Positions 1 through 40,377 of a stretch of DNA of 40,377 nt are shown here, in pieces (positions within the stretch are counted from its first letter, which is position 1; every line of letters starts with the position of its first letter). The notes under the pieces are model-generated. The model saw only the letters and a list, made by a program, of their open reading frames with translations, was not told the origin of the DNA and ran no database searches. The position numbers and the translations under genes are program-made. Source of the DNA: Alphaproteobacteria bacterium (GTDB lineage Bacteria > Pseudomonadota > Alphaproteobacteria > JAAEOK01); the NCBI GenBank assembly GCA_024244705.1, contig JAAEOK010000086.1:1-40377 (forward strand), written 5' to 3'.

Positions 1-162
1 CGAAGTCCGGCCGCACCAAAATCGTCTCGAAGTGAAACCGGAGAACCCATGGCAAACCTCCATCCGTTTGCCATCTTGAATCAGAAAAACACCGTTCCGG
101 AAAGCCCCTATATGAGTCCCACTCACAGAGACTTGGTATAAACGAACATCCTCATCCGAATA

Positions 163-255
163 ATTGGAATTTAATGAATAAAAGATCTCGCCGGTTAGCA
201 GCTCGTCCCGGAGGCGGCCATTGAAGCTCTCATTTTAGCCGTTTTCCCAAGGCAC
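163..255 (-). pseudogene. IS3-family transposase remnant
   Basis: Read on the minus strand, about 250 down to 165 gives the PWENG / NESFNGRLRDELL / GEIFYSL block that surrounds the last catalytic acidic region of IS3-family (IS2/IS407-like) OrfB transposases. A TAA stop at 238-240 replaces the residue normally found between WENG and NESF. Downstream of GEIFYSL the sequence no longer matches a transposase, and upstream the match fades after PWENG. No inverted repeats or OrfA were found, so this is a decayed scrap, not an active element. It lies in an AT-rich patch compared with the rest of the window. Confidence 0.6.
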
Positions 256-506
256 GCCGAGTCTTGGATTCAACGGTAGGTGAATGTCGACGGTTTGATT
301 CGGTCAGAGCGGTTGAGATTTTGACCCTCTTGCAGCGCACGCAGGCGCACCTCGATTCACCACGTCAGCTACCCCGAGCGCCAATCTTCCGGAGCAACTC
401 TCGTCCGACCCTACGAACGCTTATAAGGTCAAGGGACGCCGCGCCGCCTAGATAACAATTGCGTCACGTAGGTGACCGTTGCGCCGCTTCCCGCCTGCGG
501 AGCGCT
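256..506. other. No gene recognised
   Basis: This gap lies between the transposase scrap and the lipoprotein stop codon. Short open frames exist on the plus strand (for example 264-455), but they lack a ribosome binding site and recognisable composition. I see no RNA gene or terminator. Confidence 0.4.
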
Positions 507-1730
507 TTATTGGCCGCAATCGACGTTGGAAAGGATTCGTGGGCTCTGCGCCACACCCCGCGCATCCGCCCGCCCGGTGCGGAGTCCGAAATAGCAATCG
601 CAATTGTTGGCCGGGACGGACGGCGATCCGTGTAGGAAGACATGGAAGAATGCGTCCATGTGGAACGGTTCCAGCCCCTTCAGGGCCCGTGTCGGCCGAT
701 TGTTCAGGCCCGGTGCATCGATCCAGTGAACGATGTCGGGTGCCTCGTAGGACTTCAGCCGGCCGGTGATTTCGCGATTGCTTGAACGCGCCTGCACAAC
801 GTAGCCCCAGCCATCCGTCGTCAGTTTGCTCGCATCCTTCGAGGTATCATATGGATAGTCGGTTCCGTCCTTCTTCTTGTTCTTGGCTACCTGATTTTGT
901 GTGCCGGCGTTGAAAGTAATTGTCGAGTTGATGTTTTGCCCCTCGCTACAAAGCGCCACCATACCCTGTTGGATGCCCTGCCATGCACCATCGGGTATGG
1001 CTCCTTGTTGAGGCTCGTTGATGATTGCGTAGGTGAAGTGCGCTTCGAATTTCATGGTGCTTGTGAACCGCGGCGTCGACCGGACATTGCCGGCGCGGTG
1101 GGGGCCGAGACGGTTGCCGCCAAGATTGTTGGAGAAACTGCCCAAGTTCCCATCCGGGCGCTTGGTGCGGTCGATTTTGACCTCCTTCCCCGTGCACCGG
1201 CAGCCGATATTCGGGAAACGCCGTCGCAACAGGCGCCGCAATGTATCGCGATTGCGGATCTCGGTTTGGACGAGGTCGGATAGTGCCTCGATTTCTGCGT
1301 CGAATAGCGCGACCGTCGTGCATGGCTTACCGGCGACGCCTTCGGCCGCCGCACAGACGGTGATATCGCCTTTGGCCTCGATGTCGCTGAAATCGAACCC
1401 GACCACCCCGCCGCCCAGTGCGACGTCACCGATGGTGACCGCATTGGATGGCGGTGCGTCGATGGGCTGTCCCGAACTTGCCGTAATGTTGAACAGAACC
1501 GGCGTTTCGAGTAGGGGATCGAGATCCTGTCCGTCGACGAAGACCAACAGCATGAACCCGTTGGGGTCACCGACACCGAACTCATCGGGGGCGGTAATCG
1601 CCGTGAATTCCGGCTTGAGTGGCGGTCGGTCGGGGGGGCCGGCTTCTTCCGCAATCATCTTGTCGCACGCGGCAACAAAGAGGATCGTCAAGGTCAGAGC
1701 GCTGAGCGTGATTGGTCGATGGGCCTTCAT
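507..1730 (-). CDS. Orphan secreted lipoprotein, function unknown
   Basis: The start is set at 1730, not at the longer open frame to 1835. The ATG at 1730 is preceded by GGAG with an 8-nt spacer and begins a clear lipoprotein signal peptide: MKAHRPITL, a hydrophobic stretch, then the lipobox FVAAC with Cys at about residue 21. The mature part (about 385 residues) is predicted to be anchored in a membrane facing the periplasm. It has two Cys-rich spots (GCRCTG near the middle and NNCDCYFG near the end), and a middle section rich in Asn, Lys and Arg. I do not recognise the family. Neighbours are unrelated, and the gene ends close to the decayed transposase. The call as a real lipoprotein is fairly safe; no function is proposed. 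Confidence 0.7.
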   Translation of the reverse strand: MKAHRPITLSALTLTILFVAACDKMIAEEAGPPDRPPLKPEFTAITAPDEFGVGDPNGFMLLVFVDGQDLDPLLETPVLFNITASSGQPIDAPPSNAVTIGDVALGGGVVGFDFSDIEAKGDITVCAAAEGVAGKPCTTVALFDAEIEALSDLVQTEIRNRDTLRRLLRRRFPNIGCRCTGKEVKIDRTKRPDGNLGSFSNNLGGNRLGPHRAGNVRSTPRFTSTMKFEAHFTYAIINEPQQGAIPDGAWQGIQQGMVALCSEGQNINSTITFNAGTQNQVAKNKKKDGTDYPYDTSKDASKLTTDGWGYVVQARSSNREITGRLKSYEAPDIVHWIDAPGLNNRPTRALKGLEPFHMDAFFHVFLHGSPSVPANNCDCYFGLRTGRADARGVAQSPRILSNVDCGQ

Positions 1731-1970
1731 TCGGCAATCTCCAAATGACCCCTCGAACTGGATCCGATGGTAGCCGAAGATCGTGCATTGGGGAAGGTCG
1801 AGGTGAGCTATTCGCAAATTGTTAACGGATTTCACATCTTCCGTCTAAAACACCGCACCGTGACATGGCGCACCGCCTTGGCTCCGGACCCGACCGGCTG
1901 CTCCCGCCGGGCGGTAAGCGACTTGGAGATTGATGTTGGCGGGCGGGCGCGGTCGCCAGTGGCGCACCGT

Positions 1971-3374
1971 CTAGGTGCTGGACAGGTGCTCCAAAATCGC
2001 CCGGAATCTCTTGAGCGGGTGGTGATCGCGCATCATCGCCAGCGGAACGCTGAAATGGCCACGGCGCGAGATGAACCGGTTCTCGGCCGGAATCCCCCAG
2101 TCCTCGATCAACACCCTTGCGCTATCGAACGGCGTGACATCGTCCCGATTGCCAAGCACGGTGACGATGTTCTCGGGTGCCATTGCCGGCTTGCCCTGAA
2201 TGTCGAGCAGGGGCATGTAGCGGCGCATCTCATCGGTGCTCCAACCCTTGGCCTCGGTCGCTTCGGCAATCCCCCAGGCTTTGGCCAGCGAGCCACGCAC
2301 GACGGCATCCTCGATGCGCCCGCAATGGGTAATCAGAAGCATCGCATCGGGCTGCAAGCGGCGCGGCCAAGATCGCGATCTGTCGGCGATGACCTGTGCC
2401 GTCATCGCCCCCAAGCTGGAGCCACCGATGCCGATCGGCGCATTGGTGGCGCGGCGGAACCGGTCGATCAATACAGACCATTCGCGGGCCGCCGCGGTGA
2501 AATGGTCGAGCGCGCCCAGCGGCGCCGTCGCGATGAACCTCTCGCCGCCGTAGCGGCCGGGCGGTACCCGGCGGCCGTGCCACGGAGCCTCCGGACGAAC
2601 GACCCGGATGCCCATCGCGACCATCGCCTCGACTTCGTCGACGACACCGCGCCAGTGGTCGAATTCGACGCAGATGCCGTGGCCGAAAATCACGGTCGGG
2701 GCGGTGTCGGCGTCGGGCGGCTCATAGACCCGTGCGACGACCCGATCGTTCATGCGCGCCGAGGGCGACCGGAAGCGCAACCAATAACTCCGTCCGCCGT
2801 CCGACCGGGCCACGGCATGGGACTCGGTGACTTCGGGCATCTCCGCCGGCGGCGCGAAGGCACGGGCCGGATCGACGACCAGTTCGTCATAGATAGCGGC
2901 GACCTCGCTTGGCGCCGGGATATCCCAGCGTACCGGCGGAACGCGCGCCGCCAGCCGCAGCGGGATAAACAGGCCGCGCCGGCTGTTGTAGTCGTCGCGT
3001 GCCTCGAGGCGGTTGCGCTCGACCGCCGCGCGAATCTCGGGGCTGCGTTCGTCCGAACCGAAGAATGTGGCCTCCCATTCGCGTTCGACACCGACGACCC
3101 GCTTGCGAACGTCCTCGAACGTATCAAGGCGGTTGCCGAGGCAACGCCTGAGGCGCGGCGTCGTGCTAAGCTCGGCCTCATCGAAAAAGCGCTCGACGGA
3201 ACCGTCGGCGGCACGCGCCGCAGCCCATAGCCGCGACAGCGGAAAGAACCAGCCAGCGATCAATTGCAAAGCCACGGCGTCGAACCAGGGCCGGGCGACC
3301 ATTTCCCCGATCGGCGTCCGCAAGCCGCCAACGACCAATTCCTGTAGGCGCGCCCGAAAGTGGTGATTCGTCAA
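1971..3374 (-). CDS. Alpha/beta hydrolase family protein
   Basis: A 467-residue protein with the features of an alpha/beta hydrolase. The oxyanion strand reads TVIFGHGICVEFDHW, the nucleophile elbow is GIGGSSLGA (G-x-S-x-G type, Ser near residue 310), a candidate acid is in VLGNRDDVTPF, and the catalytic His lies in RRGHFSVPL near the C-terminus. The first 180 residues form an extra domain before the hydrolase core. The ATG at 3374 overlaps the stop codon of the upstream PlsB-like gene by 4 nt, so the two are translationally coupled. With an acyltransferase next door, a role in lipid or acyl-ester metabolism is plausible, but the substrate cannot be read from the sequence. No signal peptide is seen, so a cytoplasmic location is likely. 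Confidence 0.8.
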   Translation of the reverse strand: MTNHHFRARLQELVVGGLRTPIGEMVARPWFDAVALQLIAGWFFPLSRLWAAARAADGSVERFFDEAELSTTPRLRRCLGNRLDTFEDVRKRVVGVEREWEATFFGSDERSPEIRAAVERNRLEARDDYNSRRGLFIPLRLAARVPPVRWDIPAPSEVAAIYDELVVDPARAFAPPAEMPEVTESHAVARSDGGRSYWLRFRSPSARMNDRVVARVYEPPDADTAPTVIFGHGICVEFDHWRGVVDEVEAMVAMGIRVVRPEAPWHGRRVPPGRYGGERFIATAPLGALDHFTAAAREWSVLIDRFRRATNAPIGIGGSSLGAMTAQVIADRSRSWPRRLQPDAMLLITHCGRIEDAVVRGSLAKAWGIAEATEAKGWSTDEMRRYMPLLDIQGKPAMAPENIVTVLGNRDDVTPFDSARVLIEDWGIPAENRFISRRGHFSVPLAMMRDHHPLKRFRAILEHLSST

Positions 3375-4771
3375 TTTTTTGAGACCTCCATCAGCCGGGC
3401 ACGCAACTGGACGATGGAATTGGCGTAGTAGTTGAGAAGCGCCCGCTCTTCGTCGCGCGGTGCCACCCTTCCTTGCTCATCGATCACGACCAGCCGCCGT
3501 TCCGTGAGCATGGCCATGCCGGCATTCAATGCGTCGTCTTCGCGGCCCTCCTCGAAGCCAATATGGGCACCGAGCTCGCGCAATGCCTCCATTTCTTCGT
3601 GCGTGCGGCGTTTTAGCTCAGTCACGGGCGATGGCTCACGCGATTCGAGCAGAGTCATGGCGATGAGAGGGACCGCGAGTACCGGGATAACCTCGAGTGT
3701 GCGCTCCGTAAGATCCCGAGCGAGATCCTCGACGGCCTCGAAGAACACCGCTCGGTCGCATTTTCGTAGGTCGATGTCGCGCTTCTCCGACCAGGCGCGT
3801 AGTGACAGGGGCTGCCCGAAGCTGGCACTGGCGACGCCGAATCCGCGGTAGCGGCCAGCGAGCTTGCGCCAAATTTGTTGGATTGCGAAACGGCTGGTTG
3901 AGGCGAGAACGAAGAACGCGCTGCTGCCGCGAAAGTCCTTCGCGGTGTTCTCGATCAATATGCGTTCCTCGATCACGGCGTCGAAGTTGGTGCCGACCGG
4001 GATGAACAGAATGTCGGAGGTTTTGTCGGGGTCGAACCCGCCGCAAATGTAGCCGAGGAGGCCGAGTTTGGGCGCGTTCACCATGCCGTTACGCGACAAT
4101 TGTCCTTCGCCGAAGATAGCGTGGGGCACGCCGGCGGCGGTCGCCATCTGCACATAACGCCGAAGTACGGCGCGATAGACCGGATCGCTGGCGTCACGGC
4201 GCAGGATGTAAGCGCCGGCGAGCCGGAGTGCGGAGCGAAACGGCCAAATCCGCGCCCACTCGCCGGCGCCATAGGAAAGAGCCGCGCTCCGCGAGGCGAG
4301 ATAGGTAACCAGCAGGTAGTCCATGTTACTGCGGTGGTTGATAAAGAACACCACCGTCGTATCGGGTGGGAAGGCGGCCAGCGCCTCCTCATGGGCCCAG
4401 CCCAATCGAACGTGGTAGAGGGCGCGAAGGAAGCGGCGGGCCAAGGTGTAACCGACGCGGAAATAGAGAATCGCATTGAACGCCGGCACCATCTCGCGGG
4501 CATAGCGCTGGACCTCGGCCGCGACCTCCTCGCGGGAGACGCCGCGCTCGGCGGCGGCCTTGCGCACCGCGGCCATGACCTCGGGGTCGTAGGTCAGCCG
4601 GTCGATGAGGACGTCGCGCCTTGTTAGCTGAAAGGTCGGCAGTTGTAGCCGAAGCCGCGCGTTGACGTCGTCGATGACCCGGTTCATCCGTCGCCGCAGG
4701 TACCAGCGCCCGGCCGGCATGACGAAGAGACGGGCGACGGCATAGGTCGACAGCACGACAAGCACGACCAA
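3371..4771 (-). CDS. Glycerol-3-phosphate O-acyltransferase family (PlsB-like)
   Basis: This protein carries the PlsC/PlsB acyltransferase motifs in order. Motif I is NHRSNMD (the HX4D catalytic pair, near residue 145), followed by a glycerol-phosphate-binding-like block IFGEGQLSRNG and a motif III-like FIPVGTNFDAVIEE. The length (466) is shorter than E. coli PlsB (about 800) but fits the reduced PlsB-like group of Proteobacteria. An N-terminal hydrophobic helix (WLLVVLVVLSTYAVARLF) suggests inner-membrane anchoring. The predicted role is acylation of glycerol 3-phosphate or a related acceptor. The start is uncertain: the frame opens after a TGA, and a TTG at 4771, a GTG at 4765 and a CTG a few codons upstream behind GAGGG are all possible. 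It leads the unit with the hydrolase. Confidence 0.8.
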   Translation of the reverse strand: MVVLVVLSTYAVARLFVMPAGRWYLRRRMNRVIDDVNARLRLQLPTFQLTRRDVLIDRLTYDPEVMAAVRKAAAERGVSREEVAAEVQRYAREMVPAFNAILYFRVGYTLARRFLRALYHVRLGWAHEEALAAFPPDTTVVFFINHRSNMDYLLVTYLASRSAALSYGAGEWARIWPFRSALRLAGAYILRRDASDPVYRAVLRRYVQMATAAGVPHAIFGEGQLSRNGMVNAPKLGLLGYICGGFDPDKTSDILFIPVGTNFDAVIEERILIENTAKDFRGSSAFFVLASTSRFAIQQIWRKLAGRYRGFGVASASFGQPLSLRAWSEKRDIDLRKCDRAVFFEAVEDLARDLTERTLEVIPVLAVPLIAMTLLESREPSPVTELKRRTHEEMEALRELGAHIGFEEGREDDALNAGMAMLTERRLVVIDEQGRVAPRDEERALLNYYANSIVQLRARLMEVSKN

Positions 4772-5119
4772 TAGCCAGATAGGAACGGTCAGCGCAGCCC
4801 TCGCCCAATTGTTTCACCAAACCGTGCCGCATCCGGCCGGCCCGCCGGAAGTCTGCCCGATATCCGGCGGCGTGGGAATACTGGTGGCGGACATCGCTCC
4901 GGTCGACCCGAACCTACCATGGACAAGCCGTCGCGATTGCTCGTCCAGGGCCGCCGCAGGCTGATTTCACTGTTCTCGAAACCGGTCTCACATGCGACGC
5001 AAAAAAGAGGTTGGCGCGCGCAGGCACCAACCTCTTCTCTTAGGCAGATTGTTCGGGCCCTACTTTGTCGGCGACGACAGCCGGCGGTCTATGCGAGCCC
5101 GATCTTCGTTACAACTCCC
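4772..5119. other. Intergenic stretch without a gene
   Basis: Nothing coding is supported here. It contains the minus-strand terminator at 5001-5040 that once served the truncated substrate-binding protein gene, and whatever promoter drives the PlsB-like unit. No clear -35/-10 pair was recognised. Confidence 0.5.
5001..5040 (-). terminator. Rho-independent terminator
   Basis: Perfect 10-bp inverted repeat: AAGAGGTTGG at 5005-5014 and CCAACCTCTT at 5027-5036, with a 12-nt GC-rich loop. On the minus strand the stem runs straight into TTTTTT. It lies about 85 nt after the TAA (5120-5122) of the truncated substrate-binding protein gene, so it is that gene's original terminator. Confidence 0.8.
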
Positions 5120-5497
5120 TTACTGCAGGGCCTCTCCGATTATCGCGCAATCGATCCCGGTACTCGGATCGATGGTCCGATCCATGAGGCCGAAATTGAT
5201 CCACCATTTGTTGGTCAGCGCCCAATGGTCCTCCATTTGGCCGTTGTGCTGACCGAAGGGCGGGTCACCATCTTTAACGCCGCAGAATTTGCCGGCTTCG
5301 TCGAGGCTGTACATGTAGAGCGTTCCGTCTTCGGGGTTGTTCTCTCCGCCCAGAATCGATTTCACATCGTCGACGGAAAAGCCCACCGACTCGGCAATGA
5401 TATCGTTGGCCTCGGTCGCGTTGGCGCGCCACCATTCGACGCCGGCGAACAAGGCGGCGGGGCTCATCGCGATGGAATCGATCGAGATCTTTCGCGC
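5120..5497 (-). pseudogene. 3' fragment of a NitT/TauT-type ABC substrate-binding protein
   Basis: The minus frame ending at TAA 5120-5122 encodes about 120 residues typical of the C-terminus of nitrate/sulfonate/taurine-type periplasmic binding proteins. It includes EWWRANATEANDIIAE, GVKDGDPPFGQHNGQ, and the closing HWALTNKWWINFGLMDRTID and IDCAIIGEAL. The usual 200 or more N-terminal residues, including the signal peptide, are missing. Family-like sequence stops near 5497, just before the plus-strand Rieske gene, and the frame beyond it is only the shadow of that gene. The intact terminator downstream indicates a once functional gene cut by a deletion or rearrangement with its breakpoint near 5500. 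Assignment to the binding-protein family is from recognised motifs; the exact ligand is unknown. Confidence 0.65.
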
Positions 5498-5515
5498 AGG
5501 CTGAGTGCGGAAGTC

Positions 5516-5848
5516 ATGGATTTTCAGGCCGTGTGCAAGCTGGACGACCTGTGGGAAGGGGAGATGGAGGTTTTCGACATCGGCGATCAGGAGGTATTGC
5601 TCGTGCACGCGCCGGGTGGCGAGGTCCGCGCCTACGATCCGGTCTGTCCCCACCAGGATCATCCGTTGGTCGAAGGGAGCCTCGACGGCTGCGTGCTCAC
5701 CTGCGCTGCCCATCTGTGGCAGTTCGATGTGGTTACCGGCGCGGGGGTCAACCCGGAAGGGGTCACGTTGCGCAGCTTTCCGGTCAAGGTTGAGGACGAG
5801 GTCGTCATGGTCGCCTTGCCGCTACCGGATCAGGCACCGGCAGGATAG
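5516..5848 (+). CDS. tmoC: Rieske-type ferredoxin of a four-component diiron monooxygenase (TmoC-like)
   Basis: A 110-residue Rieske ferredoxin with the two cluster-binding motifs CPH (in VCPHQDHPL) and CAAH (in LTCAAHLW), about 17 residues apart, giving two Cys and two His ligands for a [2Fe-2S] centre. Size and motif match the TmoC/XamoC ferredoxins that carry electrons from the NADH reductase to the hydroxylase of toluene- and alkene-monooxygenases. The ATG at 5516 was chosen because homology starts at MDFQAVCKLDDLW; the open frame extends further upstream only through non-homologous sequence. It is the first gene of the remaining operon and is followed 15 nt later by the effector gene. 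In known operons the hydroxylase alpha and gamma genes precede it; here they are absent. Confidence 0.85.
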   Translation: MDFQAVCKLDDLWEGEMEVFDIGDQEVLLVHAPGGEVRAYDPVCPHQDHPLVEGSLDGCVLTCAAHLWQFDVVTGAGVNPEGVTLRSFPVKVEDEVVMVALPLPDQAPAG

Positions 5849-5863
5849 AGGGAGGGACTGGAC

Positions 5864-6157
5864 GTGTCAGAGCAATCCGGTGAAAACCGTTATGTCGGGC
5901 CGGTCATGAGATTAGGTGAAATCGCCGACGCGGTGGCTGAGGCAATCCGAGAGGACAATTCCGGACGCGAAGTCGTAGTCGAAGAACACGCATCCTACGT
6001 GCGGATCAAGGTGCCGGGCGAATGCATCCTTCGATTCGAGACCGTTAGCGATATGTTGGGCCGAGATGTCGCTGCCAGCGACATCGAGGTCAATATGCCA
6101 AGCTTTGAAGGATTTATCCGCACCGATACCGACCATATGCGGTGGGTGGCGACCTAA
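5864..6157 (+). CDS. tmoD: Monooxygenase effector/coupling protein (MmoB/DmpM family, TmoD-like)
   Basis: A small (97-residue) cofactor-free protein of the MmoB/DmpM family, which binds the hydroxylase and tunes substrate access and coupling. Typical features seen are a start resembling family members (RYVGPVMRLGEIADAVAEAI), a central beta-rich part (VVVEEHASYVRIKVPGECILRF) and the size. The start is GTG at 5864, with AGGGAGGGA a few bases upstream; no ATG fits the family's N-terminus. It sits between the Rieske gene and the beta-subunit gene, the same place as in tmo and xamo operons. Without an alpha subunit in this window its partner is not evident. Confidence 0.85.
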   Translation: MSEQSGENRYVGPVMRLGEIADAVAEAIREDNSGREVVVEEHASYVRIKVPGECILRFETVSDMLGRDVAASDIEVNMPSFEGFIRTDTDHMRWVAT

Positions 6158-6201
6158 GTCGGGAGCTTGCGCATACCACAATTGGTAGGGAGGAAGAGAC
6201 G

Positions 6202-7191
6202 ATGGCCGTCGAATTGAAAGGCATGAAGACCTGGAGCGGATTGGCCAAGAACAAACGGCGCCCCAGCGAGTATGAGGTCGTGTCGACCAACCTCCAAACC
6301 CGAAATCGCCATCGCGAACAGGCTTACGAACTGTCACCGGCACCGCTGCTGGCAATGAACGAATGGTATATGCGCAATGTCTTCGACAGTCCCCTGCAGC
6401 ACGACGACTGGGAGGCGTTCAGAGACCCTGACGAACTGATCTACCGTGTTTACACGCGGAGTCAGGACGGCCAGGAGGAATACATCGATGGCCTGCTCGA
6501 CGAGCACAACGAGATCGGCCACGACGAAACGCTGTCGCCCGAATGGTTGGCCTCCCTCGAACGTCTTTATACGCCGCGACGCTACCTCCAGATGGCGCTT
6601 CAGATGGGTGCCGCGTATCTCGTGCAGATTGCCCCGGCGAGCACGATCACGACTGCCGCCGGGTTTCAGGAAGGCGATGAATTTCGCTGGCTTTCGCGGA
6701 TTGCCTACCGCACACGGGAACTGCAACTTGCCCATCCGGCCCTTGGCTTCGGCAAGACCGAGCGCCAATGATGGGAGCAAGATCCAGCCTGGCAGGGTCT
6801 TCGAGAATTGTTGGAACGGACCTTGGCGACATACGATTGGGGCGAGAACTTTGTCGCCCTCAACCTGGTCGCCAAACCGGCGGCGGATGAGGCATTGCGT
6901 CAACTCGGTCATACCGCGCGCCGATTCGGCGACCAATTGCTCGCATTGCTGGTCGACAATCAAATGCGGGACAGCGAGCGATCCCGGCGTTGGAGCGCCG
7001 CCGTGGTCGAGTTCACCTCGGACCGGGAATCGAACAAGGCCGTGATCGGCGAGTGGATCGAGAAATGGAAGCCGCTTGCGGTGCAGGCTATTACCGCCTA
7101 CTGCGGGGCGCTGCCGGAAAGCGACGACGCGGCCGCCTCCGCATTGACAGAGGTCGAAAAATTCCACCGCAGCCTTGGCCTCGTGCAGTGA
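6202..7191 (+). pseudogene. tmoE: Hydroxylase beta subunit (TmoE-like) interrupted by an in-frame TGA
   Basis: ATG 6202 follows a strong GGGAGGAAG ribosome binding site. The frame encodes 189 residues (MKTWSGLAK, a conserved RPSEYEVVST stretch, and others) up to TGA at 6769-6771. The same frame then continues with no shift as WEQDPAWQGLRELLERTL and TYDWGENFVALNLV to the stop at 7191, which is the expected second half of the beta subunit. Read through, it gives 329 residues with the stop position, close to the usual length (about 327). One substitution therefore splits an otherwise well-kept gene. Either it is a recent pseudogene, the stop is partly read through, or the base is a sequencing error. 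TTG codons near 6808 could in principle restart translation of the second half. The beta subunit normally scaffolds the (alpha-beta-gamma)2 hydroxylase. Confidence 0.85.
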
Positions 7192-7252
7192 TGGCGCGTT
7201 ACGGTCTTTGATCGCCGAAGGCCCGGCAAGGAACCCGAGGGGATTGCCAGGA

Positions 7253-8284
7253 ATGGAGGGCGCGCGGTCTGCGTTCAAAATCTCGGTCGAAGGCCTTGGT
7301 GAGAGCGTCGACTGCCATGCCAGTGACACCCTGCTTGGTGCCATGTTGCGTGCCGGGTTGGGCATTCCCTATGAATGCAACGCCGGTGGCTGCGGCAGCT
7401 GCAAGTTCACGCTGCTCGACGGTGAAATCTCGGAAGAACGTCCCGATGCGCCTGGTCTCAGCGCGCGCGACCGTAGGAAGGGTAAACGGTTGGCATGTAT
7501 TTGCCATCCACGAAGCGATTGTAGCATTCGAGTCACTTGCGACCCCGAGTACATAGCCAAGATTCGTCCGACCCGGAGACAGGCGCGGCTTGCCGCGCGG
7601 CAGGCGCTCACCCACGATCTATGGGAGTTTCGATTTCTCACCGACGAGGCCGCTGCGTTCCTGCCCGGCCAATACGCTAAATTTGCGCTTCCAGGTGTCG
7701 ATGGGCCGCGCGGCTACTCGATGTCCAATATCGCCAATGACGAGGGCGTGTGGGAATTCCATATCAAGCGCGTCGCCGGCGGCGCGGCGACCTCGTTTCT
7801 TTTTGACTGCCTCGAACTCGGCGAGACGATCATCATCGATGCTCCCTACAGCATCGCCCATTTGCGCGAATCGTCGGCGCGGCCGACCATCTGCATCGCC
7901 GGCGGATCCGGATTGGCGCCGATGGTATCGATCTTGCGTGCACTCGGGGCCTCGCCCGCCGGTGCCGCGGACGCGATCCTCTACTATGGCGCGCGCGGTC
8001 CGATCGACGTCGTCGAATCCGGCCTCTTCGCGGACATCCCGGGGTTCGATCCCGAAACCCGGTACCGCCCCGTCCTTTCCGACTATGAACCCGAGGCCAA
8101 TAATGGTTGGGAAGGGCCGGTTGGCTTGGTCCACGAGTTTATCGCCGATGATTTGCCGGAGGAATGCCAAGACAGCGACTTCTATATTGCGGGCCCGCCT
8201 CCGATGGTCGACGCCGTCCGGCGGCACCTCGTTCTCGACCGGGGAATCCCGGTCGAACGGCTTCACTACGACCGCTTTTTCTAG
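7253..8284 (+). CDS. tmoF: NADH:ferredoxin reductase of the monooxygenase (TmoF-like)
   Basis: About 343 residues. The N-terminal plant-type [2Fe-2S] domain has the Cys ligands in YECNAGGCGSCKF plus a distal Cys in RLACICHP. It is followed by an FAD domain (RGYSMSN, flavin-binding R-x-Y-S) and an NAD domain (CIAGGSGLAPM, YYGARGP, and a C-terminal YIAGPPPMVD). It would pass electrons from NADH to the Rieske protein. The start at ATG 7253 was preferred over an upstream in-frame ATG at 7175 because homology begins at FKISVEGLGESV and GAGGGG/CAGGA-like sites lie just upstream. No damage is visible. The next gene begins 22 nt after its stop, so it is probably co-transcribed with the triple Rid gene. 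Confidence 0.9.
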   Translation: MEGARSAFKISVEGLGESVDCHASDTLLGAMLRAGLGIPYECNAGGCGSCKFTLLDGEISEERPDAPGLSARDRRKGKRLACICHPRSDCSIRVTCDPEYIAKIRPTRRQARLAARQALTHDLWEFRFLTDEAAAFLPGQYAKFALPGVDGPRGYSMSNIANDEGVWEFHIKRVAGGAATSFLFDCLELGETIIIDAPYSIAHLRESSARPTICIAGGSGLAPMVSILRALGASPAGAADAILYYGARGPIDVVESGLFADIPGFDPETRYRPVLSDYEPEANNGWEGPVGLVHEFIADDLPEECQDSDFYIAGPPPMVDAVRRHLVLDRGIPVERLHYDRFF

Positions 8285-8306
8285 CCGGTTTGGAGCACAA
8301 CGATCC

Positions 8307-9548
8307 ATGTACAGGAAAACTTATTTCACCAACAACCACTCTTGGAACTGGGCCGAAGCGGTCCCGTTCGCTACGGCCGTCGAAGTCGGAGATCAGGTGT
8401 TCATAAGCGGTCAACAGACACTGGATGAATCGGGATCGGTGATCGACAAAGGCGATATTGCCGGCCAGGCCCGGAACGTATTCGAAAATATGAAACGGAC
8501 CTTGGCGCTGTCAGGTTTGACCCTCAACGATCTCGTCCGGCTCAATACCTACTATGTCTTCGAAGGCGATGATGCCGATGCGACACGCTATTGGGAAGAC
8601 ATGACCCGAGTCCGCTTGGAGTATTTCCCGGATCCGGGACCCGCGGCGACGGCGGTCCGGGTCAAGGGCATGCCCTATGACGGACAGCTCATTCAGATCG
8701 AGGGCGTCGCCGTCAAGGGGAACTCGCGCAAGCAACGCCGGCGTATCATGCCGGAAGGAAGCTGGGACTGGAGTATTGCCGTCCCATTGTCGCAAGGTTG
8801 GCGGGTCGGCGATCGCATCTTCGTTGGCGGTCAGATCTCGGCCGATGGCGAGGGAAGGCCGGTGGCCGCGGGCGATATCGATGCCCAGACGCGAAACATT
8901 TACACCTTCATCGAGCGGGTCGTTCGCGATGCGGGAGGCGATCTCGACGACATCGTCCATGTCAAAATCTGCTTCAAGCATGACGGCACGGACTCCATGT
9001 CGCGCGATTACCTCGCCAACATTCTCGCCATTACCTCGGACACATTCGAGGAGCTGGGCCCGGTTGTAACTGCTTTTGGCGTCGACCTGCTCTATCCCGG
9101 ATTGGTACTCGAAATCGATGCGATGGCGATAGTCGATCCGGAACGAAGCCGGCTGACGCCCGCCGGCCTTGGCGGCCGGTACCAACCCGAGCTTTCCTCC
9201 GATGGCTGGCGTGCATCCGATGAGATCTATGTCGGCGGCCAGGTCCCGCTCGGGGCCGATGGTTCTTTGCTGGCGCCTGGGGACGTCGAAGAACAGGCGC
9301 GTATCGTATTCGAGCGGGTTCGCCGCGTGCTGGCCGAAGGCGGCGCGGAGCTCGACGATCTCGTGAAGCTGAATCTATTTCTCGTTGCAGAACAGGGAGA
9401 TAGTGACGTTGCCGGAAAATTTCACAAGGTCGCACGCGTATGGAGCGAGGTTGCGCCGAACGCTCATCCGGCGATGACACCCGTGCGTGTCTACGGTTTG
9501 CCCGGCGCCGGTACGCTGGTTCAGGCCGATGCTATTGCAGTAAAGTAA
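8307..9548 (+). CDS. Triple-domain Rid/YjgF/UK114 family protein
   Basis: 413 residues containing three Rid domains in tandem (about 1-125, 130-275 and 280-413). Each has the pattern VGDQVFISGQ / VGDRIFVGGQ / ASDEIYVGGQ near its start, and an end block like PAATAVRVKGMP, PVVTAFGVDLLYP and PAMTPVRVYGLP. Single Rid domains normally form trimers, so a three-in-one chain could form a covalent pseudo-trimer (inference). The position of the catalytic Arg of RidA (Arg105 in E. coli, in PARS) is Ala, Val and Met in the three domains, so enamine/imine deaminase activity is unlikely. Related Arg-less Rid proteins occur in degradation operons. Start ATG 8307 has GGAG 11 nt upstream. It sits between the reductase and the NodB-fold hydrolase genes. 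Confidence 0.85.
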   Translation: MYRKTYFTNNHSWNWAEAVPFATAVEVGDQVFISGQQTLDESGSVIDKGDIAGQARNVFENMKRTLALSGLTLNDLVRLNTYYVFEGDDADATRYWEDMTRVRLEYFPDPGPAATAVRVKGMPYDGQLIQIEGVAVKGNSRKQRRRIMPEGSWDWSIAVPLSQGWRVGDRIFVGGQISADGEGRPVAAGDIDAQTRNIYTFIERVVRDAGGDLDDIVHVKICFKHDGTDSMSRDYLANILAITSDTFEELGPVVTAFGVDLLYPGLVLEIDAMAIVDPERSRLTPAGLGGRYQPELSSDGWRASDEIYVGGQVPLGADGSLLAPGDVEEQARIVFERVRRVLAEGGAELDDLVKLNLFLVAEQGDSDVAGKFHKVARVWSEVAPNAHPAMTPVRVYGLPGAGTLVQADAIAVK

Positions 9549-9590
9549 ACCCCAAGGCGGGGATCGACCAACAAAGGGAGGATTTCGACA

Positions 9591-10493
9591 ATGATTAGCA
9601 ATCCCGTACCCTGGCCCGATGGGGCGCGATGCGCCTGTGCCATTACCTTCGATATCGACACGGACAGCATCCTCCATCTCGAACATGGCGACCGCGCGCC
9701 GACCATGTTGTCGACCATGTCCTGGCTGAAATACGACGAGGTCGCGATACCGCGTATCCTCGAGATGTATCGTCGATTCGAAATCAAGCAGACGTTTTTT
9801 TATCCGGCGTGGTGTATGGAGCGTTATCCGGCACTGGTCGATATGATCCTGAAGGATGGCCACGAGATCGCGGCACATGGTTATCTTCACGAAAATCCCA
9901 ATCAGCTCGAAGCCGAGGAGGAGCTTTACTGGTTCGAGCGCCAGATCGAGGTTATCCGCAAGATGACCGGCCAGAAGCCGCGCGGCTGGCGGGCGCCGCT
10001 GTATAATTTCTCGCAGTATTCGCTCGACTACATGATCGATCAGGGAATGATCTACGATGCGAGCCTGATGGGCGATGACGTCCCCTATGTCCTGCGGACC
10101 AAGGCCGGTCAATTGATCGAATTACCGAGCCATTGGGCGATGGACGACTGGCCGCACTTCACCCATTCGATCGACATGCATTACATGATGCCGATCAAGT
10201 CGCCCGACGAAGCGATGAATGTCTTCATGTCGGAATTCGAGGCCATGTACGAGTTCGGCGGGCTCTGGGTCACCGTATGGCATCCGTTCGTTTCCGGCCG
10301 GCTGGCGCGTTGCGCCAGGGTAGCCAAGATGATCGAAGAAATTCAAAATCGCGGCGGTGTGTGGTTCGCCACCTTGGAAGAGATCACGCGCCACGTCCAG
10401 AAATGCATCGACGATGGATCCTGGACGCCGCGCGTGGACAATCTGCCGTACTATGAGGGGCGCATCCCCGAATTGCCCGAGGCGGCCGAATAA
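9591..10493 (+). CDS. NodB/PuuE-family polysaccharide deacetylase-like hydrolase
   Basis: A 300-residue protein of the carbohydrate esterase 4 fold. Motif 1 is TFDIDTD (catalytic and metal Asp), motif 2 is HGYLHE (H-x3-H metal ligands) and motif 3 is RGWRAPLYN. There is no signal peptide, and the length and cytoplasmic nature resemble the PuuE allantoinase/cyclic-imide hydrolase branch, not cell-wall deacetylases. In this setting, next to Rid domains and creatinine genes, hydrolysis of a cyclic amide or imide such as a hydantoin is a reasonable inference, not a demonstrated function. Ribosome binding site GGGAGG lies before ATG 9591; the gap to the Rid gene is 42 nt, so the same operon is likely. 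It converges with ureD. Confidence 0.8.
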   Translation: MISNPVPWPDGARCACAITFDIDTDSILHLEHGDRAPTMLSTMSWLKYDEVAIPRILEMYRRFEIKQTFFYPAWCMERYPALVDMILKDGHEIAAHGYLHENPNQLEAEEELYWFERQIEVIRKMTGQKPRGWRAPLYNFSQYSLDYMIDQGMIYDASLMGDDVPYVLRTKAGQLIELPSHWAMDDWPHFTHSIDMHYMMPIKSPDEAMNVFMSEFEAMYEFGGLWVTVWHPFVSGRLARCARVAKMIEEIQNRGGVWFATLEEITRHVQKCIDDGSWTPRVDNLPYYEGRIPELPEAAE

Positions 10494-10511
10494 CCGGTAC
10501 GATATCGCCGC

Positions 10512-11405
10512 CTATTTTCGCCGCGGGGCGGGCGCGCATCCGGTCGCCACGATCCGGGCCGCCGCCCACGCGGCCCCCATTGCGGACCGCAAACTGGCAC
10601 CGTCGACAGCAAGCAGGCGGAGCCAGAGCCCGCAGGCGTTGGGCAGCTCCGACACGCCGCCATAAATTTCCGGCCGGCCTTCCAGCGCCGTACACAGGGC
10701 TTCTCTGAGGTCACCCGGATCTTTTCCGGGCCGCAACAGCAACAATGTCGCCTGAGCGGAGAATCCGCCGAGAGCGCCGATGTCGCGGCGATTCCAATCG
10801 TCGCCGGTGACACGAAATCGATCGGCCATCAGCGGAATTCCATCTTGATTCGAAACCACTACTGCGCTGTCAAGCCAGCCGAACGGGCGGTTGTGGCCGT
10901 CGGGGTCATGGGCGAGATAGGCCTCGCCCAGGATGACTTGAGCGCTTTCGTGCATCGAGAGCGCGACGCGGGACCGGAGCCGGGCCTCGGGGAACAAAAT
11001 TGTGGCGTCGGGCAGGTATTCGAAGACCGAACCGGCTTCGGCAATAAGGCGCACGTCTTGGCGTGCGTCGCCATCGCTGGTGCGGTGTACGATTGTCGAG
11101 GCCTGGGTCGTCAAGTGGCACTGCGAATCGGCCCGAGCGGCGACGGTGATTTCGAGCCGGTCGCCATCGAACAGGCCGCCAGCACTCGACTGGGTGTAGA
11201 GCGTCGCCATGCCGGGAAGCTCGGGATCGAGATAGTGGGCACGGCATACGTGGAATGGATAGCTGGCATATTGGCGGCCGACATAGGTCCGTCCCGCACC
11301 GTCGCCCTCGAACGCGATCTCTAGCTGGCCGGCCGGTTTGGCTCCGACCCCGGCCTCGGAGGGTGCGACCGGGTGGCGATTTTGATCAACGGTCAAACAA
11401 GACAT
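10512..11405 (-). CDS. ureD: Urease accessory protein UreD
   Basis: About 297 residues of the UreD/UreH family, the scaffold that binds apo-urease and, with UreF and UreG, delivers nickel. Recognised stretches include [37 protein letters not shown] and AHLTTQAS-like ([15 protein letters not shown]), [15 protein letters not shown] and [14 protein letters not shown]. Start is set at ATG 11405 (MSCLTVDQ), overlapping the end of ureG by 20 nt; an upstream in-frame ATG at 11453 lies deeper inside ureG and is less likely. It appears intact. The order C-G-D on one strand recalls the ABCFGD layout seen in some bacteria, with ureF missing. Confidence 0.85.
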
Positions 11406-12021
11406 TTTTGGATAGATGCTCAACAACCGAGTCGATTCCGTCACCGCTCGCACAATTAACCAGAAGAACCGGCTTTCCGCTCCTGACCTCCGATGCTTCG
11501 CTTGCCATGCGCTCGAGGTCGGCGCCGACGTGCGGCGCCAAGTCGGTCTTGTTTATGATCAAGAGGTCGGAACGCACGATTCCCGGGCCTCGTTTCCGGG
11601 GGATATCGTCGCCTCCGGCAGTATCGATCACGAACAACCAGTAATCGACGAGGTCGAGCGAAAACGTCGAGGCCAGGTTGTCGCCGCCGCTTTCGATCAG
11701 AATGACGGACACATTCGGGAATGATTCGGACAAGCGGTCGGCAGCCTGGATGTTGAGCGTCGGGTCCTCGCGGATGGCCGTATGAGGACATGCGCCGGTC
11801 TCGACCGCGAGTACGCGATCCGGTCGGATAAGGCCGCTTCGTTGAAGCCGGATCGCATCCTCCGCGGTAACAAGGTCGTTGGTTACAACCGCGAGTTCGA
11901 GGCCGCGCGCCTCGAGTGCCGGGATCAGGCGCTCGATCAATGCCGTTTTGCCTGACCCGACGGGTCCGCCGATCCCGATTCGAGCAGGTGCTGGCAGCGG
12001 TATCTTGTCGGGAACGATCAT
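11386..12021 (-). CDS. ureG: Urease accessory GTPase UreG
   Basis: A 211-residue SIMIBI-class GTPase of the HypB/UreG family that couples GTP hydrolysis to nickel delivery. It has the P-loop [19 protein letters not shown], the metal-binding CPH motif in [23 protein letters not shown] and the guanine-specific NKTD. All key residues are present. The start is ATG 12021, which overlaps the ureC stop codon (ATGA); the in-frame upstream ATG at 12069 would lie inside ureC and adds no homologous sequence. The direct coupling of ureC to ureG leaves no room for ureE or ureF. Confidence 0.9.
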
Positions 12022-13064
12022 CGCAGCATGTACCGCTGGGCGAGTGGCAATTCCTGGGCCGGCTCGCAAGTCGCGATCTCGCCATCGACATAGACGTCGA
12101 AGGTCTGCGGATCGACCCGGATCTCGGGGCAGGCGCTGTTATGGAGCATATGCTGCTTACTCAGCTTCCGCGTGCCTTGGGTCGGCAATACCGTCTTGCG
12201 TAGACCGAGGCGATCACCGATGCCCGCTTCGATTGCCGCCGGGTTGACGAACGACGCGCTCAATGCCTGCTTGGCCTCGCCGAACGCACCCCATTGCGGT
12301 CGCATCAGCAACGGCTCACAGGTCATCAGCGAAGCCGCACTGTCGCCCATCGCTCCCCATACGATGAAGCCGCCCTTGACGACCAGCTCGGGCTTGATAC
12401 CGAAGAAACCTGGGCGCCACAGCACGACATCCGCCAATTTACCATCCTCGAGCGAGCCGATGTAATCGGCGATTCCGAACGTGCGCGCGGCGTTGATCGT
12501 ATATTTGGCGATGTAACGTTTGATGCGTTCGTTGTCGCCCCGCGCGGTCCCTTCCTCGTCGAGACGGCCGCGCTGCTCCTTCATCTTCGATGCGAGTTGC
12601 CAGGTGCGACAGATCACTTCGTTGATACGTCCCATGCCCTGGCTGTCCGATCCGAGCATGGCGATGGCACCGAGATCGTGGAGAACGTCTTCCGCCGCAA
12701 TCGTTTGCGCGCGTATCCGGCTTTCGGCGAAGGCAACGTCCTCGGGGATCGACGGATTCAAGTGGTGGCACACCATCGTCATATCGAGGTGCTCGTCGAA
12801 GGTGTTCACCGTGTAGGGATTGGTTGGATTGGTCGACGAGGGCAGGCAGTTTGTCTCACCGGCGACACGAATGATATCAGGCGCATGACCGCCGCCGGCG
12901 CCCTCAGTATGGTACATGTGGATGGTGCGGCCGTTGATGGCGGCCAGCGTGTCCTCGAGAAATCCGCTCTCATTCAATGTGTCAGTATGGAGCTGGACCT
13001 GGAAGTCGAGCTCGTCGGCGACGGCGAGACAGGTATCGATGACGGCGGGCATCGCCCCCCAATC
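12018..13064 (-). pseudogene. ureC: Truncated urease alpha subunit UreC (C-terminal two thirds)
   Basis: From about 13064 to the stop at 12018 the frame matches UreC from just after the carbamylated-lysine motif to the very end. It shows [33 protein letters not shown], the flap VCHHLNPS, the Asp ligand in LGSDSQ and the ending [10 protein letters not shown]. The first 200 or so residues are absent, with the HxH nickel ligands. The conserved GLK(L/I)HEDWG is replaced by TYNIRKDWG, so the carbamylated Lys and its neighbour His are gone. The frame stays open to 13181, but that extension is not UreC-like. ureA and ureB are not upstream; the creatinase gene follows instead. The product cannot be an active urease. 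The breakpoint lies near 13064. Confidence 0.85.
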
Positions 13065-13251
13065 CTTTCGAATATTATACGTGATCCGCAATAGCTTCAA
13101 TAGACCATTCAGCGATAAGCGCGAGACTGCGTCGCAAATCTTGCGGTCATCCGAATTGGTGACTTTTCGGGACGGACACACGCCAGCGGCAACGTTTGCC
13201 GCGGTGGTGGACTGCTCGCTTTCCGCCCTCGCAGTATTCAGTGAGGGGTAG

Positions 13252-14418
13252 CTAGATTTGGATCACGCCACGCTTGAAAGCCGTCAGCACTTCCGCGCCA
13301 TCGCCGGTCACGAGAAGCATGTCGGCATGGCGGAATCCGCCGGCGCCGACGACGGATATCATCGGCTCAATCGAAATCACCATGTCTTCCTCAAGCACGG
13401 TGTCGTTATATGGCCGCAGTTCGCCGATCTCGTCGCGACCGTACCATTGCCCCATGATTCCAAAGGAATGACCTGTGCCGAAGGTACGGTCACCGAGATA
13501 GCCCGCCTTCTCGAAAATCGGGTTTACGTGATCGTCGATCTCATTGCACCGGACACCGGGTCTGACGGCGGCGATTCCTGCTTCATGAGCCTCCGAACAC
13601 ACTTCGAACGGCTTCCTCACGTGGTCGGGCATTGTGCCGAAGAATAGGCTGCGCTCGAGCAGGTGGTAGTAGCCCGCGACCATAGGGAAGACGTTGAGAC
13701 TGACGATCTCATCGGCGGCCAGCTTTCGTGTCGTGTTCGGATTGTGCGCGACATAGGTGTGCTCGGTGCCAAACTGGCACCATGCGAATGTTCCATCTTG
13801 CTCGGCCTCGGGAAAGCGATCGGCGATTTCCCGCTCCATGACGGTGACCGCGGTACGGGCGACATCTATCTCGGAAACTCCCTCGGCGATGGCGGTCTCG
13901 AAAGCTTCCGCGCCGCGCGTGGCGATCTCCGCACCCTGCCGGATATGGACGATTTCCTCTTTCGATTTGACGATCTGCTTGCGCATGATCGGGCGGCTGA
14001 CGTCGACGAACTCGGACCCGACCATGACAGTCGCCAGCCCCTTGTACAGGCTGAATGGAATATAATATTCCTCGATACCGATCCTGCCGCGCTCAATTCC
14101 TCGATCCTTCAAAGTGTCGCCGATGTGCTTCAAGGCGCCGTCGAGCGGGCTTCGGGCATCCCAATAGATGCGGACGTCCTCGAACCACGACAGTTTTTTT
14201 GGACGGTCGAATTCAATTCGCGGTGCAATGACCGCCGGGTCGCCGCGCCGCGGAATGACGGCGAAGTGCCCGCGACCGAACGGCGTCATCCAGAAATTGC
14301 TGTAGTAGAGGACGTTATGAAAGGATGACGCGACGACGGCATCGAGGCCCATGAAATCCATCAGGTCTCGAATGTCGTCGAGCCGGCGGGTCATTTCCCG
14401 GTCGGAAAATCGGTGCAT
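13252..14418 (-). CDS. Creatinase-like amidinohydrolase (M24 fold)
   Basis: 388 residues of the pita-bread (M24) fold. It matches creatinase (creatine + water to sarcosine + urea) and not metal-dependent aminopeptidases. The catalytic His lies in VAHNPNTTR (His225, equivalent to His232 of the Pseudomonas enzyme). The segment [18 protein letters not shown] has Asn where peptidases have a metal Asp, and [18 protein letters not shown] and [19 protein letters not shown] follow creatinase closely. It is probably a cytoplasmic homodimer. It lies 113 nt downstream of the LysR gene on the same strand and next to the urease genes, which would use its urea. A proline dipeptidase-like activity is the alternative, but the neighbouring creatininases make creatinase much more likely. 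Confidence 0.85.
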
Positions 14419-14531
14419 CGTGCGCGCCCTCTGTGTGGCAATCGGTCAGATACGGCAACACAAGTTTGTCGAGCTATGCAATTGTTTATTCACGCGACGG
14501 GGCGGTCTCTTCGCCGCCCGCGGTTCACACC

Positions 14532-15452
14532 CTAGAGTTCTTCGTCGAGCGCGAGTTCACTCGCTGCGGCCCAAAAATCGTCGAGGAAGGTATTCATCAC
14601 CAGCGTGCGCGAGAATCCCTTTCGGGTCGCCAGAAAGTAAGGCGCGCTCCAATTCATGACTTGCGGTAGCAAGGATCTTAGATCGCCGGATCCAACCCAT
14701 ATGTCGCCGTAGTGCTTGGGCAGGAAGCCGATATAGGCCCCGGTTCGGATGAGCGAGGCCTTGGCGGCAACATCGGTAACCAGCGCGGAGGCGCTTTCGG
14801 CCATCACCCGCGCGAGTTCCGTTTGCATCCACATGCTGCGGGAGACGACCCGGTATTGGGTCAGATCCTGCACATTGATCTCACCCTGTTGGCGTTGAAA
14901 AAGTGGGTGCAGACGGCCGCAGTAGAGTTCTTGACGTTCGGAATAGATGTATTCGTAGTTGAGGCCGTTGATCTTGCGCGGAAAGCAGCCGATCACGAGG
15001 TGGAGTTGGCCGTCGAGCAGGAGCTTCTCCATGGCCTGGAGTTCTTCGACTTGAACCTGGATCTGGGTATCGTTTTCGCGCGCATTGAAGCGGCGAATGG
15101 CTTCATGAATTGGCGAGCGGCCGTTGCTGATAACCGAGTCGAGAAGGCCGAGATTGAGCGAACCCGTCAATTGCCCCCGAATGCTCGCCATGTCACCGCT
15201 GAAATCGTTCACCGCCGTGAACAGTCTTTTTGCCGCTTCGTAGACGAACTCGCCCTTGTCGGTGAGTTGGAAACCGACCCGCCCCCGTTGACACAGTTTG
15301 GTGCCCAATCGTCGCTCCAGTGTCGCCATATGATTGCTGATGGTCGAGGTGCCGATGTTGAGCTCAGTCTGCGCGGCGGCGAAACCACTATTATCGACCA
15401 CCGTCTTGAAGACCTTCAGGAGGCGTAGGTCGCTGTCGGAAAAATGGAACAT
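14532..15452 (-). CDS. LysR-type transcriptional regulator
   Basis: 306 residues. The N-terminal winged helix-turn-helix covers about residues 5-65 (LRLLKVFKTVVDNSGFAAAQ, then STISNHMATLERRLGTKLCQR), followed by a LysR substrate-binding domain. Start ATG 15452 was chosen because it gives the family's usual length and N-terminus (MFHFSDSDLRLL); the frame is open to 15872, but that part is the shadow of the divergent transporter gene and its promoter. It is divergent from the ABC importer/creatininase operon and upstream of creatinase, so it is the likely regulator of both, with a creatinine-pathway compound as inducer (inference). Confidence 0.9.
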   Translation of the reverse strand: MFHFSDSDLRLLKVFKTVVDNSGFAAAQTELNIGTSTISNHMATLERRLGTKLCQRGRVGFQLTDKGEFVYEAAKRLFTAVNDFSGDMASIRGQLTGSLNLGLLDSVISNGRSPIHEAIRRFNARENDTQIQVQVEELQAMEKLLLDGQLHLVIGCFPRKINGLNYEYIYSERQELYCGRLHPLFQRQQGEINVQDLTQYRVVSRSMWMQTELARVMAESASALVTDVAAKASLIRTGAYIGFLPKHYGDIWVGSGDLRSLLPQVMNWSAPYFLATRKGFSRTLVMNTFLDDFWAAASELALDEEL

Positions 15453-15713
15453 GTTGGTCCCCGAGGATCGAAGCAAGTACTGATTAGTATGATAACAGCG
15501 AACTATAAGGTTTCTTCGCTGAAATGACATATCCGCAGGGCGTTGATGGCCGTTCGTACCATTGAATGCGAGCACCAACCCGCGAGCGTTAACTTTGTTG
15601 AACTTCAATGTTATCTTCAATATGTCGACATTTTTAATGCTTCGGCACTGTGAAATGATGTCGATGCAGAATGAATCCGGGCCGAGAGGCTCGCAAAACA
15701 CAGGGAGGAAGGC
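15453..15713. promoter_or_regulatory. Divergent promoter region, LysR / ABC importer operon
   Basis: This 261-bp region separates the LysR gene from the ten-gene plus-strand operon. A LysR-type T-N11-A dyad, TTTCTTCGCTGAAA, lies at 15511-15524. A weak sigma70-like pair, TTGAAC at 15598 and TATGTC at 15621 with a 17-bp spacer, could drive the operon. The region is more AT-rich than its surroundings. The strong ribosome binding site GGGAGGAA precedes 15714. The specific sites are by eye and tentative. Confidence 0.4.
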
Positions 15714-16853
15714 ATGCAGCGGAATCCGTTTGGTCGTGGAAGAGCGACTCGCCGTCAGTTCGTGACCGGTACGACGGCTCTGGCCGGCTCCGTCGCCATC
15801 GGCGCCACATTTCCAAAATTGGCTCGGTCTCAATCCGAAAAGGTGGTGAGCTTGTTGAGCTGGCCCGGACATGGCGCCCAGGATGTGATTGGCCCCTTCG
15901 AGGCGGCGACCGGCATCAAGGTGCAGTCGAAGGAGTATACCGGCGGGGAGGAAATGATCGCGTTACTGCAATCCTCGCCTCCAGGCACGTTCGATGTCGT
16001 TTTGTCCGACGCCGAATATATCTATCAGCTGCAGCAAGCCGGCCTGATCGACGAGATGAACCCGGGCGATTACCCTATCGACGATTTCTGGCCGGAGTTT
16101 CAGAAATTTCCCTATCACTGGGTGGACGACAAGCTCTACTCGGTCATGGTCGACTACGGCTTCTTGGGCATGGTCTACAACACCGAGAAGCTGACTCGCG
16201 AGGAAGTCGATAGCTACTCGGTTCTGTGGGAGGAAAAAGTCAAAGGCAAGGTCGGTATGTACGATTGGTACCTGCCGAATATGATGTGCCTGAGCCTGTA
16301 CGACGGCAACCATCCGCCCAACGACGTCTCGCCGGCGCAGTTCGAAAAACTCAAGAAAACGTTGTTCTCGTTATCCGGCCAGATGTCCGGTATCGGCCCC
16401 TGGTCATCGGTGTTCTCGCAGCTGACCAATGAGGAATCATGGGTCATGCCTGGGGTTGGCGCGTGGGCGGCGCTGTTGCTCGAGAACGATGGCGTGCCGA
16501 TCAAAGCGATGGTGCCCAAGGAAGGCGGCCTGCAGTGGACGGAGTCGTTGTCCATCGCGTCATCCTCGGAAAACAAGGATCTCGGTGTCCAGCTCATCCA
16601 GTACCTGACGTCGCCCGAAGGCCAGGTATTGGAGGCGACCAAGTCGGCCTATTGGGCCTCGATCCCCAACAAGATGGGCTGGAAGAAGCTCAACGAGGAT
16701 ATGCCCGAGGCCGCCGTGCGGCTCGAGCATGAGCTCGACAAACGTAACGTCATGGATGAGTTCGCCGAAGGCAAGATCAGTATCCGAGGCGTGCCGGCGC
16801 AGCAATCGATCGAGGATTGGAACGAGGCCTGGACTGAGTTCAAGAACATGTAG
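15714..16853 (+). CDS. ABC importer substrate-binding protein, Pot/spermidine-putrescine type, Tat-exported
   Basis: 379 residues. The N-terminus has a twin-arginine signal (ATRRQFVTGTTALAG, cleavage probably after the ARSQ region), so it is exported folded to the periplasm. The mature part resembles PotD/PotF-family binding proteins: VVSLLSWPGHGAQD, FDVVLSDAEYIYQL, a central GFLGMVYNTEKL and a C-terminal NEAWTEFK. It is the first gene of an operon with two permeases, an ATPase and then creatininase overlapping the ATPase gene. The ligand is therefore more likely creatinine, creatine or a related guanidino compound than a polyamine; this is inferred from position only. Confidence 0.85.
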   Translation: MQRNPFGRGRATRRQFVTGTTALAGSVAIGATFPKLARSQSEKVVSLLSWPGHGAQDVIGPFEAATGIKVQSKEYTGGEEMIALLQSSPPGTFDVVLSDAEYIYQLQQAGLIDEMNPGDYPIDDFWPEFQKFPYHWVDDKLYSVMVDYGFLGMVYNTEKLTREEVDSYSVLWEEKVKGKVGMYDWYLPNMMCLSLYDGNHPPNDVSPAQFEKLKKTLFSLSGQMSGIGPWSSVFSQLTNEESWVMPGVGAWAALLLENDGVPIKAMVPKEGGLQWTESLSIASSSENKDLGVQLIQYLTSPEGQVLEATKSAYWASIPNKMGWKKLNEDMPEAAVRLEHELDKRNVMDEFAEGKISIRGVPAQQSIEDWNEAWTEFKNM

Positions 16854-16882
16854 CGTCCGGTTGGCTCCGATATCGGGCGGCG

Positions 16883-17794
16883 ATGGCTAGAACGCTCGGC
16901 GACGAGGCACCGACGAATTTGTTGGCGACGGCGGCTCCGACCAAGCCCCGCTGGGTCAATGGGTTTGCGTTGGCTCATGTTCTGCCGCTATTGGTGTGGC
17001 AGATCGCGTTCTTCGTCGCCGCCCTGGGCTTTCTCGTTGTGATGAGTTTCTGGGTGGTCACCAATTTTCGACTGACCCCCGATTTCACCTTTGCCAACTG
17101 GATCAAGATGTACTCGACCGGGTACTTCCAGGACACTTATGTCCGGACTTTCTTGATCGCGTCGCTGGCGTCGGCGGTGACTAGCTTGATCGCCTTTCCT
17201 TGCGCCTATGGGCTGGCGTTCAAGCTGCCGCCGGGCTTACGACGGCTGGCTGTCTTCAGCCTTATCACGCCCTATTTCACGAGCTATCTGGTGCGCGCCT
17301 ATTCGTGGAAGATCGTGCTCACGGAGACCGGCGTGCTCAATACGGCGCTGGGTTGGATCGGGCTCGGTCCATTCACGATGACCAACAACCTGTTCACCAC
17401 CATGGTCGGTTATCTGACCCTTTGCCTGCCGATCGTGATCCTGCTGCAATTTTTCAGTTTGGCGAATGTGGACCGCAGCTTGATCGAGGCCGCGCATAAC
17501 CTTCGCTGCGGTCGGTTCAAGACCGTGTTTCTGGTCATTATCCCAGCGGCCAAGGTCGGTATCATTCTGGCCGCGACCTTTACCTTCATATTGTCCTTCG
17601 GCGACTTCATAAGCCCCAGTTTCCTCGGCGGCAACAAGCCGCCGACGCTGAGCATTCTCATGGTCGACACCGTCCGGTCGGGTTCGCACTGGCCGCGCGC
17701 GTCGGTGGTCGCGTTGACCATGGTTGGCACTTTGATGGCGGTCGCATTCACCGCTCTGGCGTTCGCCTACGGCGCCGGAAAGCGCAAGACATGA
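16883..17794 (+). CDS. ABC transporter permease, PotB-type
   Basis: 303-residue inner-membrane permease with about six hydrophobic helices after a short cytoplasmic N-terminus (first helix around LPLLVWQIAFFVAALGF). The ATPase-docking EAA-type loop reads LIEAAHNLRCGRFKTVFLV. The start ATG 16883 lacks a strong ribosome binding site. Its end overlaps the next permease by 4 nt (ATGA). Together they form the heterodimeric channel of the importer. Confidence 0.9.
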   Translation: MARTLGDEAPTNLLATAAPTKPRWVNGFALAHVLPLLVWQIAFFVAALGFLVVMSFWVVTNFRLTPDFTFANWIKMYSTGYFQDTYVRTFLIASLASAVTSLIAFPCAYGLAFKLPPGLRRLAVFSLITPYFTSYLVRAYSWKIVLTETGVLNTALGWIGLGPFTMTNNLFTTMVGYLTLCLPIVILLQFFSLANVDRSLIEAAHNLRCGRFKTVFLVIIPAAKVGIILAATFTFILSFGDFISPSFLGGNKPPTLSILMVDTVRSGSHWPRASVVALTMVGTLMAVAFTALAFAYGAGKRKT

Positions 17795-18606
17795 ACGCCG
17801 ACCGGATCGTCACATGGCTGCTCCGGTCCTATGTCGTATTCGCGCTTGTGATCGTGTTCACGCCGATCATCACGAGCTTCGTGTTTTCGTTCGATGCGAA
17901 CCGTTATGCCACCATTCCGTGGGGCGGTTTCAGCACCAAATGGTATCAGGCCGCCTTCGCCGACCCGGAAGTCGCGAGCGGTTTCCGAAATACCGTCATC
18001 GTCGGCGTCTGCACGTCGATAATCGCGACGCTGATCGGGTTCGCCACCGCCTATACCGATTACCGCTATCGTTTCCTCGGCAAGAACGTCTATCTGGCGC
18101 TTGCGCTGCTGCCGCCGACGATCCCGGTGATCATTCTCGGCCTCGCGATGCTCGTGTTCATGTCGAGGACCGGACTATCGGGCTCGCTTCACTCGATAAT
18201 AATCAGCCACGTCGTTTATTGCATTCCCTTCGCCATGGCCCTCATTCGCTTGCGACTGGCGCAAATGGATCCGGACTTGGAAGCGGCGGCGTGGAATTTG
18301 GGCGCTGGTGAGTGGAGGACTTTGCGGGATATCGTTTTGCCGTTCACCCTTCCCGCGATCGCTTCCGCAATGTTTCTGACCATGGCCGTTTCCTTCGACG
18401 AGTTCGCCATAGCCTGGTTCGTTTCAGGCTTCAACGAAACCCTGCCGGTCCGTATCCTCGTTCTCCTGCAGCGCGAGGTCAGCCCCAAGGTCAATGCCAT
18501 CGGCAGCATCGTTTTTATAATCTCTATGACTTTGGTCATCGTAGCCCAGCTCCTGCTCATGGTCCGGCAGCCGAATAGCGGCGCGAAATGGGCCGAAGGC
18601 GGCTAG
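17791..18606 (+). CDS. ABC transporter permease, PotC-type
   Basis: 271-residue permease, about six transmembrane helices (first: YVVFALVIVFTPIITSFVFSF). The EAA-type loop is LEAAAWNLGAGEWRTLRDI, followed by LPFTLPAIASAMF, typical of PotC. It starts within the stop of the PotB-type gene (ATGA) and ends 11 nt before the ATPase start. Its partner permease, binding protein and ATPase are adjacent. Confidence 0.9.
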   Translation: MNADRIVTWLLRSYVVFALVIVFTPIITSFVFSFDANRYATIPWGGFSTKWYQAAFADPEVASGFRNTVIVGVCTSIIATLIGFATAYTDYRYRFLGKNVYLALALLPPTIPVIILGLAMLVFMSRTGLSGSLHSIIISHVVYCIPFAMALIRLRLAQMDPDLEAAAWNLGAGEWRTLRDIVLPFTLPAIASAMFLTMAVSFDEFAIAWFVSGFNETLPVRILVLLQREVSPKVNAIGSIVFIISMTLVIVAQLLLMVRQPNSGAKWAEGG

Positions 18607-18617
18607 GGGAAGGCGAG

Positions 18618-19724
18618 ATGTCGGAGCCTCTTCTCGTTCTCGATCGCGTCGCCAAGCGTTTCGGCAGCATCACCGCCGTACGCGAAGTGGATATTGAGAT
18701 TAGCGAAGGCGAGTTTGTCGCGATTATGGGCCCGAGCGGCTGCGGCAAGACGACCACGCTGCGCATGATCGCCGGTCTTGAGACGCCCAGCGATGGCGAG
18801 ATTCGACTTCGCGGGCGCCGAATGAACGAGGTCAAGCCATGGGACCGCGATACGCCCTTGGTCTGGCAGAGTCTGGCGCTGTTTCCGTTCATGAGCGTCG
18901 TGAAGAATGTCGAATTCGGTCTTAGGATGCGGGGAATCGGAAGTTCGGAGCGGCGGCAGCGGGCCTTGAATTGGCTTGAGCGGCTTGGCATCGGAAGCCA
19001 CCGCGACCGGAAAGTGGATCGTTTGTCCGGGGGCGAACGACAGCGCGTAGCGCTCGCGCGGGCCTTGGTCACCGAACCCGAGATTCTTCTTTTGGACGAG
19101 CCGTTGAGCGCGCTCGACGCGCACCTCGTGGTTCGCATGCAATCCGAGTTGAGCCAGCTCCAGGACCAACTCGGCATCACTTTTTGCTATGTCACGCACA
19201 ACCAGTCGGAGGCCTTCGCCATGGCCGACCGCGTCGTGATCATGAGCGACGGCCAGGTCCAGCAAGTGGGCTCACCGCGAGTAGTATATCGGGCCCCCGC
19301 CAACCGATTCGTCGCCGACTTCGTGGGCGCCAACAATGTCATCGCCGGGACGGTGCGTGGCCTGGAGGACGATCGGACAATGGTCGATACCGGATTTGGC
19401 ACACTGGCCGCACCCGCGTCCAAGGTTGGCACCCTGAAGGTCGGCGATACGGTCGACCTGGTTGTCAGTGCCGATCGCATTTCGTTGTCGACGACCGGCG
19501 GTGGCGACGAGAACCGTATACGCGGCACGCTCATCAGCGAGCAGTTCGTCGGTGCCGTAGTCACTCTTTATCTCGATACGGGCGGGGAGTCCGAATTCCG
19601 TGTTCAACTTCAGCAACACGAAGCCGACGCGCTTGAAATGTCGCGGGGCGTTTCGCTGATCGCCGGTTGGCGGGCCGAACACACCTATATCCTGCCGGGG
19701 GAACGCAAAGGAAATGTCCGATGA
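18618..19724 (+). CDS. ABC transporter ATP-binding protein, PotA-type
   Basis: 368 residues. Walker A is GPSGCGKTT, the Q-loop area reads LVWQSLALFPFM, the signature is LSGGERQRVALARAL, Walker B is ILLLDEPLSALD, the switch His is in YVTHNQSEAFA, and a C-terminal TOBE-like regulatory domain starts after about residue 235. All catalytic residues are present. Start ATG 18618 (MSEPLLVLDRV) follows GGGGAAGGCGAG. An earlier in-frame ATG at 18588 lies inside the permease gene. The stop overlaps the creatininase start (ATGA), which ties transport to creatinine breakdown. Confidence 0.92.
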   Translation: MSEPLLVLDRVAKRFGSITAVREVDIEISEGEFVAIMGPSGCGKTTTLRMIAGLETPSDGEIRLRGRRMNEVKPWDRDTPLVWQSLALFPFMSVVKNVEFGLRMRGIGSSERRQRALNWLERLGIGSHRDRKVDRLSGGERQRVALARALVTEPEILLLDEPLSALDAHLVVRMQSELSQLQDQLGITFCYVTHNQSEAFAMADRVVIMSDGQVQQVGSPRVVYRAPANRFVADFVGANNVIAGTVRGLEDDRTMVDTGFGTLAAPASKVGTLKVGDTVDLVVSADRISLSTTGGGDENRIRGTLISEQFVGAVVTLYLDTGGESEFRVQLQQHEADALEMSRGVSLIAGWRAEHTYILPGERKGNVR

Positions 19725-20503
19725 CCCATAACGAACGGATATCCGACCTGACGTGGATGGAATACGAGGAGCGGGTTCGCGGCGGCGACACGCCGGTGTT
19801 GTTGCCGGTCGGCGCGTTGGAACAGCATGGTCCGCACTTGCCCATGAATTGTGACACGCTGATCCCAACGGAGGCCTGCGCCCGTGTTGCTAAGAAGATC
19901 GGAGCCTTGGCGGCGCCGCCGTTGTGTTACGGCTATAAATCTCAGCCCAAGTCCGGTGGCGGCAATCACTTCCCGGGGACCACCAGCCTGGACGGCGCGA
20001 CGCTGACAATGATGACGCGGGACATCGTCCGGGAATTTGCCCGCCATGGGGTCCGCAAGGTTGCCATTGTTGTCGGCCATACCGAAAACCTGATGTTCAC
20101 GATCGAGGCCTGTGACCTGGCGTTGCGAGACCTGTACGCCCAGGGGCTCGACGATCTCAAAATCGTGCACATGGGCTATTGGGAGTTTCTCTCCGACGAA
20201 ACCCTGAAAAAGGTTTTCCCCGACGGCTTCCCAAGTTGGAACCTCGAGCATGCCGGGGTGATGGAGACGTCGACGATGCTCCACCTCTATCCGGAGCTGG
20301 TCGAATTCGACAAGGTTCCGCTTCATCCGCCGGCCGATTTTCCGCCCTACGACGTCTATCCAGTCGATCCCAGTAGGATTCCGTCCTCCGGCGCATTGTC
20401 TTCGGCGAAGGATGCGACCGCCGAAAAAGGAAAGCTCATGCTGGACGAGTACGTCGATTCGATCTCGTCTGCACTACGCGAGGAATTCAGGCTGGAGTCG
20501 TAG
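19721..20503 (+). CDS. crnA: Creatininase (creatinine amidohydrolase), copy 1
   Basis: 260 residues, collinear with Pseudomonas creatininase, which opens creatinine to creatine with a binuclear metal site. Numbering coincides: Glu34 and His36 (ALEQHGPH), Asp45 (MNCDTLIP), His120 and Glu122 (GHTEN). The diagnostic stretches YGYKSQPKSGGGNHFPGTTS and LDGATL are present. Trp154 (YWEF) and the flap Trp (SWNLEHAG, one position earlier) are kept, but the residue after His120 is Thr instead of the usual Tyr121. Start ATG 19721 overlaps the ATPase stop; an upstream frame to 19667 is inside the ATPase gene. Very probably a true creatininase, or an enzyme acting on a close analogue. Confidence 0.9.
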   Translation: MTHNERISDLTWMEYEERVRGGDTPVLLPVGALEQHGPHLPMNCDTLIPTEACARVAKKIGALAAPPLCYGYKSQPKSGGGNHFPGTTSLDGATLTMMTRDIVREFARHGVRKVAIVVGHTENLMFTIEACDLALRDLYAQGLDDLKIVHMGYWEFLSDETLKKVFPDGFPSWNLEHAGVMETSTMLHLYPELVEFDKVPLHPPADFPPYDVYPVDPSRIPSSGALSSAKDATAEKGKLMLDEYVDSISSALREEFRLES

Positions 20504-20536
20504 CGTCGAGGCTGCCTGCATCAAGGAGGAAGAATA

Positions 20537-21352
20537 ATGAGCCGACGCGTATTGATCGAGGAGATGACGTGGACCGATTACGATCAGCGAGTACGGGAGG
20601 AGAACCCGCTCGTCATATTGCCCGCCGGATCGCTCGAGCAGCACGGGCCTCACACACCGCTCGCAACCGACACGATTATTCCGAAGGCGATCTCCGCCGC
20701 CGTCGCAGAGCGAATTGGTGGCATGGTTGCGCCGGCGATTTCCTACGGCTACAAGTCACAGGACCGCACCGGCGGCGGAAACCACTTCGCTGGCACGACG
20801 AGCCTCGATGGCGAAACGCTGATCCGATTGACCCGCGACATCGTTAAGGAATTCTCCCGCCATGGCGTGCGTCGCATGGCAATTATGGATTCGCACTACG
20901 AGAACGAGATGTTCTTGATCGAGGGCATCGACCTCGCCCTTCGCGAGTTGCGCGCGGAAGGTGTCGACGACATGAAGATTATCAAGATCCGCTATTTCGA
21001 GTTCACCTCGGAAGAAACCTTGGACGAGGTTTTTCCTGACGGATTTCCCGGCTGGCCCCTCGAGCACGCGGGCGTGATGACAACGTCGGTGCTGCTCCAT
21101 TTGTGTCCGGAGCTCGTTCATATGGATCGGGTTCCCAACCATCCGCCGATCGAGTATCCGCCTTATGATGTTTTTCCCGCGGATCCGGAACGGGGTTCGC
21201 CCACCGGCGTGCTCGCTTCGGCACAAGGGGCGACGGCGGAGAAGGGCAAATTATTGTTCGACCGTTTCGTCGACGGCATTTCCGGTGCGCTCGCCGGCGA
21301 ATTTTCCCTCACCGACCGAGCCGGCCCACGGGACCAGAATGCGAGGCAATGA
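20537..21352 (+). CDS. Creatininase-family amidohydrolase, copy 2
   Basis: 271 residues and again collinear: Glu34, His36 (SLEQHGPH), Asp45 (LATDTIIP), His120, Tyr121, Glu122 (SHYEN), and YGYKSQDRTGGGNHFAGTTS. All metal ligands are present. Trp154, which stacks on the substrate in the Pseudomonas enzyme, is Phe (YFEF, codon 20996-20998), while the flap Trp remains (GWPLEHAG). It is clearly a diverged duplicate of the upstream gene, differing at active-site positions, so a second substrate (a substituted creatinine or hydantoin-like ring) is possible. AAGGAGGAAGAATA precedes ATG 20537. The gap to copy 1 is 33 nt. Confidence 0.85.
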   Translation: MSRRVLIEEMTWTDYDQRVREENPLVILPAGSLEQHGPHTPLATDTIIPKAISAAVAERIGGMVAPAISYGYKSQDRTGGGNHFAGTTSLDGETLIRLTRDIVKEFSRHGVRRMAIMDSHYENEMFLIEGIDLALRELRAEGVDDMKIIKIRYFEFTSEETLDEVFPDGFPGWPLEHAGVMTTSVLLHLCPELVHMDRVPNHPPIEYPPYDVFPADPERGSPTGVLASAQGATAEKGKLLFDRFVDGISGALAGEFSLTDRAGPRDQNARQ

Positions 21353-21376
21353 TCGCGTAGTTCGATGGAGGCGAAA

Positions 21377-21820
21377 ATGACGATGAACCGGTTCATGCAA
21401 GCTGCCTACGACGAGGCCACGGCAAGTTTCGATGAGGGCGGCGTCCCCGTCGGTTCGGTCCTGGTCCACGATGGCGAAATCGTGTCCGCCGGACGCAATC
21501 GTCAGGAACAGAAGGGCAGCAACCTCCTGCACGCCGAAAACGATGCATTGGAATCCGCCGGTCGCCGCGGCCGTCGTTTCTTTCGCAATTGTGAGCTCTA
21601 CACGACCCTGTCGCCGTGCCCGATGTGTGCGGGTGCGGTCCTGTTTTACGAAATTCCGAAGATGATAATCGGTGACGCGACCAATTATCCTGGCGAGGTC
21701 GAATGGCTGCGGTCACGTGGCGTCGATGTCGTCGTCGAGGACAGCGCCGAGTGCATCGCGCTGTTGCAGCGCTTCATGACCGAGAAATCGGACCTTTGGG
21801 CCAAGGTCACCGCGGATTGA
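21377..21820 (+). CDS. Cytidine/deoxycytidylate-family deaminase (cytosine/creatinine deaminase-like)
   Basis: 147 residues with the zinc site of the CDA superfamily: HAEN (His ligand and catalytic Glu) and SPCPMCAGAV (two Cys ligands). The fold, length and sequence (GGVPVGSVLVHDGEIVSAGRN, then FYEIPKMIIGDATNYPGE) resemble yeast-type cytosine deaminase. Some bacterial cytosine deaminases also deaminate creatinine to N-methylhydantoin, though those known belong partly to another fold, so the substrate is left open. GGAGG lies just before ATG 21377; ATG 21365 upstream would place the ribosome binding site inside the gene. It follows the second creatininase by 24 nt. Confidence 0.85.
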   Translation: MTMNRFMQAAYDEATASFDEGGVPVGSVLVHDGEIVSAGRNRQEQKGSNLLHAENDALESAGRRGRRFFRNCELYTTLSPCPMCAGAVLFYEIPKMIIGDATNYPGEVEWLRSRGVDVVVEDSAECIALLQRFMTEKSDLWAKVTAD

Positions 21821-21853
21821 CCGCGGCATCAAGGGAGCGGAGATGGTGGCAGA

Positions 21854-23236
21854 ATGAATAGGCATGACTTCAAGAAAGCTTTCAAATGCCTGGGGCCGGC
21901 CATTCTTCCGGTCATCCATGTCGCGACTGCGGAACAGGCATTGCGAAACATTCGGATCGCGTGCGGCGAGGGCGCTCAAGGCGTTTTCTTGATCAATCAC
22001 GATTTCGCCGAGACCGAAATGGTGCCAATTCTGCGGGACGTGCGGGAAAAGTTCCCGGCGCTCTGGCTCGGCGTGAATTTTCTCGGCGTCACCGGAAAGG
22101 ATGCGTTCCCCGTGCTCGGCGGTTTGCAGCGCGAGGGAGTCGTCGTCGACGCCTATTGGGCCGACAACGCGCGCATCGATGAGCGCCGAGACGATCAGGT
22201 TGAGGCGGATGAGATCGCCGGAACACGCGCCGATAGCGGCTGGACCGGTCTCTATTTCGGCGGCACCGCCTTCAAGAAACAGCGTCCGGTAGAGGCCGAA
22301 CAGCATGGTCGCGCAGCCGAGATCGCCACGGCCTATATGGATGTCGTCACAACTTCGGGTCCGGCGACGGGGGAGGAAGCCGAGTTGGCGAAAATCGCCG
22401 CATTTCGATCAGGGTGCGGCGATCAGGCACTGGCGATCGCGTCGGGGGTAACGCCCGACAACGTGATGGAATACGCCCCACATGTCGATGCCATCCTGAT
22501 CGCGACGGGGATCGATTTTCCGGGCGACTTCTACAATATCGATGGCGACCGGCTGCGTCGGGTAATTGCCGGTGCGCGCGCCGACGGCGACGCCGAACTG
22601 CTGACGACAGATCCCAACGGTGATCGCGGCGATCGTTGGTACCTTTATCGGATCGCGCCGAATGTACGGCCGGGCGTCATCACCTGGAATGACCCATCGA
22701 CCATGTACATCAACGCCCGGTCGTTCAATGCGATCTTGGACGATCTTGTCGCACCGTTCGATCGCGGCGAGTTCGATGTCGTGGCCGGTCCCGATGCCAT
22801 GGGCTTCGTCCTTGGCGCTGCGATTGCCGCGCGCTTCGGGAAAGGGTTTCTCACCATCCGCAAGGCCGGCAAGATGCCGGTCGACGTCGATGTTGCCGAA
22901 TTCTCGAATTACACCGGCCGCAGCGGAAGTATGGAGCTGCGCAAACCGGCGTTCCACCCGGGAACGCGTGTGTTGCTGGTCGATCAGTGGATCGAAACGG
23001 GTGGCACGATGGCCGCCGCCATCGACCTTGTTGAGCGGCAAGGCGGCATTGTCGCTGGCATCGCCACCGTCTGTTTGCAGGAAACACACGGCGCCCAGGC
23101 GCTGCGGGAAAAATACAAGTGCTCCACTCTTGTTCTTCCCGGGACCACATTGCAGGACCAGATCGACTCGGGGCGCCCCGATTTTTTCGACGACTTCGAC
23201 TGGGAATGCTACTTGCCCGATCGCAGTGAAACCTGA
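21854..23236 (+). CDS. Fusion: BtpA-like TIM barrel plus APRT-like phosphoribosyltransferase
   Basis: 460 residues in two parts. Residues about 1-265 look like a BtpA/SgcQ-type TIM barrel (LPVIHVATAEQALRNIRIA, GAQGVFLINHDF, WLGVNFLG, YMDVVTTSGPATG, ALAIASGVTPDNV, VDAILIATGID). Residues about 285-450 are a type I phosphoribosyltransferase closest to adenine phosphoribosyltransferase: GPDAMGFVLGAAIAARFG, FLTIRKAGKMP, and the PRPP-binding VLLVDQWIETGGTM, where the usual second Asp is Gln. A role in salvaging or activating a base-like product next to the deaminase is inferred. I know of no characterised example of this architecture. The frame is continuous with no sign of an artificial join. Its stop overlaps the next ATG. 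Confidence 0.75.
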   Translation: MNRHDFKKAFKCLGPAILPVIHVATAEQALRNIRIACGEGAQGVFLINHDFAETEMVPILRDVREKFPALWLGVNFLGVTGKDAFPVLGGLQREGVVVDAYWADNARIDERRDDQVEADEIAGTRADSGWTGLYFGGTAFKKQRPVEAEQHGRAAEIATAYMDVVTTSGPATGEEAELAKIAAFRSGCGDQALAIASGVTPDNVMEYAPHVDAILIATGIDFPGDFYNIDGDRLRRVIAGARADGDAELLTTDPNGDRGDRWYLYRIAPNVRPGVITWNDPSTMYINARSFNAILDDLVAPFDRGEFDVVAGPDAMGFVLGAAIAARFGKGFLTIRKAGKMPVDVDVAEFSNYTGRSGSMELRKPAFHPGTRVLLVDQWIETGGTMAAAIDLVERQGGIVAGIATVCLQETHGAQALREKYKCSTLVLPGTTLQDQIDSGRPDFFDDFDWECYLPDRSET

Positions 23237-23418
23237 TGCGCCCACTCCCGGTAATTGTGCTGTCGCCGGTGAGGGGAAATCCAGCCGACTATGTCGATGA
23301 CGAGATGGCATTTCGCGCCTATTTCTGTCCCGGCTGTGCGACGCAAATTGAGACCGAGATCATCCTGTCGGAATTGCCGCCGATATGGGACATTCAGATC
23401 GACTGGAGCGATCGATGA
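23236..23418 (+). CDS. Half-length acetone carboxylase gamma-like / hydantoinase-associated small protein
   Basis: 60 residues. The C-terminal part, FRAYFCPGCATQIETEI then PPIWDIQID, resembles the end of the small Zn-ribbon gamma subunits that accompany acetone/acetophenone carboxylases and ATP-dependent N-methylhydantoinases (HyuA/HyuB relatives). Those proteins are usually 110-160 residues with a first Cys pair that is missing here. The ATG at 23236 overlaps the TGA of the fusion gene, and a stop at 23227 excludes a longer frame, so the short form is genuine. No HyuA or HyuB is in the window. N-methylhydantoinase is a step in the alternative creatinine route, which makes the location suggestive. 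Confidence 0.55.
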   Translation: MRPLPVIVLSPVRGNPADYVDDEMAFRAYFCPGCATQIETEIILSELPPIWDIQIDWSDR

Positions 23419-23469
23419 CGGCGGCGCCCTGAGCCGATTGCCGTTATCGACGACGAGGAGCGATGAAAG

Positions 23470-24858
23470 ATGACAGCACGATTGAATTCAGCAAGCGCCA
23501 AAGACATCGCCTATTCGATACATCCTTACGTCAATCTCAAGGTTCACCAGGACGAAGGTCCCTTGATCATCGAACGGGGCGAGGGAATCTACGTCTACGA
23601 CGATGCGGGTAACCGCTATATCGAGGGCGTTGCCAGTCTGTGGTACGCCTCGCTTGGCTTTAGCGAGCAACGACTGGTTGAGGCCGCTTACGATCAAATG
23701 AAGAAGCTGCCCTGCTATCATAGCTTCGGCCACAAGGCGACAAGTCCGGGAATTGAATTGGCCGAACGTCTGGTCGAGATGGCGCCGCCACAGTTGACCA
23801 AGGCGTTCTTCGCGAATTCCGGTTCGGAAGCGAACGATACCGCCGTCAAGGTCATCCGCTACTACAACAACGCTCTCGATCGACCCCGAAAAAAGAAGAT
23901 CATCAGTCGCTTCAAGGCCTATCACGGATCCACGGTCGCCGCCGCCAGTGTTACCGGAGTGCCTCGGAATCATTGGGATTTCGACCTTCCGATCGAGGGC
24001 ATTCTCCATACCGATTGCCCCGACCATTACAGATTCGCCGAACCCGGCGAGAGCGAGGAGGATTTCTCGAAGCGGCTTGCCCAGAATCTCGAGGACCTTA
24101 TCCTTCGCGAAGATCCGGAGACTGTTGCGGCCTTTTTCGCAGAGCCGGTCATGGGCGCCGGCGGCGTTCTAATTCCGCCGCGCAATTATTTCGACGAAAT
24201 TCAAGCGGTGTTACGCAAATACGATATCCTTCTTGTCGCCGATGAGGTGATTTGCGGCTTCGGCCGACTGGGCACGATGTTCGGCAGCGAATCTTTCGGC
24301 ATGAAGCCGGACATGATGACACTCGCCAAGGCGTTGTCGGGCGGCTATCAGCCGATTTCCGCCCTCTTGGTATCCGACCCGATCTACGCCGCGTTGGTTA
24401 TGGAGAGCGAGAAACTCGGCGGTTTCGGTCACGGCTTCACCTACTCGGCCCACCCGGTGCCGGCCGCGGTCGCGGTCGAGACCCTGAAAATCTACGAGGA
24501 GCGAGATATTCTCACCCATATTCGCCGGGTCACACCGCGTTTCGTCGACGGTCTAAACAAGTTCGCCAGCCACCCCCTTGTCGGTAAGGTGCGCGTGATG
24601 GGACTCCTTGGTGGCGTTGAAATCGTCGCCGACAAGGAAACCAAGCAGCCTTTCGATCCTGCGTTCGCGGTGGCACAGAAAATCGAAAAATTATGTCTCA
24701 AGCACGGACTCATCACGCGTCCGCTTGGCGATGTGGTGTCGTTTTCGCCGCCGCTGATTATCGACGAGGCCCAGATCGATGACATGATGGAAAGATTCGG
24801 CCGGGCGCTCGACGAATTGGCCGCTGATTTGGCAGAGGCGCGCACCATCGCCGGATGA
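23470..24858 (+). CDS. Class III (omega) aminotransferase, PLP-dependent
   Basis: 462 residues of aminotransferase class III: FFANSGSEANDTAVK, AYHGSTVAAAS, the PLP Asp in VADEVICGFGRLG, and the Schiff-base Lys in LAKALSGGYQPISA. The family moves amino groups from omega-amino acids or amines to pyruvate or 2-oxoglutarate. In this cluster it could act on a beta-amino acid from a pyrimidine-like ring or on a released amine; the substrate is not evident. Start ATG 23470 follows GAGGAGCG. It is the last gene of the operon and is followed by an 18-bp palindrome. Confidence 0.9.
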   Translation: MTARLNSASAKDIAYSIHPYVNLKVHQDEGPLIIERGEGIYVYDDAGNRYIEGVASLWYASLGFSEQRLVEAAYDQMKKLPCYHSFGHKATSPGIELAERLVEMAPPQLTKAFFANSGSEANDTAVKVIRYYNNALDRPRKKKIISRFKAYHGSTVAAASVTGVPRNHWDFDLPIEGILHTDCPDHYRFAEPGESEEDFSKRLAQNLEDLILREDPETVAAFFAEPVMGAGGVLIPPRNYFDEIQAVLRKYDILLVADEVICGFGRLGTMFGSESFGMKPDMMTLAKALSGGYQPISALLVSDPIYAALVMESEKLGGFGHGFTYSAHPVPAAVAVETLKIYEERDILTHIRRVTPRFVDGLNKFASHPLVGKVRVMGLLGGVEIVADKETKQPFDPAFAVAQKIEKLCLKHGLITRPLGDVVSFSPPLIIDEAQIDDMMERFGRALDELAADLAEARTIAG

Positions 24859-24876
24859 TTGGCTCCTAACCGACCC

Positions 24877-24894
24877 ATCGCGCGGCCGCGCGAT
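24877..24894. repeat. Perfect 18-bp palindrome abutting an FNR box
   Basis: ATCGCGCGGCCGCGCGAT reads the same on both strands. It lies 18 nt after the aminotransferase stop and touches the FNR box that follows. It may be a terminator stem (very GC-rich, followed by TTT) or a protein-binding site. Confidence 0.6.
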
Positions 24895-24908
24895 TTGACC
24901 TGCATCAA
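24895..24908 (+). promoter_or_regulatory. FNR-type box upstream of the hemerythrin gene
   Basis: TTGACCTGCATCAA matches the FNR/FixK consensus TTGAT-N4-ATCAA except for C at position 5. Its centre is about 62 nt before ATG 24963, right for an activated class II promoter with a short leader. The same variant half-site TTGAC occurs at the two other boxes in this window. Confidence 0.7.
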
Positions 24909-24962
24909 TGCGGCGCCGATGAAGGCAGAACAGGATTCACGCAGCCAACGAAATCCGAAGCA

Positions 24963-25556
24963 ATGCCGCACGCCCTTGCCATCATCCAGCAGGAACATCG
25001 CAATCTGAGGGCCCTGTTGAATTGCCTTGAAAGCCTTGTCGACGATGTCGCCAAGAACGATCTGTTGCCGGACTTGGCGGTATTCGACCTGATATTCGAT
25101 TACCTTGGTTCCTACCTCGACCGCTACCACCACCCAAAGGAAGATACCTACCTGTTCGCGGCCCTAAGAAAACGCGACCCCGGGGCGGCCGTAGCAATCG
25201 ACGCATTGGAGGCAGAGCACCGGATGGAACCGTCGATGCTGGCGAAGATGCGGACCGCGCTCGAAGACTATCGATCGAATGGCGCGCCCGCGTTGCCGCG
25301 ACTTCGCGATGCGATCAGGGCCTATGTCGAATTCGAACGCAGCCATGCGATGAAGGAAGAAGATGAAATCTTCAGCCGCGCGAAGAGCGTCCTTACCGAG
25401 GAAGACTGGGTTGCGATTGAAGATGCTTTTGCGGCCAACGAGGATCCGTTGTTCGGCGAAGGGCCGACGCATCGCTATCGCACCTTGTTCACCGAGATTT
25501 CATCACGCGTCCCGGCGCCACACGGTTTCGGGCGCGCATGGCCGCCACGTTCCTGA
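24963..25556 (+). CDS. Hemerythrin HHE-domain protein
   Basis: 197 residues with a four-helix hemerythrin-like metal site: His in QQEHRNL, His-x3-Glu in YHHPKEDTYLF, His in EAEHRMEP, and His-x4-Glu/Asp in SHAMKEEDEIF. Such cytoplasmic diiron proteins bind oxygen or nitric oxide or help repair iron-sulfur clusters. The FNR box in front suggests expression at low oxygen, and the Fnr gene is nearby. The start ATG 24963 has no strong ribosome binding site (CCGAAG is nearest). It converges with the small membrane protein gene. Confidence 0.85.
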   Translation: MPHALAIIQQEHRNLRALLNCLESLVDDVAKNDLLPDLAVFDLIFDYLGSYLDRYHHPKEDTYLFAALRKRDPGAAVAIDALEAEHRMEPSMLAKMRTALEDYRSNGAPALPRLRDAIRAYVEFERSHAMKEEDEIFSRAKSVLTEEDWVAIEDAFAANEDPLFGEGPTHRYRTLFTEISSRVPAPHGFGRAWPPRS

Positions 25557-25591
25557 TCGATCACCGGCACCATCGAATTGATGCACGGCTA

Positions 25592-25687
25592 TCATCCGTC
25601 ATCCTGCGCGCGGCTGGCCATGAACAATCCGACAAGCCCGACCAACGACAACAAGATACCGACAATCCAACTTTCGAACTCCACCAT
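25592..25687 (-). CDS. 31-residue single-helix membrane protein
   Basis: On the minus strand ATG 25687 follows GGAGG at a spacing of 9-10 nt and encodes MVEFESWIV, a hydrophobic helix (GILLSLVGLVGLFMA) and the polar tail SRAQDDG, then TGA. One transmembrane helix with a short charged end is the pattern of small regulatory subunits such as CydX or CcoQ-like peptides, but no partner is recognised. It lies 91 nt downstream of the fnr gene on the same strand, and a TTGACCTAG half-box lies in that gap. Evidence is a good ribosome binding site plus coherent composition; expression is unproven. Confidence 0.55.
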   Translation of the reverse strand: MVEFESWIVGILLSLVGLVGLFMASRAQDDG

Positions 25688-25753
25688 TTTCGCGCGCCTC
25701 CGATCGCTCTCCACCGGCCCCTTGGAGCGTCCAGGCGGACATTTGGCCCGCTG

Positions 25754-25767
25754 TGACCTCTAGGTCA
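25754..25767. promoter_or_regulatory. Palindrome TGACCT-CT-AGGTCA, degenerate FNR-like site
   Basis: A perfect 6-2-6 palindrome between the fnr stop and the 31-residue ORF. On the minus strand TTGACCTAGA is identical to the first ten bases of the box before ccoN, but the second half-site ATCAA is absent. It could be a half-site or a different operator for the small gene. Confidence 0.3.
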
Positions 25768-25778
25768 ATCAATCCGGT

Positions 25779-26546
25779 CTACGCCGCGGTGTTCGGTTCC
25801 AGGCCGTCCTCGACGCCAGCCAGCTCCATGCACCGGGGCCAGTCCGCAATGGCAATCTGATGGGGATCGTCGAATTTGATGATTCCGTTCCCGCGCAGCC
25901 GCGTAATGCAACGGCTGACTGTTTCCGTCGTCAAACCCAAATGGTCGGCGATATCGCTGCGGCTCATCGGCAGTTCCACCGTGTTCGGTGATTGGCTTTT
26001 GAGATAGGCGCGCCGGGACAACAGGTACAGAAACGTCAAGATTTTTTCCTCGGCCGATTTGCGGCCGAGGAGCAGCATCTGATCTTGTGCCGAGGCCAGC
26101 TCGTTCGATGCTATTCCGAGAAGCCGTTTTTCGAGATGCGGGAGTTCCTGGAGCAACGCTTCAAGCCGCCCTCGGTCGAAACGGCATAGCCGTGACGGCG
26201 AAACCGTCTCGGCCGTGTAGGCGTAAAGGTCCTGGTGGGCGAGGCCGAGGAAGTCGGAGGGGAATAGAAAGCCTGTGATTTGCCGCCGGCCATCGGCCAA
26301 CAGCTTATACAACCTGACGCAGCCCTCGACGATGACGAAAAGATGCGCCGCGGGATCCGACTCGTAGAACACGACCTGACCCGTGCCGACGGTCGTGTGC
26401 GTCACGATTGCATTAAGGCGGTCGAGCTCAGATCCCTGAAGCGCGCCACAGACGCTGAGTTCCCGCACACCGCATGCCGCGCAAGGATTATCCGGTTGCG
26501 TATTCACCCTTGCGGGCTTCAGTGGATCGGCCGAGTTAGGTTTCAC
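25779..26546 (-). CDS. fnr: FNR-type oxygen-responsive transcriptional regulator (Crp/Fnr family)
   Basis: 255 residues. The N-terminal cluster CAACGVRELSVC (C-x2-C-x7-C), with a further Cys in the effector domain, matches [4Fe-4S] FNR-type sensors (FnrL, Anr, AadR). A cyclic-nucleotide-like fold follows (VVFYESDPAAHLFVIVEGCVRL), and the helix-turn-helix contains SRSDIADHLGLTTETVSRCITRL with the E-x2-S-R recognition helix, as expected for binding TTGAT-type sites. It would activate low-oxygen genes. Three matching boxes lie near it in this window, one in its own divergent promoter region. ATG 26546 gives the usual length. Confidence 0.9.
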   Translation of the reverse strand: MKPNSADPLKPARVNTQPDNPCAACGVRELSVCGALQGSELDRLNAIVTHTTVGTGQVVFYESDPAAHLFVIVEGCVRLYKLLADGRRQITGFLFPSDFLGLAHQDLYAYTAETVSPSRLCRFDRGRLEALLQELPHLEKRLLGIASNELASAQDQMLLLGRKSAEEKILTFLYLLSRRAYLKSQSPNTVELPMSRSDIADHLGLTTETVSRCITRLRGNGIIKFDDPHQIAIADWPRCMELAGVEDGLEPNTAA

Positions 26547-26601
26547 TCGATATCTCCTGGGCGGGACTTATCGAATCTTCGTCATTGTAGGGTCTTTGGG
26601 A

Positions 26602-26618
26602 TCGCTTTGAAAGCGATG
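26602..26618. promoter_or_regulatory. Perfect 17-bp palindrome between fnr and the GNAT-like gene
   Basis: ATCGCTTT-G-AAAGCGAT, two perfect 8-bp arms around one base. It lies 56 nt upstream of the fnr start and 7 nt from the FNR box, in the right place for a second regulator of fnr. The arms could also form a hairpin, but there is no U-run. Confidence 0.45.
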
Positions 26619-26625
26619 ACGCTGT

Positions 26626-26639
26626 TGACCTATATCAAA
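26626..26639 (+). promoter_or_regulatory. FNR-type box in the fnr / GNAT-like divergent region
   Basis: TTGACCTATATCAA, differing from the FNR consensus only at position 5. The centre is about 70 nt before ATG 26703 and 86 nt before the fnr start, so it can serve the plus-strand GNAT-like/Usp pair and also allow autoregulation of fnr. Confidence 0.7.
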
Positions 26640-26702
26640 GCAAGGCAAGGCGGCGGGTTTCACTATGCCTGACGAGCGCTGCGACGCGGCAGATCTTACG
26701 GG

Positions 26703-27242
26703 ATGCGTAGAATGTTATGTGGATATCGGGCCCGCCACCTGACCGCTACCGACATTTGCCGGGCCTATCCGCTGATCCAAGCGGCGTTTGCCGACCTTTC
26801 TCTCGAAGATTGGACTCGGTTTGCGCGGATCCAGATCGAGGACGTCCGCCTGCCTCGCGTGAATTCGGGAATTGTCGCGGTCGAGAATGAAAGCGGTTAT
26901 TTGCACGGCCTGTTTTCGTTCAAGATCGTCGATGACGGTTTGGTCGGCCGCGTCCTGAATTGCGACCATTTTGTCGTGCTCGAGTTGCTACCGATCGGTG
27001 AACCGCTGGCGAAACTTGTCTCCGCCGCCAATCGATTGGGACGCGACAACAATTGCGTTCAGGTCCATATTTGCATTCCGACACGGGTGTCCTTTCACGA
27101 TGAAGCAAGCTCGCCGATGATCAAGCTGCTCAATGATGCCGGTTTCGACCGCGAATCAGTGCGTTTTCGCGGTACCGACGACCGCGGCGGCGACCAATTG
27201 AAGGACAAGTTCAATCTATTCGATCTGGAGGGGCCTCAATGA
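26703..27242 (+). CDS. GNAT-like hypothetical protein
   Basis: 179 residues. The layout (YRARHLTATDICRAYPLIQAAF, then SLEDWTRFA, then a beta-rich middle and NDAGFDRESVRF at the end) resembles the GNAT acetyltransferase fold, but I do not see a convincing acetyl-CoA motif (R/Q-x2-G-x-G/A), so the assignment is tentative. It overlaps the universal stress protein gene by 4 nt and lies behind an FNR box, so it belongs to the low-oxygen response. Start ATG 26703 has a weak ribosome binding site; ATG 26712 is an alternative. Confidence 0.65.
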   Translation: MRRMLCGYRARHLTATDICRAYPLIQAAFADLSLEDWTRFARIQIEDVRLPRVNSGIVAVENESGYLHGLFSFKIVDDGLVGRVLNCDHFVVLELLPIGEPLAKLVSAANRLGRDNNCVQVHICIPTRVSFHDEASSPMIKLLNDAGFDRESVRFRGTDDRGGDQLKDKFNLFDLEGPQ

Positions 27243-28078
27243 CACTCAAGCACATTGTCGTACAGCTCGATGATGCCAAGAATGCAACGTCACGGTATAA
27301 GGTCGCGTTCGATCTTGCCTCTAGTCATGAAGCGCACGTCACCGGCCTTTATGTTATCGCGCCGCCTTTCGTTCCGACTTACATGGCCGGTCATATCGGC
27401 GGAGCCTTCTATGATAACCAACAGCGTTTAGCGGAAGATGCCGCGACCGCAGCCTGTGACGAGTTCGACGAGGCCGCGAAGACCGCAGGTCTCTCATACG
27501 AGACGATGACCGCTGAGGGACCGCCGGCCGATCGCGTTGCCGAAGTCGCGCGCTATGCCGACTTGGTCATTGTTGGGCAGCCCGACCCCGACTTGGTCGG
27601 ACCGGCCGATCCTGCGATGGAAGTTCCGGGTACCGTGATCCTCGAGGCCGGGCGACCGGTCATGGTCGTGCCATACGTCGGGGCCCTCGATCACGTTGGC
27701 AAGAGCGTCATGGTCATGTGGAACGCAAGCCGCGAAGCGACGCGCGCGATCTATGATGCCCTTCCGATTCTTACCGCCGCCCAAAAGGTTTCGGTGGTGA
27801 GCGTGAATCCGGGCCGTGGGACGCCCGACATTGGCGATCTACCGGGTGCCGATATCACCCACCAACTTGCGCGTCACGGCATCAAGGTCGAGGCCGCACC
27901 GACCTATGCCAACGATATCGATGTCGGCGATGTCATACTTTCGCGAGCCTCGGACGTCGGCGCCGATTTGATCGTCATGGGCGGTTACGGCCGCTCGCGT
28001 TTTCGCGAGATGATTCTCGGCGGAGCCACCCGCCACCTGCTCGAACATATGACGGTGCCGGTTCTTTTCTCGCACTGA
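27239..28078 (+). CDS. Tandem-domain universal stress protein (UspA family)
   Basis: 279 residues made of two Usp domains. The first (about 1-140: LKHIVVQLDDAK, HVTGLYV) lacks a clear nucleotide motif. The second ends with the ATP-binding pattern in MGGYGRSRFREMILGGATRHLL (G-x2-G-x9-G-[ST] type). Double-domain Usps are commonly induced by FNR at low oxygen in Proteobacteria. Its start overlaps the preceding gene (ATGA at 27239-27242), behind the FNR box at 26626. Confidence 0.88.
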   Translation: MTLKHIVVQLDDAKNATSRYKVAFDLASSHEAHVTGLYVIAPPFVPTYMAGHIGGAFYDNQQRLAEDAATAACDEFDEAAKTAGLSYETMTAEGPPADRVAEVARYADLVIVGQPDPDLVGPADPAMEVPGTVILEAGRPVMVVPYVGALDHVGKSVMVMWNASREATRAIYDALPILTAAQKVSVVSVNPGRGTPDIGDLPGADITHQLARHGIKVEAAPTYANDIDVGDVILSRASDVGADLIVMGGYGRSRFREMILGGATRHLLEHMTVPVLFSH

Positions 28079-28112
28079 CGCCTGTCGTCTCGGTCGATAA
28101 CCGCGAGCGCAA

Positions 28113-28128
28113 GTTTGTCCAGACAAAC
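28113..28128. promoter_or_regulatory. 16-bp palindrome GTTTGTC-CA-GACAAAC
   Basis: Perfect 7-2-7 palindrome 35 nt after the universal stress protein stop, in the 243-bp gap before the convergent AraC gene. The core TTGTC-CA-GACAA resembles operators of HutC-subfamily GntR regulators. No GntR gene and no start site are near, so its role is unclear. Confidence 0.35.
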
Positions 28129-28321
28129 ATGGTCAGAAATCGCCTGTTGGTGTGGAAATACAAGGGCATTTCTCGGAGCGCGGACCGTCACTCTGGAAAA
28201 TCCTTGCTAGCTCCAGCATATGATGGAGCTGCGCAGATCGACGATCTCAGGGGCGAACCGCCGAAAGAATAGGCCGGTCCATTTCTCTTCTGTCGAGTTG
28301 CTGAAGAGGGGAAATAGACCC

Positions 28322-29278
28322 CTAGGCAGACATCGAAAAGTCGCGTTCGCCACTTTCCTTGAGGGATCCCGAGTCAGGATTGGCTCGAAATCCGGCTGGG
28401 TCTATGCCGGCGAAATCCTTGAACGCACGCGAGAAGTAGCTGCGACTTTCGAAGCCTACTCGAATTGCGATCGTCTTGATCGGGAGGTCGGTCGCGGTCA
28501 GCAGATGTGCGGCGCGACGAAGTCGAATCTCCTTTAAGCAATCGATCGCGGTTCGGCCAAAGGCCTCTTTGAAACGCTCGGCGAATGCGGCACGGCTCAT
28601 GCCGGCAAGGTTTCCCAAACTTTCCAGCGTATGATTGGCCTCCGGTGAATCGAGCATGGCCGCCAAGGCGCGGCCGAGCGACTGGTTTCCGAGAGCTGCG
28701 AGCCATGGAACAAAACACTCGCCGGTCGTCTCCGACTGAACGCGAAGCAGCGAGATCAAGCACTGTTTCATGAGCATTGCCGCCAGAACCTTGGTGCCAG
28801 GCTGTGGCTCCGCCAGTTCATTCAGCAGGTTGTGGAAAGGTTCCCGGAAGGATTTGACCTCACTCACGTTTTCGATCAATGGAGCACGGAGATAGTCGAA
28901 CAGTTTCGTCACTTGCATATAGTGTGCGTGCACATATCCACACGCCAGCGTAAGGCCCGGCGGGCCATCCCCCACCGTCAATAGGTCCCAACCGCCGGCG
29001 AGCGGTTCGCACTTGGGCTCGACAAAATTGAATTTCCGTTCCGGATCGGCGGTGATGGTCAGGCGCGTGCCCGGTGGCACGATCATGACCGTTTCCGGCA
29101 CAAGCTCTGTTAACTCGCCAGTGTCTCGCCAGGCCGACCCCGTACCGGATAGGACGTAGTGAATGGCGCTATGTTCATCTTCCGAAAGAACGAAGGTTGC
29201 GTCCTGTCGTACTTCGCAAATGGCAAAGGCCGAAACCTCGGCTTCCAGCCCCCCGCATAGTTGGTCGAAAGTCAACAT
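28322..29278 (-). CDS. AraC-family transcriptional regulator with cupin sensor domain
   Basis: 318 residues. The N-terminal half is a cupin-like AraC-binding domain (HSAIHYVLSGTGSAW, VMIVPPGTRLTIT). The C-terminal pair of helix-turn-helix motifs includes TLESLGNLAGMSRAAFAERF and PIKTIAIRVGFESRSYFSRAF with DPAGFR after it. It is divergent from the OsmC gene, which it may control. ATG 29278 is the natural start. The inducer is unknown. Confidence 0.9.
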   Translation of the reverse strand: MLTFDQLCGGLEAEVSAFAICEVRQDATFVLSEDEHSAIHYVLSGTGSAWRDTGELTELVPETVMIVPPGTRLTITADPERKFNFVEPKCEPLAGGWDLLTVGDGPPGLTLACGYVHAHYMQVTKLFDYLRAPLIENVSEVKSFREPFHNLLNELAEPQPGTKVLAAMLMKQCLISLLRVQSETTGECFVPWLAALGNQSLGRALAAMLDSPEANHTLESLGNLAGMSRAAFAERFKEAFGRTAIDCLKEIRLRRAAHLLTATDLPIKTIAIRVGFESRSYFSRAFKDFAGIDPAGFRANPDSGSLKESGERDFSMSA

Positions 29279-29579
29279 GATGGCGGTGTGGAAGGAAAAT
29301 TTACGATAGGGGACGGGTCATTGACCATAAGGCACCTATAGGGAAGTAGTATTGTTGCTACGCAGTATCGCACGGAATTACACCAAAGGAAAAAACAATA
29401 TGCAGCAAACAAGGAAACAGAAAAGTTGATTGTTTATTCTTCAATGCAATTCACTTGATAGCGGAAATGCAGTTGAGTCGGTTGCTCAACTTGACCGCTA
29501 TTAGGTCACTAACTGCCGACATCCTCGACCGCGAGTAATGCAAAAGCCCATCCCAATTCTCAATCTTAAGGAGACCCAA
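29279..29579. promoter_or_regulatory. Divergent AraC / OsmC intergenic region
   Basis: About 300 bp of AT-rich sequence (29380-29460 most so). It holds an inverted repeat AGTTGAG / CTCAACT at 29471-29491 with a 7-nt loop, and the OsmC ribosome binding site AAGGAGA before ATG 29580. No complete FNR box is present (TTGACCATAAGGC at 29322 fails the second half-site). Confidence 0.4.
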
Positions 29580-30158
29580 ATGGCGACCCGCGAAAGTATC
29601 AACCTCGACAAACTCGAAGATTTTCGCACCTTCCTCGAAAACAATCCGGACAAGGGAAAACTGCACCTGGAGGCCAAGGCTGTTTACGAGGGCCAAGCCG
29701 GACGGAGCATGATCCATGTTGGCCGCTTCGCGGTCGATGATGATGTTATCGATCGTCCGACTCGCCACTACACGTTCCCCTTCGGAGCCTGGCGGGAGGT
29801 CGAAGACATGATCGGGATGGAAGGAGCAACCGACCGCATGGAACCGGTGGAGATGGCGCTTGCCTCTACCGCGGCATGCCTTATCAACTCCATTACGCTC
29901 AACGCCGCCCGGCTGGGAATCGACACGACAGGTCTCGAGATCACCATTCGGACAACCGTCGATCCTCGCGTGTTGTTCGCCGTCAAAGGGCCCGAGGAGC
30001 ACGGCTCATGTCTTGGCACCATCGAATACGACGTCAAAGTCAGTGGCGATGTCAGCGACGAAGAGATGGAGACCATCGACAAGCTTTGCCACTACTCGCC
30101 GGTGCACGGGATGATGGCCGAGACCATCAACATCGAGGGGTCAGTTTCACGAGCCTAG
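29580..30158 (+). CDS. OsmC-family peroxidase/redox protein
   Basis: 192 residues. It has the OsmC/Ohr thiol pair: one Cys in LASTAACLINSI and one in DKLCHYSPVHGMM, with the typical beta-rich N-terminal half. Members reduce organic hydroperoxides or act on persulfides. The start is ATG 29580 (MATRESINLD), 9 nt after AAGGAGA; the frame open from 29538 adds unrelated residues. It is divergent from AraC. Confidence 0.85.
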   Translation: MATRESINLDKLEDFRTFLENNPDKGKLHLEAKAVYEGQAGRSMIHVGRFAVDDDVIDRPTRHYTFPFGAWREVEDMIGMEGATDRMEPVEMALASTAACLINSITLNAARLGIDTTGLEITIRTTVDPRVLFAVKGPEEHGSCLGTIEYDVKVSGDVSDEEMETIDKLCHYSPVHGMMAETINIEGSVSRA

Positions 30159-30166
30159 CGTTCCGA

Positions 30167-30336
30167 CGGAGTCAGAGTGACGAAACCGACGAAGAGAGGT
30201 ATCGATACTCTACGACCACGGGGCTACGGGACCGCGAATAAAGGGACTATTCGTCGACTCGCGTCCGGAATCGAGGTCGGTCCGCAACTTTCATTAAGTT
30301 GATGCTCAGTCTGTTTGTGACTGACCTCTGACTCCG
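30167..30336. repeat. 170-bp segment bounded by perfect 11-bp inverted repeats (MITE-like)
   Basis: CGGAGTCAGAG at 30167-30177 and CTCTGACTCCG at 30326-30336 are exact inverse copies at the two ends of a non-coding segment between convergent genes. Inside lies a smaller hairpin CAACTT / AAGTTG (30285-30301). No target-site duplication was evident and no transposase is encoded, so it could be a miniature element or chance. The right arm ends 5 nt from the stop codon of the membrane protein gene. Confidence 0.4.
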
Positions 30337-30340
30337 CCGC

Positions 30341-31111
30341 CTAATGCGGCAGAGATGTCCACGCAAGCATGGTCAGAAACATCGCATTGGCGGCAAATAG
30401 GGCAGACGCAAAAATTCGGGTCACGCTTCTCCAGCGACGGGCGAAGAAGCTTCCGACATAGCCGACGCCGACAAGGGCTGGAATTGTGGCCACTGCGAAT
30501 ATGGTCATCGCCGCCGCTCCTCGAAACGTATCCCCGGTCGCGGCTGCTGCTGCCAGTGCGGCATAGATCATTCCGCAGGGAAGGAACCCGAGCGCAACGC
30601 CCAGGCCATAGCGCCGACCGACGCCCCGGCCACGGGCCAAGGGTGCCGCCAAACGAGTCAAGGGTCGCAGCCATGGCGCCGTCAGTGCGCCGTTTTGGCC
30701 CGACGTGGCCATGGCTCCGTTCCAAGCCTGTGATGCGAAGAGGATTGCCGCCGTCAACAGCAGTGCGGCCGCCAGCCACCGAAATGCGGCGACGCCATGA
30801 ATTTGGGACGTCAGACTGGCGGCGATACCACCAAAGACGGCATAAGTCGTAGCTCGACCAAGGTGGTAGGGGATCAATATCGCGCCTTGCAAACGGCGCC
30901 ATTCACCAAGCGAGTTCTTGCTGCCGTAAGCATGATCACCAGCGGTCTGAGCAAGGACAAAAGGGCCGCACATGCCTGAACAGTGCAGAAACCCGCCGGC
31001 CAATCCAGCCAGACCCATGGCGACAAATAACGAATTGCTGTTCGAACCGAGTTCGCGACAAAAAGCGATCGCAGCAGCGACCAAATCGCCACCGGGCAGG
31101 GCATCGAACAT
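30341..31111 (-). CDS. DsbD_2 / UreH-like membrane protein, cbb3-associated
   Basis: 256 residues with about six transmembrane helices. Key motifs are GGFLHCSGMCGPF near residue 40 and LGFLPCGMIYAAL near residue 175, the paired Cys/Pro signature of the DsbD_2 (sulfite exporter TauE/SafE-like, UreH-like) family. Relatives often lie beside cbb3 oxidase genes and are thought to help copper or thiol handling during its assembly; that role is inferred. It is divergent from ccoN, with an FNR box between them. Confidence 0.75.
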   Translation of the reverse strand: MFDALPGGDLVAAAIAFCRELGSNSNSLFVAMGLAGLAGGFLHCSGMCGPFVLAQTAGDHAYGSKNSLGEWRRLQGAILIPYHLGRATTYAVFGGIAASLTSQIHGVAAFRWLAAALLLTAAILFASQAWNGAMATSGQNGALTAPWLRPLTRLAAPLARGRGVGRRYGLGVALGFLPCGMIYAALAAAAATGDTFRGAAAMTIFAVATIPALVGVGYVGSFFARRWRSVTRIFASALFAANAMFLTMLAWTSLPH

Positions 31112-31145
31112 GGCCCCAGAAATGCCACGTCTGCGCCGTGTGGCT

Positions 31146-31159
31146 TTGACCTAGATCAA
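31146..31159 (+). promoter_or_regulatory. FNR-type box upstream of ccoN
   Basis: TTGACCTAGATCAA, differing from the consensus only at position 5. Its centre lies 96 nt before the ccoN ATG and 41 nt before the divergent DsbD_2-like start. A class II arrangement (-41.5) would put the cco start point near 31194. Confidence 0.75.
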
Positions 31160-31248
31160 TGATGGAGCCCAGTTTCACTGCGATCTTTCGGCCGTTTTCG
31201 GCCCGCCGCGTTACCGGCGGGCCGCCGATTTAAGGGGGAGGTACTGCG

Positions 31249-32712
31249 ATGACCAATGTGGCCGTTGCCGGGCGCGCGGAGCGTTATAACGAAGACGTTG
31301 TCCGCTTGTTCGTCATTGCCACCGTGTTCTGGGGTGTCGTCGGGTTTCTGGTCGGGGTGGTTATCGCGTTCCAACTCGCCTTCCCGCTGCTCAACCTGGA
31401 TTTGCCGTGGACGACATTTGGGCGACTCCGCCCGGTCCATACTTCGGCGGTCGTATTTGCCTTTGGCGGCAACGCGCTTTTTGCAACATCCCTCTATGTC
31501 GTGCAGCGGACGTGCCGGGCTCCGCTTTGGGGCGGGCACACCGTCGCCAGCTTCCTTTTTTGGGGTTATCAGCTATTTATCGTCCTGGCCGCCTCGGGCT
31601 ATGTCCTCGGCGTAACCCAGTCGCGCGAATACGCGGAACCGGAGTGGTACGTCGATATATGGCTCACGATCGTGTGGGTCCTCTATCTGGTTGCCTTTGT
31701 CGGCACGATCATGCGCCGCAAGGAGCCCCACATCTATGTCGCGAACTGGTTTTTCCTCGCCTTCATCGTCACTGTCGCGATGCTGCATGTGGTCAACAAC
31801 CTCGCCGTGCCGGTCTCGTTCTTCGGCACCAAGAGCTATTCGCTATTCTCCGGTGTCCAGGACGCCCTGACCCAGTGGTGGTATGCGCACAACGCGGTCG
31901 GCTTCTTCCTGACCGCGGGGTTCCTCGGGATGATGTATTATTTCATTCCAAAGCAAGTCGACCGGCCGATCTATTCATACCGATTGTCGATCGTTCATTT
32001 CTGGTCGCTGATCTTCCTCTACATCTGGGCCGGCCCGCATCACCTGATCTACACCTCGTTGCCCGATTGGGCGCAGACCCTTGGCATGACATTCTCCATA
32101 ATGCTTTGGATGCCGTCCTGGGGGGGGATGATCAACGGCCTCATGACGCTCTCCGGCGCTTGGCACAAGCTCCGCACCGACCCGATCCTGCGAATGATGG
32201 TGACCTCAGTGGCGTTCTACGGGATGTCCACGTTCGAAGGGCCGATGATGTCGATCAAGGCCGTGAACAGCCTGTCCCATTACACCGACTGGACGATCGG
32301 CCACGTTCATTCCGGGGCTCTCGGATGGGTCGCGTTCGTCAGCTTCGGCGCCATGTATTACTTGGTGCCGCGGTTGTGGAATCGCGAGCGGCTCTATTCC
32401 CTGCGTCTCGTCAGTCTTCACTTCTGGATCGCGACCATCGGCATCGTCCTCTACATCACCTCGATGTGGGTATCCGGCATCACCCAGGGGCTGATGTGGC
32501 GTGCTTATGACAGCCTCGGTTTTCTGCAATACTCGTTCGCCGAAACGGTGCAGGCGATGCATCCATTCTATATCATTCGTGCGCTCGGCGGGGTGTTGTT
32601 CCTGCTCGGTTCGTTGGTCATGGTCTACAACCTGTGGCGTACCGCACGCGGCGACCTGCGTGACGAGCGGCCCTATCTGGACCCGCGGACCGTCGCCGCG
32701 GCCGCCGAGTAG
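31249..32712 (+). CDS. ccoN: Cytochrome cbb3 oxidase subunit I
   Basis: 487 residues, the heme-copper catalytic subunit of a high-affinity terminal oxidase in the inner membrane. About twelve helices are visible. Ligand-bearing stretches include [16 protein letters not shown] (low-spin heme His), [15 protein letters not shown] and [15 protein letters not shown] (CuB His), and HVHSGALGW. It is the first gene of ccoNOQPGHIS, behind an FNR box, as is usual for low-oxygen induction. ATG 31249 is preceded by GGGGGAGG. Confidence 0.95.
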
Positions 32713-32721
32713 GGGGACGCC

Positions 32722-33453
32722 ATGGCCAGGTTCAGTCACGAAAAGGTCGAGACCAATGTCATCCTGATGTTGGTGTTGACGTTGATCACGGTTTCGATCG
32801 GCGGTCTGGTGGAAATCGTTCCGCTCTACACGATCGAATCGACGATCGAGCGGGTTCAGGGTGTTCGGCCCTATACGCCACTCGAGTTGATGGGCCGCAA
32901 TATCTACATCCGCGAAGGTTGCTACCTCTGTCACAGCCAGCAAATCCGGCCGTTCCGCGACGAGGCCGAACGTTATGGCCATTACAGCCTCGCCGCCGAG
33001 AGCATGTACGATCACCCGTTTCAATGGGGCTCGAAGCGTACCGGGCCCGACATCGCGCGGGTCGGTGGCAAGTACTCCGACGATTGGCATGCGGCGCATA
33101 TGACGGATCCGCGCAGCGTGGTGCCGGAATCGATCATGCCGGGTTATCCGTTTCTCGCCTCCCGCTCCCTGGAGATCGCCGATATCGCCGCGCATCTCGA
33201 GGCCAATGTCGCGGTTGGCGTGCCCTACACGGACGACATGATCGCCAACGCACGCGACGATGTCATCAACCAGGCGGACCCGGAAAACGGCGATCCCGAC
33301 GCACTGCTTGCGCGCTATCCGAAGGCAGCCATCGGGCCCCTCGACGGTGACCCCGATCGCATTACCGAATTGGACGCCGTCATTGCTTACCTGCAGATTC
33401 TCGGCCGCATGGTGGATTTCTCCACCGTGGAGCCGGAACAGCTCAAACAGTAG
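32722..33453 (+). CDS. ccoO: Cytochrome cbb3 oxidase mono-heme subunit II
   Basis: 243 residues. An N-terminal membrane anchor ([21 protein letters not shown]) is followed by a periplasmic cytochrome c domain with heme motif CYLCH (in [15 protein letters not shown]) and a distal Met in a MPGYPFL stretch. It passes electrons from CcoP to CcoN. It starts 9 nt after ccoN with AGGGGGACGCC before the ATG. Confidence 0.95.
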
Positions 33454-33462
33454 GCGCGACCC

Positions 33463-33615
33463 ATGGGCGAGATTTACGAAGCCCTGCGCAGCTTGTGGGT
33501 TGTGTGGCTGGTTTTGATCTTTCTCGGCATCGTCGCCTGGGCATTCTGGCCGGGCAATCGCAAACGCTTTCAGCGGGACGCGGAAATCCCGTTTCGGGAA
33601 GAGTCGGAGGACTAG
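33463..33615 (+). CDS. ccoQ: Cytochrome cbb3 oxidase small subunit CcoQ
   Basis: 50 residues, MGEIYEALRSLW, a single hydrophobic helix (VVWLVLIFLGIVAWAFW) and a charged tail PGNRKRFQRDAEIPF, the standard CcoQ/FixQ pattern. It sits between ccoO and ccoP, 9 nt after ccoO and 3 nt before the ccoP start. Confidence 0.9.
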   Translation: MGEIYEALRSLWVVWLVLIFLGIVAWAFWPGNRKRFQRDAEIPFREESED

Positions 33616-33618
33616 GCA

Positions 33619-34488
33619 ATGCCGACAAAAATCGAAAAGGACAGTGTTACGGGAATCGAGACGACCGGGCACGAGTGGGATGGTATCAAGGAATTGAACC
33701 GTCCGCTGCCGAAGTGGTGGCTGTACGTCCTCTACGCCACGATCGTCTGGGCCTTGGTCTATTACATTCTATACCCGTCGATTCCGGGTCTCAGCGGCTA
33801 TACCGGGGGCGTCCTCGGCTACAACAGCCGCGAGGCGGTCGTGACGGATATTGCCGCGGCGCGGTCGGCCCAGGCCGAATTTCTCAACCGCATCGACGCC
33901 GTATCTCCCGAGGAGGTCCGGGCGGAACAGGCGCTGTTCAATTTCGCAATGGCCGGCGGGCGCACGGCTTTCGCCGACAATTGCGCACCCTGCCATGGCA
34001 GCGGCGCGGCGGGGGCCGTCGGATATCCGAGTCTGGTCGATGACAGTTGGATCTGGGGTGGGTCGCTCGACGATATTCATCAAACATTGCTTTATGGGAT
34101 TCGGGCCGACAACGACGAGACCAGATCGAGCGAGATGCCGGCCTTCGGCGCCCTCGAGATATTGTCGCGGGAGCAGATCAACGACGTGGCGGAATACGTT
34201 CTCTCGCTATCCGGGCGCGAAGAGGATGCCGAGGCTGCCGGCGCCGGTGCCGAAATATTCGCCGAACAGTGCACGGCCTGCCATGGCGAGGCCGGCGAAG
34301 GCATGGCCGAACTAGGGGCCCCCAATCTTTCCGATCCGATTTGGCTGTACGGCGGCGAAAAGGCCGATATCGTCGAATCGATCCGCAATTCGCGCGCCGG
34401 GATGATGCCGGCCTGGGTGAATCGGCTGGATGGACCGACCATCAAGATGCTCACCGTCTATGTGCATGCACTCGGCGGCGGCCAATAA
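33619..34488 (+). CDS. ccoP: Cytochrome cbb3 oxidase di-heme subunit III
   Basis: 289 residues. An N-terminal transmembrane anchor (WWLYVLYATIVWALVYYILY) is followed by two cytochrome c domains with heme sites CAPCH and CTACH and Met ligands in the EMPAFG and MMPAW stretches. It receives electrons from the bc1 complex or soluble cytochrome. Start ATG 33619 (MPTKIEKDSVTGIETTGHEWDG is the family N-terminus). Confidence 0.95.
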   Translation: MPTKIEKDSVTGIETTGHEWDGIKELNRPLPKWWLYVLYATIVWALVYYILYPSIPGLSGYTGGVLGYNSREAVVTDIAAARSAQAEFLNRIDAVSPEEVRAEQALFNFAMAGGRTAFADNCAPCHGSGAAGAVGYPSLVDDSWIWGGSLDDIHQTLLYGIRADNDETRSSEMPAFGALEILSREQINDVAEYVLSLSGREEDAEAAGAGAEIFAEQCTACHGEAGEGMAELGAPNLSDPIWLYGGEKADIVESIRNSRAGMMPAWVNRLDGPTIKMLTVYVHALGGGQ

Positions 34489-34500
34489 ATCGCGCCAGTC

Positions 34501-35997
34501 ATGGACGCGATCACCACCACCGCGTCGATGACCGCGACCGAGACCGGCATCCCGGTCGACGACGTCCGCTCGTTCAAGGCCGACGGCAAGCCCCCGCTCT
34601 ACGAGGCGCGCAACCGCGTCTACCCCAAGGACGTGAAGGGCCCACTGCGTCGATTCAAATGGATCATATTGATCGTCCTGCTCGGCATCTATTACACGGT
34701 GCCGTGGCTGCGCTGGGACCGCGAGCCGGGCATGCCCGACCAGGCGGTGCTGATCGATTTACCCGCCCGGCGGGCCTATTTCTTCTTTATCGAGATTTGG
34801 CCCCATGAGGTCTACTACATCACCGGACTCCTGGTCTTCGGCGCCGTCGGGCTGTTCCTGGCGACCAGCCTGTTGGGACGGGTCTGGTGCGGCTACGCAT
34901 GCCCACAGACGGTGTGGACCGATCTCTTCATGTGGGTCGAACGCAAGATCGAGGGCGACCGCAACGCCCGTATTCGGTTGGACAAGAAGCCACTCTCTCG
35001 TAACAAGGTCATCAAGAAAGTCCTCAAACATGGGGCTTGGATCCTGATTGGCATCTTCACCGGCGGGGCCTGGATTCTCTATTTCAACGACGCGCCGACC
35101 GTCCTGCCGCAATTGTTGACCGGGGAGGCTTCCCTGGCGATCTATGGCTTTGTCGGCCTGTTCGCTGCCACCACTTACACCTTGGCGGGATGGGCGCGTG
35201 AACAGCTCTGCACCTATATGTGCCCATGGCCGCGGTTCCAGGCCGCGATGTTCGACGAGAATACATTGGTCGTGACATATGAGGACTGGCGCGGCGAACC
35301 GCGAGGCCGGCACCGCCAAGGACAGTCGTGGGAGGGGCGGGGCGACTGCGTCGACTGCCGTCAATGCGTTACCGTCTGTCCGACCGGTATCGACATTCGC
35401 GATGGCAACCAGCTCGAATGCATCGGCTGTGGGCTGTGTATCGACGCCTGCAACGCGGTCATGGAGAAAGTCGGGCGGCCGCGCGATTTGATCATGTTCG
35501 ACACAACGCTCAATCAGATCAACCGCGCCGAAAGCAAGGAGCTTAGCTACAAACTGCTGCGCCCGCGGACCCTCATCTACGCCTCGATCATGGCGCTCGC
35601 CGCTGCCGTGATGATTGGGACGCTGATCACCCGGCCCAGCCTCCATGTCAATGTGTTGCACGACCGTTCGCCGCTTTTCATTCCGATGTCCGACGGCAGC
35701 ATCCGCAACGGCTACACATTGAAAATCTCGAACATGCGCAACCCCGCGCGTGCCTTTGACGTCAGCATCGAAGGCATTGCCGACGCGCGCCTCGATGTAT
35801 CCGGGCAAACGACCGGCACCGGAACCAACGCCCGCTTGCAGGTCGGCCAGGACGATGTTGCCACCTATCGGGTTTTTGTTACCGTGCCGCGCGACGACGT
35901 CGCCTCGGAGTCGACGGATCTGGTCTTCATTGTCGAGGCCCCGTGGAGTGGCGAGACCACGCGCTACAAGACCGTGTTCCGGGGTCCTGACAAATGA
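34501..35997 (+). CDS. ccoG: Cytochrome cbb3 oxidase maturation ferredoxin CcoG (RdxA/FixG family)
   Basis: 498 residues with several membrane helices and a cytoplasmic pair of [4Fe-4S] motifs, CVDCRQCVTVCPTGID and CIGCGLCIDACN. WCGYACPQTVWTDLFMW and YMCPWPRFQ are the conserved CcoG signatures. A periplasmic beta-rich domain ends the protein. It takes part in copper reduction for oxidase assembly. The stop overlaps the ccoH start (ATGA). Confidence 0.92.
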   Translation: MDAITTTASMTATETGIPVDDVRSFKADGKPPLYEARNRVYPKDVKGPLRRFKWIILIVLLGIYYTVPWLRWDREPGMPDQAVLIDLPARRAYFFFIEIWPHEVYYITGLLVFGAVGLFLATSLLGRVWCGYACPQTVWTDLFMWVERKIEGDRNARIRLDKKPLSRNKVIKKVLKHGAWILIGIFTGGAWILYFNDAPTVLPQLLTGEASLAIYGFVGLFAATTYTLAGWAREQLCTYMCPWPRFQAAMFDENTLVVTYEDWRGEPRGRHRQGQSWEGRGDCVDCRQCVTVCPTGIDIRDGNQLECIGCGLCIDACNAVMEKVGRPRDLIMFDTTLNQINRAESKELSYKLLRPRTLIYASIMALAAAVMIGTLITRPSLHVNVLHDRSPLFIPMSDGSIRNGYTLKISNMRNPARAFDVSIEGIADARLDVSGQTTGTGTNARLQVGQDDVATYRVFVTVPRDDVASESTDLVFIVEAPWSGETTRYKTVFRGPDK

Positions 35998-36485
35998 ACG
36001 GCTGGCAGCGGTTTTTTGCATCGGACCGATGGATCCCATGGACTTTCGTCGCTTTCTTTTGCGTCGTCTTCGGGGTAAATGCCGTGTTGGTCGGATTTGC
36101 CATCGGCAGCTGGAGCGGCTTGACGACGGACAGTGCCTATCGGAATGGTTTGGCGTACAATGATCAGATCGAGGCGGCGCGAACCCAAGCCGCGCTTGGG
36201 TGGCAGGTCGCCCTCGATGTAGATCGGCGATCCGACGGCATCACCACGCTTGCGGTACGAATTCGAAACCAGTTTGGACGCGATATCTCCGATGCCCGGG
36301 TCGAAGCCGCCTTCCTCCGGCCGACCCATGACGATGCGGACATCGCGACGACGCTGGCGCCACGAGGCAACGGACTCTACGGAGCACAAATCGAACTGCC
36401 ACTGCCAGGACAATGGGACCTCCGACTCGACGTGACCAAGGACGGCCGCCGGCATCAATCGACGCGACGCCTGCACCTGTCTTAG
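35994..36485 (+). CDS. ccoH: cbb3 oxidase assembly protein CcoH (FixH family)
   Basis: 163 residues: one N-terminal membrane helix (WIPWTFVAFFCVVFGVNAVLVGFAI) and a periplasmic domain with the FixH features YRNGLAYNDQIEAA and GWQVALDV. It stabilises oxidase subunits during assembly. It overlaps ccoG by 4 nt at its start and ccoI by 73 nt at its end. Confidence 0.9.
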   Translation: MNGWQRFFASDRWIPWTFVAFFCVVFGVNAVLVGFAIGSWSGLTTDSAYRNGLAYNDQIEAARTQAALGWQVALDVDRRSDGITTLAVRIRNQFGRDISDARVEAAFLRPTHDDADIATTLAPRGNGLYGAQIELPLPGQWDLRLDVTKDGRRHQSTRRLHLS

Positions 36486-38842
36486 CCGCGAACTCCCCAC
36501 CGGTTGCCGCCTGCGCCCATTGCGGGCTGCCGCTCGACGGCGATGGCGCGGTGCGCGACCGATTCTGCTGCGCCGGCTGTGCCGCCGCCTTTGATGTCAT
36601 AGCGGAGCTCGATCTCGACGCGTTTTACAAACGTCGCGACCATGGCTCTGACGCGCGTCCGTTACGGCCGGACGCGGATTCGCCGACCATCGATTACGGC
36701 GCCCATGTCGAGGACAAGGGCAACGAACAAGGCCTCAACCTGATGGTCGATGGGATCAATTGCGCGGCTTGCGTCTGGCTGATCGAATCGGCCTTGGCCA
36801 AAGTGCCCGGCGTGACCTGGGCACGGGTCAACATGACCACGCGCCGCCTCACCCTCCGGTGGCAGAAGGACAAAGCCGAGGCCAATGATCTGGTCGCCCG
36901 AATCGCCGCGCTCGGCTATCGCCTGGCGCCGTTCGATCCAATCCGTCTCGAGGCGGCCACCGACACCCGCGACCAGGCCCTGCTGCGCGCCCTGGCGGTC
37001 GCCGGCTTTGCCGCCGGCAATATCATGCTGCTGTCGGTCGCGGTGTGGGCGGGAACCGACATGGGGCCTGCGACCCGTGAGCTGATGCATTGGGTGTCGG
37101 CCCTGATCGCACTCCCGGCGATCGGCTATGCCGGGCGGCCATTCTTTCACTCGGCGCTTTCGGCGCTTGGTCATGGGCGGGTCAATATGGACGTGCCGAT
37201 CTCCCTGGCCGTGGTCCTTGCCACCGGGATGAGCCTCTGGGAGACTGCGACCGGCGGCTTGCATGTCTATTTCGATTCCGCGGCCGCGCTGCTGTTCTTC
37301 CTGCTCATCGGTCGCTACCTGGACAGTCGCGCCCGTGGGCAAGCCAGGTCGGCGGCCGCGCACTTGCTGGCATTGTCGGCGCGCGCGATTCGGGTTCTCG
37401 AGAGCGACGGCACCCAACGCACGATTTCACCTGGTCAAGCGCGCCCCGGGATGACTGTTCTGGTTGCCTGCGGTGAGCGGATCGGGACCGACGGCCGCGT
37501 CCTCGACGGTGGCGGAGATGTCGATACCAGCCTGATCGATGGCGAGTCGCTGCCGACCAATGTGGCCCGCGGCGATTTGGTCTTTGCCGGCACGGTCAAC
37601 CTCGGTGAACCGCTGCGGATCTCGGTCACCGCCGCCGGCGACGATACGCTGCTCGCCGAAATCGTACGCATGATGGAGGCGGCGGAGCAGGGACGGGCGA
37701 CTTACGTTCGCCTCGCCGATCGTGTCGCACGCCTCTATGCTCCGGTCGTTCACGGGCTGGCGCTGGCGACTTTCGTCGGGTGGATGGTGATCGGCCAGGC
37801 CTCGTGGCAGGTGGCTCTGCTTTATGCGGTCGCCGTCCTGATCATCACCTGTCCCTGTGCGTTGGCGTTGGCCGTTCCGGCGGTGCAGGTAATCGCTTGC
37901 GGGCGCCTGCTGCGCCGGGGCGTTTTGGTCAAATCGGGCACGGCGCTCGAGCGCTTGGTCAAGGTCGATATCGTCGTCTTCGACAAAACGGGGACCCTGA
38001 CCGAGGGCCGGCTCGACCTCATCGACACGCGCCGCTATGCCTCGGCCGATCTTAGGTTGGCGGCGTCGATGGCGCTGGCCAGCCGACACCCCCTGTCGCG
38101 CGCGTTGGTTCGGGCGACGCCGTTGACCACGGTAGCGGAAGGCGTTCGCGAGGTACCGGGTGGCGGATTGATTTTAGACACCGCGGAGGGCGAGGTGCGT
38201 CTCGGCAGCCATGAATTTTGCGATGCGACCGATTTGCTTGAACGGGAAAGTCCCGAGGTGTGGCTGCGGAAACCGAACGAATCCCCGGTCCGCTTCGCGT
38301 TCGCCGACCGTCCGCGGACCGATTCGGGGTCGGTCGTGGCGGACTTGCAAAAGCGGGGCCTTGACGTCGTATTGCTTTCTGGCGACCGCCGTCGCGCGGT
38401 CGCCGATATCGCACAGCGTTTGGGTATACGGCGCTGGATGGCGCGCTGTGATCCGGTGGCCAAGGTCCGCCAACTGGAAACCCATCACCACGACGGACAC
38501 GCCGTGCTGATGGTCGGTGACGGTCTCAACGATGCGCCGTCCCTGGCCGCCGCCGATGTTTCGATGTCGCCTTCGACGGCGGCGGATATCAGCCAGAATG
38601 CCGCCGATATCGTGTTCCAGGGCGATCGTCTCGGGCCGGTCGTCGAGACCATCGACGTCGCGCGTCGGGCCGGGCGATTGGTGCGCCAGAACCTCGGTTT
38701 CGCCGTCCTCTACAACGCGGTGACCATTCCCCTCGCCGTCGCCGGACTGGCCACGCCCCTGGTCGCTGCGATCGCGATGTCGACATCGTCGCTGCTCGTT
38801 ATCGGCAACGCCCTGCGTTTGGCAAAGGGGAACACATCGTGA
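36413..38842 (+). CDS. ccoI: P1B-type copper-transporting ATPase CcoI (FixI family)
   Basis: 809 residues. An N-terminal Cys-rich domain (CAHCGLPLDG, RFCCAGCAAAF) and a heavy-metal domain (MVDGINCAACVWLIE) precede eight helices. It has the CPC metal site ITCPCALALAVPA, phosphorylation site VFDKTGTLTEG, and GDGLNDAPSLAAADVSM. It delivers copper for the CuB site. The ATG at 36413 is used because no other start fits before CAHCG; it has CCAGGA upstream. The resulting 73-nt overlap with ccoH is unusually long. Confidence 0.92.
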   Translation: MGPPTRRDQGRPPASIDATPAPVLAANSPPVAACAHCGLPLDGDGAVRDRFCCAGCAAAFDVIAELDLDAFYKRRDHGSDARPLRPDADSPTIDYGAHVEDKGNEQGLNLMVDGINCAACVWLIESALAKVPGVTWARVNMTTRRLTLRWQKDKAEANDLVARIAALGYRLAPFDPIRLEAATDTRDQALLRALAVAGFAAGNIMLLSVAVWAGTDMGPATRELMHWVSALIALPAIGYAGRPFFHSALSALGHGRVNMDVPISLAVVLATGMSLWETATGGLHVYFDSAAALLFFLLIGRYLDSRARGQARSAAAHLLALSARAIRVLESDGTQRTISPGQARPGMTVLVACGERIGTDGRVLDGGGDVDTSLIDGESLPTNVARGDLVFAGTVNLGEPLRISVTAAGDDTLLAEIVRMMEAAEQGRATYVRLADRVARLYAPVVHGLALATFVGWMVIGQASWQVALLYAVAVLIITCPCALALAVPAVQVIACGRLLRRGVLVKSGTALERLVKVDIVVFDKTGTLTEGRLDLIDTRRYASADLRLAASMALASRHPLSRALVRATPLTTVAEGVREVPGGGLILDTAEGEVRLGSHEFCDATDLLERESPEVWLRKPNESPVRFAFADRPRTDSGSVVADLQKRGLDVVLLSGDRRRAVADIAQRLGIRRWMARCDPVAKVRQLETHHHDGHAVLMVGDGLNDAPSLAAADVSMSPSTAADISQNAADIVFQGDRLGPVVETIDVARRAGRLVRQNLGFAVLYNAVTIPLAVAGLATPLVAAIAMSTSSLLVIGNALRLAKGNTS

Positions 38843-39012
38843 CCGGCCTGCTTTATCTCATCCCCGTCGCGCTGCTGCTTGGCGGGATCGGCCTCGCTGC
38901 CTTTCTTTGGGCGTTGCGGTCAGGTCAGTTCGACGATCTCGACGGTGCCGCCCATCGCATTCTGTTCGATGACGAGGACGAGCGGCCGTTGGGCCCAAAG
39001 GAGGACGATTAG
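38839..39012 (+). CDS. ccoS: cbb3 oxidase maturation protein CcoS
   Basis: 57 residues. GTG start at 38839 overlaps the ccoI stop (GTGA). One hydrophobic helix (LLYLIPVALLLGGIGLAAFLWAL) is followed by SGQFDDLDGAAHRILFDDED, the CcoS hallmark. It is required for cofactor insertion in cbb3 oxidase. It ends the operon, convergent with the IalB gene 15 nt away. Confidence 0.9.
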   Translation: MTGLLYLIPVALLLGGIGLAAFLWALRSGQFDDLDGAAHRILFDDEDERPLGPKEDD

Positions 39013-39027
39013 GGAACTCGGTAGCGG

Positions 39028-39591
39028 TCAGATCCCTGCTTGGCGCAGTGTCTTAATGGCGCGCGTGAACCCAAGCAGCGACACGTCGACCCGAAACGCC
39101 TTCTTCTCCGGCCCGGCGAAGGTGACTTTGAATTGGGTTCCCGCCTGCATCTGCTTGATTTGCTGGTCGCTCATCGACATCTCGGTGCGGCATTCGACCT
39201 TGCGGCACTCGACCGGCGGCGACAACAGCGCCGGCTGTTCATCGACCTGCATCCGCACCTTTTCGCCGACGACCAGGCCTGGAGGCATGCGGAGGGTCAT
39301 GACCGGGGTTTTCTGCTCCCCAGCCAGTCGAACGATGACCGCTATAATCAACCGCTTTTGCTGCTCACCCTGCGCCCACAGCTGGGTGTTGATGCGGCAG
39401 AAACGAACGGGGTCGGCCCCCTCTTTGGCGGCGCGCTCGAAGCAGAGATAGGTCCAGTTCTTGATCTTTTCCCGCTTGGTCAACTTGACCTCGGTTTCGG
39501 TCTGCGCCATCGCCGCCGTGTCGACCAGCGACGGCGCCACGGCCAAGCAACCGAGGAAAGAGAGGAAGATGATGAATTTAAAGGCTTTCAT
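39028..39591 (-). CDS. IalB-family (invasion-associated locus B) secreted protein
   Basis: 187 residues with an N-terminal signal peptide (MKAFKFIIFLSFLGCLAVAP, cleaved near AAMAQ), then the IalB pattern: NWTYLCFER, paired Cys in VRFCRINTQ and VECRKVECRTEM, and a beta-rich body ending in VDVSLLGFTRAIKTL. Such proteins are periplasmic or envelope-located and widespread in alphaproteobacteria; the exact function is unknown. ATG 39591 gives the signal peptide. Confidence 0.88.
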   Translation of the reverse strand: MKAFKFIIFLSFLGCLAVAPSLVDTAAMAQTETEVKLTKREKIKNWTYLCFERAAKEGADPVRFCRINTQLWAQGEQQKRLIIAVIVRLAGEQKTPVMTLRMPPGLVVGEKVRMQVDEQPALLSPPVECRKVECRTEMSMSDQQIKQMQAGTQFKVTFAGPEKKAFRVDVSLLGFTRAIKTLRQAGI

Positions 39592-39734
39592 GCGTCCGTC
39601 CGGCCCCTTGTAGCGGTTTGTTGAGCGGCCGCAGATTGGACCAAATCGTCGAGCGCTACAAGAGCCGAAACAGCAAAATCCACAGGTTTCCTGGATGTGG
39701 CGGACGGTTCGCCATCGTCGTCCCCGACACCCGG

Positions 39735-39880
39735 CATTTCGTCATTCCAAGCGCCCGCTTTTGCCGAAAGCAGGGCCGCAGCGTGCAACGGTGCGGCGTC
39801 CTTCGTCATCCTGGCGACCCGGGATCCCGTGTCTGCCCCGCGTCACCAAGGCGTCGCGGCGCGCCCGGAACGACGAAATG
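39735..39880. repeat. Intergenic palindromic repeat element
   Basis: Outer arms CATTTCGTCATTCC (39735-39748) and GGAACGACGAAATG (39867-39880) pair at 13 of 14 positions. Within lies GACCCGGGATCCCGTGTC (39816-39833), itself nearly palindromic, preceded by a second CTTCGTCATCCTGGCGACC copy of the arm motif. The cttCGTCATtCC / GGATCCCG vocabulary is typical of dispersed intergenic repeats in alphaproteobacterial genomes. Confidence 0.6.
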
Positions 39881-39901
39881 ACATCGCCTCGCCGGGTTTC
39901 T

Positions 39902-39917
39902 GTTGTAAATTTGCAAC
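39902..39917. promoter_or_regulatory. Near-palindrome GTTGTAAATTTGCAAC
   Basis: 14 of 16 bases are symmetric, in an AT-rich patch about 215 nt before the last gene. It may be an operator for either flanking gene; a weak call from symmetry only. Confidence 0.3.
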
Positions 39918-40132
39918 AACTCGCTCCTAAAATGACATTACGAGCCAACTTTTCCGTAAATGGTGTGGAATTTTCGGCGCCGTGGTGAGAAAGTGGGAAA
40001 AAGGCCGCGTCACGAATGCGCGGAATGGTGATGTGCATCCGATCTTCCTGCGTTGCGGATCGGTGCGCGATGAGCAAATGTCGCTGCGCCCCATGACGAT
40101 GGGCCGCGGCGCGAGCAAGGGGAGCCGCCCAA

Positions 40133-40377
40133 ATGGCCGCACGCGTTGACGACGCCAAGCTAGCCAACCTTTCCAACATTCCGAGCAAGATTTCGAGCGC
40201 CCGCCCGGCGGCCTCGCTGAAGACCACGTTGCTGGTCGGCGCGGCGACGGTGGCGGTGGCGGCGCAGCTGCCGGTGGACGAGGCGGCTGCGCAGGACAAG
40301 TGGGGACCGTGGATTGCGCCCGGCGGCCAGTTCGGCAGCGCGCAGGAAGGCAACCTCGACATCTTCGTGCCGTTGGC
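40133..40377 (+). CDS. Inverse autotransporter (invasin/intimin-type) beta-barrel protein, 5' part only
   Basis: The frame starts at ATG 40133 behind AAGGGGAG and stays open to the window end. After an unusually long N-terminus (MAARVDDAKLANLSN and so on) a hydrophobic stretch with Ala-rich end (TTLLVGAATVAVAAQLP) looks like a signal peptide. It is followed by DKWGPWIAPGGQFGS and NLDIFVPL, the opening of the inverse autotransporter beta-domain. It would be an outer-membrane barrel, probably with surface repeats encoded beyond the window. Partial, so family call is moderate. Confidence 0.65.
   Translation, partial: MAARVDDAKLANLSNIPSKISSARPAASLKTTLLVGAATVAVAAQLPVDEAAAQDKWGPWIAPGGQFGSAQEGNLDIFVPL

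Follow-up and report, generated by a model that had tools for sequence, protein, structure and literature searches.

A LysR-linked importer and creatininase island of an alphaproteobacterium that may act on a relative of creatinine

We analyzed a 40,377-nucleotide stretch of alphaproteobacterial DNA (the window), in which a preliminary description had placed a creatinine/creatine utilization locus with its own transporter. The gene list and the placement were borne out with small corrections: each gene named is a long open reading frame that clearly matches a family (Table 1). The LysR gene is present, but the 446-amino-acid frame proposed for it is too long; the likely gene, with a start picked by coding score, lies about 260 bp from the binding protein gene. 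The protein called a half-length Zn ribbon has 60 amino acids and matches only part of the Acetone_carb_G profile (positions 72 to 104 of 113 in PF08882). The overlap between the ATPase gene and a creatininase gene is as described: the ATG of creatininase 1, at 19721, shares 4 nucleotides (ATGA) with the ATPase stop. Absent from the description were the NodB-type hydrolase gene and a urease remnant region (10512 to 13091), which adjoins the end of the locus that carries the creatinase-like M24 gene.

Table 1. Genes of the locus and its flank, with positions in the window
Feature	Position	Strand	Evidence
NodB/PuuE-type hydrolase	9591..10493	+	Polysacc_deac_1; PDB 3rxz, E 1e-55
Truncated urease alpha subunit	12018..13091	-	Profile positions 215-567 of 568
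Creatinase-like M24 protein, metal-free type, divergent	13252..14418	-	1CHM match, E 6e-71
LysR-type regulator, divergent from importer	14532..15452	-	Pfam HTH_1 + LysR_substrate
Pot-type solute-binding protein	15714..16853 (alternative start 15762)	+	Pfam SBP_bac_8
ABC permease 1	16883..17794	+	Open frame; 48-61% to permease 1 in related loci
ABC permease 2	17791..18606	+	Open frame; 53-62% to permease 2 in related loci
ABC ATPase (ABC_tran + TOBE_2)	18618..19724 (alternative start 18588)	+	Pfam; NCBIfam PotA/PhnT-type matches
Creatininase-family protein 1	19721..20503	+	TIGR04448, 361 bits
Creatininase-family protein 2	20537..21352	+	TIGR04448, 350 bits
Fcy1-like zinc deaminase, altered pocket	21365..21820	+	Yeast cytosine deaminase, E 5e-33
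BtpA-family TIM barrel fused to adenine-PRT-like domain	21854..23236	+	Family profiles, AlphaFold models, fold matches
Acetone_carb_G-like Zn-ribbon protein, 60 aa	23236..23418	+	Pfam PF08882, E 9e-6
Class III aminotransferase, PRK06105 type	23470..24858	+	725 bits vs cut-off 517

Creatinine, like related cyclic amidines, is a nitrogen source. Plasmids in eight cultured strains carry blocks of LysR, importer, creatininase, and creatinase genes (Microvirga, Paracoccus, three Mesorhizobium, Shinella, Leisingera, and Azoarcus). Recurrence of the gene order elsewhere had been set beforehand as a test, and because similar importer-creatininase blocks do recur in other genomes, the order is far from chance. 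The Pot-importer creatinine loci of Microvirga VF16, Paracoccus aminovorans, Mesorhizobium, Shinella, and Leisingera are alike in LysR and layout and share with our locus the four-gene importer family, a creatininase-family gene, and the M24 creatinase family. However, these loci have a single creatininase, of the Pseudomonas putida clade, and a canonical creatinase, their importer proteins belong to another clade, and no BtpA barrel-phosphoribosyltransferase (BtpA-PRT) pair was seen in the stretches examined. On plasmid pLGM of Ancylobacter pratisalsi, isochorismatase, HyuA, HyuB, deaminase, importer, and creatininase genes form a single block. Its importer is of the same clade as ours, its creatininase gene lies directly 3' of the ATPase gene, as at our locus, with the deaminase gene in the same block, and urease accessory genes are close by. 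Unlike our locus, pLGM has the additional HyuA/HyuB hydantoinase and isochorismatase genes, its deaminase is only distant kin of ours, and no BtpA-PRT or M24 gene was seen in the stretch examined.

This shared architecture speaks for an ordinary creatinine locus, in which creatinine would be imported and converted by creatininase and creatinase to sarcosine and urea, with the deaminase opening a parallel N-methylhydantoin route. Two soxB genes in the genome offer a route from sarcosine. In the parts of PMC8864220 considered here, Corynebacterium glutamicum ATCC 14067 has the creatininase, creatinine deamination, and hydantoinase routes side by side; unlike our locus, it uses the transporters CrnT and CreT and the regulator AmtR, and no BtpA-PRT is described in those parts. 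The paper also notes that Roseobacter denitrificans, although it lacks a CreT homolog, uses creatine.

The closest relatives of the solute-binding protein are from Ancylobacter and Bradyrhizobium (about 56%). The preliminary description had held that a preference for polyamines would speak against its proposal. We take D168, E171, and D257 to be the acidic polyamine contacts of PotD; in a low-identity alignment, D168 and E171 appear to be without counterpart in the binding protein and D257 is replaced by Glu. These missing acids and the company of the gene make polyamine uptake unlikely. The protein keeps a D83/E85/E257 signature found family-wide in creatinine- and cytosine-associated importers. 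In the binding protein tree, where it sits on a long branch, the locus importer is separate from both the creatinase-linked importers and those linked to BtpA-PRT genes. The LysR protein matches at 38% the LysR adjoining the third creatininase gene of the same genome.

Both creatininases exceed the 235-bit cutoff of TIGR04448, the NCBIfam equivalog for creatininase. The metal ligands and catalytic His/Glu residues (E34, H36, D45, H120, E122, E177, and H178) are intact in both copies, and the ligands among them (all but E177) favor an ordinary creatinine locus. Creatininase 1 matches the P. putida enzyme at 59%, with contact changes Y121T and D175N, and creatininase 2 at 50%, with S78T, G119S, W154F, and D175P. 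Among creatininases linked to true creatinases, D175 varies and Y121 is often Phe, so changes at these two positions are weak evidence. In a free tree, both copies group with two other sequences (L159 and L161) and are not part of the 14-row clade that holds the P. putida enzyme (support for that clade, 100/99). Approximately unbiased (AU) tests of joining creatininase 1 or 2 to that clade were borderline (P = 0.041 and 0.052, respectively).

The best phmmer match of the M24 protein is P. putida creatinase (1CHM). It keeps F62, R64, H232, E262, R335, and E358, which again suits an ordinary creatinine locus, together with Y258 and H324; in all, 9 of 11 substrate or catalytic positions of the P. 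putida enzyme are kept. The two that differ, E375H and H376A, are retained in all 31 other creatinases compared. These 31 include the P. putida enzyme and a second, canonical-looking creatinase encoded elsewhere in this genome (G000:C64), and the M24 protein and one relative (L205) fall outside them with support of 100/100, both on long branches. We rejected two other assignments: an ectoine hydrolase, on scores of 243 bits for creatinase versus about 50 for DoeA, and an aminopeptidase, on a far higher creatinase score and missing Asp positions of the M24-peptidase metal ligands.

The urease alpha subunit lacks its first third, and on this ground we rejected the idea that the locus is coupled to a functional urease. 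Profile searches of the genome, whose assembly is incomplete, found no other urease alpha subunit and no urea carboxylase match above the cutoff. The truncated urease and the missing urea carboxylase match in this incomplete assembly, the canonical-looking creatinase elsewhere, and the clade positions and changed contacts of creatininase 2, the M24 protein, and the deaminase count against an ordinary creatinine locus, which we regard as possible but doubtful. The proposed creatinine/creatine locus is partly supported: its architecture is that of creatinine loci in cultured bacteria, but its enzymes differ from the verified ones in substrate contacts or by clade. The truncated urease would also fit a decaying or chimeric island, in which a rearranged region had come under relaxed selection, or the assembly was faulty, so that the changes reflect no new substrate; an upstream diiron hydroxylase beta subunit carries an in-frame stop, and the genome is split into 127 contigs. 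However, the genes of the locus are all intact, with overlapping starts and retained catalytic residues, and the changes concentrate at contact positions, so that decay or misassembly is quite improbable.

The phosphoribosyltransferase fusion named in the preliminary description does contain an adenine-PRT-like domain, and profiles, AlphaFold models, and fold matches give its partner as a ribulose-phosphate-type barrel of the BtpA family. It belongs to a conserved importer cassette that we found in >80 proteobacterial loci (roseobacters, Hyphomicrobiales, and gammaproteobacteria), with importer, LysR, BtpA, and PRT genes and often a NodB-type hydrolase and a cytosine-deaminase-like protein; at our locus, too, BtpA and PRT adjoin a Pot-type importer. 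The two are fused in 19 of 80 cassette loci; in 42 of 83 loci, a NodB-type homolog lies next to an importer of this kind. We took these counts from tblastn because the gene caller, trained on the genes of this stretch, misses genes in low-GC loci. The deaminase and the fusion had been viewed as a possible side route; instead, with the NodB-type hydrolase, they form a conserved cassette with this type of importer. The cassettes share all these components with our locus but usually have NodB or CodA genes after the ATPase gene rather than creatininases, and they differ in importer clade. A genome search with the full-length fusion returned mostly ordinary adenine PRTs, and distant BtpA relatives on plasmids of Bosea, Variovorax, Delftia, and Pseudomonas had uninformative contexts. 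Our literature search, which covered BtpA with PRT, the URC pathway, and creatininase residues, yielded little of direct use, and we found no description of the cassette.

The closest solved relatives of the deaminase are yeast cytosine deaminases. The zinc and catalytic motifs HxE and PCxxC are present (H62, E64, C91, and C94). Among the Fcy1 ligand contacts named in PMC11000218 (N51, G63, F114, W152, and D155), N51 and W152 are retained and three are changed (G63A, F114Y, and D155V), whereas 31 of 31 cassette deaminases keep the contact positions read. The locus deaminase is on a long branch, and we relied on alignment columns rather than the tree because the tree joins two long branches.

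The canonical contacts of the cassette deaminases raise the alternative of pyrimidine (cytosine-type) salvage or breakdown, in which the deaminase would yield a uracil-like base, the PRT would salvage it, and the creatininase-family proteins would act on a pyrimidine product. URC-type genes (UPRT, GCHII, and DUF1688) lie beside the cassette in 5 to 9 loci, and the deaminase is present in each of the 8 UPRT and GCHII loci that could be tested. CodA-type proteins stand in for it in other loci, and a GCHII-DUF1688-UPRT set also occurs in the source genome itself (at C50). We nevertheless consider this unlikely for our locus: its own deaminase is changed at the contacts, its importer branches apart from the cassette importers, and creatininases are not known to act as pyrimidine enzymes.

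Our favored reading, to which we give about even chances, is that the locus is a LysR-controlled island for uptake and breakdown of a small ring compound of the creatinine/cytosine class, either a cyclic amidine or an aminated ring. A relative of creatinine appears likelier than creatinine itself because both creatininases, the deaminase, and the M24 protein have altered substrate contacts or lie outside verified families. The "related ring compound" that the preliminary description kept as a fallback fits best. Judged from its sequences, creatinine itself is a possible substrate: at 59%, creatininase 1 is within the shared-substrate range, with most contacts kept, the AU tests are borderline, and the binding protein, M24 protein, and deaminase are on long branches. 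The Pot-type importer would bring in the ring compound, the two creatininase-family metal hydrolases would cleave its ring or that of a cyclic product, the deaminase would take off an exocyclic amine, and the M24 protein would cleave a linear guanidino or ureido acid; LysR may regulate these steps, whose order we infer. The position of the aminotransferase (best PDB match, 6g4b) suggests that it belongs to the pathway, and it may process the carbon skeleton.

The fusion would join a base to PRPP and then work on the phosphoribosyl product, much as TrpF and OMP decarboxylase act on phosphoribosyl products after their PRTs. We tentatively suggest, with rather low confidence, that the cassette provides a PRPP-dependent route, so far undescribed, for bases resembling creatinine or cytosine, with the PRT joining base and PRPP and the BtpA barrel then acting on the product. 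Our locus would be a version of it with a shifted substrate, linked to a pair of ring-opening enzymes of the creatininase family.

For loci of this kind, the "spermidine/putrescine" annotation of binding proteins and the TIGR04448 "creatininase" label can mislead. A candidate uptake system in marine bacteria is the family of Pot-type importers whose genes accompany those for creatininase, creatinase, and cytosine deaminase, and the conserved BtpA-PRT module recurs beside similar importers in many marine bacteria.

All genes that the preliminary description had assigned to a creatinine/creatine utilization locus (13252-24858) are real and correctly placed, small corrections aside. The LysR gene is present and shorter than described; the supposed Zn-ribbon protein also exists, and its 60 amino acids match the acetone carboxylase gamma family in its C-terminal part. 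The gene for the first creatininase-family protein (crn1) starts at 19721 and overlaps the ATPase gene by 4 nt. Blocks of LysR, importer, creatininase, and M24 (creatinase-like) genes, reached through plasmid-borne relatives of the second creatininase-family protein (crn2) or, for Leisingera, through the binding protein, were found in Microvirga VF16, Paracoccus aminovorans, three Mesorhizobium strains, Shinella, and Leisingera; therefore, the proposed architecture is recognized in nature. In Azoarcus KH32C, the importer lies downstream of M24-creatininase-permease, with no LysR gene listed within the stretch. Some blocks also carry sarcosine oxidase or glyA/purU, and the Ancylobacter pratisalsi row reads isochorismatase, HyuA, HyuB, nucleoside deaminase, importer, creatininase. 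The locus is real and of creatinine type.

Features of the window within and around the locus
Feature	Position	Strand	Remark
Diiron (toluene/phenol hydroxylase-like) monooxygenase parts	4919-8284	+	Rieske protein, beta subunit (in-frame stop near 6771), ferredoxin reductase
Three-RidA/YjgF-domain protein	8307-9548	+	Immediately 5' of NodB-type hydrolase; no counterpart found in 83 related loci
NodB-type hydrolase	9591-10493		Beyond the range first described
UreG (with P-loop) and UreD	10512-12069	-	After urease alpha
Truncated urease alpha	12018-13091	-	Lacks roughly the first third; part of urease remnant
M24 protein	13252-14418	-	
LysR	14532-15452		
Fcy1-like deaminase	21365-21820		
BtpA-PRT fusion	21854-23236		
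CRP/FNR-like regulator, universal stress protein, cbb3 oxidase FixNOQP, FixG, heavy-metal P-type ATPase	25779-38842		

The window's binding protein is nearest to those of Ancylobacter and Bradyrhizobium (about 56%). In a tree whose root is not known and which has several long-branch rows, it is excluded from a 39-row clade (100/100) in which creatininase-creatinase-linked binding proteins are intermingled with BtpA-linked ones, with L102, L157, and L158 nested in the BtpA-linked part. D83, E85, G229, and E257 are almost invariant in both groups, and nothing corresponds to the PotD acids D168 and E171; from these alignments we read that both groups probably share one ligand class, which would not be polyamines.

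The Pseudomonas putida creatininase and creatinase-linked copies form one clade (14 rows, support 100/99), and crn1 and crn2 cluster with the L159 and L161 copies (92/93), beside which no creatinase was found in the stretches examined. Joining the window copies to the P. putida clade gave AU p values of 0.041 (crn1) and 0.052 (crn2), so they likely, not certainly, fall outside it. Both retain the metal ligands; crn1 carries Y121T and D175N, and crn2 carries S78T, G119S, W154F, and D175P. In the L159 locus (G195:C114, 1856-15490), the importer and creatininase closely resemble those of the window, and their neighbors, identified by eye except for seed matches, are a pair of CodA-like deaminases, an amidase-like protein, and two further amidohydrolase-like proteins, a gene set that suggests aminated-ring breakdown.

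Identity to P. putida creatinase is 41% for the M24 protein, versus 57 to 64% for other cassette neighbors, and E375 and H376 are altered in it. With one partner, itself adjoining HyuA/HyuB, it splits off from 31 creatinases (100/100). A plain creatinine locus is a possible but rather doubtful reading. The 4.5-Mb genome (127 contigs, the window being contig 86) has a second, canonical-looking creatinase at C64. It also has two soxB-type genes that could take sarcosine. A third creatininase at C45 (L039, G000:C45:8000-27000, 7684-10356), about 46% identical to the window copies, is divergent from a related LysR and followed by isochorismatase and a BMP-type nucleoside-like importer. In Corynebacterium glutamicum, creatininase and creatinine-deamination routes coexist, as PMC8864220 describes.

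We hold a decayed or chimeric region very improbable. A urease remnant lies between the NodB-type hydrolase and M24 genes, outside the range first described. Its urease alpha lacks the first 214 positions, and the genome yielded no other urease alpha and no urea carboxylase match over the cut-off.

The window deaminase retains its zinc and catalytic residues. It alters G63, F114, and D155, residues that 31 cassette deaminases conserve and that in the yeast enzyme make contact with the ligand (PMC11000218). A pyrimidine route is improbable in our estimate. GCHII-DUF1688-UPRT genes are found at C50. Elsewhere, tandem deaminase paralogs without the HxE and PCxxC zinc motifs (L046 2171, L067 9149, L081 5881, L113 1144, and L119 3312) each adjoin an intact Fcy1-like deaminase and are possibly inactive partners.

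The fusion model, which is confident (mean pLDDT 88.7), resembles adenine PRTs in its C-terminal half, and the whole chain also matches Leishmania UMP synthase, another PRT/barrel fusion. The barrel alone (pLDDT 91.8, pTM 0.90) is similar to barrels that bind phosphate, with Z about 17 to 20 for hexulose-phosphate synthase, KDPGal aldolase, PdxJ, phosphoribosyl-anthranilate isomerase, tryptophan synthase alpha, and OMP decarboxylase; this similarity would fit a barrel that works on the PRT's product.

A five-row BtpA alignment, scanned against genome contigs, gave 218 relatives; natural BtpA-PRT fusions occur in 19 of the best 80. These 80 and three more loci (L037 and L095 apparently being one contig) were surveyed by tblastn, with counts that are minimum values, since many contigs stop close by: PRT 81, binding protein 76, permeases 70 and 68, ATPase 64, LysR 49, NodB-type 42, Fcy1-like deaminase 30, PRPP synthetase 17, creatinase 11, CodA-type 11, DUF1989 10, UPRT 9, GCHII 8, DUF1688 5, and creatininase 1. 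In the 61 loci that have both binding protein and ATPase, the ATPase is followed directly by a NodB-type gene 37 times and by CodA 8 times, and none has both CodA and Fcy1-like deaminase (Fisher P = 0.0009, such values being only a guide since related genomes are not independent). Creatinase immediately follows the fusion in six gammaproteobacterial loci. Beside the L083 cassette, a protein (11452-12603, minus strand) with a weak arginine-deiminase-family match is perhaps an amidinotransferase.

The locus enzymes look shifted in specificity, and we give an even chance to the locus being an altered-substrate relative of a creatinine locus. We found no description of the BtpA-PRT cassette in the literature searched, and it is the more unusual part of the finding.
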